DNA of 64,000 nt from Basidiobolus meristosporus CBS 931.73 (Eukaryota > Basidiobolomycota > Basidiobolomycetes > Basidiobolales > Basidiobolaceae): the NCBI GenBank assembly GCA_002104905.1, contig MCFE01000110.1:104043-168042 (forward strand), given 5' to 3'. The translations under genes were made by a program, and so were the position numbers. This document shows, in pieces, positions 1-64,000 of this stretch (positions within the stretch are counted from its first letter, which is position 1; each line of letters opens with the position of its first letter). The notes under the pieces are model-generated. The model saw nothing but the letters and a program-made list of their open reading frames with translations, was not told the origin of the DNA and made no database searches.

Positions 1-2961
1 GCTCCGATTCTGATTCAAAAGAATTGGTATGCTGCTTCCAATCATAAAGTAGATGAAGACTCTCTCTAAGAATATCTTTGCTTTCGCTTTCATACGCCAA
101 ATTGACAACAATGTCAAGAAGGTCCACTGAAAAGTTGATACCATTGCACATTTTTTGGATGTTCAGGATAGCTATACTCCAATATTACAACACAGCAACA
201 ATATAATAACTCATAATTGTAGTTTCCACCTGCTTGAACGTCATCTTTTTCCAATGCAAGCCTAAAATAGATAAAGAAATTCAAGGCAGAGTTGGGCTCA
301 TACTTCTGTGCTTTTTCCAGTGCTGCATAGGCTGTTTCGACATTTCTATTCTCAATATGACACATTGCAATTTTACTAAGAAAATGTTTATCATCATTTG
401 CAAATGATAGTCACAATATCGACACGTGAACTCTACCGTTGTAGCGTTGCTTTGTTCTTCATATCAGAATTTTCGGTCATGAATCGCTCACTGAACTCGT
501 ACCATTTGAGTGCATCGTGAAACTCTCTATCCTATTTGCAGACACATGTTATAAACTAACTAACGATAATAAGCAATCAGATTAACGCATTACTCCATAT
601 TTATAGTCTCCAGCTTGCCAAAAGATCTTCCTCATTTTAGTATTTTTCGTTAACACTAGTATTTCTGTGCTTACCATCTGGCAAGTCATTCTTGTATCAT
701 CACTAAGGTTCGTATCATACTTCCTTTGATCTAAATTGGATTCATTAATATGGTCTATTTAGAGTCATTTCTACACATACCAAATATTACTGATTTGATT
801 TTCTCAATCGTCAATTCTGGACGAAGTTTGTTTTCGAAGGCACTGAGATGAATATACACTACTATGAGCTTTTCAAAGCAGTTTGCCTCAACAATCTTCT
901 GACTCATGTCAGCTAAGAATGTCTCCAGCCCCTTCAGCGCCATCTCTGCTCTAAAAGAAAGTCATTACTTTGCAATTTTCTAACTCTGAAATAATCTATT
1001 TACCCAATTAGCTCAGCAGACCGATGTACCATGTATAAATAACTAGAAAACATCATAATTTTTAGATGAAAACGAGAATCATACAATAAATGAGACTTTT
1101 CACCTTGTCATGTTATCTTCTTTGATTTCACAGGATTTGAGTGCATGAAGGTATGCTATACAACTGCGTTTAGCGTTAATGTTTGTGATATGTCAATTGC
1201 TCAAATAACCTTTCTCCATCACTACACGGTCCATGTTTTTTTTATTCATAATCTCGATTCTTGAAAGGTATGCTTGCGGACTTGGCGATTCCTAGTTGTT
1301 AATATTGTATTAACTGTGACATTTTTGCTACAAAATTAGCTAATTATTGGCTTACCTCGATCAAAAGATCTGCAGCACTTTCAGCCAGACTAATGTAAGA
1401 GTCATCCAGAGTAAGATACACTTTCACTGTTGGTATATGGCTCATTTTAGATAGCATGTCAGTCACCAAATTTAATCCACACTGCCTACCTAGTGATTCT
1501 AAAGTTTGCACCTGTATATTGGTCAATATCCAAATCCTCCAATTTGTAATTAACTTGTCTTACCAAAACCTTTTTTGACCATACTTCATGCTTTTCATTT
1601 CTTCCACAGTCAAGTATACTCACAGCCTTTTTTAACCATTTTGCTGCCTCCATATTCTCACTTTCAGTATTTTTTTGCTTGCCAAACTCCCTACATGTAT
1701 CAGCTAGCTCAGCTATCTATTTTCTATCCCAATTAGTAACTTATTAACTGTTGCGCCACTTTCATATGCTAAACACCTGCCTCTCTATCGGAAATTTTCG
1801 ATAGTATTGATGCATCTGAGAAATGTTAGCAAAAGTATACAGATCCAATTTACAGCAAAATAAATTTACCGGTAATTCTGTCGATCATATAATGTGCTAC
1901 ACCAGAATTGCCCAACTTCCATGCCTAGGCGCTTTAAGTATATTGCTATTTCCAGAAGGATCTCAAATACATACAATGCGGGCTCGACATAGATAAAATT
2001 GAAGCAGATTCTCCGACCGCAAACTTTCATTTGCATCTTTGGCATTTTCAGGGAAATCGTTAATTTTTTCTTGCAGCTTCGAATTTAGGTTATTACTGGC
2101 ATTTAAAAGGGCAACAATTTGAAGTACATACTTCATTCAGTTGATTGCATATATCTTGCGCCTCAATGGTTTCTCCACACTCTGTTTCCTCAAGAGATAA
2201 ATTAAACAATTCACCCATTTGACATATTATTCTATGCAACCTAGCATATATTTAGCTGCTTGTGTCCCCAAGTCAATCAGTCTCAGCAACACTTTCAAAA
2301 TATTAATATCAGACGGGTTTCATGAGATTTTCGTGGAGTTTACTTTGTTCGCTCTCAATAAATCCAGTTCCTGCTAATATAAGCAAAAACCCAGCTGTCT
2401 TGACTAGAAAAACAACTTTAGAAATGGATTTGACAAAATATGTTTGGTTTATAACTTTACGTAGCGCTAGGACTTTTCTAGTGATGATGAAATCAGCTTG
2501 GCCATCTTCGGTTCTTTTCACTTTGATTCCAGTGTTCCATAGGTGAACTCCTAAATTATTGATGATACATAAATGAAACTATGTAATTAAAGCGTTTTGC
2601 TTAGGTTTACCCAAATCTTCAAGTTCCATGGCAATTTCGGTCTGCAATGTCACCGATCCGGATTGTGATTGCTTAATATCATGTATAAGTTGCTCTAACA
2701 ATAACTCAATCTGGTCAACATCCTCTCTTTTCTGAAGGTTTTCGGAGATTTCATTGGATAACTCTAAAGGGGATAGGTATTTTTATCCCTCTTGGTGAAT
2801 GGGATAATACGCTATTTGTAAAATACCTCGAAATCTTAAAAGTTTATCACTTGATATTCCTGGATCAGTAGATTTTTCTCTTGCCTGTTCAAGTTTAACA
2901 ATGGGTTGGTTACTGGTGATCGTATTAGGTTACTTACTGCTTCTAAAGTTGTCTTCAGCAT
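1..2961 (-). CDS. SPO22/ZIP4/TEX11-like meiotic TPR protein (partial, many short exons)
   Basis: Coding pieces on the minus strand can be followed from an ATG at 2959-2961 leftward past the window edge, so the C-terminus is missing. Exon 1 is 2938-2961, exon 2 is 2827-2884, and exon 3 starts at 2763. The next exon, around 2309-2543, reads LWNTGIKVKRTEDGQADF, a signature resembling the LWN motif at the start of the SPO22 domain. Further exons at about 1860-1990, 1344-1530, 755-945 and 114-365 are helical and TPR-like (the last reads AYAALEKAQKYEPNSALNF). ZIP4/SPO22/TEX11 proteins are TPR scaffolds of the synaptonemal complex and ZMM crossover pathway in meiosis. The assignment rests on the LWN motif and the TPR-rich character. 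Internal exon borders were not all resolved, so another TPR protein is possible. Confidence 0.55.
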
Positions 2962-4856
2962 CTGGGCGAGAGAACACAAGAAAGATAATAATCAATGGAT
3001 GACTAGCTCCATGAGCATGCATTTATATACAGGATCAGGATCTGCACTAGTATGATTTCCTGGAGATGCATACATACACCCTTGAGCATTCAATAACATG
3101 CACATACGTCGACTATTTTGCAAAATCTGTAGATAGGCCAAAGTGTTTAAGTTATTGATTTGTCCGAAATCATTATAACCTCGGGCGCTTCTATGAGGTA
3201 ATAACAAATGTACTTGGTCAGACATATATTCACAACATAGAGGTCAACTAACCAAGGCCTCAACCAGGGCACGGGATTTCACATTTGAGGAATATTCTAG
3301 CAAATAAAGTGGTTCGAGACAAACGAGTAACAAGATCCTGACTAGAGCTAAGATGTCCCAGCCACGTTCTGAAATCACAAGCACATAGCTACGAATACCC
3401 ACCCTTTATCATGTATACAAAGCTTAGGACTGGTTTGTTTCAGACCCAGCTGTCACATAATGTGTAGAAATGTCTACATACTACACCGGCAGCAACCTCA
3501 GTAGAGTTCTGGATTTAGGTGTTTGGTACCTAGAAAATTCCATAAACTATTAGTAATCGAATATACGGATGATAAGAATAGGTGAACTACAGTCTCATCA
3601 AGCTAGAACCATAAACCATTCAAAACAACATCGATATTACACGTGGGAAACTCCTCCCCCATCAAAATAGGAAGTGGCGTGATCAATACCTAGCAATCCC
3701 CTGAAGCCAATACACCTATGTGTGGGTATATCTGAACAGCAAGAAAAGGTGAATAGGTATGATTCAGATTATCGACACAGAAAACCAAATCAGGAAAGAA
3801 TAACCATTGGTAATTCATTCCTTAATATCGGATTTCGGAATAGACGTTGATATTGAAATCCAGGTTACAGCAGCCTATCTAATCAGATATTGTCAAATTT
3901 ATTCATTTGGTAACCTATCATGACCAATTATACTATAGGATTCTGTCGGCATATCGTAGCTCACCAATTCCAATTGTTGAACGAGGTTCTGGACTCGTAA
4001 AAGGCAGCTCAAAGATACCTATATACCCGATCATGGGCTATGTAATCATTCAATGCTTGGACAAATACGGGAATGTCTATGCTTGGTATCTTCTTTAATT
4101 GGAAGAGGCAGGCTGGCAGCATGAATGAAATTCGGTCGAGTCGGGTATATCCAAGGCCAAGTTTAATTCCTACACAAGTTGGATCAATCAACCATCGATG
4201 ATGCTGGATTGGCGTCAGGATGCTTTGACTCATTCACCTGTATTTAACCAATCGGCCAGCAACAACAGGGCCCTTGGGAGATGCAGGTCGGTATTTCTAG
4301 ACCTCTCTATATCCAAATGGGATTCGCAGCATATTGGTCAATTTCGTCACTTTGCCTCTATTTGACTTCAACGCTATTTTGATAGAGTCGATCTTTCTGA
4401 GCGATTCCCACTTCTTGTATTACAAAGGAGTGCGCTCCTGCACGTTAATAAAACTAGATCCAGCTTTGTTCCAATCAACCATGGGCAGCTGGGAATCACT
4501 CAACCCCATTCATTTGGTGGATTTTCGCCTATTTCCTCATAAACTTAGTTTATTTTTCGCCTATACAGCCCTTATCTATTGCTGGATCTCTATAGATAAG
4601 ATTGTCTTGTGACGAGGATATGTGGAAAATCCAACCCCAACAGAAAACAAATTTTTATAGTCTACTCGGACCTCATGTATATAGACATGCTGTCAACAAA
4701 GTATTCTTTTGCACCTTCTCCTCTTGGTGAATTCTTTTTGTTGAGACTCCTTGCGTTTATTAATTATATCATTTCTATTCTTATTTTTGCAATTTCTAAT
4801 TATTCTTGATTGATCTTCTTACTTTACCAACCTACTTCCTTACTTTTACTGTTAAC
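2962..4856. other. Intergenic; no recognisable gene
   Basis: About 1.9 kb between the divergently oriented ZIP4-like and bZIP genes. Open frames here (for example 4334-4612) are short and resemble nothing I know. A palindromic TGACTCA (4226-4232), the consensus site of GCN4/AP-1 bZIP factors, lies about 0.9 kb upstream of the bZIP start codon. Confidence 0.5.
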
Positions 4857-4877
4857 ATGGATTTCATCATGGTCTAA
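4857..4877 (+). promoter_or_regulatory. uORF1 of the GCN4/CPC1-like gene (6 codons)
   Basis: ATG at 4857 is followed by five codons and TAA (peptide MDFIMV), 284 nt upstream of the bZIP start codon. Its position ahead of a longer second uORF matches the layout of fungal cpc-1/cpcA leaders, in which uORFs impose eIF2-dependent reinitiation control. The transcript start is not known, so membership in the leader is inferred. Confidence 0.5.
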
Positions 4878-4952
4878 ATCGTTAATACGTGGAGCCCATA
4901 TCTCAACAAATTAAATAGTCTCTTTTTATAAAAAATCAAGTAGTCCTAAAAA

Positions 4953-5051
4953 ATGGTCTACCTTAGTACAACAACAACGCAACAATGCCTTCCCCGCCGC
5001 GCTAGCCCAGAATTCCTTCCGTGTGAAGAACCTCCCTCTTATCGAAGTTGA
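4953..5051 (+). promoter_or_regulatory. uORF2 of the GCN4/CPC1-like gene (32 codons)
   Basis: ATG at 4953 opens a 32-codon frame ending in TGA at 5049-5051. It lies 75 nt after uORF1 and 109 nt before the main ATG, with no other ATG between its stop and the main start. A second ATG inside it (4985) gives only a six-codon overlapping frame. A short uORF1 followed by a longer inhibitory uORF2 is the arrangement in Neurospora cpc-1 and in animal ATF4. Confidence 0.55.
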
Positions 5052-5160
5052 ACCAGAAATTACCAGCAATCCGTCAGATTTAGTTAATTCTTCTTCCAGC
5101 TAAACATTCAAACATCTCCCATTTTACCAAAAATACCACATTTACAGTCTTCCTTACAAT

Positions 5161-6009
5161 ATGTCGCTTTTTACTTTTCCTATCGAATCCGCTCTGTTAG
5201 ATATCGCTGACGTTTCGTCATCCGACAGTTACGTGAACGCGTCCATGCTTGAAACTAGCCAATTACTACCTTCTCTTCAAGGGTTTAATACCAATCTGCC
5301 TACTCCCGAGGAGATCGAACACCTATCTTTTTTCGACGAGTGGCTTGCTAACGACTGCAATGGAGTATTGGCTACCCCTTCATCCGACAAATTCGTTACT
5401 CCTCTCGATGATTTCGAAATTACTCCCATCAACGATGTATTCGATACACCATCTTTCGATCTTTACAACTCCGCTCTTATTGATGATTCCGTATTGAGCG
5501 CATTCCCTTCTCCAGAGTGTGTGTCTCACATGAGTTTCCTGTCTGAGTTATCTACAGACTCTGCCCATGATCCTTATACAACCCTTAGCTATGTGAACTA
5601 TAGTATGCCACAGGAATCTCCTGTGAATATTCAGCTCCCTTCTCCCGCCCAAACTCCACGGACTAGCCCAATGTTTTCCAAGCTGAACTTGCGTGAGTCT
5701 TGCTCCACCGTTGCAACTGCTGTAACTTCCAACAAGCGTGCTTCGGACGAAGTTGACAGTGCCGTGATGAAGCGTCAGAAAAACACTGACGCCGCTCGTC
5801 GGTCCCGTCAGCGCAAGGTTGAAAGAATCAGCCAGTTGGACAAGCGCACTACTGAGCTTTTGGCGGAAAACACCAAGCTTAACACCAAGGTGGCCATTTT
5901 GGAAAGCGAGAAGAAACATCAGCGCCAGAAAGAGTTGGAGCTTCAAATTCGTATTCAAACACTTGAGAACCAATTGGCCGAAGCTCATCGCATTCTCACC
6001 GATCGTTGA
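5161..6009 (+). CDS. GCN4/CPC1-type bZIP transcription activator
   Basis: A 282-residue intronless protein with a C-terminal bZIP domain. The basic region at residues 204-222 contains NTDAARRSRQRK, almost the GCN4 sequence. The zipper leucines are L226, L233, L240 and L247, with asparagine at 237. That asparagine sits in the same heptad position as GCN4 Asn16, which enforces parallel dimers. The N-terminal 200 residues are acidic, with aromatic patches (HLSFFDEWLAND near residue 60) typical of GCN4-family activation domains. Members bind TGACTCA and activate amino-acid biosynthesis genes during starvation. Translational control by the two upstream ORFs is likely. Confidence in the family is high; the target set is inferred. 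Confidence 0.92.
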   Translation: MSLFTFPIESALLDIADVSSSDSYVNASMLETSQLLPSLQGFNTNLPTPEEIEHLSFFDEWLANDCNGVLATPSSDKFVTPLDDFEITPINDVFDTPSFDLYNSALIDDSVLSAFPSPECVSHMSFLSELSTDSAHDPYTTLSYVNYSMPQESPVNIQLPSPAQTPRTSPMFSKLNLRESCSTVATAVTSNKRASDEVDSAVMKRQKNTDAARRSRQRKVERISQLDKRTTELLAENTKLNTKVAILESEKKHQRQKELELQIRIQTLENQLAEAHRILTDR

Positions 6010-6921
6010 ATCGGGCTGCCGGTTTATTTATAGTTTACACCCTCGGCTGCTTTTGGATCATCCTGAGCCAAGTTGGCCTCTTCTACGGAGAGTCGCATAA
6101 GGATCTTGTTTATTTAGTTGGACGCGTTTGGCGAGCGTCAATTAGTTACAGGCTAACTAGTGGAATTTCGATTCAGTTTAGTAATGACCCCCATATTTTC
6201 CCTCTCTTCCCGGCCCCTTTTCTTTACTCTCGAACCTGTTTATTGGAAGAAATTCGCATCCTGACGAATAATCGATACTTTTCTCTTTCATCCTTATCCA
6301 TTTTTTGAATTTCAGTTACCTTTCATCAGTATTTACCATGATGAGTATTTTATGAGCAATTTCTTTGACCACGCGATGTCTACTTTTACGAATCTATCTT
6401 GAATAAATTGAATTATATTACAGGGAGTGGGCATTGCTTTGGGGTAGGTGTTTCCAAGTCACATGGTAATTCAGCCAAGGCGGTTGTTCAAATACAAAAT
6501 TGGAAAGGGTTGATGACCTGAAATTATATACATAAAGTGGAATAATGGAAATGTGAGATGCTCACTGGGTAATGAGGCGATGAGCAGCGTAGTGCTAACA
6601 GAAGTTTATCCAAGAGCTTGTTACAAGACAGTTGATGAAGGGTGGGTTACGTGAGCCAGCATGTGCATCATTGGACAATGTTATCCGGGTTGACTTTTTG
6701 ATTCAATCGATTTTTTCGAAAAAATACGAACTCTCATCAACCAAGTTGATGTATGAAATGGTGTGGGATACATATGTGTGAGGTGGGTGTGTACAAGTAC
6801 ATGAATCTATTCTTTGACAAATACTTATATGATCAAGCGAGTTTGGCGGTTGAACTGAGGAAAAGATATCTAAGTGGTGTTACAATGGAGTCTTGCAAAT
6901 GCATCGTCTAGAGCAGGTTCC
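6010..6921. other. Intergenic; no recognisable gene
   Basis: Between the convergent bZIP and first zinc-finger genes. Short open frames continue just after the bZIP stop but show no recognisable domains. Probably 3' untranslated sequence of both genes. Confidence 0.5.
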
Positions 6922-7349
6922 TCATTTATGTACTTTCTTGTGGCGCGTGAGGGTAGACAACTATGAACATAGGGATTGAGTGAGTGTCGAACGAAGCTCA
7001 AGAGAGGAATACTTACATCACCAAAAGCCTTTGTGCAGCCCAGAAAGTCACACGCAAAAGGTCGTTCACCAGTGTGCGTTCGATAGTGTATTGATAGGGC
7101 AGTGCTTTGCACAAAACTGCGAGTACACGAGCTCCAAGAGCATTTATATGGCTTTTCTCCGGTGTGGATACGTCGGTGTCGGCAAAGGTCCGAGCTTGTG
7201 GAAAAGGATTTATTGCAATACGTATACTTGCATCGGTATGTCTTCTTAAACGCTCTCTCATACGGCGGTGAGTCGTAGAAAAGCCCTCTACTTTTTAAGT
7301 GCTCGGTTGAGGGATTGAGAATGTAGCGCAAGCTCATCTGTTTCAGCAT
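6922..7349 (-). CDS. C2H2 zinc-finger protein, three fingers (paralog A)
   Basis: Two exons, 7017-7349 and 6922-6960, joined across a 56-nt intron (6961-7016), give a 123-residue protein. Three C2H2 fingers of the Cx4C type are linked by [18 protein letters not shown]..., YKCSWSSC... and FACDFLGC.... Splicing is needed to complete finger three (FGD joined to [11 protein letters not shown]), which fixes the acceptor. The protein ends one residue after the last histidine. Unspliced reading runs into unrelated sequence. It shares its N-terminus (ILNP) and intron position with the paralog at 7930-8501. It is probably a DNA-binding regulator; targets are unknown. Confidence 0.82.
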
Positions 7350-7929
7350 TTAGAACAATATGCTCTTGACTGGGATTGTCAAGGAAAGTAAAGTCAAAGC
7401 AAGGGGTTTGGCGCGAATACGGAGAGCAGGCTTGTTTTATATAAATTTCTCTTTGAGACAGCAAGTCGGATCTGGAAAATATTATTGAACACTAGAACAC
7501 ACATGCCGGATGTAACACGAAGTAGCTGAATGCCTAAGCACCAGTCCGTTCTATGCCACCAGTTGGTGGAATTCCACTTGCCTAATAGTGATGGTGGAAT
7601 TATTGTTCATATTGGTATTGATCGATCAAATGAACAAATCGGAATATTATTCCACGGTATCTTTGGATGAGATACACTCAACGAATTTATCCGAAAAACT
7701 CAAAATGGTAAATGAAACAGATGAAATGGAAGCAAGGGTACCAAAGTATATCAGGCAGATGGTGGCATGGAATGTGTCAAACCCTCTAGGTTGAATGATA
7801 TGGGTGGAAAATGTAGGAACACTATAAAATTGGGAATAGTGCGAAGATTAAGTGCGTGGAAAGAATGTACAATCAGTTGATTAGAAACCAAGTTAAAGAA
7901 TGATAACCCAGGCCCTGGCTCTAGGATCA
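7350..7929. other. Spacer between zinc-finger paralogs
   Basis: Holds the upstream region of paralog A and the 3' flank of paralog B. The 68-codon plus-strand frame at 7588-7794 is unrecognised and probably chance. Confidence 0.45.
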
Positions 7930-9336
<1,407 letters not shown>

Positions 9337-9987
9337 TTAAATGGGGTAGTTGTGAACGCCACTACCACCAGTGAATGTACTGGAGGATCTGTCTTGCCCA
9401 CGAAAGTGAGCAATACAATAAAAGATTATTGAGAATGTAAGGAATAAAGCGCCTAGAAAAAGGACGGTAAATCTTTGGGCAATGGAAGCCCAAATCACAA
9501 TAGCAAACCTAGAGCTGATTGTAAATAACCTTACGAGCTCCGCAGAAACCACTTATCCACTTACACTGCATATAGGATTGCACGCATGAGATTGCTGGAA
9601 AAAAAATCGGTCACAACGGAACTCTTCGGTATGATCATACCGCAGTATGGTATCTCGAGAATTAGTATCAATGCTGCGAATATACTGGGGTGAAGAGATA
9701 AGCATCGGTCATTAACCTATCAACAGGAGTCATACATACAATCCAAAGATGGCAAACACAACAACTGAGGTAAACTTGATGATACCAAACACCACCAAAC
9801 CTAACATAAAAATGAGTCAGGTTGTGCACTACTAGCGACAGAGCGACACGATTAACATACAAATGGCAGCGATGATAGCGGACCTTGGATAGATGTTAGA
9901 ATGCGTGTCGAAAATAGATAGACAGCGTCCTTACCATTGGCCATAGATCGAGAAGTTGCCGGATCTGAATTCGGTGGAGATACTCAT
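9337..9987 (-). CDS. TVP18: TVP18-like Golgi membrane protein
   Basis: Five small exons (9935-9987, 9861-9883, 9740-9800, 9565-9684, 9337-9508) splice in frame to 142 residues. The N-terminus reads EFRSGNFSIYGQW, closely matching the conserved EFKSxNFSIYGQW start of fungal Tvp18. Further on are a hydrophobic GIIKFTSVVVFAIFGF segment, LILEIPYC, and MRAILYAVFAIVIWAS, all at the expected places for this four-helix protein of the Tlg2-vesicle/Golgi membrane (related to animal Flower). The C-terminus is a short polar tail. Because every exon is short, no single open frame reveals the gene. The in-frame splicing of all five exons and the family length support the call. Confidence 0.85.
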
Positions 9988-10787
9988 GTTGGGTTCGTTG
10001 GTGAGTTTACTAGGTAGGTAAGCAAAGCAGAACCGAAGTTGCGAAGGGTGTGCTAGCTTTATAGCAAAATCCTACGTGCTGTGTACCAAATAAAGAATGC
10101 CATCTAACATGCAAGAATTTCAACCACAGCTCGTGATTGTCACCAAGCAGATCGAATAGAATTTTGATATTCACTGCTGATTGTGTATACAGGGAAAACA
10201 TGACGAGTCGCGGTATGCAGATGATACCACTTTATTCTAAGTCTGAGCTACGTCATGTCGATTTACAGTTGTCAAATTGCGTTAGAGGATTACTATCCAT
10301 TGATCCTCATTTGTTAATTACACCACAGTCACGGCGTCCAATTTGGACACAGGAAATGCGTTAGTATACCAGAAAACTGGCACATTTAGTGCATCAAATA
10401 AGCAGTGGCGTGCCTCCCGATGTTCGTTTCACAGCAACAATGAGAATCATGGGCTACTGTTTGTATCCTGTCATAGTAATACGGTCTGAGGATGGGATGA
10501 GCCAGCAGTGCAGGTCAAGCACCGTGCTTGACTGGGGTAGCTAGGCGGAAGAGACGATAATCCAAGTTGCGAATTGGCGTACCAAACTTCGACACTCTAT
10601 GTGCTTGTCAAAAGTGATACTGCCACCAGAAAATTGACCAATCCCATCAGGACTTCTCAAGCATCCTTATTCCAATTGCAACAACCATCTGAATATAGAG
10701 TCACCTATGGGCGTCACAGAAATAAATGTTTCTGTCATTAAATAGTTATATTTTTATTAGACCAACGTGATACTAGTGGGGAAGCAC
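9988..10787. other. Intergenic between TVP18 and eL34 genes
   Basis: Upstream region of TVP18 and 3' flank of the eL34 gene. No recognisable gene or RNA. Confidence 0.5.
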
Positions 10788-11185
10788 TTAGTTCTTTCCA
10801 GCTTGAGACTTGATGACTTTCTTGACAATCTTTTGCTCTTCGATGAGGAAAGCGCGGACAATACGTTCGCGAACGCAGTGGCCACAACGGCTACCACCAT
10901 AAGCACGCTGAACGGTCTTTTGACGCTTGGAAATACGAGCATATTCACGAGGACGAAGGGCAGGTACCTAGTAGTTAAGTGGATTAGAATAGTCGCCGTA
11001 TAGTAGGATATCTTATAGCCACATACACCAGCAAGAGCAGTTCCACAGTCGCCACAGCGAGGAGCGCTGCCAGGCTTCTTCTCGTGCAAGTATGTAAGTT
11101 TGCCACCGGGGGTCTTGACAATACGAACACGGTTCGACTTGGTGTTGTATGAGAGACGACGACGGTAGGTGACACGTTGAGCCAT
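10788..11185 (-). CDS. RPL34: 60S ribosomal protein eL34
   Basis: Exons 11027-11185 and 10788-10967 (intron 10968-11026) encode 112 residues. The N-terminus [18 protein letters not shown], the zinc-binding pair CGDCG near residue 45, and [20 protein letters not shown] near residue 82 are diagnostic for eL34. Length is close to yeast Rpl34 (121). Component of the large ribosomal subunit. Splice sites were chosen so that ALAG joins [10 protein letters not shown] without a frame break. Confidence 0.96.
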
Positions 11186-12205
11186 TTGTGACAGTTACTG
11201 TAATACGAATGGGATGGATGAACAATTAATATCGCCTGGATACTCGCATCAATTACATAGGTTAAATCTAGATGGATGAAAAGACCCACCTCTATGAGTT
11301 GACGACTGGAAGCGTAGGCGAAAGAAAGAACAACTCGAGTTTTTACATACCTATTTGTATGTCCACCGGGTTTTTCTGAAATTCCTGCACGCCAGGATTT
11401 AATTGGTGGATAGTCGGATCAATAGACTTGATTGTATCAAATTTTTGCTCCAGTCTTTACTCGATCCCATTTGGCCAACAACCGAATCAATACATAACAT
11501 TTATTAGGCCTCAAAGCATGACAACTAGCATAGGTACAATGGTTAATACATTAGCTCCCACATCAATACAACCATATCAATTGTGGGAAATACTACCGTA
11601 ATATTGAGGTTACTCTACGTATACTGGACTCAAGATCAATTACCGTGCAACTGCTCGATGATCACTTACGTTATTGCCAGGTTGAAATATCTTGTTCGAC
11701 AATAGGGCAGATATAAAGTGGATCAACATCATTTTGCTTTGACACTGGGAGGTATGGGTATATTGGACGATTTGGTACGGAACGAATGTCAATACGTTAA
11801 CAGCTATTATTAAGTGACCTAAGTCGTTAGACTGCTACCCAGCCTGTAGGCTACAAAGATCCTAATGGAGCTACGAAGCAGCTCAGCTAATATAAATTCC
11901 TGGAGCTGGAATGCCTAGAAATATACGTTTTGCTTCAAGTGCATGCTTAGCCCTGAACCCAACGCCGACATTATTAACAATTCCAAACAGCGAAGAATGT
12001 TCAGGCTAATGCCATTCAAATACCTGTTTTTCTCATTTTCCATTTGTGGATACGGAGGTTATACGGGGTCCAAATTGTTCAATGAAGTGGAAATATGATG
12101 ACTACTTAAAATAAACAAATAAACAAACAAACGGGTAGTGTTTTTATATTTCACACGACCACTGCTCTATTTGATAGTTTTTAAGCGTCGGCTTCGTAAC
12201 AGAAC
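11186..12205. other. Intergenic between divergent eL34 and MGS1 genes
   Basis: Shared upstream region of two divergently transcribed genes; no other gene recognised. A 5' UTR intron for eL34 is possible near 11300-11350 but is not demonstrated. Confidence 0.45.
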
Positions 12206-14490
12206 ATGTCAAACACCGGTACTGATTTAGAAGTTTGAAATTGAATTTCCGAAGTGTTTCACTCAATCTTTCTTTCACAAGTTGAATGTCCGATTTGCCA
12301 ACGAAAAACCAAAGCGTCAATCATCAATGAGCATATTGACAATGGCTGCAAGGATCCCTACCTCAAACAAGAGAATAACATTGTAGCCGATGAAGCCTGT
12401 ACGGACCAAACTCCAAAGGAAGTAGAGATAAAAATAACCTCCGACATGGTAAAATCCTCATACGTTAGACAGACACAAGTATTCATGGATGACTTCTTAA
12501 TTGTTCACCTGTTTTTTTTCCATTTACAAGAAGTCACCATCCAGAAAGACCGCCGATATATTCAGCTCTCGTAAACGAAAAATATCTACACCTATAACAC
12601 CCAGCAGAAGTGAGGGTGCATCAACAAATCCGAAAGTGTCGGAGACCATTCTTGACTCTCCTACCCCTTTGGTGGATACGAAAAGAAATAAACATCAACC
12701 CACCCGCAGTGAACTTAAGTCGCGAAACCTGCCACTTGCTGAGAAGTCGCGTCCATCAACGTTGAACGAGTTTGTAGGACAAATGGAAACCCTCAAAGTC
12801 ATTCAACCGCTATTAAAGCATGACCTGATCCCGTAAGTATACTTGTAGTTACCGGCATCCGAAACCCCGTGTTTTAATACTTCAAAGGTCAATGATATTC
12901 TGGGGACCGCCTGGTACCGGGAAAACCTCACTAGCTAGAGTGAGTTACTTGATTTTCTGATAGAGCCTCAACAGCGATCACCGGCGCCTAACAGTATACC
13001 TCCTACCTATAGATAATTGCTAAACAGTCCAACTTCAAGTTCCGTGAGATGAGTGGGTGTAGCCATGGTGTGGATGATCTAAAGTGAGGTGGTTCTCATT
13101 TCCTCACCTACAGAAGAGCAGAAATAACACCTGTCATTTAGAAAATGCTTCGAAGAGGCCAAAAACACACTATCTTTACTCAAACAGCGCACACTGGTTT
13201 TCTTAGACGAGATGTAAGTCTGGAAACCTATCGATAAGCGAGCTGAGCACTAAATTGCCTCTAGACATAGATTAAATAGAGCACAGCAGGATATATTTCT
13301 ACCTTACGTGGAAAAGGGGCTTATCACGTTGATTGGTGCCACTACAGAGAATCCTTCGTTCAAAGTTAATGCGGCATTATTAAGCCGATGCCGTGTATTC
13401 ACATTCCAGAAGCTTGCAGGAGCGGAAGTCGTAAAGTTGCTCGAGCATGCAGTGGAGCTGAAGAGGGCACATCTTAAAGAGAGCGGAAGCGAAATGTGGG
13501 ATTTTCGGATAGACCACAAAGCGTTAGATTATTTAGCCGGGACCTGTGATGGCGATGGTAAATAGAGGCTTGCCATTTGAAAACCACTTCATCCGACCCC
13601 TTATTCACTTTACGCATTAAGCCAGGATTGCTATCAATGCGCTTGACAGTGCTTTAGACTCCATTGCAAACCAAGGTATACAGCAACTTGGCCCAGATGA
13701 GATGCGAGAGATTGTCAAAAAATCCCATCTTCTATACGATCGGAAAGGGGACCAACACTACGATACAATCTCTGCGTTTATCAAAAGTATGCGTGGAAGG
13801 TATGCAAGCAAGCCGCCGAAGTAGTATTTTGAATTTCGTTTCTAATTTTAATTGTGATCCACACAGTAACGACAACGCCGCATTATATTGGCTTGGTCGA
13901 ATGCTAGTTGCTGGAGAGGATCCTTTATTTATTGCTCGAAGATTAATCATTTTTGCTTCTGAAGATGTTGGACTCGCTGACAATCAAGCTCTTGGCCTGG
14001 TAACCTTCGTGTTAGAGATGTGTTTCGGAGGGGTTACTAACCAGTACTGAGCATTAGGCCACTTCTACTTATCAAGCTTGCCAGGTGATAGGAATGCCAG
14101 AATGCGAGATCAATCTTGCCCACTGCGTTACCTACATGGCTCGTGCTCCTAAAACCATTGAAAGCCATCGTGCCTACAAACGTGTTAAAGAGGCGATTAA
14201 CAACGAGTATGCCTGGCCAGTCCCCATCCACCTAAGAAATGCACCGACACGGTTAATGAAGGTAATAATACTTACCCCTCGAATATGCAGAGGTTGAAGT
14301 TGACGTGTGTTTTGCCACAGGAATTAGGTTATGGTAAGGAGTATCTATATCCTCCTGGTAAGCCTTGTCTCGGATTCTGTGCCGTCGGTTCTTTCATTAA
14401 TCAAGTATCTTAGACCATAACGGAGCTTGTAGCCAAGAGTATTTGCCATCAGAGTTGTCTGTTCGCGAGTTCTATGATAGAAGACTCTAA
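12206..14490 (+). CDS. MGS1: MGS1/WRNIP1-type AAA+ ATPase
   Basis: Twelve exons (12206-12218, 12282-12448, 12531-12832, 12888-12939, 13013-13083, 13142-13213, 13265-13557, 13622-13799, 13867-13999, 14058-14261, 14321-14357, 14414-14490) splice to 532 residues. Order: an N-terminal UBZ4 (RAD18-type) zinc finger, [20 protein letters not shown]; a basic linker; Walker [10 protein letters not shown]; Walker B VFLDEIHRLN; sensor 1 [12 protein letters not shown] arginine-finger region LLSRCRVF; and the C-terminal clamp-loader-like domain with DVGLADNQA and a final [13 protein letters not shown]. These proteins tetramerise, bind ubiquitinated PCNA and act at stalled forks. The very short first exon was chosen because it alone keeps VECPIC in frame. 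Confidence 0.94.
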
Positions 14491-15255
14491 GGCAAGTATA
14501 TCTGCTCGGCTAAAGCACTAATACACCACAATGTAGTAAATCGAATATTATGAATTGAATGTTGCTTTTGACTTCCGCTTTTTTCATAGTGGGCGGTGCT
14601 GCATCTATATAACCTCTATCCATGTTGAACTCACTGAATATTTGCAATGTACAATACAAATGAATGACTTAAATTGGACAACAATCACCCAACATCCACA
14701 TCATGAGAAAAGTTCTTGGTGCTTAAAAATTAATGTACTGAAATTAAAAAACATGTCCCTGCAATTGATATGTCTGTCGCCTAGCAATTTATTAACTTTG
14801 GGAATCTATTCACAGCACAAGATACAAAGGCTAAGTTGCTTCCTTGCCAGTAGCAAGAGCTTTCGTCTCAACAAGTATAAATCTATATTACAGTATCAAA
14901 TATCAACCTACGGATCCTATTGTATAAAAGCACCATGTAGGCTAGTATTGTGGATCATTGGTTGTGTTGAAGGCGATGCAAGAGATTGCGGGTTTTACTT
15001 ACTCCTGACCAATACTGATAATCAAGTTAATGACCCATCTCGGTCAGCCCTACCAGGTTTGTACAAATTATGTGTTGAATCCTTTCATTTCCTGCCATTC
15101 CCTAACATTTCGGACAAACCGTAAACACCGTAAGGAACTGAGGAATACGAAATTGCTGGAATACCCAATCTCATTGTGACAACTTCGATTGAGTATATGG
15201 ATTTATTTTGAACGCTTTCAGAATTTACCATATACTAATATTGGTATTGGATTAA
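14491..15255. other. Intergenic, with a 189-codon unrecognised frame
   Basis: A plus-strand frame (14555-15124) is long for AT-rich sequence but has no domain, a low-complexity-free but unstructured composition rich in Cys, Leu and Ser, and no visible splice partners. It overlaps the 3' flanks of MGS1 and the GST gene. I treat it as probably non-coding. Confidence 0.35.
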
Positions 15256-16199
15256 TTAAGCATCGTTCTTATAAGCACTAATATGAGCGCCTTGCCAATA
15301 AATGTATTTGGGTCTTCTTTCACTCTCCAAGTAAGCAGCTATGCGTGGACGGCTCTTGAAGTCATGGTAGAACTTGTGTAGCTTAGGGTATTGCTCTTTG
15401 TCCAAAGCATTGGGATCCGCTTGTAGATTGTTGTCGATGTTGTCAAACACACAGACATCAGCATAGGTGAAGTCACTGCCAGCGAAGTAGCCAGTGTTGC
15501 CATTCTCCTCCAAGTAATACTCAAATGCCTTCAGGTAGAAGGGGATGGTCTCCTCGATGTATGCGGTCTTGAGGTTATCCTAAGGCATTTGGTTAGCGCA
15601 CCGCTCCAGAGAACAGTCTGGGCGCTCCAAGGCAAGACGAGTGTACTTACAAATTCGGGGTTGTAGCAAAGTACAGCATACTTGCGGCGCCAGTCATTCT
15701 AGTGATGTGGTTCGAGAATATTAGATCAGAACGCTGCCTAGCAATCAGCGAAACACCAAACACTCAGATATACTTACGGTGGCTTCGGCAACGATATCAG
15801 CCTGAAGAGCTTCTCTCGCATTCTTCCCATTGGCACCTATCACAGATCATGCTCAGCAAAGAGAGAAGGGCATACTTCACAGAGCACATCGACCACCTAC
15901 CATGCTTGTTGGCCATGTATCTCAAGATAGCCTTGCTCTGAGACATCTTGATATCCCCATGCCAAGCAATTGGGACTTGGTGGAGGGGCACCAGGGAAGG
16001 CTTCACAGCCATCCAATCGTCGAAAGTCTCATCAGTGTATGAGATGTTCTTTTCTTCAAGGAAAAGGCGGAGCTCTTCAGCAAAACCTCTACAAAACAGA
16101 GGATCTGGTCAGCATAAAGCACGACAACGCTGATCCGTGGCTAGTCGAGACGACTTCTTACCTGATGGGAAAGTACAGGATGCGGTATTCGGCGGGCAT
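15256..16199 (-). CDS. Glutathione S-transferase, copy A
   Basis: Five exons (16162-16199, 15901-16088, 15778-15836, 15651-15698, 15256-15579) give 218 residues. The N-terminal thioredoxin-like half begins MPAEYRILYFPIRGFAEELRL, the start typical of sigma/mu/alpha-like GSTs with a catalytic Tyr near residue 9. Then come a cis-Pro region (QVPIAW) and the glutathione-contacting MSQSKAILRYMA. The helical C-terminal half includes GSDFTYADVCVFDN, the conserved N-capping and hydrophobic-staple motif, and ends in YKNDA. Cytosolic conjugation of glutathione to electrophiles. It is one of two tandem copies exactly 1565 bp apart. Confidence 0.93.
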
Positions 16200-16820
16200 G
16201 GATGAAGATATTTCAGACTTGAGAATGTGCTGATGATACGATAATGTGCCTTGGTCGAGGTTTTATTCGTAATTGCGAAGCATTCATGATCAGAGCACAA
16301 CGTCGCACCAAGTGAATGATCAGCATACCACCTCATTCCGTAGTAGATATAGGAGCTATTAGTAGTACCACCATACGAAATATAATTCATTACGAAGGCT
16401 GTGCTCTCATCCGCAGCAAGGAATATAAGCATGGCATCACTTGACGTAACGCTTTAAGGTTTGTACTGATAGAACTGTGAAATTATATGGTAAACAAGGT
16501 ACCAAAACAATTCACCTTGAAAGACGTGGAGGTTCTCATTGTTATTGTGTATCAAGTATACAATAAAGGTTTGGTTAGTGCCCCATCTAATCACACAAGT
16601 GATGTTGCTTTTTTAGTTATACCCAAAAAACGGTACTTCCAATTTCAAGAGTTCGAAAACTTGCGAAAGCTCCATATAATCGAATACCAATGCCTCCGAC
16701 AGCTCCGAAAACTACATTTAGAGTTCAAGCAACCAATGGATCACCTACTAGTTGCCATTTGAATTTATCAAGCCGTTGTTTATTAGAACTTATATTCCGA
16801 AATCAGTATTACTACGATAA
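16200..16820. other. Spacer between tandem GST genes
   Basis: Upstream region of GST copy A and downstream region of copy B. An unrecognised 91-codon plus-strand frame lies at 16487-16762. Confidence 0.45.
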
Positions 16821-17764
16821 TTAGGCATCATTCTTATAGCCGCCAAGACGGGCAGTTTGTCCATTAATATATTTGGGTCTTCTTTCACTCTCCAAGTAAG
16901 CAGCTATGCGTGGACGGCTCTTGAAGTCATGGTAGAACTTGTGCAGTTTGGGGTATTGCTCCTTGGTCAAAGTACTAGCATTCACAAGTAGATTGTTGTC
17001 GATGTTGTCAAACACACAGACATCAGCATAGGTGAAGTCACTGCCAGCGAAGTAGCCAGTGTTGCCATTCTCCTCCAAGTAATACTCAAATGCCTTCAGG
17101 TAGAAGGGGATGGTCTCCTCGATGTATGCGGTCTTGAGGTTATCCTAAGGCATTTGGTTAGCGCACCGCTCCAGAGAACAGTCTGGGCGCTCCAAGGCAA
17201 GACGAGTGTACTTACAAATTCGGGGTTGTAGCAAAGTGCAGTATACTTGCGGCGCCAGTCATTCTAGTGATGTGGTTCGAGAATATTAGATCAGAACGCT
17301 GCCTAGCAATCAGCGAAACACCAAACACTCAGATATACTTACGGTGGCTTCGGCAACGATATCAGCCTGAAGAGCTTCTCTCGCATTCTTCCCATTGGCA
17401 CCTATCACAGATCATGCTCAGCAAAGAGAGAAGGGCATACTTCACAGAGCACATCGACCACCTACCATGCTTGTTGGCCATGTATCTCAAGATAGCCTTG
17501 CTCTGAGACATCTTGATATCCCCATTCCATACAATAGGTAACTGATGGAGGGGTGCCAAGGTAGGTTTGAGGGTGGCCCAGTCCTCGAAAGTCTCATCAG
17601 TGTATGAGATGTTCTTTTCTTCAAGGAAAAGGCGGAGCTCTTCAGCCAGACCTCTATCGAACAGAGGATCTGGTCAGCATAAAGCACGATAACAGTGAGT
17701 CTTGGCTAGTCGAGACGACTTCTTACCTGATGGGAAAGTACAGGATGCGGTATTCGGCGGGCAT
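16821..17764 (-). CDS. Glutathione S-transferase, copy B
   Basis: Exons 17727-17764, 17466-17653, 17343-17401, 17216-17263 and 16821-17144, identical in size to copy A, encode 218 residues. Start (PAEYRILYFPIR), glutathione-site helix (MSQSKAILRYMA) and GSDFTYADVCVFDN motif are shared. Differences cluster in exon 2 (ATLKPTLAPLHQLPIVWNGD against MAVKPSLVPLHQVPIAWHGD in A) and in the last 60 residues. The middle of the gene, introns included, is almost base-identical to A. Both copies presumably make cytosolic, active enzyme; the divergent exon-2 stretch lies near the glutathione site and could alter substrate choice. Confidence 0.93.
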
Positions 17765-18679
17765 GGATGAAGATATTTTAGACTTGAGAGTGTGCTGATG
17801 ATGCGATAATGCGCCTTGGTTAAGGTTATATACAAAATTGATAAGCATTTGTACTCGATTCCATGGTTGCACATACTCTATCTTCATACAGTACGAGTTG
17901 ATTGGACACTGGATTGCTTCTACACTATTCCTGCGCTTTGTAATTCAACAGCACTAGCCTAGCTGAATTATTAATACAACTTGTGATGGAGCTATTGGTA
18001 CGGCAATACGGTTGAAATGGTATACGCCTCCCCTCTAGTGCTTCTACCTAATTAGGGCATGCCATTGCGTGGCACCACCTTGCGTAACACCATGCAGGTC
18101 TATGTTAATAATCCAGAAAAAAGGAATCCGGTAGAATGTTTATTAAAGCAACTATCAATCATGATGGACCACGAGATGAACTCCAAGAACTCAACTAGAG
18201 AATTGTCTCAAGCATGAGGTATTGATCTCCTCATCTTTGGTCAGTAATCAATCATTAATTTCCTGATCAAATTAATGGAAGATGACTTTGAATAAACGTT
18301 GGGATTCTCCAGATGCCTGGTGATTTCCGTAACCTCTAGCCAGAGCTGGCGATGGTTTTCGGTAAGCTAAAGCCCCTTGACAGCTTCCATGAATACACAA
18401 ACTTTAAAGCTGTAAACTCTTGTGGTGGTACGCAAAACTGTCTGCCAGATGATTCATGGCGATATGGAGTGGCAACCGCTGGATATCTGCCAACGATTCA
18501 AACAATCCCCAGTAGAATGTGAAGCCAAACTTGTATCAGGTATTTATTAAACTGCAATACAAATTTATGAAATATACATTGACTTGTGCCAACTATGAAA
18601 CTAGGAAGGCTCTCAAGTTTTGATGATCAGTGAATGGGAATGTTGATTTAATGGGATGCGAGATGGGAGTTGTTGCCTG
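17765..18679. other. Intergenic; no recognisable gene
   Basis: Upstream region of GST copy B and 3' flank of IBA57. Nothing recognisable. Confidence 0.45.
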
Positions 18680-19885
18680 TTAATTTTTCGGCCACCAGTC
18701 GGGAATCACTGGGTACACGTTTAGGGGTTTCTCGTCGCTCCCCAACATCTGCAACTTGATATCCGGTTTCTGCAAAGCTTCAAGGCGAACCAAAGCTAAC
18801 CCGATGTTATGGATGCCACCGCAGAATTTAGCATTGTTTCTTGTGTTCTTTGCACCATCAACAGCAATGTCCTGAGCAGGTGGTGGCAATTCTAGCTGAA
18901 CGCTACGATCAATCTTGATTTGGGTAGGTGTGGGTGATAATGCTTCCGAGTCTGGGGTGATTTGAACGGGAAGGATACGTTTACGAGTGACTCCCGTGTG
19001 ATACGTACGAATGGTAAGCTCCTGGCCCACGTAACAGCCTTTGCGAAAGTCGATTCCATTCATATAATCAAAGTTGGACTCTAGTGGTAAAGATGTGCCG
19101 GTAAAGAAGTCAGAGCCTTCTGGTACGCCGTGAAGAATTCGGCGAATCGTGTATTCACTGGAGGGAAGCTGCTTGAAGCTGTGAGGCAACGAGAGTTCTT
19201 TATCTGCAGGCAATACAACCCGATTTCCCAACCCGGGATATCTAGTATCTCGGCATCTAATGTCACCAATCTCTTTAAGTATCAAGCTTCCTTGCGGAAC
19301 ATTGCTCGATTTGCCGATCTCAAAGGAGTTGGCCTGAGGTCCCCATATGTTCCAAACATTGTATTCCTCACTTACATCCTGTACCTTCACTTTTGAGCGA
19401 AGGATGTACTTCTTGATATGCTTCAGCAAGTCTTTGGTATTGTCGGAGGAACATTCAATTAGGAACACAGGTGAGGGGAAGTTGAGCCCCTGGTTCTTCG
19501 GGTATATGAATGCGTCATAAAGAACACGGCCCTATAGACAATTACGTGTATCGGTTATCCCTGTGCACACTGTGGTATCGAATCCTGTCAAATAACTTAC
19601 ATTGGGTGCCAAGAAAGCGGTAAAGAACCCATCCCCACCAGTGGCGATATGTGGCATATGGTTTGTGATAATTCCCTGTAAAAACTTCACGCTGTCATCG
19701 CCATGCAGCTGAAGTAGGCCTCGGTTTGGAACCTTCAAAAAATTGTCCCCCTCATGCAGGGGATCCTTCTCGAAAGTAGGGGACAGTGGAGATATCGTAG
19801 TGAAAGTACGGCATGCGCGTTTCAAGAATGCTGAAGAGATCAGGTGTCGTGCGGTTGTCGAGGTCTTAATAACACCGGAAAACAT
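18680..19885 (-). CDS. IBA57: Mitochondrial iron-sulfur assembly factor IBA57/CAF17
   Basis: Two exons, 19601-19885 and 18680-19531, give 378 residues from ATG 19885. The family signature KGCYVGQELTIRTYHTG (K-G-C-Y-x-G-Q-E), used by folate-dependent GcvT/YgfZ-type proteins, is in exon 2. An N-terminal basic, Ser/Thr-rich segment (RHLISSAFLKRACRTFTT) looks like a mitochondrial presequence, followed by LLQLHGDDSVKFLQGIITN, the GcvT-fold start. Acts with ISCA proteins in mitochondrial 4Fe-4S cluster synthesis. The open frame extends upstream without an ATG, so the first ATG was taken. Confidence 0.93.
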
Positions 19886-20209
19886 CGCAAGAAGTGTACC
19901 AGTAAAATATTGCTTCAAGGAACAGTTGAGGATTAAAAGATTCCCAGTTGCTAATTACGCTGAATTCAGATTGGCACAGCATCGTGGGATACATCCCGCG
20001 AGAGCCAATCAAAGTCAACATCCTAATATAAGAGTAACGATTGAGATTATCGATCAGGTGCGGTATCATTCGACTCCATCAATCAGAATTTTTCGCCCAG
20101 ATGAGGAATACATATGGTTGGAATTGTTCAAGCTAGGTTTATTTAGGAGCTTCATGTACATAGATTTCATGTTGGCAACACAGCGTCAAGGATGCACGGC
20201 AATGGTGGC

Positions 20210-20905
20210 TTAGGCGCGGGCTTTGTTATAACGCTCAGTGACATTGTTCCAGTTCACTATTTTCCAAATCTCAGTCAGGTAATCTGGGCGAGCATTCTTG
20301 TATTGAAGATAATATGCATGCTCCCATACATCGACACCGAGAAGCGGGACCAAGTCAGTAAGAACGTCTTGGTTAGCGGTAGTTTGGATCTGTAAAGATT
20401 TCTTAGCCTTATTGTAGCCTAACCATCCCCAGCCTGAGCCCTGCACTGCGGTAGTCTGAGTGTTGAACTGCTTGATAAACTGCTCCAGAGAACCGAAATC
20501 ACGCTTGATGGCTTCCAGTAGCTCACCCTTGGGAGGTTCGCCACCTCCCTCCTTAAGAGGGGCCAGGTTGGTCCAGAAAATACTATGATTAACGTGACCT
20601 CCACCGTTGAATTTCAATGCAGGCTGCAAGGAAATCTGGGTGGTAAGGTCATTTTTGCTGATTGCTTCGGAGTTTTTTTCTTCGGCGATATTCAGGTTGT
20701 TAACATATGTTTGATGATGTTTACTATGGTGAAGACGCATAATCTCGGTGCTAATGATCGGCTCTAGGGCATCGTAGTCGTAAGGAAGGTCGGGAAGTGT
20801 GTGTTTTGAGCGAAGCGCCACCAGCGAAGGGGCAGCGAAATTCACTTTGGTGGTCGATTTGGCAAGAGTACGCAACATGATTGATGAGGTGCCGCATGGA
20901 GCCAT
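20210..20905 (-). CDS. SOD2: Mitochondrial manganese superoxide dismutase
   Basis: Intronless, 231 residues from the first ATG (20905); an internal ATG at 20878 gives 222 residues starting [12 protein letters not shown] and is an equally good start for the presequence. The mature enzyme begins near [16 protein letters not shown]. Metal ligands sit in the usual places: HHSKHH region, [12 protein letters not shown], and the signature [17 protein letters not shown] and the Gln in VQGSGWGWL indicate Mn rather than Fe specificity. Removes superoxide in the mitochondrial matrix. Neighbour IBA57 is also mitochondrial and in the same orientation, though no shared control is visible. Confidence 0.96.
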
Positions 20906-22244
20906 GGGTGGCTTTATATTTGATGTAGAGTGTCTATTCAAAGTACTCGGTAGTCATGCGTCATCCTTCATCGTGTGACTTGAGTTTTTAAAACGTCATT
21001 CATTACCTGGTAGGATAGTCATCACGCAACCCAATAGCAGGGCATTACTAATACCTGGGAAACCAGAACCTGAATGTATAGATTGCTCGGCCATAGAGTA
21101 GAATTGCATTGCAGAAGCAACGGCCATTCTCAAAACCCGTGAAAGATTACTTTAGCACGACCAAGACATCCTAACTGGCTTGGAGTACTCTTTAGCTCAT
21201 TGTTCGCCTTCTGGCTAGATGCCGTCATCGATGATATTTCTCAAGTGCAACCGAAAACGGACTGCCAGTCCACCCATGGCCAGTGTTGCTGAAACCACAT
21301 GTCTCCCATCACTGGATATTGAGGGCACAGAGCTGGTACGATGCTAATCAATGGGCACCCAGTGCGGATGAAGTAGATCATAACGTGTAGTTGCATGAGG
21401 AATAGTGATCTTTCTTTTCACCAAGCCATCCTATCACTCAAACAAATAATCCACAGTAAATTGGCTCGATATTTCTGTTGATCCGCCCATATGAGTTCAA
21501 TATAAATAACTGGAAATGAATACGAGGGATGCGTTCAAATGCGTCAATTTCGCAGAAGATACAAGCGGCGCTTTCAGGTGGGTTGTAGAACCTAACCGAT
21601 TGCCCCAGAAGGGCTCAGGTACATGTCTGAGTATTTCGATGTTGCTGACGATTGTCCATTCTACATCACGGGATGTGTAGGCACATATTTTCTGTCTATT
21701 GCCCACGTAGTATAATGGTGTTTTCATAAGACCAAAGTACTTGATGATGGCTTTCAGATCAAATCAAGTGCCAACGGAGTTCTCACTGAAGGGTTAGAAA
21801 CAGAGGCAGTCGGATTCTCCCTGATGAGTAGATTGGCAGGCACGTGAGCTTGGTGTGCAAAGCAAGTGAATGTGGTTCATCACATATATCAAAGGGGTTC
21901 TGATATGCAGCATTTCAACATGAACTAAGCGAGCTGGTCCCTCAAAAATAAAGAAAACCTCAAGATGCCACTCAGTTACCCTTGCTTGTACTCGTCAGGG
22001 AGCCTATCAAAGGCCTACTTCCATGCTGTAAATCTCCCCTGACTCTCAATCAGAAATACTAGTACCAACAGTCACCATGTCCACCAATGAGAGCGGCCAT
22101 ATGGGTGATATACAGAACAACCATAACGGCTAGCAGCTATATGATTGCCTCCCCTTCACACGCATCCTCACCAATAGCTCTCTAAACAACGACAACTAGT
22201 AACCTTTTGAGTCTCCATTTCGTGCACACCTTCTTTAGCCCATC
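20906..22244. other. Intergenic; no recognisable gene
   Basis: Divergent upstream region between SOD2 and the TspO-like gene. A minus-strand 76-codon frame (21497-21727) is unrecognised. Confidence 0.45.
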
Positions 22245-23243
22245 ATGCGACTACAGCTATGGTTCTTGCGAATTCTAAACCTTATCAGCTATCTGTATTT
22301 CTTCCATACCACTTTGTACCAGGTTCTCTCTCCTGACGGTGAAGAGCCCCACAAAACCTACTCTGCCAATCCAACACGCCTGACTCCAGACTCGTTCGTT
22401 CTGTTGATTTACTTCCCAATCTTTCTTGGGCTTGGCCTCTTCAATGTGTATCAGTTTTTCCCAGCCGCCGAAGAGTTCGTCGTTAAGGGAGTGTCGTGGT
22501 CCCTAGTGTTGAGCTTGAGTTTGTATGGAGCCTGGACTTGGTTTTGGGTATTTTTGAGGTTCAGATTTGTTTTTCCTGCTCTGTTGGCTTATCCGGTTAT
22601 GCAATATAGCAACACTCGCATCCTGTCTTCTCTTTACTGTTTGCAGTTCTTATTACTGCCTTCGTATCCTATGGTCAGGCGTCCTTCTACCGGTTGTCTG
22701 CCACCACATCCTCGTTGGCCAACAAGGTCTGCATAGAGTTTCCGCTCTCACTGTGGCATGCTTGGACCAGCGTTATCTTGGTACTGAACTTCTATGCTGC
22801 CCTCTCGTCGCCATCCTCCCCACACTGGTTTCAGAATACACTGGCTCTCCTCCTACTGGCTGCCTTTTATGGATCGGCCGCTAGATACTTGATTCGACTC
22901 GATTTTGTGGGAGTCGTTGTATTATTATGGTAACGAATCCTAATATTCACGTCGGTAAGGAGTTGTGCTAATACAGTCAATCAACGTTAGGGTTCAGAGT
23001 GGCATTGTGGTTAACCAATCATCGATAGTTGTACGCTACTACACTGCCTTTCAGATGGTGGTGATCGTAATGTTGAGCACTATCCGTATACACGAGTACA
23101 AAGCAGAAGAGGCCACACCATGGGTTAGAAGTCTGGCGGAGTTTTATCAGTGGCGAAATCCCGAAGAAACCTCACCGCTGCTACCTGGCATCAGCCACGG
23201 GCCGACTGTTTACACGACGCCTCAGGTCAACGTGAGCGCCTAA
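22245..23243 (+). CDS. Polytopic membrane protein, TspO/tryptophan-rich sensory-like family
   Basis: Proposed exons 22245-22595, 22679-22929 and 22991-23243 give 284 residues with about six or seven hydrophobic segments. RILNLISYLYFF, LTPDSFVLLIYFPIFLGLGLF, a W-rich YGAWTWFWVF, FPLSLWHAWTSVILVLNFYA and DFVGVVVLLWW fit the layout of the extended TspO-like membrane proteins of fungi, algae and bacteria. The C-terminus is a soluble acidic tail. Intron 1 is uncertain: the 51-nt intron ending at the better acceptor (22646) breaks the frame, while the 83-nt version ending at 22678 keeps it but drops about 11 residues of a helix. Function is unknown; family assignment is tentative. Confidence 0.6.
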
Positions 23244-23903
23244 GTACTCTACCAGGCACAGAGACGGTAGCGCTGTCCCCGTTACAGCTTCTTGCGCATC
23301 CAGTGAATCCCTTCTAGATATTCTATTAAAGCTACTTCAATCCCCTTCGATGGTTCCATCCTCGTGCATGTTCCTTTTTCAACCACACCCTTACATCTCC
23401 GATACGAGAATAAATAAAGTTGGCCATTTCGGACACACCGTTTATGTATTTGTGTGCGGCTGACGACTTGGAGCAGCCTGTCACAATCAACAACTACGCC
23501 AATGGGCAGCCTGCTCTTCGAATTGCTGCAGGCCAATTCCTCAGGAACTCATGATCAGCAAGTAGCTAGTTGTCAAGGGTATCTTAAAGCGGAAGGTGCT
23601 CGTAGCACGCAAACAAGCCGACGCCATCCAATGAAGTATCGCCTGTTTGGAATCTTCAATGCCAGCTTTTTCTAGCTCCTGCATCAGCCAATAAGGCCAT
23701 GATCGGCACCTACACTCACAGTGAATCATTGATTGATATGGGCCGTGAAAATCTTGATATAGCACCTATTCATAGCAAGACTTCCTCCTAGAGTATTGGT
23801 AAGTGTGTGGGCTGACGACATTTTCTTGGCCGTATTAATCACGTATACCCCCTAACATACACCTATACCTTATCTACCTGGAAGAGCAGTAACGGTGTGT
23901 AAG
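23244..23903. other. Intergenic, possible unresolved short minus-strand gene
   Basis: Minus-strand frames at 23541-23765 and 23282-23536 look partly protein-like (ELEKAGIEDSKQAILHWMAS, then QFEEQAAHWRS) and are separated by plausible GT-AG sites. I could not build a continuous model with a good start, so no gene is called. Confidence 0.3.
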
Positions 23904-25947
23904 ATGCTGGACGAAAAGAGTACAATTGAGATTGGCATCATTGGTGCCGGTGATATGGGTCGTCTGTATGGGCGAAAGTTCAAGGAAGCCGGTTGGAAGA
24001 AGTACGTACAGCCAATTTTCCTTGCTCGTCTCGACAGCGGGAATCCCTACTTAATCTCTGGATTACTAGTGTGAACATTTGTGACCTGCCCTCGCGATAT
24101 GAGCAATTGAAAAGCGACTTGGAAGGTACTCCTACAATGTCTTCAGAGCAGGGAATGTTTGTTGACATAAGGGCTTTCCTACGTTGAGCATAGGCCAGGG
24201 TTTCAATGTTTTCAAGGATGGCCACGCAGTGTCCCGAAGAAGCGATTTCATCGTTTATTCGGTTGAGGCAGAATTAATAGACTCGGTTGTTGGTCAATAT
24301 GGCCCTTGTGAGTGTTTATACCATATCTATACATGAACAGCTACTCATGAATTTATCGCTCTTCAACTGCAGCCACTAAGCTTGGTGCCGTCGTTGCCGG
24401 CCAGGTACGCAGCGCGTGTTTCTTACTTTCTCAATGCCTACTCACTAAAACCGGTGGGTATCAGACTTCGGTGAAGGCTCCTGAGATTAAGGCGTTTGAA
24501 AAGCACCTTCCGCCGGACGTCAATATTGTTACATGTCATTCTATGCATGGCCCGCAAGTAGACACCAAAGGCCAACCCTTGGTTTGTATACATACGAATT
24601 AGGTTGCCCGTAGAAGATGTTTATTCAGTTGAAACCAGGTTATCATCAGGCATCGTAGTGATCAAGAGAAGTTTGATCTTGTTGTGCGCATCCTAGAGAG
24701 TTTTGAATCACAAGTAGTTCATCTGACATATGAGGAACATGATAGGTATTTCACTTGAGACATCTCGTGCTGGTATGGTGCAAAGATCTAATTTCAATAC
24801 ATCAGGATCACAGCCGACACTCAGGCAGTTACTCATTTGGCATTCATAAGGTACGTCAAGATAGAAGGCTCTACTCCAAGTGATATTCCTTTAACAAATT
24901 TGTGTGTGTAGCATGGGGACCGCCTGGAAAACAAAATCCGTGTTTCCAGTAAGACTCGGGATTTTAGCCACTAGCAGAGTATGATGCGAGATTAAACCGG
25001 ATTCTTGATGTAGTGGGAGAACCTTTCCTTTGTCGGGGGTATTGAGAATGTCAAAGTCAACATGGCGCTGAGAATTTACGGTAGCAAGTGGCATGTATAT
25101 GCAGGTAGGCTCTGTTCCGATGTACGGGCTCCGTTAGACACGACTGATACGCGAATCTAGGCCTTGCAATCATGAATCCCAGCGCCCGGGCTCAAATCAA
25201 ACAATACGCGGACTCGGTATCGCAGTTATTCGAATTAATGATTCAGGAAAAAGATGAGGAATTTACGGCCCGTGTCAAGGAGGTAAGTGCCTCGGACAAC
25301 CACCCATTGAATGGTCTTAACCAACGTTGGAGCTTAGGCAGGAGAATTCGTTTTTGGAAAGGCGAAGAGCGCCAAACGAATCTTGCTTTCAGACGATGTA
25401 CTCGATAGGTTTTCCCTGTCGAGTGTTCCCAAGGAGAAACGCAAACCGAACTCCCACCTCTCCCTCCTGGCTATAGTTAATCAACCTGCTAGTGCTTTGT
25501 CTTTACCCCAAGATTAACATTCACCTCATGTGTAGGTCGACTGCTGGCATCAAATGAAAATCAACCCTTACGATCACATGATATGCCAAACACCGCCCTT
25601 CCGCTTATGGCTTGGCATTACAGAGTTCTGCTTCAGAAACCAGGAATTTTTGAACGATGCCATCAAAGCAGCTTTGTATGATAGAGATATTCGTGCGCAT
25701 GATCTATCCGTAAGTGTGGAACTTTATTTAGCAAATTAAGGAGCATGTCTCAATCATTGCATTTCAATAGTTTTACTCAGCCACTTTGGGGTGGGTGCAG
25801 TGCATTGACCATGGAAACATGGATGGTTATCGCAAACGGTTTACAGAGACCGCCGCCTTTTTCCACGATCGCTTACCTGAAGCCAGTGTCATCAGTACCG
25901 AGATGATCCGTACCATTACCCTGAAAACGGAACATGAGTCGCCCTAA
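23904..25947 (+). CDS. TYR1: Prephenate dehydrogenase (NADP+), TYR1
   Basis: Thirteen exons (23904-24001, 24070-24125, 24194-24307, 24373-24404, 24465-24581, 24639-24745, 24806-24850, 24912-24948, 25014-25104, 25161-25282, 25338-25475, 25536-25709, 25771-25947) splice in frame to 435 residues. The N-terminal Rossmann fold starts IEIGIIGAGDMGRLYG. VTCHSMHGPQVDTKGQPL carries the substrate-binding His, followed by TADTQAVTHLAF, a short GGIENVKVNMALRIYGSKWH block and PYDHMICQTPPFRLWLG near the end, all as in yeast Tyr1. Catalyses oxidative decarboxylation of prephenate in tyrosine synthesis. The acceptor at 25013 was preferred over nearer AGs because it restores the FPWENLSFVGG join. It is a plausible target of the GCN4-like factor, but no site was verified. 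Confidence 0.95.
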
Positions 25948-26396
25948 CCAGCCACACCGACCAACACTAAAGGTGGTGCTGCCATTGTAATCTGTTGGTG
26001 ATGAGCACCGTCCCTATCCATACGATTTACCGCTTAATAAAAGGCAACTACTACATGTAGATGTGGGTTGGCATATTGTGGAATTGAAGTGCCTTTATAT
26101 TACAATTCACCCGATAGGATCGATTGAGTACTATGTTCATAGATATAGAGTTAAGTTGAAGAGACGGAGATGAGACGATTAAGCTATCGTAAAATTACAA
26201 TGTGTTGCATCATGAAATATTTCCCTGGAGTAATCCTGGATGTGTGTTAATGGGAAAGATTTCAAGCTCAACGGAAATTATCCAGCAGAAAATAAATTTA
26301 ACAGGGTTCGATGGCTTTCTTTTTGCTCGATATGCATGCATGCGGTGGATAGATACAAATGGGATTCCCTCGGGTGTACTTCGATCGAGCTTGCGC
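25948..26396. other. Short convergent intergenic region
   Basis: Holds the 3' flanks of TYR1 and the F-box/WD40 gene; nothing else seen. Confidence 0.5.
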
Positions 26397-27835
26397 TCAC
26401 TCAAGCAGGCTAACATCTACTCCGTGGGCAACATCCCATACCAGGATCTTCTGGTCCTGACCAACACTGTATGACCCTGTGTTAGAATCTGCTTGCGAAA
26501 CCAATAAACTAGACAACGAGCTTACCTGATGATTTTCGTTAAGCTAAATTGAACATCGAAGACCCAGCTAGAATGCCCGTTTCGCAAGTCGAGAATACAC
26601 TTGCCCGTTTGTATATCCCAGACTTTGACGGTCTGGTCATAAGAGCCGGAAACCAGATGCTTTCCAGAGAGGTGTAAGGTGCGCACAAGGTCGCGGTGCC
26701 CAGTCAGAGTTCGCAGGCATCGGCCACTTTGGGCATCCCACACCTTGATGGTGTAGTCATTAGAGCCAGAAACTACTCTTTTTCCATCAAATTGGACGCA
26801 AGCCAGCCCACGGGTATGTCCTACAAATTCACGAATACACTCTCCGGTGTTGATGTCCCACATCTTGACTACTGAATCTCCTGAAGCAGACACCAGAATA
26901 TTGTCTTGCAGTTGAATCGCATTGACGGGCCCACGATGACCGAGCAAGACCTTTATCAGCTCACCATTGTGTATGCTCCATACACGAATGGTTCCGTCTT
27001 TTGAACAGCTCACAATATGCTCCTTGTCAAAACAAACATCGAGAACGCCTGCGCTATGACCTCGAATGCGGAACTTGGAAGTCAAGGTTTTCATATCCCA
27101 GACAATGATGGTGGTATCGCTGGAACCTGTCACCATGATCTCATCGTTGTAGTCCAAACACAATACAGACCGACAATGCCCGGTCAAACTCACAGTGCAT
27201 TTGCCAGTGTCAATGTCCCAGAACTTCACTGAACGGTCTCTTGAACCGGTCACAATTTTGTTACCGTCGAACTTCAGGCAGTAAACGCTGTCTGAGTGAC
27301 CGGCAATCAAGCGTTTGTCGATTGACCCAGATTTCCAGCGCTTGTCAATAGTAGAACGTTGTTGATACAGGTATTTCCAGTCCAAACGAGGGTTATTGGG
27401 AGGAATTCTCACATACCACTGCTGATTGAGGTAAAGCTGCTTCCATATTTCCGAGTCACTGGCAATCTGGTGCCAAAACTTCGAAACCAACATTAAGCGA
27501 GCAAGTAACAGGAAATCGGCATAGGTCAAGATATGTAAGCAGATTTCATACGGCAAAGAAGATATCAAGTCTATAGAGAAAATGCGTCGGTGTTAGTGCA
27601 CACTTCCATATACAACAGGAAAAAACCCCGAGCTCTCACCGATTCCAGACAGCTGCAACTCCTTGCCACTGTCATTTCCTTGGCGCAAGTTGGCTAAGAT
27701 GTCGTTTGAGGAAGAATCGGAAGTGTGCGATTTCGAGCTTCTCGATTGGCTTCGAGGGCTGAATGTGAACACACGCTTCGTCAGGCTCCTCCATAGCTTG
27801 GTTTTACTTACTAGCTTCAAAGTAGAGGAACTCAT
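26397..27835 (-). CDS. F-box/WD40-repeat protein (SCF substrate receptor)
   Basis: Exons 27640-27835, 26526-27570 and 26397-26466 encode 436 residues from the first ATG. After a Ser/Lys-rich N-terminus, an F-box (LISSLPYEICLHILTYADF...VSKFWHQIASDSEIW) is followed by seven WD40 repeats ending in FWDID, VWDMK, VWSIH, MWDIN, VWDAQ, VWDIQ and VWDVA. The last exon completes blade seven; unspliced reading stops short. The protein resembles the Cdc4/Met30/FBXW7 class, whose F-box binds Skp1 and whose propeller selects phosphorylated substrates for ubiquitination. Which ortholog it is cannot be told by eye. Confidence 0.92.
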
Positions 27836-30164
27836 GGTGCAAAGGAAAGATGTTCTCAACGCAACTTGTCAGACTGTGACGTAGAATGGCGCTACGGAAA
27901 TGTTGGAAAGTGCTCCCTGGATAGGATACAAGTTGCAAGTGTCACAAAAGGATATCGGCAGTATCAAAAAAGTGGTGAGGTACTGCCGTTTGGAGAGGAA
28001 GTAATGGATAAGGTAAGAACCCGAAGAAAAAATGGGAATGCACCTGGGCTACTTGAACTAAAATAAGGCCTATGTGAACTGATTGGGTAAAAGCTGAGTG
28101 GCTAGGAGACTCAATTTATGAGGCCAATCCATCAATTGTCCAATAATAGAGTTACGGATGATTGGCGGAACAAAGCCAGTATAAGTTTGAGGGAAGTTTT
28201 AAGCGGTTTTACCCAAAAATCCTGATACAATAAATTCATTACTAACCGGATATATATGCCATCATGTAGTAAGCGTATATATTCCAAGCTAAAACTGTAC
28301 TCTCACTTCATTATGATTTAAGATTTCATTTAATTGCGTTTGGTTTCAATGTTACTGTTTGCTTAGTCCAATCCGTCATAATGGAAGCACACAAAACCGT
28401 TTCTGCTCCAGATACGGTTTCTCCTCTGCTGGGCATTTCCAGCCGTCGAGGATGCTTGCGAATGCAAAACATCTCATAAGGGTGGACAGAAGAACTTGTT
28501 TCATCTCAAGACACTGTGCCCGCGGCAACAAAAGTGTTGTTTCACCATCCATCCGTAACAATCATGTTGGCTGGATCCATCGGTCTTCCTATTACTTCCA
28601 CATTGGCACTTGGTAGTGTGGGATCGGCTGGGGCACATTCATGATTTAATTTGGCTAAATTGGCTACGGCTGCCATTCATTGAATGCCCCCATCCGAATC
28701 AGCGGCCACAGCTACGCAGCCCAGCCTCCAAATCAACGGGCTGATAGAATAGGCTGAGTGGAGAGGCCCCAGCGCGATCCAAGGGACGAAGCCACCGTAT
28801 GTTCAGCAGAGTGACGACAATGGGATTATTCTAAGCATAGGTTCTATTTTGCATGATGTATTAAGCAGGCAATGATAGGGGGGATCTTGCTATTATGATA
28901 CCAAACTTATGATTCACTCGTTATCTGACCTGAGATATCACCCCTATCTGGTGATGATGGGATTACTGGCCTCGGCCATTGGAAGATGCAACATGGATCG
29001 CTGGGTATACTTGGGATTCCCGTCCTCACCAGTCATCTAAAACACAACTTGTATCAGGAGTGTGATGACTGATTACGGCTTTTGGGCGAAATCTAGCTGG
29101 AAATAAGCATTTGCTGCAAGTGACACTTCCACATTGATATCAGTTCCCACGAACCTTGTGAGCAGTTGGGAAATACGTTTCAAACAATCTTCTCTGGTCA
29201 GTGATTGAATGGCTTATCCTGCAACATGACCGAAGCTCAAAATCGAACCTGCATATCAGTAATTTGACAGTGATTCCTTCAGACCACTTGGTTATCAAGA
29301 CGTGAGTGCAGAGGGCGAACTTCTCAGCAATCAGTTACATACGATGAAATATGGATTCGCTAGCTACATTTTAGGAAACAAACAGCTTAGCATTGAATTG
29401 TCTCCTGTGTCAATAAAGCCAAGTTGGCCGGCTGCCTGTACCTGTCTATATCAAGATTCGCCCCACCCCCTGAGAGTGCTGCTGGCATTTCTCTCTTGCA
29501 GCTCCCTAAACCCATACACCAAGCCCTGCCCTAAATCTAGAATTTTGGTCTATAGCGAGGCTGAGTACTACGCCCAGCTGCCCCACGGCATTAACCATTT
29601 GTCAGATGATTTCATACCCACATCTTCTCGGCCCTGAATTCTTGCCAACTGCAGTTCAGCAGACACAATCCATTCTTCGTCGAAACAACCTGACGAGCAC
29701 CTCTTATGACAACTGAGCCGAAGAAGCTCTGCTGTGCTCCTGCATCACGGTATCGAGGTGACAGCTTAATTTGGGCACAGAGATAAATCTGTCGCTCAAT
29801 CTAGATGTCGCCAAGTTTGACAGCGAGGTCAGTCAGATCGTGTCAAACCACGTGCATGGAACATCCTTCACCAGCCGTTTCCTAAACGTGACTGCAAGCT
29901 TTCTGCACGGAGAGCGTTCCTCTATAACATCACCGTTAAGAGGTAGAGGTAGCCATGATATTGGTGCGTGGAGCAAGTGTCAAGCAATGTATTATGCCAG
30001 CCAATACCTTAAAACTACTAGGCTGTTGAGCTTGTTATAAAGAGCAATATCTGGTTATATTGCCGTATCTAATACCATTCTTTCCTTCTTGCTCAGCGGT
30101 GATCTGATCATTGTCGAGGCTAGACTCCAATTGAACTTTCCGAATTCACAAACGAAGACCTAGA
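27836..30164. other. 2.3-kb region without a recognisable gene
   Basis: Divergent upstream region between the F-box/WD40 and subtilisin genes. Frames at 28359-28616, 29302-29637 and 29771-30040 are unrecognised, mutually unlinked and lack domain motifs. Confidence 0.45.
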
Positions 30165-31779
30165 ATGAGCCCACTCAAAGCAGGAAATATTTTTCGAGTG
30201 ATCTTGTTATTAACCATATTAGGGATAACTTCCGCTATATTCAACGATACAGATATCATCTCCAAAACTGCCTCTCAAAACGTAGTTGAATCTGCAATCG
30301 AATCCAATGCCATGCCACGCCACCTGGTGAAATTCAAGAATCTTCCAGGTCAAAGCTGGGTAAAGAGCTTTGGAGGAGAGGTTCAGTCAATATCCAACAA
30401 ATTCCATTTTATGGTGGGGAACTTCTCAAGCGGGGAACTCAGTGTCATTCAAAAGGATCCTTTGGTTGACTACGTTGAGGAGGAGATGACAGTCAAATCC
30501 TTCCTGGTGGAGAGAAACCCGCCCAGCTGGGTAAATTGATTATTTCATTGAGTCCACTATTTCCCCTCCATGAGAGCTGATATTTTCCAAAAGGGGCTAG
30601 ATCGTTTGGACCAACGTCAATTACCATTAGACAAGAGATACACTCATATTGATTCGGGCGGTGCCGGAGTTGATGTATATATAATCGATACGTATGATAT
30701 AGCATGTTACTACACTCATCAATATTATATACTAATTTCCTGACCTATTGACTAGCGGTATTTATACAGAACATGAGGACTTTGAAGGTCGAGCGCACTG
30801 GGGCACCTCAGTTGTGAATGGTTCGTCTTCCGACGGCAATGGGCATGGAACCTTTGTGGCAGGAATCATTGGGGGTAAAAAGTACGGGGTTGCCAAGAAA
30901 GTCAAGCTTCATGCAGTCAAAGTAGAGTCGCATCATCATATCTGGTCTATTCGATGTCAGGCGCTAACGCTACTCAAACAGGTACTGGACTCCAATGGAG
31001 GAGGCAGCACCAGCTCACTAATCAAAGGACTCCAGTACGTGTATGAAGAGCACCAGAAAAAGGAAAATAAGCGCACAATTATAAAGTATCGTATCGTAAA
31101 ACACATATCTGTAAACCGCACACTAATAATATTCCAAAAGCATGTCGCTAGGTAGCTCCTACAGCAGGTTAGTGAATGATATTGTAGGCGAGGTGATTCA
31201 AGCAGGAATCGTAGTAGTTGTGAGTAACCATACCTGGATTTGTATGCACATGTAGTAAAGACGGTTATTGATCTTGGGAAATAGGCTGCTGCTGGCAATG
31301 GGAACGAGTCAGGTATAGGAATCGATGCATGTGGGGTTTCACCAGCATCGGCACGTGGTGTAATCACTGCCGGAGCTACCCGCAGTGATGATCAGATTGC
31401 AATCTTCTCGAATTTCGGACGATGTGTCACACTGTTTGCACCAGGACAACAGGTGACCTCAGACTTCATTGGCTCGAGCTCGGCAAATAATAGTTTCTCG
31501 GGAACTTCATTTTCTTCACCGTACACGGCCGGCGTGGCCGCACTGATTCTTGGCAATTCGGAAGAGGTTCTAAGCCCATCCGAGGTTCAGCATCGACTTG
31601 TTACTTTAGCAACAAAGAACATAGTGAAAGGGCTGCCGTTCGGATCACCAGATTTGTTGCTATACTCGCGAGTTCAGGAATACAAATCAAATGCTGTATC
31701 AACAATCCTGTCATCACAATTCCATTTACTCAGCATACTGCCATTGGTTTTTCTCATCTCTCTGGCAATTGCGCACTGA
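30165..31779 (+). CDS. Secreted subtilisin-like serine protease (S8A, proteinase K type)
   Basis: Six exons (30165-30530, 30594-30691, 30756-30921, 30982-31085, 31141-31219, 31285-31779) encode 435 residues. A signal peptide (FRVILLLTILGITSAIF) is followed by an inhibitor I9 prodomain (RHLVKFKNLPGQSWVKSFGG...VEEEMTV), then the catalytic domain: Asp in DVYIIDTGI, His in GNGHGTFVAGIIGG, oxyanion Asn in AAAGNGNESG and Ser in GTSFSSPYTAGVAA. The extreme C-terminus is hydrophobic (LLSILPLVFLISLAIAH) after a Ser-rich stretch, consistent with a GPI-anchor signal or membrane tail, which is unusual for a plain secreted proteinase K. Likely an autoprocessed extracellular or wall-attached protease. Confidence 0.93.
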
Positions 31780-34700
31780 TCAATCTTTTACCAGTATGTG
31801 ACATTAATATATTCAGCGACAGAACAACAAGATTGAGTACATCATAATCATTGCATTTTCAATATGTAAGTCATCAACTACCAACCATGAATAAATACCA
31901 AAGAATCGTCACTCAAACTGATGATTATTTTTCCAACATTCGTCTAGTAGGAATATATTCATATACATCAAGATCATAACAGCTATGCTGTCCTCTCCGC
32001 ATTGGTCTCTTGAGAACCTACTGGGGAGATGAGGGGTGTACTGATATCATCAACTTCATTGCGGTGAATTACTAATAGCTTGAAAAACTTTTCTGTAGTA
32101 ATTACAAGTTATTTATTCGTATAAATACAGAAGCTATGTATATATGATCGACCCATGGCTGAACTGATAATAGGCAATCGAAGAGTCAAAGCAAGCTAGA
32201 CTGAGATTATTTATAAGTGTGCGTGTGGACACCCTTTCCTGTAAAGATATAATCCAACATTCAGGGCATTCTATTGCTACGCCCGTGGATTGAACACTGA
32301 GCAATTCTTGGAGCTGCGTTATTGGATTCCTCAATGGCATATAGGTCGTTTTTGGTGATGTGACAGCAATCAAAGCGACCCCGTCAGCGTTTGTTTTAAA
32401 TGGCTAATCTTCAGAGAGATCAAATATATAGTATGCTGCGGCACCAGTATACCCGCTACCACACATGGCAACAGCGAGCCCTGTATTCGATTTTTTTCTG
32501 GACTTCGGGTTGCTTCCCCTTCGTCGACCGGAGGAAGTTCGACTATAACTCGCAGGGTTTTTGGTATTTCCAACTTCAACTAGGGGATAATGGAGAGACT
32601 TTGTATGTTCTAAAAGGTGATTCCCGTTTTCACCAAGGTTGAATCTCTTGGGAATGACTGGAGTAGAGACAAGAATATTGTGGATAAGCCAGCTGGTCAT
32701 GTTTACAGCTTTTGCGTTTCGAGGGACATTCTCGAGACTGGAATTTATAGAAAACAAGAGAACAATGTTGAAGAAGGGGTTTGATTTCAAATTATCACCA
32801 ATGCGGCACTGTCCAATCTGCTCAAGAGTTGCCTGAGACGGAGTGAAACTTTGGTCCATAGGCTGCTCATCTGATCAGATGCCTTCCTCGTCAGATTAGT
32901 AAACGAATGATTTGGTGGGACCACCAATAGCAAATGTAGGCAACGCAAATCATGTGGTACTTGAATTTAAGTTGGTGAGCTCCCCACCATTTCCTGCAAA
33001 TAAACATCAAGCAGGCCTAGGTACGTCTAGCTTCTCCTCAGAAGGCAGTCAGTATACTGTACTTGGATACTGATCAAGATCCGTATTTAGTCCAAATGTG
33101 TCAGATCCTGGTTAGTACAAGACCCTGGGTGTATGAGATTCCCTCGATTATAAAATATATAACCACGTAATATCAGTGGCACACACCAGCTGGCGAGTAA
33201 ATCCATTTCCCCGAGCACAGTGTTTTGACACTGAGCAATTCTACATGATGAATGAGCTGTAATTGGACACAAGCTCCCGTGACTTCCTATTATCATATGA
33301 TGTAGCCACCAAGCTGGTAAATGACATCAGAAGTGGATCCCTTTAGCCTACCATATTCCAGAACACATCTGATCTTGATTTACATTCGATTCATTTATTT
33401 CTATATAGTGCAACATCGCCTTACTCCCGCTGGGACAAAGGCATTTTTAGCAGCTGGATCACCTAATGAGTGTGGACATCAAATGGGACAAATTCAATCC
33501 AATGAGTGGCGATTATGCACCCTCTCATTGTTTTGCCATAACAGCTTGAATCTGAATGCGACTCAGCGATCCAAATCAAACTCGCATCCTTGGCATTGTG
33601 ACCTTTGGAGTGTGACGAATGCTTGGAATCTTATCAGCAAACAACCTAACCCATGTGAGTGCAATACCACACAACCAGAATCGAGCATCATCTACACCAG
33701 AATTCCGCGAAGTCTGACTTCATACCGATGATAATAGAATAGTTCAGGCGGAGGTAGTAAAGTGATTTGTATAGTATACACGACTTGGTATCCCGCAATC
33801 ATTTTAACCAAGTCATATTAAAACCCAGTGATAATATGTCGATTTTCCTTAATTCTGACCGGTTTCGAGCACATTGAAGATATACACTGATTTACCTTGT
33901 GAGTGTCACGGGAATCTAGCAGATTTCTTGGTATTTTGTTCTGTGGGTACCGCACTCTAGTCTAATCATTATTGGTGTATTCGGTCTGAGAATAAACTGT
34001 CAACAAATACTCCAGGACTACACAAAATTTATCAAGCACTAGTCACGTGACTTCATTCTGCTCAGATTCAACCAGCAATACATCAGATATTTGACCTGAA
34101 AGTTCGCCCAAATCAAAATCAGGTGTTTGATACAAGATCCAACACCAGTCACTTTATACGGGTATCAAGTGGGAGACAGCTAAGCGAATGTGATGCATTT
34201 TAACCCACTAGCCTTAATACTTGACACCTCAAAGCTATCAACTAGTACACCTCCTTCTACGTTGATAGTATGGTAGCATTCACATTATATAATGCGCCTC
34301 TGGGGTCGTCTCAAAATAGATGTGTTCTGGCGTTTGTGTTTTTAAGTTATCAACCCCGTTGGAAGGCATGTGATACCTCAGCCTTCACATGAAAGTAATC
34401 GCGCCTGGTATCGCCACTTTAGAAGGAACAGATCAACAAGCTCACCAACCATTGACAAACCGCATACAATTAGCCATGTTGCTGATCAACAATGCTCGTC
34501 CAACTATGAAGTCCACTTTCAGTAGATCTTGGCTTATGTGAACGGGGAGCCCGCAAATAATGAGCAAAGGGAGTTGATCAAGCCAGATTTGTCCTGGCTG
34601 AAAGAATATTGTACTTGTCGCCATACAAATCAAATGATTGTCGAAGTTGTGCAAAGGGAGTGTCAGAGTTATGCGTAATACAACCCATCAAAGGAATCAA

Positions 34701-35095
34701 TCATCATTGTTGTACTATATGCACTCATCAACATCTCGATTCTAGCATTTAGCCACCGTGACGCGAAAAATGATATTTTCGATTTTGATAGCTGATTCTA
34801 CGCGTTGTCATTTGTCCTCGTCCAATAGCCAATCAAATAGCAGGAGGGATATAGCATTAGTATGGCATTGTAGGTCTATTCTTACTAAATAAATCCCATT
34901 CTTTGTTTATAATAGCCAATTGATATTCAATGCTGAATTGGTTTCAAGTGATTTGTTCCCTTACCATTGATTAAAATCCTAAACCCTAAAAAAAAAACAT
35001 TCCCAAACCCTGAACCCTAATTCCCTCATTTCCTTGTTATTCATACTGGTGTCAATCCTATCCTGTTTACTTCTACTCGTAACGCGAATACCACA
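31780..35095. other. 3.3-kb region without a recognisable gene
   Basis: AT-rich sequence upstream of the telomere-binding gene. The longest frames (minus 32404-32859, 151 codons; plus 33321-33731, 136 codons) have no recognisable domain, and I found no splice partners. The last 120 bases carry the CCCTAA motifs listed separately. Confidence 0.45.
34978..35020 (+). promoter_or_regulatory. Telomere-repeat-like (CCCTAA) motifs upstream of the TRF-like gene
   Basis: AAACCCTAAA (34981-34990) and AAACCCTGAACCCTAA (35005-35020) flank a run of A, 75 nt before the start codon of the TTAGGG-binding-type Myb gene. TBF1/telobox factors bind this sequence in promoters of ribosomal and other genes in fungi. 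A role in autoregulation is inferred. Confidence 0.55.
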
Positions 35096-37588
35096 ATGGC
35101 AAGAACAAAGAAAAGAGCTGTGAAAAAAGGCCCCTCAATACCAGTAACTCGTTCCTCGAGAAGGAGGACAGAGACTGTCGAAGAGGTTGAGAGCAGGGCG
35201 GCAGAATTGGCTTCTGAAAGTAGTGACGATTCAGAATACATTGTCCCTGAGACTATACCCACAGAAGAGTTGGCAAGCGAAGAACCTCCTGAACAGCAGG
35301 TCGACACCTTCATCGATGAGCTGTTTCTTGGAACTGAGGTGGAGAAACCCAACAAATTCGAAAACCTAACAGAGCTAGAGTGGCTAATTGCCGACTATCT
35401 CGCGCATCAAGTTATCTCCAATGTTTTGTTCTACGGGGACACCTCAAATGAAAGTAGCATGGTACATAGAGTGGAGGCTCAAAAATACTGGAAGGATCTT
35501 AAAGGTATTCAAAGACCATTTGTTCTAGCTTTTATCATAGACGTAAATAACTTACCATCATATTTCTGTCAACAGCGCTGCTAAGCCATCATGATATGGA
35601 TGATTTCCAGGAAGTTTCGCGTAAAGTCACAAGTTCCGAAGAGTCTATGAAGTATAGCAGTATATTTCTGCGCATTCTTATGGCCGGGTTATGTCAAACT
35701 CATTTCGAAGATGATAATGATTGGGAGAGTATATACAATGTTTTGGTTGATATATGTGAGATATATTTACCTTGTATCTTATCGCAAAACACCACTTTCG
35801 ACTTGAGTTTGGTCAGATTTTGGATTGATTTAAAAACGCAAGTAGGTGCCTTCTGATTTGGTTTGGTTGCTTACTTTTCAAGGAGATTAGGTGACTAACT
35901 GTCGAGTGTCTCAATTAGACTATTGTACATGGAAGATATCGCGGGGAAAGCGCCACGGAACTGGTCGAAAAGCACTTTGGTGAAGGCGGCGATTATCTGT
36001 TCGAGTATATTCGATTTGCTGCTCCAGGGGATACTTCTAGGATAGAGAAGGAGAAGGAGCTTTATCGAAAGATGATTCAAGTGAGAACCCAGAGAGTAAG
36101 ATGTTTCCCAATTTCGCTTCTATTTTATACATCGAAAACCATAATGTTGACGCGTCGTTTGTTTAGTGCACTCAATATCTACCTGAGAAGCTCTCAAAGG
36201 AGATGCCCTGGACTAGATTACTACGTGTTGTACGTAGTTTTGTTAGTCGTAGTACCAGCCGATTGCCTGAACCCAAGCTACTGCAGGTAATAACATATTT
36301 TTTACCGTTTCCAAATGGAAATCTTATGATTTTTAGTTTATGGAGAATAGCAAGGCACCTGTAGAAACAGTCTCGGATGCCAACATTCAAGTAACAATCA
36401 CGAGTGAGCAAACAAACATAGGAATCACTTCTCCAGCACCTCAAGAGAAATCAATCACAGATACCACAGACGAAGAAAAGTAAATTAGCGTTGGCGATAT
36501 GGATATTCTGACTTGTAGTTGACGGTGGTATTATTTAGTATCCCTCTTGATGTTCAAGCACGTATAATCAAGGGACTTGAAGCCATGGCTCCCGAGGAGC
36601 TCAACAAGGAGATTCAATCTTTGGAGCCTATTTTCAACAATGTAACCAACTCTGCTCAATCCCAGTCTCTCAGCAATTCACAATCGGAGATTACCGACAA
36701 GACAGTACAGTCACAGGAGAATGAAGCAACGTTAGAGCTTCTGATATTATTTTGGCTTGACTCCTATATTAACCTTATTGGTTCTTAGCCAAGTGCAAAA
36801 CGCGAAGGATCAACGTAATCAAGCCCTTGCTAACTATTATCAAAGCCTTGAAAGAGCTAACCGCGAATTCAAGTTAGTACTATCGATTTTCATATTGGTA
36901 ACATAGCTTTGACACAACTTATTTCCAGCGCGCGTATTCAAGATCCCCTTCCTCGTATTCGTGCCGAAGTAGAGTCCATGATGAGTAATGGCAATGGTGC
37001 TGCGGATGAAAACTCGAAGAAAAGGTAGGCATACACAACTAGAATACATGAATTGTATCTGAACGGTTGTTTGCATCTCTCAGAAAGCGCTATATCCACG
37101 AACCTCCACATGCTGGAGTTCGAGTTCGTTGGAGTACACCACCATCTGAAATTGACGAAGAGTCACAAGGTACTAGTCAAGTGCGCCAGCCAATTGAAGG
37201 GGCTGTACCAAACGATATGGGTGATAAGAAAAGGAAGCTGAATGACCAAACTTCCGCTTCTATAACATCTGCTGCTAAGCTTCCAGAAGTTTATGCGGGT
37301 GAAAGAGATATTCGACATGAGCGGGAGTATCCAAACCCTGTTCAGAGACGAAAGGCTAAAGGCAAGGCCCCATGGTCTCAGGAGGAGCTTGATGCTCTCT
37401 ACGAAGGAATGCGTATGTTTGGTACTGCTTGGTCCACCATATTAAGCCACTTCGGTGAACAAGGAGTTATCGATCAACGCTTACGTCGACGCAACCAAAT
37501 TCAGTTGAAAGATAAGGCACGTAACGAGAGAAGACGTCGCGAGCGAGTTGGTCTGCCATTGGATGTGTTTGAAGATGCATGTAATTAA
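35096..37588 (+). CDS. TRF/TBF1/Taz1-type telomere-repeat-binding Myb protein
   Basis: Nine exons (35096-35504, 35576-35841, 35919-36080, 36167-36286, 36337-36479, 36539-36730, 36789-36872, 36929-37024, 37084-37588) splice in frame to 658 residues. A basic/acidic N-terminus precedes a long helical region (roughly residues 95-290) in the place of the TRFH dimerisation domain. A Ser/Gln-rich linker follows, and near the C-terminus a single Myb/SANT domain (WSQEELDALYEGMRMFG, W588) ending in a telobox-type helix, IQLKDKARNERRRRER (L632-N638). The usual telobox Trp is Ala. One C-terminal telobox Myb plus an N-terminal helical domain is the TRF1/2, Taz1 and Tbf1 architecture; length is close to S. 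pombe Taz1. Predicted to bind TTAGGG at telomeres and/or promoters. Confidence 0.85.
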
Positions 37589-40341
37589 CTATACTCTAGG
37601 AGCTTGTTGCCTTCCTTCTTGTATAGTAAATCTTCATTCCATCCCATGCCATGCCAATGGTATTCGAAAATAGGAAATTTTGCTCGGTATTTTTTGTTGT
37701 ATTTAAATTCATTATCTAATCAGTGGAAGATAAAATTGAATTCTCTTTAAAGCCATTCCCATCCTAGAAGCCTCGGAAATTATGCTCGACCACATGTGAG
37801 TGGTAGCTTGAGCCAATCGTGTGGAAATGTTAGTTGCAATTTGTAGCTTAGTCCGGTTTCGTTATTTATGCCAATATGATTAAATTAAAGATAAATAAAG
37901 CACCACTATTGCATCACTTATCTCTTAACAGCTCCACCTTGGCACTGGCTTCTGTGGCCACTTCTTGGCCCATCCATTGTTAATGAGCTAAATTTTGGGT
38001 ACCGTTTTATTATGCTCCGGGGCTTTTTTTCCCTACAGTATCGTAGTCGGTATTTGGATGATCGATGATTGTTATTCAGCTAGCAGAGATATCCTATGGC
38101 TTGACCCAGGTAGCATATACTCTATACAATTAAGAGTACCTTTGTCATGGTTGGTCATTAAGGTCTTGTGGATCACGCTTATCCTAAACATTCATTCTGC
38201 CAAAGCATCAACACCGGGATCACCTACAGTTCCTCATCATCTGTGTAGATTGGAGATTACTGCAGGAAAAGGTATTTTTGTTAACATGTCGGATATGATA
38301 TCGCGCCCGGTAGGTAGGTACGTTTCCTGTCACAACTCCTAGGCAGAGAAAATTCTACTACTCTCATCCAAGTGTTAGTCTGGATTTGAGAGTCTAGGCT
38401 TCGAGACCAATGAACGAGCTGGCAACCTAATTGTGCAGAATTCCCGTTGCTGCGTATGCTGCTATGGTAGTTGTCAATTATAATAAAAATCCATAATGAT
38501 GGCTTATTTCTGATACATATCTATATTTACAATCTTGGAGTGCAACATGAATGAAGCTCCATATTCATGGTGGCGGAGGTTTTCTATACGTCAATAGATT
38601 ACCTCCAGTACATCAAATCATTGTTATCAATAGTATCAACTCGCATACAAGGATGAATCAAAATGGGTGCACATTCTCATATGCCAGCTGCCATATTGGT
38701 ATTTCAAAGTGCCGGTCTTCATCACACTTTGTAACCTTACGTTCGGTGGAGCCTGTTCTGCAAAACACCACGTTTGCTCCTCGGGGGATTTTGCGATAGG
38801 AAAGATCTACAGGGAGATAGAGGAGGTGGGTCCTACACACAAATGATATGTTACGCATGTTTATTGTGACACTTTGTACATTCGTTTTGCAACATAATGT
38901 AGCGTTAGTTGTAGCTAGTCTTTAAGAATTGATCTTCAATATATTGCTCAATCTCAGCTGGGTTTTTCTTTGTTGGTCGCGAGTGTACACAGTCAGTTAC
39001 TGGAATTGATTTCTTGTGCTTGGGCTGCCTCAAGCCCCTACTACTGTTGGGTGAGGGAAGATCACCGAGCTGATTAAGGTCTGACGACGTGGATTCCTCT
39101 GAGGTTTGATAGTATCTCTCTGGATGTTCAATGCGAAATTCCATTATCACACTTGTGTCTAGTATCTCTCTTGCTACTCACTACTCTTTTATCGTTCTAT
39201 CAGATTAGACTCGCGAATGCAGCAGCCACAACATCCAGTAGCATTCAGATGTCCGGAACCGAAGTGAATCACTCCAAAGTCTGGATCTTTTGAGTCCAAC
39301 TAAAATAGTATTCCGGTTCACCTCTCCCCGACTAATGCTGAAACCTGACAAACCGATTGCCCCATGTATGAGTAAGTGGTAGATCATGTGTGGCTTAGAG
39401 CTTACTCAATCTAGCACAGCAATCACCCTGGACATGATGGCAAGCCGACATCCATGTACCCGGATTGGTTATCGCTTGGCTGCAGCACTGATTGACTCTT
39501 AAGGGTGGTATTTTGAAGCAATAAAGTGCTACCTGTGTCAGGTTGGAAGGATGTCGGTCATCAAATCACTACTTGGTTACAAGCATATGCATCCAGTTCG
39601 AAAGATTCAGGGTAATACAAAGGGTTTTGCATTGGGATTAAGCAGCCATCACATACCCCATTCTTTGGGATGGCAAGCCCACCCAAAAGTATGATGTGGC
39701 TGTATCTGTTTCGTCCAGTGTTGCCCATTAGTTATATGCCCGATGAAAGTAACAACGTGCTTTTCAGAAATGGTGGGGGCAGTAAGCTCGGCTGAACGTC
39801 TAAATCGAAGCCTTCATCTATAGCATAAAGTGCTGCCAATAGCTGGGTATGTCTGGCAAGGGGTCCTACTGATCATCATTCACCTACTTGTCCTCTTTTT
39901 GCAGGTAAATCTGTGTTTCATTCGAATTTCAAGATGGAGTAGAAGGGTCACATGTCAGATATATCTAGCAACTCCATCAAGCAAAGATGCCCCTAGAACA
40001 ATGCCAATCTGAGTGTGGCTTACTACGTTGCAATATCCCATAAGTGGATCGGCAGCGGTTAATCACGAAATGCCCTTATGTCCTTTTATGTACCAGTTGT
40101 GTATGGAGTAGGCGCTAATTAGTGCAGGTAATGGATTAGTCAGAAATCAACTCCCAGAGCAGACAAGGTAGGCTGTTGTGCTGAACATCTTTTTCAAATG
40201 GACCGCATGCTTGTTCGAACAAGTTACGCATTCACGGTTTATTTGGATAAGCATTATGTAACACTGACGGGTTAATCTGTCTATGGGTAAAGACTTGCGC
40301 ACACTCAAAGATCCCAATCACACGCCGCATAAATTCTACTA
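37589..40341. other. 2.7-kb region; one possible small gene
   Basis: Convergent region between the telomere-binding gene and the Maf gene. Apart from the small frame at 38905-39144, listed separately, no gene is recognised. Confidence 0.45.
38905..39144 (-). CDS. Possible small hydrophilic protein
   Basis: A 79-codon frame from an ATG, rich in Glu, Lys, Ser and Pro (PKHKKSIPVTD, KKNPAEIEQYIEDQFLK). The composition is more protein-like than other frames in this gap, but no family is recognised and it could be chance. No intron is visible. Confidence 0.3.
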   Translation of the reverse strand: MEFRIEHPERYYQTSEESTSSDLNQLGDLPSPNSSRGLRQPKHKKSIPVTDCVHSRPTKKNPAEIEQYIEDQFLKTSYN

Positions 40342-41251
40342 CTAGATTAGGTTATTTTCAAGCAACTCGTTCAGTTTTTCGAAAAATTTCTGGGCTGGAA
40401 AGCCAACCTGGCGAAGCAATATAATTTGGTAAGTCTTATGCGATGGAATAACTGGGAGTGGGTGAGGACGTACCACATTGTAGTAATCTCCATTGATTTT
40501 TGAAACCAAGAAGGATGCTAAACCCTGATAGCCGTAGCCACCAGCTTTATCCCTGGAGCAATTCGAACCATAACGTGGTTAGTAGTTTGCCGATAAAGGC
40601 CAAGTACTGCGATGGTAACATACATAGGCTCTCCACTGTCAACATATGCTTGGATAAGCTCGGGAGAAGAGTTGGCAAAAACAACCTCTGTTTCCTCACA
40701 AAAGGTCAAGATTTCTGGTTGTGTTGAATGGGGCAGAGCAAAGCACACCGCAGTGTAAACGTAATGGGATTTTCCGTTCAAACGAGTCAGTATCTCAACT
40801 GCATGCTCGACTGATCTGGGCTTTTCCAAAATTTCTTCCCCGAGCACTACAATAGTATCTGCACCGATCACCAAGGCGGGAGGTTGGGCTTGGCTCTATG
40901 GCACCCAGAAAAGCTGAGGTTATTCACAGGAGTTGAAGGAGGAAAAGTGTCAGAGGATGGTACCGATTGTAGACGCTCGAAAACCTCTAATGTCTTTTGC
41001 TTCGCGGTCTCGGTCACATAATCCTTGGCGTGCGAGAAAGTACTTTTATCTAGGGTTTCTGGAAAAGTACTTGGTACAACCTGAAATTCTAGACCCTGCA
41101 GACAATTAGTTAAACCAGGTTCAGGCGCTCCTTGAGATGGTTGGGTACAAACCAATTTTGACAGAATTTCTTTGCGCCTGGGGGAACCAGAAGCAAGAAC
41201 AATCTGTTTACCTTCCAGGCGTTGCAGACTAGGTAGTTTGAAGAAAGTCAT
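40342..41251 (-). CDS. Maf-family nucleotide pyrophosphatase
   Basis: Five exons (41153-41251, 40964-41095, 40624-40895, 40474-40552, 40342-40407) encode 215 residues. Motifs of the Maf/ASMTL-N family are present: N-terminal QIVLASGSPRRKEILSKL, VIGADTIVVLGEEILEKPRS with the catalytic Asp, and YVDSGEPM joined by splicing to DKAGGYGYQGLA. The C-terminus, VVGFPAQKFFEKLNELL, is also conserved. These enzymes hydrolyse modified or pyrimidine nucleoside triphosphates, cleansing the nucleotide pool. Length and all motifs match bacterial and eukaryotic Maf. Confidence 0.94.
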
Positions 41252-41725
41252 TTCCTAAGATATCGTGGCACTTCACTGACTCAGTATTGAACGTAACTCT
41301 GTATCAACAGCAGTATATATGGACCGAAAATTGACGAGTCCCCAAAGAGCCAATCATAGGCTCGTATCTATCGTTTTTCAAAGAATACAATGAAATGCAT
41401 AATGTGGCGTCGCAAATGTATGATAGAATTGACGTTTTTCGGCGGACCCAAGTTCACACCTTGCTTGTTGCCACTAACCATGTTCTGGAATAGAGTTCAT
41501 CGGATTGTGGGTCAAGTATACAAAATAGACCTTGGTGATTTATTATAGTTGAGTGGTGCGGTGCAGTCCAAGATTGAGATCAACTAAACTATATATGCTC
41601 TCAACAAGCCGGTTGCTTCGTGTTCACACTGTTGCTAGAAATTTACAGAGGTGCGTTCGGATGAATCCAGAGGCTACAAAATGCCGATTCAAGACGTGGT
41701 CGTCGTTGGAAGCAATCTGGGATCT
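41252..41725. other. Spacer between Maf and CorA genes
   Basis: Upstream region of the Maf gene and 3' flank of the CorA gene; no further feature. Confidence 0.45.
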
Positions 41726-43364
41726 TTACATGATCCTGTGCTTCACCATGATGGTGACTCCACAAATGAATGTAAGAACAAGGAACCCAACTAGCCCATA
41801 AAACCAAGCTAGGTTTTCAGTATCCTGCCCAGGGACATGAACATTCATTCCCCACAGTCCAGTGATAATATTCATAGGAACGATGACTGATGCGATGGCG
41901 GTTAGCTTGGCAACGACGTCATTTGTACGGTTGCTCGACTGCGTGATTTCAATGGAGATTTGGGTCAGGTAGTTTGAGTGGGCCCTAGACAGGATCTTCT
42001 CGTAGTGCGACGCATTCTGAACCATGGTAAGGATGTGATCTTAAAGAAATACTCTGAGTGTTGGGGTGGGCAACCTCAACTTCATACCAGTACTAACCTT
42101 GAACATCTCCCAAGTACAAGCTCATCTCGTCAGCAGGTTTACTGTGTTCCTGAAGATGGTTACCGGTTCGCTTGATAACACCTTTGACACAATCTCCCTT
42201 CGGCTTCAGAAGACGCAAAACGCCAGATATTGCTTTCCGAGCATTCCCAATACGGCGTAATAAATCTGACTGTTCGGACTCCTTTAAGATAAACACCAAC
42301 TCGTCAATAGAGTCCGATTCCATTTCTAAGTTCTCAACCAGAGGTATGAAGGCGTCCACAACAGAGTCCATTAATGCGTAGTTAATCCAGTCTAGTCCAG
42401 ACATGTTAGCTGCGTGGATGGGGCTGTTCGATAACTTCATATTACCTGGGGTGACTTGGATGTAATCCCTCAAATGGTCAATACGGTCGAGTACATTCTG
42501 CAGATGTGGAGTTGGTCGGTAATGAAACTACATCCGAAGATTAATAACATCTCTTCAGTGGCCAATCGGATCACTACTTGTTACCAACCGATATAATGGA
42601 ATCTTTGCGAACTATGTTGAACAAACTAACGGCGTTCTCTACGTATGCTTCTGCCACGTTGAATTGTTCGAACATATCAAAGGTCTGGAAATTTACGAAA
42701 TAATAGTTCTTGAAAGATTCGCACTTTTCTCGAGTCTCTTCAGCTTGGATATCTTCCGTGGTTAAAGGATGAATCCGAAATACCTAAAAGATGTCAATAC
42801 TCGATGCCAACGGATATGCGCCTTCTTAGGTTACCTTGCTGAGCCATTTGAGTTCACTGTCGCTAGGCGCAAGGATATCTAGCCAGAAACCACCTGAACA
42901 TATCAAATCTTCCGTAGACGACTTCTCTGTGGCAATATCGGTCATATTGAAGCCTTTAATGACTCCTGCTTTAGAGGAGTAGAAAGTGAAACGCGGCTCT
43001 TCATTGTACTGAAAGGAGGATTCGGACTTAGAGTGGTGAGTCAACATACAGGCAAGAATATACATACCAGGGAATAGTCTGAAATGCTCCGCTTTCTTCC
43101 AGTTGAGAGCTTGCGCTGGTGTGGTTCAAATCTCCCACGAGACAAAAACTCTTGCAGAGCCTTTACATCAATCTCCTCGTTATTCTGACTTGGATTGTCT
43201 GTTGGAAAGCAAACATCCTCCTCAGCATTCGGCAGCAGGTCGTCTACTGTAGTAGGAATGTCGGTGGCGGATTCGAATACAATATGCGAGTTTTCGTCTA
43301 TTGTAAGGATAGTATTTGATGGTTTGTCATTCTGAAGATTTCTATGCTCTTCTTGGTTGTTCAT
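41726..43364 (-). CDS. CorA-type magnesium transporter (fungal ALR/MNR2 type)
   Basis: Six exons (43068-43364, 42835-43008, 42589-42783, 42446-42527, 42098-42391, 41726-42039) encode 451 residues. A Ser/Arg-rich N-terminal extension precedes the CorA cytosolic domain (HPLTTEDIQAEETREKCE, a conserved block), a long coiled helix, and two C-terminal membrane helices. The selectivity motif GMN is present (IITGLWGMNV), followed by a short acidic loop and a second helix, GLVGFLVLTFICGVTIMV. CorA channels are pentamers admitting Mg2+. The long N-terminus and the LWGMN context suggest the ALR/MNR2 branch at plasma membrane or vacuole; which of them is uncertain. Confidence 0.94.
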
Positions 43365-46352
43365 TTCCCACCAGAGTTCAAGAACTAGTGGTGTTGAGGG
43401 GGATTTGAAGGTCGTTTAGCGGCGAAGTCTGGTAAGATATAATTGGAAATTCAATCAGTGCCTAAAACAAATCTTGATCAAAGTGGATTGGATCTAAAAG
43501 ATAAAAGGAAATCCAATTCCCAAAGATCATTCAAAGAAGTAGCTAATCTGGCCACATCGTAAATGGCCGATTTAGTTTATTACGTAAAAGTGGTTATCTA
43601 ACATGTCTTACTGCTTGGCCCCTGAAATAAATGAGCAGTGGTTTGAGTTTCCTAACATTGATGGTCCATCAGTGAGCAGATGGAGATTACTGTATAGCTC
43701 TCCAGGTGATTCTCTGCAAAATGGTCACCCATTAACACATAGTGCACCATTATGATAAGCCCTATAATCTCCTAAGCCCTGTATCAATATTGCAGATGGG
43801 GGAATGATGGATAACTTCCTTAGCACGGAAGCGCGCAGCACCATGAGCTCTGTATAATCGATGACGTCCGAATTGGCTGGATGCATGCGTGTCATCGGAA
43901 TGGCGAGGGATTTGCAGGAAGCGAGGTTTTTGATCCACCACAGAAGAGTCATGAAGATTGGGCGGAAATGAGCCAGAGAAAGTTACGGATCATCGCATGA
44001 TGTGGATGTGATAGGAATGGAGTGCGACTTGGCAAAGAGGTATTGTCACGCACATGACCTACAATGTTAGTGGTCATCATTAGCTGGAACGACCCCTTCA
44101 ATAATGGCCATTCCTGAGACATAAATACCCCAATCAAGTTCCATCACGAAAGCTCCTGCAAGGGTACTGTGAATTTCGGTCGAACGCTATTGCCTCTGGG
44201 CATGGCTTTCACGTTTTTGATGCTGATTGATTCCACTCCTCAAGGGGGGTGAATACGAAACGGAAGGATCCTCCATATTGAACGAGCAACGGTGTAGATA
44301 CACGTATATACAGCTTTCTGGGATAAATCATCGCCTTGCGTATAAAATCCCTGAATAAAAGGCTGCCGTATCGACTAAATCCAGATTCCTGATAGATCGT
44401 GTTGTACATGATTACCATCCAAAAGCACCTCATCCCATACGGTCTCCAGTAATCATCAAGTCTGGGCGCTAGAACAAAGCGAAAGGGGACATCTAGATCG
44501 CATTCTCCTCACACTTCTACCATTGCTTGATGAGTATTCCTGGTGCTGGCACCAGTGCTGTATAGAGAGCCAATGACCCGATGCCCTTACTTTGCAGATC
44601 AACTACTCTGGACTCTGAACGAGGTCTCTATCAAAGGATACTTTTAGGATTGGAACATGCTGCACTAGGTTTTATTCCACGACCAAACTGATTCAAGTTA
44701 ATTCTATCAATCCAACAAATCAAAGTTACACCCACCACTTGGTACTGGCAACGAATTGAGGTCGCAGCTGATTTTAAAAATCTCGGTATGCATTTCTTGG
44801 TGCCTAGTCTGCCAGCAAATAGGACTCCAGTCGCTCCTCGCCATCTCATTAAATTTCTCGGCATGCAATCGTGGCTGCTTTAGGAGGCACCATTTGACGC
44901 TTGAAACAAGACACAAGTATCAGGTGCCGACTGAAACAATGATTTTGAAAAGAGAATGATTTGCCACACCATGAAACGCTAATATAGATTTCTGACTGAA
45001 GATTGTGTCAAGCGGTACAAATGGAATCTGATAGCTGCTGGGGGGATATCGTCCCCTAAATGCTCCCATCATACTGCATGAGCAAAGGCAGTCATTAATT
45101 GAGATTCAGATGCAGGATACATTCTGGGAAGATTATGGATCACATCTAGTTTGACTTCTGGCCACTCGCTCCATTACATGGTTCAATAGGCAGCAAAGAC
45201 AACTCAATCGTTGAATAATGAAAGCAAAAGCCGCAGAAATATAGATCACTACTCTACACCAATCCAAAAGAAATTAGCTAGCTCAGCACCTAAACTTTTC
45301 ATAAAACTGAGCTTTCCACTTTGGAGATTATTGGGATTGAATATTATCGGAAGAAGTTCGCAGGAAATTCACCAATTCTTTGCGAGTCCTGGAGTTGCCA
45401 AAAATTTCAAACTAGTCCTCAAGCCACCAAGACGTACACACAGCCTCCAGCGGCCTTCCTCACGATATCTCCTTATAACTGTACATCACATCAAAAAATG
45501 CTGAGTAAATGAAAAATTTTGCTTTTGCCCTGCAAGTGTATGGTGCGTAATGGTCCATCAGCATCATTTTTCAAACTGATGTGTACCTTCAATATGGCAT
45601 AGCCTCCTATATCCTAGCAGAAGCTATTGATCAATGTCATACGGGAACCAGTGGAAACCATTGAGCTTGCAACTTTCGGATATCATGGCCAGAGGATTGA
45701 ATTGGGAGAAAGTGATTTGCAGTTCCAATAAATGGCAGTGCTCACTTGTAGGCGCAATGAGTTGAATGAGGATTTTAACATTATGATAGTGCCTTGCAAA
45801 ATATGTGGTATATGTGAAGCTTAGGGTCTATTGAAAATTCTGAAGGCTCCCCCTAAATACAGTCCAGCTAGTAAAAAATCAAAGTTTGAGTTTTCTACCA
45901 CAGATCTATTCTTGCACAATAGAACCACAGGAGCAACAACTTGGCAGCAGCATTTAGTCTAATTAAAGAGGCCTAAAGTCATATTCACTAGCCCTACCCT
46001 GATGCATGAGCTCAAAACCATCATTACCAAGTCAATTTAGAGAACAGGCACGCACTAAGAGGTAATGTAGACAAGTGGTTGCATTTGGTACCTTCTTGCT
46101 TTCCTAAAGCCAACAGTGCCAATGAACACCACAAAGCGGCATTGCAAAGCAATAAAATACCCCATCATGCCCATTTTACAGCATGAATTACTACCTACAG
46201 GGGAGCAGAGTTGTCGGATAACAATCAAAATAATGATATTAATCGTATAAATAAGAGTATCTTAAATAGCCCAACACTTCGATGTTCCTACAAGAGCTTC
46301 ACTATGCAGCATGGATTTTGAGTGGTATCAAGTGTCTCAGAAGGCTATGTCC
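43365..46352. other. 3-kb region without a recognisable gene
   Basis: Upstream of the CorA gene and downstream of the DUF3626 gene. Only short unrelated open frames (for example 45211-45504); no repeats or RNA genes recognised. Confidence 0.45.
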
Positions 46353-47213
46353 TCACGCCTGGATATCCCAGTCACTGGAATAATTTCCGCCCCATCGGGC
46401 AACATAATGCCATACTTTTTTCAAATCTTGCTGGCTATATTTCCCAGTGGCTGCAGCATCTCCAATCTCCTTTGCAGTCAATATCCCGTCTTTCATTAAT
46501 GTTAGGCCAAGTCGTACATACTCTTCTCCACGGTAGTCCCACTGTTCCTCCATCACCTGGGACGACAAAACAAAACCAGAATGCCACTCAATCTTGCATG
46601 GTAATCGGTTTGCTGCCTCTTCCACTCTTGAATTTTTATAGCAGGGGTCGAGTACAAGCGCCTCGACATCCTTAGCGATCGACAGGGTGCCATGAATTTG
46701 TGTTTCAATATAGTCGTCAAGGATATCCTTCTGATCCGCGTTTGCGACATCAATTAAATACATACTTTGGGCTACGGAAAAATGCTCAGGGCAAAAATAA
46801 CTGTCTGGGTAACAAAAGGTCGCTCGGTCAAGGGTCTCTTCTTTGAGTCGGAAGAAGGCCGAGCCAAAACGAGGAGAACCCCCCAGATCGCGTTTTCTGA
46901 AGTTTAACGAGCCATATTTTGGGCGTTCTGAGGCAGGGGCAGAATCGTACACGCCTCCAAAAATGCGGCTTTCCCATTGCCATCTCTCGCCACCGACTGT
47001 GGCGGTCAAACCGCCGTTACTTGTCCCAGTTTCAAATTGGGAGCGGTACTCACCACTATCGGCCAACTCTTCAATCAAAAGACGGCCTTCGTAAAGCGTG
47101 TCTGGGTGGAAATGCGCGGTTATACGGAGATTTCGGTCCATGGGCAAGCCACTTTGGGCTTTTGAGGTAACATATTCAATAGCCTGCTTCTGCAGAGAAT
47201 CTTTGCATGTCAT
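46353..47213 (-). CDS. DUF3626-family protein, intronless
   Basis: Single exon of 286 residues. Characteristic blocks of the mainly bacterial DUF3626 family: RITAHFHPDTLYEGRLLIEE (residues 30-49), YRSQFETGTSNGGLTATVGG, ESRIFGGVYD, SERPKYGSLNFRK, SPRFGSAFFRLKEE and a C-terminal PCKIEWHSGFVLS. The biochemical role is not established to my knowledge. The invariant His (HFHPD) and Tyr (PKYGSLN) invite comparison with ADP-ribosyltransferase-like folds, but that is speculation. Lack of introns in a region where most genes have several, and a mostly bacterial family distribution, raise the possibility of horizontal acquisition. The frame is intact, so the gene appears functional. Confidence 0.82.
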   Translation of the reverse strand: MTCKDSLQKQAIEYVTSKAQSGLPMDRNLRITAHFHPDTLYEGRLLIEELADSGEYRSQFETGTSNGGLTATVGGERWQWESRIFGGVYDSAPASERPKYGSLNFRKRDLGGSPRFGSAFFRLKEETLDRATFCYPDSYFCPEHFSVAQSMYLIDVANADQKDILDDYIETQIHGTLSIAKDVEALVLDPCYKNSRVEEAANRLPCKIEWHSGFVLSSQVMEEQWDYRGEEYVRLGLTLMKDGILTAKEIGDAAATGKYSQQDLKKVWHYVARWGGNYSSDWDIQA

Positions 47214-48148
47214 GAGGTGAAAATTAGTCGGTCAATCTCCAAGTCACTTATATGTCAAATAAATACCCATTCACTACATACAAGCAGACTTGAACCAGCC
47301 TGGTAGTGTTGAGAGTATATGACGCATACTTGCACCCTAAATGTCACAATACCGTGGCTCGAAATTGATCAAACCGACTTTTCCATCTAAGTCTATTCCT
47401 GTCCAAAACAATGAAAAATGCGTAAATTCAAGGGGTATTAACCCAATCCTTTGGGGACTGTCACAAACGAGATTGCCGGGTACTTGGTGTTATCTTCAAA
47501 TTATTAAATCTCTGGCTATTTTGAATAGGGCGTAACCCCCGCTTCCTGGACAGCAGATGCTCCCCAGATGGCTCCTAGAAAATCTGGCTGTCAGTTTCAT
47601 CTACACTACGGCAAACGTTACCTTCAACAGATAGCAGCCTTCATTTGGGGAACATCGTGAAGACACTTCCGGCAGATACGTCGTAGCCATCCAGTCTATC
47701 AAGCTGGGATAGACGCAGAAAGCGCTGCATAGGTGAGCAAATACTGCCCGTACTGTCAGCATCCTCAGTTGATGATACGAGAGCTAAATGAAGGGATCTC
47801 GGTTCCTTTTAATGCTTGGAAAGCTGTCATTGGGGCCCAATGGCGAAGATTATGGTACTCGTATTTGCAAGGCGGATTGTTTTTCCATGCATGGCTCCCT
47901 GAGCGCACCGTTGTCATAAGCTTTCGCGCAGAGATCTTCCGGCAATATGTTTCCCCAAGAAATATAAACGGCATATCAGGCTTCGGTGCATTATGCGGCC
48001 ATTCTATTCATCCTCGCCAAAGTATTGCGTGATTTTACAACCTGCTGCCCAGCTATAAATACGATATTGTAACATAGTTGGTAGATTCAATTGTCCTGCC
48101 GGGGTTTCCCTTTCTCCCAATCCACCAAACCTACCTCACATTGTCGTC
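47214..48148. other. Divergent intergenic region
   Basis: Between the DUF3626 and peroxiredoxin genes; no recognised feature. Confidence 0.45.
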
Positions 48149-48811
48149 ATGTCAGCTCTCCGTCTTGGTAACATTGCCCCGGATTTCGAAGCTATGTCCA
48201 CCAAAGGTCCTATATCCTTTCACAAATGGATTGGCGACTCCTGGGCTGTCTTTTTCTCTCATCCCTGCGATTTCACACCGGTATGTACCACTGAGCTTAG
48301 TGAGGTAGCCCGGCTCTCAGGTGAGTTCGAGAGGCGTGGGGTGAAAGCTATCGACTTGGCAGTCAGTGACTTGGAGAGCCACAACAAATGGATCGAAGAC
48401 GTTAACGAGATCGGTAATGTTGACGTTCAGTTCCCCATTATCGCAGATCCAGACCGCAGGATCGCTGGTCTCTACGGTATGTTGGATTCCGAGGAGCATG
48501 ATCCTACTAACGTAGTAGACGGTATCCCGTTTACTGTTCGTAGTGTGTTCGTTATCGATCCGACAAAGAAGATTCGTCTAATAATCACTTACCCCGCCAG
48601 CTGTGGTCGTAACTTCCATGAAATCCTTAGAGTCATAGACTCCCTTCAGCTTAGTGACAGAAAGAAGATCGTTACACCAGCCAATTGGACCCCGGGTAAG
48701 GATGTACTGGCTCATGTCAGCTTGAGTAAGGAGGAGGCAGAGAAAGAGTTCCCGGGCCACAGAGAGGTTAAACCCTATCTACGCTTGGTGTCCCTACCCA
48801 CCGATGCCTGA
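48149..48811 (+). CDS. 1-Cys peroxiredoxin (Prx6 type)
   Basis: Intronless, 220 residues, the usual size of Prx6-class enzymes. The active site reads SHPCDFTPVCTTEL, with peroxidatic Cys46 in the PxxxTxxC motif, and His38. The C-terminal domain typical of 1-Cys peroxiredoxins is complete (VIDSLQLSDRKKIVTPANW...PYLRLVSLP). An extra Cys40 and a Cys in YPASCGRNF are present; no canonical resolving-Cys motif is seen. Reduces peroxides, in the cytosol or mitochondria; no presequence is evident. It is the last ordinary gene before the retroelement-rich chromosome end. Confidence 0.95.
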   Translation: MSALRLGNIAPDFEAMSTKGPISFHKWIGDSWAVFFSHPCDFTPVCTTELSEVARLSGEFERRGVKAIDLAVSDLESHNKWIEDVNEIGNVDVQFPIIADPDRRIAGLYGMLDSEEHDPTNVVDGIPFTVRSVFVIDPTKKIRLIITYPASCGRNFHEILRVIDSLQLSDRKKIVTPANWTPGKDVLAHVSLSKEEAEKEFPGHREVKPYLRLVSLPTDA

Positions 48812-49667
48812 TACAGCCATTCGATTTAGATATGGAAGCACAATAAATAAGTCCAAATACCTGAAATGGTTTGTTCAGACTGCAAGGGCAATCAATATCG
48901 CTCAGAATCGTCACTTCATTGCTACTTTCGTGAATGGTATCCGGCTCGAGGGATATCACCTCCAATGCCGGCTAAATCTTTACACATTGCAGCGACTATA
49001 TATGGGTCACCAAAGCATTTACGCTGGGTGCTCAGATTGCCCAACTAAATATAGCATATGGCGTGTGTTAGAATTTAGATCAAGCGCTGTGGACTTGTAG
49101 CACTGGATACAAGGTGCATAAATATGCTCGTACAGTTGGAGCCGGTTCTTTTAACCATTTTCCCTAGGCATTGCCATACTTATGGCTGCAGTCTATGCTA
49201 TCGTGGTCGATGAACTGTCTTGTAGCAACTGGCTGCCAGCAGCATCGAGCTTCAGGCCTAACAAATGTGATTTAGGGTATTACAATATTTGTCACTCGGA
49301 GCTTTATCGAGTTAAAACGGATTCTTTCTATTTCTCACCAGCATTATATTTGAGTTGGGCAAAATTAACTTGAATCTTATTTCATTTCCATCATATCAAC
49401 TGTAAAATCGGTTTCTATGAAAGATTAGGTGTAGAACCAACTATTATATCATGAACACGGGATTGTTTTATATATCGTCTGGTGTGTAGCCAGTGAAGGC
49501 CTGTGATACAATGCTATTGAAAGCTACCAGATGTCCTGGTTCTATTAATCCAATCTTTCAATTATAATCGAGTCAACGGGTAGATAGCAAGCAATGAATA
49601 GTCCGCAAAGCTAGGGTGTTTGGCTTTCATTCAAGGAGGAGGCAACACCACAATTGCTATATTGATG
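48812..49667. other. Intergenic up to the copia element
   Basis: Downstream flank of the peroxiredoxin gene; nothing recognised until the target site TGATG at 49663-49667. Confidence 0.45.
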
Positions 49668-50000
49668 TGTTGTAAGAGTCTTGGAGATATTGGAAGTGAT
49701 TTGGAGAACAAGTAGATTATGTGTTTTTCACTTAATGATTTATTGAATGTAAAAGTAGTATTTATACTTTTACGTGGTCTTGGCATTGCAAACACGTAGA
49801 ATAGGTTAAGGAAGGTCCCAAGAACATGTGTGCAAAGTTTGGGGCTGTTTGGACAACTTTGAGAATTTTCATGTTCTGGGTAAATATTCTAAGTAAATCC
49901 CAACAAGGAATTTGGTCAGTATTCTCTAGGATTTGAAGGTGATGATCTAAGTGACTAAGTTAGGTGAATATTTAGGTGGAAAATACAAATTTTTACAACA
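49668..50000 (-). repeat. copia 3' LTR
   Basis: Begins TGTTGTAAGAG and ends TTTTACAACA on the + strand; nearly identical to the LTR at 55064-55396. It is the 3' LTR because the element reads leftward. Confidence 0.95.
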
Positions 50001-50011
50001 CTCCCACTCAG

Positions 50012-51320
50012 CTAAATGTTCATACTGACTAGTCCTAATTTTGACCTAAGATATTCAAACTTGTCTCTAGCTAATGGTTTGGTAAATATGTCTGCAATCA
50101 TTTCATCTGTAGGACAGTAAACTAAGCTAACTAAGTTATTCTCTATAGCTTCACATATGAAATGATGTCTAATATCTATGTGCTTGGTTCTAGCATGAAA
50201 AGTTGGATTTCTACCTAATTGTATACATCCTTGATTATCTTGAAATAAAGTAATAGGCGTTTTTTGACATAGGCCTAAATCTGTAAAGAGCTTTCTTAAC
50301 CACATTGCTTCTTTTGTAGCTTCACAGGCTGCCATATACTCTGCCTCTGTAGTAGAAAGTGCTACGGTTGGTTGCTTTCTTGAATTCCATGAAATGGCTC
50401 CTTTACAGTAAAGAAAGGTGTATCCTGTGGTGGATCTTCTGTCTTCTAAATTTCGTCCCCAATCAGCATCAGAGTATCCCACAAGATCCTGTTCTGAATC
50501 CTTATAAGTGTATCTTAAGCAGATATCAGCAGTTCCTTTTAGGTATCTAAAAATCCGCTTAACTGCTGCAATATGATCAGATCCATAATTCTGATTATGT
50601 TGGCTGACAACTCCCACTGAATATGAGATATCTGGACGTGTTCCAAGCATGATATACATCAGACTGCCGACCATAGATTGATAAGGAAAGTCAGGGCTTT
50701 CAGATGGCACCAAGCTCTCTTGATTTGGTTGAGTTTTGACCAAGTTAAGGTTTGTCTCCATTGGGGTAGCTGCCGGTTTACAGTCTTCCATTTTGTACTT
50801 CTTTAGTATATCTTGAATATACTTGGATTGGCTTAGGGTAATAGTCTGGGTACTTCTGTCTATGGAGAACTTAATCCCTAAGTAGTAACTAAGTTCTCCT
50901 AGATTGGACATCTTGAACTCCTTAGATAGGCTGGATTTAGTCTCTTCCAATGTTTCTAGGTTATTGGCGGCTATAATAAGATCATCCACATATAGAGCTA
51001 ATAGAACTGGATTTGCTCTATCTGGCTTATAGTATATACTATAGTCAGCATTACTCCTTTTGAAACTCAAAGATTCCAAATAAGAATCTATCTTGCAATT
51101 CCAGGCTCTTGGTGATTGTTTGAGACCATATAGTGACTTTTTAAGCTTGCAGACCAAATGGGGGTTATCTTGGTCAACAAACCCATCAGGCTGGTCCATA
51201 TACACGTCCTCATCAAGTTCTCCATTCAAAAAATGCAGTTTTTACATCCATTTGATGGATAAAAAACTTATATTTGGCTGCAATAGCCAATATTAATCTG
51301 ATGGAATTAAACTTGGCTAC
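50012..51320 (-). pseudogene. copia RT C-terminal part and RNase H
   Basis: Carries the RT catalytic block YVDDLIIAA, the SNLGELSYYLGIKF region, ALSTTEAEYMAACEATKEAMWL of RNase H, and the terminal YLRSKLGLVSMNI. The long intact frame is 50012-51229. Just upstream, near 51230, a run of T is one base longer than the frame needs (after MDVKTAF), shifting the frame. A solo LTR insertion separates it from the RT N-terminus. Confidence 0.9.
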
Positions 51321-51325
51321 CGGTG

Positions 51326-52394
51326 TGGTGGTGTATAGGTCCAAGGGAGAGATACATCCAACACTTCTCAAGTGTTTTGTGTGTGGGGTGTTCACTGGGT
51401 GCGATAACCTCTGGCAAAAGCTTGCTAGGAATACTTGGGTTCTGTCTCTAATCTAATGTGAAGGGGAATAAAGCCACAAGCTTGTCAAGGGAAAACTATT
51501 GAGCTACAATCCCCAACTTAGTTGGCGTCTTAACAAAAGTATGTGCTGGGTTCAGCGTCCTTTGAGATGACAATGTACTAAAGCTTCCAAAGTCAAAACA
51601 ACTGTAAACTCCACCAGCCGGGACTTGATAAGAATGCAGCTTTGGTCAATAGTTACAAAGACAGAAAAGTATCTTTGCCTGTACAAGAACAAACTTGGGA
51701 AAGAATCAAATATAATAAAAGATACCTACTCTGAGTATTCCTCACAAGTAGTGCCTCCAAGGTCAGTTGGCTGTCAGCGCGGTTTCCTGGGAGTGTCCTG
51801 TGGTCTAGGGTTGGAAGTTCAGGTAGCAGCAGGTAGCAGTGATCACACTAATCAACAAGTCGGTATATTGATAAAAGGGATGATGATTTATTGTTGAGGG
51901 ATAGCCTCCCTTATATACTTTTCTCACTGGCTAAGTGATTACTAATCAAGGTGTTCCAGAAGGTTCCGGAGATCAATAGAAATCTTAATGACATCAGAAT
52001 GACCTAAGAATGTTCTAAGTAGGTGCCGGAAGGTTCTAAGAGGCACAGCACATCCAACCAATCAGGAATCAGTATTCTGAAACCTGTGTAACATGGGGAT
52101 ACCATATATGGTATGGAAATGGTAGGGATGGTGACACGGGCTGATCATGTGTCACGGGTACTGGCGCGGGTACTTGCCTAATATAGAAGTACTTATAGCT
52201 AGTAATCTTACATAAAGTGAGGGGTAACTTATGCAATAAGGTAAGCAGGTGTGATAGTCAACCGGCTTATGGGATAGTACTGATTGGGTAAGACAAATGG
52301 GATAAAACTAAAATAAGTGTAGTAGAGATATAGGGAAGTAGAAAATAAGGGAATGAGCACATCTGTCAGTGGGTGTCACTGTCACCCCACTACA
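51326..52394 (-). mobile_element. Nested solo LTR of a different retrotransposon
   Basis: A 1069-bp insert in the copia RT, flanked by direct CCGGTG (51320-51325 and 52395-52400; ACCGGTG if one more base is counted). On the minus strand it starts TGTAGTGGGGTGACAG and ends CACCACCA, thus TG...CA. It contains a TATATAAG box near 51911-51917 followed by AATAAA near 51888-51893, the expected LTR promoter and polyadenylation layout. It has no coding capacity and is unrelated to the 333-bp copia LTR. Confidence 0.75.
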
Positions 52395-52400
52395 CCGGTG

Positions 52401-53889
52401 CAAAGGTCTCAGTATAGTCAAGTCCTTTTGTTTGAGAGTATCCTTTGGCTACAAGTCTTGCTTTGTATCTTTCAATTGTACCATCAGCCTTGTATTTTGT
52501 CTTGAAGACCCATCTGCATCCAATGATTTTCGGTTGATTGGTAATTTGACTAAGTCCCAAGTTTGATTTTCCATCAGGGCCTGATATTCCTCAGTCATTG
52601 CAGATCTCCAAAACTTTGTCTGAGGGCTATTTAGGGCCTCTTTTACAGTCTGGGGTTCATCAACATGGACTGAATAGGCATAGGCTAAGTTTGTACCCTC
52701 ATTGATATAGTAATTTGGGCTATTTCTTGTCCAATTGGATCTCCGGGCATTTGATACTGGAATGATCACTTCTGGGATATTCCTGGGCACTGATTCTGGC
52801 TGAACCACGGTTGTAGAGTCCTCTGGAGTGAAAAAATTTTCATTGTTTTGCTCTGATTCAATCCTGACAATTGGTGGACTTGAGATCAAATTTTCGTCAT
52901 CATCTGATGTCATTTTTTGTGAACATTTTGAATTTTCATCAAACAACTCATCCCTGGACTTGATCAGCTTCTTTGCTTTGGTATTGTAGAGTCTATATGC
53001 CTTACTCTCATTGCAGTAGCCCAAAAATATGCATTTTACACTTTTTGGCTCAAATTTTGACTGATTTCCGGCCAGTTTTTTGGCATATGCTGTACACCCA
53101 AATATTCTTAGATGTTCTGCACTTGGTCTGCATCCATACCATGCTTCAAATGGAGTAGAATCACAAAGTATTCTGTTATAACTCCTTATTTTTAAGATAT
53201 ACAGCAGTGGCAACAGATTCTGCCCAAAAATCATAGGATAATTTTTGATCATGGATCATAGATCTTGCCATATCAATTATTGATCTGTTAGCTTGTTCTG
53301 CTACTCCATTTTGCTGTGGGGAGTATGGTACAGTAGTCTCTTGCTTTATCCCATGAATTTTGCAGAAGTGGATGAAGAGTTTTGAGGTATATTCTCCACC
53401 ATTGTCAGAGCGTATTTTCTTGATTTTTTCACCAGTTTCTCTCTCCACCATGGCTTTAAACTCCCTGAGCTTAGACAGAGCTTCTTCCTTTCTCTCCATG
53501 AAGTAGACCCATGTGTATCTTGTATAATCATCAATAAAAGTGATTAAATACTTCATCCCGCCTAAGGATAAATTTTGCATAGGTCCACACAGATCTGAGT
53601 GAATTAGATCTAACTTTTTCTTAGTTTTGATTAACCCAGAGCTCTTGAACGGTTGTCTGGCTTGTTTCCCATATATGCAGGCTTCACAGTGCTCCAAAAT
53701 AGCTGGGGGATCAATTTTCACTCCAGAAATTAGCTGATCTTTGATCATTTTACGCAAATAATCAAAATTGATGTGTCCAAATCTCCTGTGCCAAAGCATT
53801 GGTGTTTCTTCATTTAAGTTACTTATATTGGCTTCCAGATATGATGGAATATAAGTCAACTTGTATAGGTTCTGATCTCTGATGCCCAA
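52401..53889 (-). pseudogene. copia integrase and RT N-terminal part
   Basis: Frame 53176-53889 carries the integrase HHCC zinc region (LWHRRFGHINFDYLRK...CEACIYGK) and DDE core (LIHSDLCGPM, NGGEYTSK). Frame 52449-53252 continues with the integrase C-terminus, a linker and the start of RT. The frames are displaced by one base in an A-rich run near 53200, and a second one-base loss lies in an A run near 52540. [11 protein letters not shown] just precedes the nested LTR. Confidence 0.88.
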
Positions 53890-54042
53890 AGCAATATGAG
53901 CACCAGTTTGATCAGTGATCCTGCATCCAGAATTGTCAAAACTGAAACTGAGTCCTTCTGCTGTGGCCTTGCTTACAGAGAGTAGGTTCTTGGCTATTTC
54001 TGGTACATAGAGTACTTCTTTAAAGGTCAGTGTATGGCTTCC

Positions 54043-55059
54043 TTAACTGCTTCTAAGGATTACTTGGATAGTTCCTTCTCCCACTGCATCAAGTGTTCTA
54101 TCGTCACCCATGAAAACCTTCTTAATTGGAATTTCTTGATATTGGGTAAAAAGTTCTTTTTGGTGTGTAAAGTGTTGAGAAGCTCCAGAGTCAATATACC
54201 ACGTCTGAGAATCCTTGTTTGTGGTCATATTTAGTGCAGATATGAATAGTCTATCTTCAGTTGTTGCAGCATTTCCATATTCAGGCTTCTTTTGCTGATA
54301 ATCTTTCTGTTTGAAACACCGGTCTGATGTGTGTCCTTTCCTTTTGCAGTAGTTACAAAACAGGTTGCTGTTGCCTTTGTAGGGTCTTGGGTACCTCCTT
54401 TGTTGGTTATCATTGCTTATTAAAGCATTTTCTTCTTCCTTCTTATTGGCGCTTGATTTTCTTAATTCTTCATCCAGGAGCCTTCCATATACGTAATTTA
54501 AGGTCAAATCTTCAGTTCTGGACTCTAGGGCTGATACAAGGCCCTGAAACTCGTCTGTCAGGCTATTCAGGATGGTAACTATCACATCCTCATCAGTAGT
54601 TGGTACGCCCACAGATTCCATCTCATCTACCAGCAGGGTAATTCTGTTAATTAGATTTTTCAGTTCTTCTCCTGGCAGCATCTTTGTAGTAAAGAATTTT
54701 TGTCTCAGATACATTTTCTTGGCAGCTGAACATGACTGGTAGGTGTCTTCTAATGCCTTCCAGGCATTCTTTGCCGTTTTTGCTCTTGAGCATTGAATTA
54801 GCAATTTGTCCTTGACATTAAGGCAAATGCAGTTAAAGGCACTTTGTTCTTTCTTCTGGTACTTTAAAGCTTCCTCTCCCACGTTTTTAGGAGGGCATTC
54901 TTCTCCCATGACAATATCCCAAAGGCCTCTTTCTTGCAGCAGCATCTTCATCTTCACCTTCCACACTTGGTAGTTAGATCCATCCAACTTTTCAGCAGAG
55001 GGAAAAATTCCAGTAATAGCAGTAGTAGACATTGCAGAGAGTGACAGCTTGGGGCTCAT
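54043..55059 (-). CDS. copia Gag and protease N-terminal part
   Basis: From an ATG at 55059, four bases inside the 5' LTR boundary, the frame encodes the UBN2/copia Gag (DGSNYQVWKVKMKMLL, TAKNAWKALEDTYQS), a CCHC zinc knuckle CNYCKRKGHTSDRCF, and the protease motif WYIDSGASQHFTH. It ends at an in-frame TAA after VILRSS, beyond which homologous coding resumes (GSHTLTFKEVLYVP). The stop therefore lies inside the protease region and is probably a mutation. Confidence 0.88.
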   Translation of the reverse strand: MSPKLSLSAMSTTAITGIFPSAEKLDGSNYQVWKVKMKMLLQERGLWDIVMGEECPPKNVGEEALKYQKKEQSAFNCICLNVKDKLLIQCSRAKTAKNAWKALEDTYQSCSAAKKMYLRQKFFTTKMLPGEELKNLINRITLLVDEMESVGVPTTDEDVIVTILNSLTDEFQGLVSALESRTEDLTLNYVYGRLLDEELRKSSANKKEEENALISNDNQQRRYPRPYKGNSNLFCNYCKRKGHTSDRCFKQKDYQQKKPEYGNAATTEDRLFISALNMTTNKDSQTWYIDSGASQHFTHQKELFTQYQEIPIKKVFMGDDRTLDAVGEGTIQVILRSS

Positions 55060-55063
55060 AACC
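55045..55063 (-). promoter_or_regulatory. copia primer-binding site (half initiator tRNA-Met type)
   Basis: Directly downstream of the 5' LTR the minus strand reads GGTTATGAGCCCC. Its complement, GGGGCTCATAACC, matches the anticodon stem-loop (loop CTCATAA, anticodon CAT) of initiator tRNA-Met rather than a tRNA 3' end. Drosophila copia and relatives prime from such a cleaved half tRNA. Confidence 0.7.
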
Positions 55064-55396
55064 TGTTGTAAGAGTCTTGGAGATATTGGAAGTGATTTGG
55101 AGAACAAGTAGATTATGTGTTTTTCACTTAATGATTTATTGAATGTAAAAGTAGTATTTATACTTTTACGTGGTCTTGGCATTACAAACACGTAGAATAG
55201 GTTAAGGAAGGTCCCAAGAACATGTGTGCAAAGTTTGGGGCTGTTTGGACAACTTTGAGAATTTTCATGTTCTGGGTAAATATTCTAAGTAAATCCCAAC
55301 AAGGAATTTGGTCAGTATTCTCTAGGATTTTAAGGTGATGATCTAAGTGACTAATTTAGGTGAATATTTAGGTGGAAAATACAAATTTTTACAACA
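55064..55396 (-). repeat. copia 5' LTR
   Basis: 333 bp, TGTTG...CAACA. Differs from the 3' LTR by a few substitutions (for example CATTACAAAC against CATTGCAAAC), indicating a recent insertion. Confidence 0.95.
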
Positions 55397-55552
55397 TGAT
55401 GAACCCGAATCATCCAATCAAGAGATGAGGTGTTCTGATTGTTTTAAGGATCCATATCAGTTCAATTACACTTGATCAAATCATATTTGTATTGGATAGG
55501 CTTTAACAGATTAGTTCATGATTCATGCCATGCTCAAATGTGTAGTAAATAA

Positions 55553-55986
55553 TGTTGCAATATTCTGAGGAGTATTGGAAGTGATGTGGAGAACTAGAGG
55601 ATTCACATGTGATTCACATGTAGATTGATTGATCAAAAGTATGGCATTTGTACTCTTGCTAAAGTAGGGCAAGCAAGTGCACAAAGTTTGCTGAGGATGG
55701 GCCCAAGAATATGTGTACAAAGTCTGGGGTCTTTTGGGCAACTTTGAGAACTGTCATAATCTCAGTACTAGAAAAATTTGGTAAGAATATTCTGAGTAAA
55801 TCTCAACAAGGAATTTGGTCAGTATTCCCCAGGATTTGAATGTGATGATCTAAGTGACCAAGCTAGGTGAATATGTACCTGGAATTCCAAATTTTTACAA
55901 CACACCCACTCAACTAAATGTTCATACTGACTAGTCCTAATTTTGACCTAAGATATTCAAGCTTGTCTTTAGCTAGTGGTTTGGGT
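55553..55986 (-). mobile_element. Diverged copia remnant: LTR plus 3' coding end
   Basis: An approximately 350-bp LTR (55553-55902, TGTTGCAA...TTACAACA) clearly related to, but divergent from, the young LTRs is followed by about 80 bp matching the C-terminal RNase H coding end of copia (KLGLVSMNI on the minus strand). Homology stops at GGTTTGG near 55985, where telomere-like GGGTTAGGGGG originally began, before a younger LTR inserted at that junction. Confidence 0.8.
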
Positions 55987-56318
55987 TGTTGTAGGAGTCT
56001 TGGAGATATTGGAAGTGATTGGGAGGACAAGTAGATTATGTGGTTTTCACTTAATGATTTATTGAATTTAAAAGTAGTATTTATACTTTTACATGGTCTT
56101 AGCATACCTAACATGTAAAATAGATTCAGGAAGGTCCCAAGAGCATGTGTGCAAAGTTTGGGGCTGTTTGGACAACTTTGAGAATTTTCATGTTCTGGGT
56201 AAATATTCTAAGTAAATCCCAACAAGGAATTTGGTCAGTATTCTCTAGGATTTGAAGGTAATGATCTAAGTGACTAAGTTAGGTGAATATTTAGGTGGAA
56301 TTACAAATTTTTACAACA
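55987..56318 (-). mobile_element. Solo copia LTR with TSD TGGGT
   Basis: 332 bp, TGTTGTAGGAG...TTTTACAACA, close to the intact element's LTRs. Flanked by TGGGT at 55982-55986 and 56319-56323, a perfect 5-bp duplication, so it is a solo LTR from recombination after insertion. The target was a telomere-like TGGGTTAGGGGG junction. Confidence 0.9.
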
Positions 56319-56337
56319 TGGGTTAGGGGGTAGACAG

Positions 56338-56351
56338 TCACCAACAGGTGA
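56338..56351 (-). other. LINE 3'-terminal hairpin (copy 1)
   Basis: Minus strand TCACC-TGTT-GGTGA, followed by a short spacer and the CCCCCTAA tail. Equivalent hairpins lie at 57510-57523 (copy 2, same loop) and 57669-57682 (copy 3, loop ACTT). Stem kept, loop changed: a likely RT recognition element. Confidence 0.6.
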
Positions 56352-56911
56352 AATCTTTGTTTTGGTTGAAACAATGAAGCCAGTGTTACTGTTGTAGCTT
56401 TGATACAAGATTGTGTAGGTGAGGGGAATTTGTAGGTAAGCTAATAAGAAGTGATGATAGTTCTTCAGTGCTCAAGACACTGTTCAGTGGGAAGGGGGGT
56501 AGCAAGAGGGGTAAGAATGAATTGTGAACAACATTAATGCAGGGAATATGATAGGGATTGATATTCATCATAAAGGGAGTGTGCTTCTTCAGATACTGCT
56601 GCCATAGATGTGTCAAGTACTTCAGGTAGGCCAGCTTGGGTATTTCTGACTGCAGACTAATGTGCAAACTTCTTGACTTCAGGATCTTTAAGTATAGTTC
56701 TCCAGCAGGAGCTAGCTGTAGTGTGGTGTGCTCTCTTTCAGGCCTTGATCAGTGGGTTGTTGCAGTATTGAAGTCTGAGATATAATCTGGTCCTAAGATA
56801 GAGAAGTCTGATCATATATGGCATAAACACAAAAGCACCAAGAATTGCATGTCTGTAGAGGTATTCAGGCAGATGAGGCACCAAGAAGGTAGTACACCAG
56901 ACTGCAAACTT

Positions 56912-57243
56912 TGTTATAAAAACTTGTATTTCCACCTAAATACTCACATAACTTAGTCACTTAGATCATTACCTTCATATCCTAGAGAATACTGACCAAA
57001 TTCCTTGTTGGGATTTACTTAGAATATTTACCCAGAACATGAAAATTCTCAAAGTTGTCCAAACAGTCCCAAACTTTGCACACATGCTCTTGGGACCTTC
57101 CTGAGTCTATTCTACATGTTTGTTATGCCAAGACCATGTAAAAGTATAAATACTACTTTTACATTCAATAAATCATTAAGTGAAAACCACATAATCTACT
57201 TGTTCTCCCAATCACTTCCAATATCTCCAAGACTCTTACAACA
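56912..57243 (+). mobile_element. Solo copia LTR in opposite orientation, TSD AACTT
   Basis: 332 bp, TGTTATAAAAAC...CTTACAACA, the reverse complement of the other copia LTRs. Perfect 5-bp duplication AACTT at 56907-56911 and 57244-57248. It is inserted in the RT coding part of LINE copy 1, so it is younger than that copy. Confidence 0.92.
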
Positions 57244-57490
57244 AACTTGTCAAGCTTAGTGCAGTCTCTAGAAGTAAGAGAGTGAAGTGGTAAGCCAAAT
57301 TCCAGTGTAGGGAAGACAAACTGCTTGAGTAGAAGGAGGCAGCTGGGAGCTGAAGTTGTAGGAGGAGTAACAGCCAGTAGCTTGTGGAGTGCCTGTCTTG
57401 CCAGGATAATTCTCTTCTTCAGGTGTGATCCAGAGTTAGGGTGTAGGTGTTATAGTAAGGGCTAGGAAAAGGTTAGAAGAGCAGGGGGTC

Positions 57491-57652
57491 AGGGTTAGGG
57501 GGGAGACAGTCACCAACAGGTGAAATCTTTATTTCAGTTGAAACAAAGAAGCCAGCGCTACTGTTGTAGCTTTGATACAAGAGTGTGTAGCTGAGGGGAA
57601 TTTGTAGGTAAGTTAATAAGAAGTGATGATAGTTCTTCAGTGCTCAAGACAC
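57491..57652 (-). mobile_element. Severely truncated LINE 3' end, copy 2
   Basis: Begins AGGGTTAGGGGGG (57491-57503), then a hairpin (57510-57523) and about 130 bp aligning closely with the 3' end of copy 1 up to GCTCAAGACAC. It then stops abruptly at the next TTAGGGGGG. Confidence 0.85.
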
Positions 57653-57811
57653 TTAGGGGGGAGGAAAGTCACCAAGTGGTGAAATCTTTATTTACTTATG
57701 ACAAGTATCTAAAGAAGCCAAGTTAATCTGAAGTTATTCCTAGAAAGCTAGGTCTGAGAGTTGAGAAGCTGAGTGGTACTATAATTCCTAGTTAGCTAGG
57801 TCTGAGAGAGG
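57653..57811 (-). mobile_element. Severely truncated LINE 3' end, copy 3 (second subfamily)
   Basis: TTAGGGGGG (57653-57661) followed by GAGGAAAGTCACCAAGTGGTGAAATC: the same terminal hairpin design with a different loop and different upstream sequence, including an internal direct repeat (CTAGGTCTGAGAG twice). Ends at the next TTAGGGGGG. Confidence 0.75.
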
Positions 57812-57838
57812 TTAGGGGGGAAGGGGAGGAAAGTCACC
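57812..57838 (-). mobile_element. Minimal LINE 3' end, copy 4
   Basis: TTAGGGGGG (57812-57820) plus AAGGGGAGGAAAGTCACC, the first bases of a subfamily-2 3' end (half the hairpin), cut off after 18 bp by the next TTAGGGGG tract. Confidence 0.55.
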
Positions 57839-57881
57839 TTAGGGGGGGGGGAAACCACCGGTTGATGTTATTTATTGTCAA

Positions 57882-58229
57882 TCATTGTGAAAATAAAGAA
57901 GTCAGGGATTGATTCTGGAGTCTTGTAACATATTTGTACAGACACTTTGGGTTAATATGTAGATAGGTTGCTATTTCTTGTAGTTCCTCTGCATTGAATA
58001 GAGTGTTGAGAGGGAGTGGTGGTAGCACTAGCAATAATAACTTATGATCTATGTATTGTGATGTGCTTTTGCCAATTGGTGATATAAAGCAAAGAAATGG
58101 GGTTTGCTGAGTTACATACTCTTGCCATAGTTGATTAAGATACTTGCTATATGCTTCTTTGGGGTTTTTACTCCCCTCTATTGCTTTGACAAATTGCTGG
58201 ACTTTGGGGACCTGATGATAGTTGCCCAA
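57882..58229 (-). pseudogene. LINE C-terminal domain, shifted frame
   Basis: 115 codons whose sequence (AYSKYLNQLWQEYVTQQTPFL, LVLPPLPLNTLFNAEELQ) matches the C-terminal part of LINE copy 1 at 56386-56667 (AYLKYLTHLWQQYLKKHTPF, LLPPFPLNSVLSTEEL). The conserved protein sequence between the two copies shows it is real coding material, displaced from the RT frame by a frameshift. Confidence 0.75.
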
Positions 58230-61200
58230 CAGGAGTTATTTTGAAGCATCTTGCGTGAAATCCATGCTTGTATCAACTCATTTGTTGATTTTTGGAGTTT
58301 AATACATAGTCTTGTACGGAGGTACAAAATTCTAATTGAATACGGGAGTAGTCCAAAAGTTGCCAGGACTGCGTGGTGATACTGTGTTGGTGGGAGCCAT
58401 GGTAATAAAGTATAAATGCTGTGAGAAAAAAACTTGTCCAGTTTTGTCAGGTATCTTGTTGGAATAGGCATTATTGCCAATCCAAACTCCAGTACTGGGA
58501 GCACAAACTGCTTGAGTAACAAGTGACATCGGCTCAAAGGTATATCTGGTGGTGTAACAGAGACTAACTTGTGTAAAGCATGCCGTGCAAGTGCTATTTG
58601 CCTCCACACATGTGCTTTTACATCCAGACCAGATGCAGTAAATGGAAGCCCTAGATAGCTGACAGTTTCTGCTGGGTGTAGAGTTTGAGAGTTCAGCATG
58701 ATACTGCATCCAACTGGCTTGGTTTTTGCCATTGAGACACTAAGATTATTTTGTGTAAGGTAGCTGACAATCAGGTTAGAGTCTTTTTCCAAATTACTGG
58801 AAGAGATACGAATATCATCTGCGTATAAAGTTGTAAGTGCAGAGGCTTCCAAGGCAGGAAAGTCATTCATAAAGATGGCAAATAGTAGAGGGCCTAGTAC
58901 GGTTCCCTGCACTACCCCATTTGGAACATCATAAGTGGTAGATTGCATATTTGGATGCAAAATGTAGGCCTTTGAGTCCTGATATAAAGCCATGATAAGA
59001 GCTGTAATTGAAGGTCCAGCAAAAGCTTCAAGTTTTCTCCAAAGTAGGTTATGGTCAACTGCATCAAATGCATGGGTAATATCCAAGAGTACTGCTGGAA
59101 ATTTGTTACAGAGTGTGTGGTCATGGCTTAGCATGACAGCCATTTATAGCAAGACTTTAGGTATAAAACCAAATTGATTTGCTACAAACAAGCCACTAGA
59201 TGAGAGTTGCAAAGCAATTAACAGTTCCAATACCTTTCTGCAAGCTGGTAAGAGGGAAACAGGGTGATAGGATTCTGCCAGTTTGGCTAAGCCTCTACCT
59301 TTGTATAGAGGAATCACCTTTGCAACCAGTCATTCCAACAGCATTTGCACATGTGAAATACACTGCAAATAGAATGGGAGCAATATATGTGCCATGGCAG
59401 CAGGTGCCAGCTTCAAGATTTCATATGTTATGTTGTCATGACCTGGTTTGGTATTGTTGGGTAGCTTACAAAGAGTTGCCTCTAAAGTAGCTGCATCCAG
59501 GTTAATTGTGTGAGAGCAATCTCTTGAAGTAGCTGTATAGGGCTTGGAGCTGTATATGTCTTGCACAAAGAAAGCAGCAGCTAAAAGATTGGGACTTGGT
59601 AGATCTTTTGAAGCTGGCTGTAGAGCTTGATATATTCTTGATATGCTTCTAGTAGTGTCTGCAGCAGTCTTCAGTGGTAGAGAGTGCATTATATGATTCT
59701 GGTAGGATGCGTGTTTTTGAAGATTTTGAAGTTTCACATATTCGACTGCATCATCCAATAGCTGCTTCTGTGAGGGGTTAGGGAATTGGCAATAGCTCTG
59801 GGACAGTGCATATACTATGTTATGCCACTGGCACATCTGGGATGTTGGGCATTTGGTTGGTAGTGACAAAGCAGCAGCAATCAATATCACAAGCTTGATA
59901 AAAAGCCATGCAGTATCAACACAGCTGGGTAGATTGGTGTGATAGCTGATAATCATCAAGTAGTTAGCAAAATCTTTAAGTTGCAATGGCATTGCTTGAC
60001 ATGTCTTGAATTGTAGAGGTTTTGCCGGCAGGACAGTGGGGAATTGCAATATCACTGACCATGCATCATGATCTGATGAGTTAAGCATTCCAAGCTGCAA
60101 CTTCTTGACAATGGCAACCTCTTGTAGTAATTGTAAACCAGCTGGTGTTGTGCATATCCAGTCTACACATCATTTTTCTGACTGGGGATTAACAGCAATA
60201 AAATGACATTGACGCAGCATACGGTGAATAACAGTTGCCTTCAGCTTAGCACTCTTTGATACAGAGATGCAATTTGTGTCATGAGGAATATTTAGGTCAC
60301 CAACTAGGATGCTTGCGGATTTCAAATGACAATGGAGCTGGACTATGGCATTAGCAATGTTGCTGACCTGCTCAAGTGCCAGCTTAGGTGGAAGATAGAT
60401 GAGTAAAATACTGAGCATATTACATTTGAGTGAAGCGGCATATGGCAAAACTAATGGCGTCACCAGAGTTGTACTATGCTTTGTGCGTAAAATAAAGCAG
60501 ATGGAGTGGCAAGTATTGTGTGGGCTACTAAAATAGTATGGCTCAAAAGTGTTCAGAACCAAATCAGTCATCTTAACATTGGCAAAGCAGAGAATATCAT
60601 ACAACTGGAGTAGTGCCTGAATTGATTCCACTATTGGGCAGAGACTGCGGCAATTGAGATACAATATCTGTGGGAGTCAAATCCCAGCTTCCAGGGGTGC
60701 TCTGGCTGCTGATGTTGGATAATTGTTGAGGGAACCAGCAGCATTCCATAGCTTATCAAAGGGAGCATCACTGAATTCCAAGAGCAGGGAGATTGCATGT
60801 TGCTTCAAGAAATATGCTACTTCCTGAGAAGGTGCTTGACGCTTGATAGCAGCAAAAAATGACATAATTGCAAGATGTGCTGGTGGCTTGTTGAACAAGA
60901 GCAAGCTGGACTTGGCAATCTCATCCAAAACAATTGTGAAGTGAGTGATAGTCCAATCTAATTGGATTCCTACAAACTCAATAAAGGCAGCTGATATATT
61001 CTGGTCAAGAATTATTTCAAGAACCTTTCCCTTCCGCCAAGCCAGGTTTATGATACATGAGGTATCAAAGTTAAGTGATCAAAAGGTACGGCGTATTGCA
61101 GTTAAAGTTGTCCACGGAACATTCTTGAAGTAGAGCACTGTCCATGTACTAACTGGCGGAAGATTTTTGGGTGGCTTATATGCTGGCTTTTTGATGTTAT

Positions 61201-62029
61201 TTTCTGCTGAGTTTAGTTGAGAACTTGGCTGTATTTGTGTACTTGATAGAATCTCTTTTCTCAGTGTGCAGCCAGCAAATGTATCTGGAATTTTGGTGCA
61301 AGCAACCTAGGCATATGTTTGCTGAGACTCATCCCGGCTGGAACTCTGTACTTTATGTTTGTGCAAAGTTGCTGACAGTTCCACCACTTTTGGTGAGCAT
61401 GACTCCTCCTCCACATGTGAAGCTACTGCCAAGTATGGATTAAAGTTAGCAGCTAATGATTTGTTAAACAATTTCATTGTGGTGTCAAGCTTCTCTTGTA
61501 GTAGATTATGTTGTTCCAGCATTATGCTGTACTTGTCCAATAAGAGACTGTTTCCATTCTCCAGTACAGCTACCTTAGTCTCCAATGCCTGTATTTGTTT
61601 TAATAGCAGGTACATTGAAGGCACTGGAGTTTGACTTACTACCCAAGGAGATGGATGTTTGAGTATATCTATACTTTCCATTTCAGCATGTTTAGTAACA
61701 GGCGTCTCTACACTAGGTAAAGCCAGGCTTATAACTGGGCTAGAACGTGTCTCAGAGTGCACTCTGGGTGAGACGGTTGGAGAATTGCAACTCTTCAGTG
61801 ATGGCAATGTCTTAAACTGCCTCAAGATGTTGCTCATCACTCAAAATCCAATATTCTGAAGGCATTGGCAGCAAAAGGTAAGCTTGTTTTTAGCACCTGA
61901 TCTTCCATTTTTCTTTATGGTGCCTTGTTGTCCGCATTTTGGACAGGTAACATTCTAGGCATAATGAGCAAATTTGCTTAGCACTTGCCTCTCCGGACTG
62001 GTGGTGATAAACTTTGAATGACTTGGCAT
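58178..62029 (-). pseudogene. LINE polyprotein: zinc ribbon, coiled coil, APE endonuclease, reverse transcriptase
   Basis: One reading frame can be followed from ATG 62029 to 58178. In order: a CPKCG...CCQC zinc ribbon near 61880-61950; a coiled-coil/Gag-like part (61307-61840); an ORF1-like tail; an APE-type endonuclease (LNCRSL near 60650, GDLNIPHD near 60290, SSDHDAW near 60060); and RT (LLDITHAFDAVDHNLLW, GVVQGTVLGPLLF, TLYADDIRISSS). In-frame stops interrupt it at 61955-61957, 61841-61843, 61307-61309, 61079-61081, 60677-60679, 60170-60172, 59330-59332 and 59144-59146. A C-terminal domain continues in another frame at 57882-58229, so one frameshift lies near 58200. Non-functional unless stops are read through. 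Confidence 0.85.
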
Positions 62030-62655
62030 ATCTTTAGAGTAGAGATGAGAGTATATTTACCTGATGCATGACCCTTTTATTTACAGTTAAAACAATGATA
62101 GCGTACAAGAAACAATAGATCCACGCATTAGGAAATAGATGTTGTGATTCAATGTGGTTAGGAATGCTGATGGCAAGAAAAAACAAGAAAGTGAGATGGT
62201 ATGCGAGATATTATTCACATCAAAGCCACACAACATGTGTGCAACAATCTGGTGGTGTGAATGCTATGATGATGAATTATTTATAGGGATTGATTCCGCG
62301 CGGTAAGAAGGTATGGCAAAAGTTCATGATACTTCAATGTTGTATGATAGTAGTGAGTAGCACTCAAGTCATGAATAATTATATTTCTAGCTACACCCCG
62401 GAATTGAAGTGCCACAATAAACACCCTTAACAATGATTTTGATTTGTTCTTTCACAGAATGCTTGGACACCTTTTATCCAGAATCAGCTTGAAGCATTGC
62501 ACCAACATATGTGTAATCAAATATTCCCAAGGGCGATAATCAAGACAACAATCAAGATGCAGAGCTGTATTCTATGTGTTAACCCAGATTTGGCATTCAT
62601 AATAATTGTGTGATTGCTATTTCTGCCAACTAACATCAGGAAATACTACTTAAAT

Positions 62656-62712
62656 ATTACTACGCATTGATACCCTCAGCAATTACTACGCATTGATACC
62701 CTCAGCAATTAC
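62656..62712. repeat. 26-bp tandem repeat
   Basis: Two perfect copies of a 26-bp unit beginning ATTACTACGCATTG (62656-62681, 62682-62707), followed by the start of a third. Confidence 0.9.
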
Positions 62713-63469
62713 TATTCCCATGAATCTAGTAGATCAAACATTGTACCAACCATCTGCGCCAACATATGTATAATCAATTACACCCAACAAGGATGACAAT
62801 CAAGACTCAAGTGACGACGACAATCAACCATTGTGTAAACATAGACGTAGATACAGAGGCCGCTTTTGACTTTATGGCTGTGGATTGTTTTTATTGATGA
62901 TTGGCCAGATAGAATAGCTATCAGCTGAGCTTCGGTTGCTGATGATTGTAGATAAACACAAAAGCAACTAAGGGCCAATATGCGCTTAATTTGTTAATGT
63001 ATCTTACAATTGATATTACTCCAGTGTCCCTGTTCATCAAGTATACCCAATTATTCTGTAAACAAGCTTTCAAATATGATACACAAGAGATATGCCCACA
63101 GGGATGCAAGTATCAACAAGAGCCGATCAAGCATTATTTTCTCAATTATAATAGGAATCACTTGTCTGTGATGCATGTTATATGCGCGCTCATGGTAGTG
63201 AGTAATAGTTAGAATTCATGGGATGGCAATACACTCTAGGATGCCCAATCTCCATATTGACTAGGCCACAGGACTTACAGCCAAGTGTTACCAGTTTCTT
63301 ACCCTTCCCCAGAATTGGTGGCTCATCAGAGGGGAGAATGGAAATTTACATGGTGTTGAGTTTGTCAAACGCTCTTGTTCCCGTGCTTGTAATGACTGTA
63401 TTTCTGCTATCACATATGAGGCAAAAAATAATGAAACTTTGTTGGATTTGGTCTCAAGCGCAGTTGTTG

Positions 63470-63804
63470 GTACATTGGGTGTCTTCCATGGGCTCAGTAT
63501 ACTGTGAGTCCTGATTAGCACAGTCGTCGCCACATTGAACATCTTCCATAGGCTCAGTGTACTGTGTATCTTAGTCAGAGCATCCTTCAACGCATTGGGT
63601 GTCCACTACTGGTGTGGAGTATGTCTCATCTTGTGCAGGCTGAATAATAACAGTGGGGTAATTAGTGCCATCTTCTGAGTGTTCAGCACCCTTCTGTTTG
63701 GCTGAACCTTCTACTTTGAGGCTAGGGCCTGCTTGAAACTGAACATTGAGACTCTTGTCACTGTTGGCGTTGGCAGTGTTCAGATTGTCATGCTTTCTGG
63801 TCAC
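63470..63804 (-). pseudogene. Degenerate gene fragment with DTQYTEPMED repeats
   Basis: Minus-strand reading from 63804 gives a 77-codon hydrophilic stretch ending VVDTQCVEGCSD, then an in-frame stop, then DTQYTEPMEDVQC and DSQYTEPMEDTQC about 60 bases apart. The repeats are imperfect and interrupted by stops, suggesting a decayed repetitive protein (or ORF1-type retroelement protein) cut off by the telomere. No family recognised. Confidence 0.4.
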
Positions 63805-63814
63805 GGTGGTGAAC

Positions 63815-64000
63815 TTAGGGTTAGGGTTAGGGTTAGGGTTAGGGTTAGGGTTAGGGCTAGGGTTAGGGTTAGGGTTAGGGTTAGGGTTAGGGTTAGGGTT
63901 AGGGTTAGGGTTAGGGTTAGGGTTAGGGTTAGGGTTAGGGTTAGGGTTAGGGTTAGGTTAGGGTTAGGGTTAGGGTTAGGGTTAGGGTTAGGGTTAGGGT
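63815..64000 (+). repeat. Telomere, (TTAGGG)n
   Basis: About 31 tandem TTAGGG units to the end of the window, G-rich strand running 5' to 3' outward, so this is a right chromosome end (or the sequence stops within the telomere). Two variants: CTAGGG at about 63857 and a shortened TTAGG near 63953. Confidence 0.98.

Follow-up and report, generated by a model that had tools for sequence, protein, structure and literature searches.

Head-to-tail stacks of LINE and SINE-like elements joined at telomere-like tracts at chromosome ends of Basidiobolus meristosporus

To our knowledge, telomere-targeted LINEs have been described from few hosts, and those of fungi are members of the REL/CRE clade. SART and TRAS carry poly(A) 3' ends and occupy a fixed insertion place within telomere arrays, nicking inside such arrays is the route proposed for them as well as for MoTeR and FoTeR, and the junctions of the Drosophila HeT-A element consist of oligo(A/T). 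According to the accessible parts of their descriptions, MoTeR1 and MoTeR2 of Magnaporthe oryzae and FoTeR of Fusarium oxysporum are, like the elements considered below, fungal non-LTR retroelements arranged in head-to-tail arrays at chromosome ends; Cnl1 belongs to the same CRE-type clade, and the 3' tracts of FoTeR comprise 3-7 units (PMC12857005). The accessible part of PMC10088271 lists GilM and GilT (Giardia), Zepp (Chlorella) and Tx1-1_ACar (Anolis) as further telomere-associated LINE-type elements, which resemble the present ones by this description; MoTeR1 is the sole fungal telomeric retroelement named there, and no SINE is named.

The window analyzed here is a stretch of 64,000 nt (GC content 42.4%) that corresponds to bases 104043-168042 of contig C114 in the genome of B. 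meristosporus CBS 931.73 (89.0 Mb, 1,311 contigs). The stack found near its right end is fairly likely to consist of telomere-specific non-LTR retroelements, including at least two LINE families (A and D), a SINE-like element B and further families.

Anatomy of the stack in the window

The placement of the stack at a chromosome end, proposed in the initial annotation, agrees with the last 186 bp of the window, in which (TTAGGG)31 closes contig C114. The tract TTAGGGGG was found on the plus strand at 56323, 57495, 57653, 57812 and 57839, exactly the five positions annotated before, and these five of the seven occurrences in the whole window lie inside 1.53 kb. Dinucleotide shuffles of the window contained 1.4 such tracts on average and 5 at most; chance clustering was ruled out by these shuffles together with the genome-wide recurrence of the tract. 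The following features were delimited:

49668..55396, minus strand: Copia-type LTR retrotransposon, the large element nearest to the stack on its inner side
55987..56318, minus strand: solo Copia-type LTR at the stack base, with the duplication TGGGT (55982-55986 and 56319-56323)
56323..56330, plus strand: junction tract TTAGGGGG of LINE A copy 1
56331..57435, minus strand: LINE A copy 1, 5'-truncated and split by a solo LTR, matched to contig C29
56912..57244, plus strand: solo Copia-type LTR, inverted, within LINE A copy 1, with the 5-bp duplication AACTT
57436..57494, minus strand: element G fragment of 59 nt with TTAGGG at its inner border, a sixth segment that is new relative to the initial annotation
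57495..57652, minus strand: LINE A copy 2, the last 158 bp including the TTAGGGGGG tract, 98-100% match to the C29 copies
57653..57811, minus strand: SINE-like element B, 5'-truncated copy of 159 bp
57812..57838, minus strand: 27-nt fragment made of the tract and the last ~18 nt of a B-type 3' end
57839..62100, minus strand: LINE D, decayed, with tract TTAGGGGGGGGGG and a 5' border that is not sharp
58178-59143, 59330-60676 and 60677-~62030, minus strand: reverse transcriptase (RT), the rest of the RT/endonuclease part and ORF1 of LINE D, respectively
63815..64000, plus strand: terminal telomere array (TTAGGG)31, which ends contig C114

Read from the inside outward, the order is Copia-type element, LTR debris, solo LTR, LINE A copy 1 and element G fragment, followed by the 158-bp LINE A piece, the 159-bp element B piece, the 27-nt B-type fragment and LINE D. 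The head-to-tail arrangement described earlier is thus confirmed, the 3' side of the window segments facing inward, and several details had to be revised. All five annotated segments had been taken as LINE-derived; this holds for the first two (LINE A) and the fifth (LINE D), and the third and fourth belong to element B. Truncation of the segments exactly at the next TTAGGG tract was likewise seen, except for LINE D, and segment 1 is cut earlier (at 57435) by the overlooked element G; nor is segment 1 an uninterrupted LINE piece, being split by the solo LTR at 56912-57244.

Segments 1 and 2 have 162 bp in common at 94% identity (self-BLAST); over its first ~40 nt, segment 3 is a 90% match to segment 2. 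On the two sides of its LTR, LINE A copy 1 is ~91% and 97% identical to the LINE A of contig C29. The element G segment recurs with the same truncation at L065:2497 and L065:6997 (contig C32), both times behind TTAGGG. The element B copy gave a 99% match over 108 bp followed by one with gaps at 83%, and carries an internal deletion between short repeats.

In contrast to these segments, the LTR elements of the same window are flanked by 5-bp target duplications. The LTRs of the Copia-type element (49668-50000 and 55064-55396) are 99% identical (self-BLAST), and RT, integrase and gag-like ORFs lie in the element as judged by eye. The TGGGT on both sides of the LTR at 55987-56318 shows that the LINE was already in place when this LTR entered the telomere-like junction; before this insertion, the junction at 56323 read TTTGGGTTAGGGGG.

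Between LINE D and the telomere, ~1.7 kb (62150-63814) belong to a different repeat family, with no TTAGGG at the LINE D border, whose relatives (74-90% identity) form clusters on other contigs, among them C136, C772 and C1026; the outermost part of the stack is therefore not explained by LINE addition. Elsewhere in the window, a direct 1-kb duplication (15253-16284 and 16818-17849, 92.5% identical) and a manganese superoxide dismutase gene were observed, the latter with B. ranarum (88% identity) and B. meristosporus (84%) as its best named matches.

The element families

LINE A is ~4.6 kb long and consists of a 5' region with one to three copies of ~103-bp monomers, an ORF1 with a coiled-coil-like stretch and an ORF2 with an APE-like domain followed by RT. 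An RT of the RVT_1 type was recognized in both LINEs (PF00078, E=9.1e-24 for LINE A and 1.6e-19 for LINE D), and in several copies of LINE A, ORF2 is open across the entire ~1.5 kb read. Compared with solved structures, the RT of P0134, a close relative of LINE A, matched human L1 ORF2p with an E value of 9e-16 versus 2.5e-4 for R2. Protein searches with ORF2 of LINE A returned close relatives, and those with the RT piece of LINE D from the window returned distant matches alone.

The putative endonuclease of LINE A is APE-like and N-terminal, and apparently not of the kind found in the CRE clade; a Pfam search revealed no REL domain (PD-(D/E)XK, CCHC) C-terminal to the RT in ORF2 of LINE A or its relatives. 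The PF14529 score was 27.5 bits in relative P0138, against a cut-off of 27.4, and 21.7 bits, below the cut-off, in LINE A itself. In a 52-row alignment, the Asn, Tyr, Asp-x-Asn, Asp and Ser-Asp-His positions of the domain are retained. The metal-binding Glu is replaced by Asp in three rows (LINE A, P0134 and P0136), is Glu in 47 and falls in a gap in two; the site in LINE A is residue 33 of P0253 (L112:1-1500, minus strand). This exchange is mild, and endonuclease activity may be kept.

ORF1 and ORF2 of LINE A share a reading frame, and in each of the 12 copies read, a UGA with CUA directly after it lies between them (e.g. L064:5862-5864, minus strand); the corresponding site of LINE D in the window (60677-60679, minus strand) reads UGA CUC. 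UGA-CUA is a known leaky stop context, so that readthrough of this stop codon in LINE A is likely. No matching case of such readthrough was found in the literature listings searched. Upstream of ORF1, the LINE A RNA contains CCCTAACCCTAA (L064, near 7440), which resembles a telomerase RNA template, and at the capped ends L123 and L124, the truncation lies within ~30 nt of this template-like motif.

LINE D is ~4.2 kb long. An exact pattern of its 3' end matched the window copy only, and the idea that it is single-copy was discarded when a DNA search revealed a family with 93-97% identity for the longer matches. Thirteen further 3' ends of LINE D were read, each with TTAGG or TTAGGG at the junction; ten are in forward orientation, up to 11.4 kb from the right contig end, and three are reversed, up to 2.4 kb from the left end.

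Element B, ~527 nt in length, is non-autonomous. At its 5' end, it carries internal Pol III A and B boxes like those of tRNA-derived SINEs (positions 18 and 61, score of 20 out of 22, equaled in 0/1000 shuffles); no tRNA or recognizable tRNA fold was found in element B (L131) by ARAGORN or Rfam. As is expected of a SINE and its partner LINE, elements B and A have a 3' tail in common, AATAAAGATTTCACC-loop-GGTGA, and differ in the last ~8 nt before the C-run. In the 5' part of element B, at position 33, CCCTAACCC also resembles a telomerase RNA template. Further families, C, E, F and G, were seen at other chromosome ends. Compared with shuffled sequences, the 3' hairpin gave a z of -3.0 for A (0/200), -1.3 for B and +0.99 for D; support for this stem-loop is strongest in A, moderate in C, E and F, weak in B and lacking in D.

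Location, orientation and junctions across the genome

In the genome, the 20-nt 3'-end motif that A and B share has exactly 1,172 occurrences (1,087 forward and 85 reverse), and the location counts that follow are based on the first 100 of these places. They include 35 3' ends on 13 contigs longer than 30 kb (the window's own included) and 64 on 20 contigs shorter than 30 kb. All 35 ends on the longer contigs lie at most 18,339 bp from the contig end with the 5' side facing that end, in agreement with the initial prediction of a single orientation and a distance of at most 20 kb to the chromosome end. The prediction that they adjoin TTAGGG was also largely borne out: of 95 listed ends, 84 have the repeat 2-16 nt upstream, and TAGGGGGG and TCAGGGGGG variants are among the other 11. 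Similarly, the best 40 of 188 candidates for the ORF1/5' part of LINE A are all forward and at most 7,890 bp (median 1,122 bp) from the right contig end, 33 of them on contigs longer than 30 kb. For element B, the 77 matches listed (from the best 40 of 419 candidates) are forward except for two at the left end of C424. This contig (312,558 bp) starts with AACCCTAACCC and has element B in mirror-image arrangement at its two ends, in reverse orientation at 137-1191 and in forward orientation at 311080-312355.

Ordinary LINE insertion at random sites is ruled out by this location and orientation. The pattern that would have spoken against the initial annotation, namely, LINE copies at random internal sites with target duplications and no TTAGGG, was not observed; the sole internal copy seen is a LINE D fragment that lacks its 3' end, 102.5 kb into the 267-kb contig C979, and this fragment counts against an end-only pattern. 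Telomere arrays were present at 14 of 20 sampled right contig ends. Genome-wide, (TTAGGG)5 was matched 6978 times forward and 73 times reverse, telomeres being found almost solely at right contig ends, a bias that probably reflects an assembly convention.

The junctions themselves were compared for 88 separate 3' ends from 45 contigs, a non-random set composed of the first-listed contigs, the loci L001 and L002 (picked by the TTAGGGGG pattern) and loci around the 5' ends of LINE A. One telomere unit was counted at 56 junctions, two at 18, three at three, nine at one and none at ten under a strict rule; most of these ten contain a degenerate motif, and at C36:168719 and C77:14721 the junction is a G-run alone with no TTA motif. 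Terminal arrays, measured at 23 of 30 loci, contain a mean of 31.6 units. The mean G-run is 6.8 in A (43 contexts), 5.6 in B (26), 4.3 in C (9), 4.25 in E (4) and 9.5 in D (13), lengths that may include homopolymer assembly error. Since the surplus of G varies by family, the extra G is attributed to the element itself, that is, to a C-run at the 3' end of its RNA.

Among the 73 junctions with enough upstream sequence, all 45 recognized proximal neighbors have the orientation of the element they adjoin; the remaining 28 junctions are preceded by other sequence or by pieces outside the reference set. The 3' end of LINE A is constant, and the 5' endpoints of its pieces are scattered between 18 and 4,567 nt, as is typical of LINEs. 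On the 5' side, 24 of 36 LINE A copies adjoin the next element and ten adjoin a telomere array at or near the contig end; in the remaining two, the contig stops inside the LINE or other sequence follows. These ten direct transitions into an array, together with the TERT-type gene considered below, bear out the alternation of elements with telomere repeats suggested at the outset. The clearest single insertion seen is a full-length element B (L131, C110:16400-17266) between nine proximal and ~35 terminal telomere units. On contig C2 (259995-260251; L063:5815-6090), three LINE A 3' pieces follow one another, the first two with the same cut point at ~118 nt. These twin truncations (C2:260115 and C2:260235) are likely the result of duplication rather than of independent additions, and such identical neighbors show that recombination or slippage contributes to the number of copies as well.

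Formation of the stacks and comparison with known systems

The constant 3' and variable 5' ends, the single orientation and the telomere caps show that reverse transcription began on the chromosome-end side of TTAGGG. On balance, we favor as the probable mechanism the priming of reverse transcription by the chromosome end from the 3' C-run of the element, followed by re-capping by telomerase. The RNAs would terminate in a short stem-loop (in A, B, C, E and F) plus the C-run, with which a G-strand 3' end carrying little repeat, often one or two TTAGGG, would pair. The LINE RT would then copy the RNA outward from the chromosomal 3' OH and mostly halt early; such copying accounts for 3' ends that are constant and 5' ends that vary, and for the surplus G in TTAGGGGGG. 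Finally, telomerase would re-cap the new end or the next element would join it, and the SINE-like elements would borrow the LINE enzyme. We infer the annealing, the priming by the end, the prior erosion, the mobilization of element B in trans and any benefit to the host.

Priming by the chromosome end is favored because tracts are of one or two units at 74 of 88 junctions, because some junctions are free of repeats and because the C-run is family-specific. The same short tracts, set against a terminal mean of 31.6 units, and the repeat-free junctions make it rather unlikely that the elements entered by target-primed insertion, in which the endonuclease nicks within double-stranded telomere arrays and the tracts are later lost by breakage and healing; the Asp in place of Glu in all three clade members that cover the site also argues against it, although this mild exchange may leave the enzyme active. 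What probability nicking has comes from the retained APE-type endonuclease, most catalytic positions of which are intact, from the element B copy of C110, located between nine and ~35 units as insertion into an array predicts, and from the instability of interstitial tracts of at least three repeats in MoTeR arrays of Magnaporthe, described in the accessible part of PMC7367193. Still less probable is copying of the junction TTAGGG from the element RNA (3' end CCCCCUAA), by which any broken end would be healed and a telomere target would be unneeded. It would fit the 56 of 88 junctions with exactly one unit and the stacks that lie directly on Copia-type or other non-telomeric sequence (the base of the window stack; C1224:170277), but a template predicts uniformity, and 22 of the 88 junctions have two, three or nine units and some have the G-run alone.

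The spread of most copies by recombination or break-induced replication between ends, with retrotransposition being old, appears very improbable. Copies are 98-100% identical and some adjacent ones share a truncation point, as this explanation would have it, but it is opposed by the many 5' endpoints (18 to 4,567 in LINE A) that go with a single constant 3' end, by the alternation of families in many orders and by ORF2 being open over the ~1.5 kb read in several LINE A copies. Coincidence or an assembly artefact, to which the ratio of 6978 forward to 73 reverse array matches might point, deserves practically no credence, given that the same junction grammar recurs on 45 contigs in six families and that C424 has mirror-image ends.

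Two pieces on C880 exceed the cut-off for the RNA-binding domain of TERT (PF12009); one of them contains an in-frame stop, located between exons or in an intron. Judging from these sequences, telomerase is probably present, and the elements would therefore add to chromosome ends and not replace telomerase. Beyond the end-primed mechanism itself, we tentatively consider a mixed system of end maintenance possible, in which telomerase is accompanied by a community of specialized LINEs and telomere-specific tRNA-like SINEs that extends short ends; end addition of the HeT-A kind would then have arisen independently in fungi with APE-type LINEs. In such a system, the elements would add kilobases to ends that have run short via the chromosome's own 3' end, with the C-run of the RNA pairing with the telomere G-strand, and this route may have made the conserved Glu-to-Asp exchange in the endonuclease tolerable.

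No description of telomere elements of Basidiobolus or of telomere-targeted SINEs was found in the open-access literature searched; the one paper on this fungus that came up concerns adenine methylation. New in relation to the fungal MoTeR and FoTeR elements are LINEs with a probable APE-type endonuclease and their SINE-like partners. They would represent a second origin of such elements, this time of APE type, in a fungus of an early-diverging lineage. With several families and well over a thousand 3' ends, they offer a natural comparison of how a retroelement becomes bound to chromosome ends while telomerase persists. The rise of HeT-A-like systems thereby becomes testable in a fungus, in particular, whether the chromosomal 3' end serves as primer and whether short telomeres attract the elements.

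According to the accessible parts of their descriptions, MoTeR and FoTeR resemble the present elements in the telomere repeat at the 3' border, in the tandem repeats near the 5' end and in solo truncated copies with a telomere-repeat cap. The location at chromosome ends with a telomere repeat at the 3' border is thus a trait of the CRE clade found here as well; at the same time, MoTeR and FoTeR carry a C-terminal REL endonuclease in contrast to the N-terminal APE-type domain of LINE A, and the tracts of 3-7 units in FoTeR compare with mostly 1-2 in Basidiobolus. With HeT-A, TART and TAHRE of Drosophila, the stacks have in common the inward 3' ends, the terminal head-to-tail arrangement of 5'-truncated copies and the proposed terminal addition; unlike HeT-A, which replaces telomerase, they occur together with telomere repeats (the arrays at 14 of 20 sampled ends) and a TERT-type gene (the RNA-binding domain on C880), and their junctions are TTAGGG plus a G-run. 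The SART and TRAS elements of Bombyx and Tribolium are likewise APE-type LINEs of hosts with telomere repeats and reach high copy numbers, as given in the accessible part of PMC10088271, and the present elements differ from them by the C-run end and the very short tracts. The system therefore resembles HeT-A and SART/TRAS in different respects and, on the features tested, is a member of neither.
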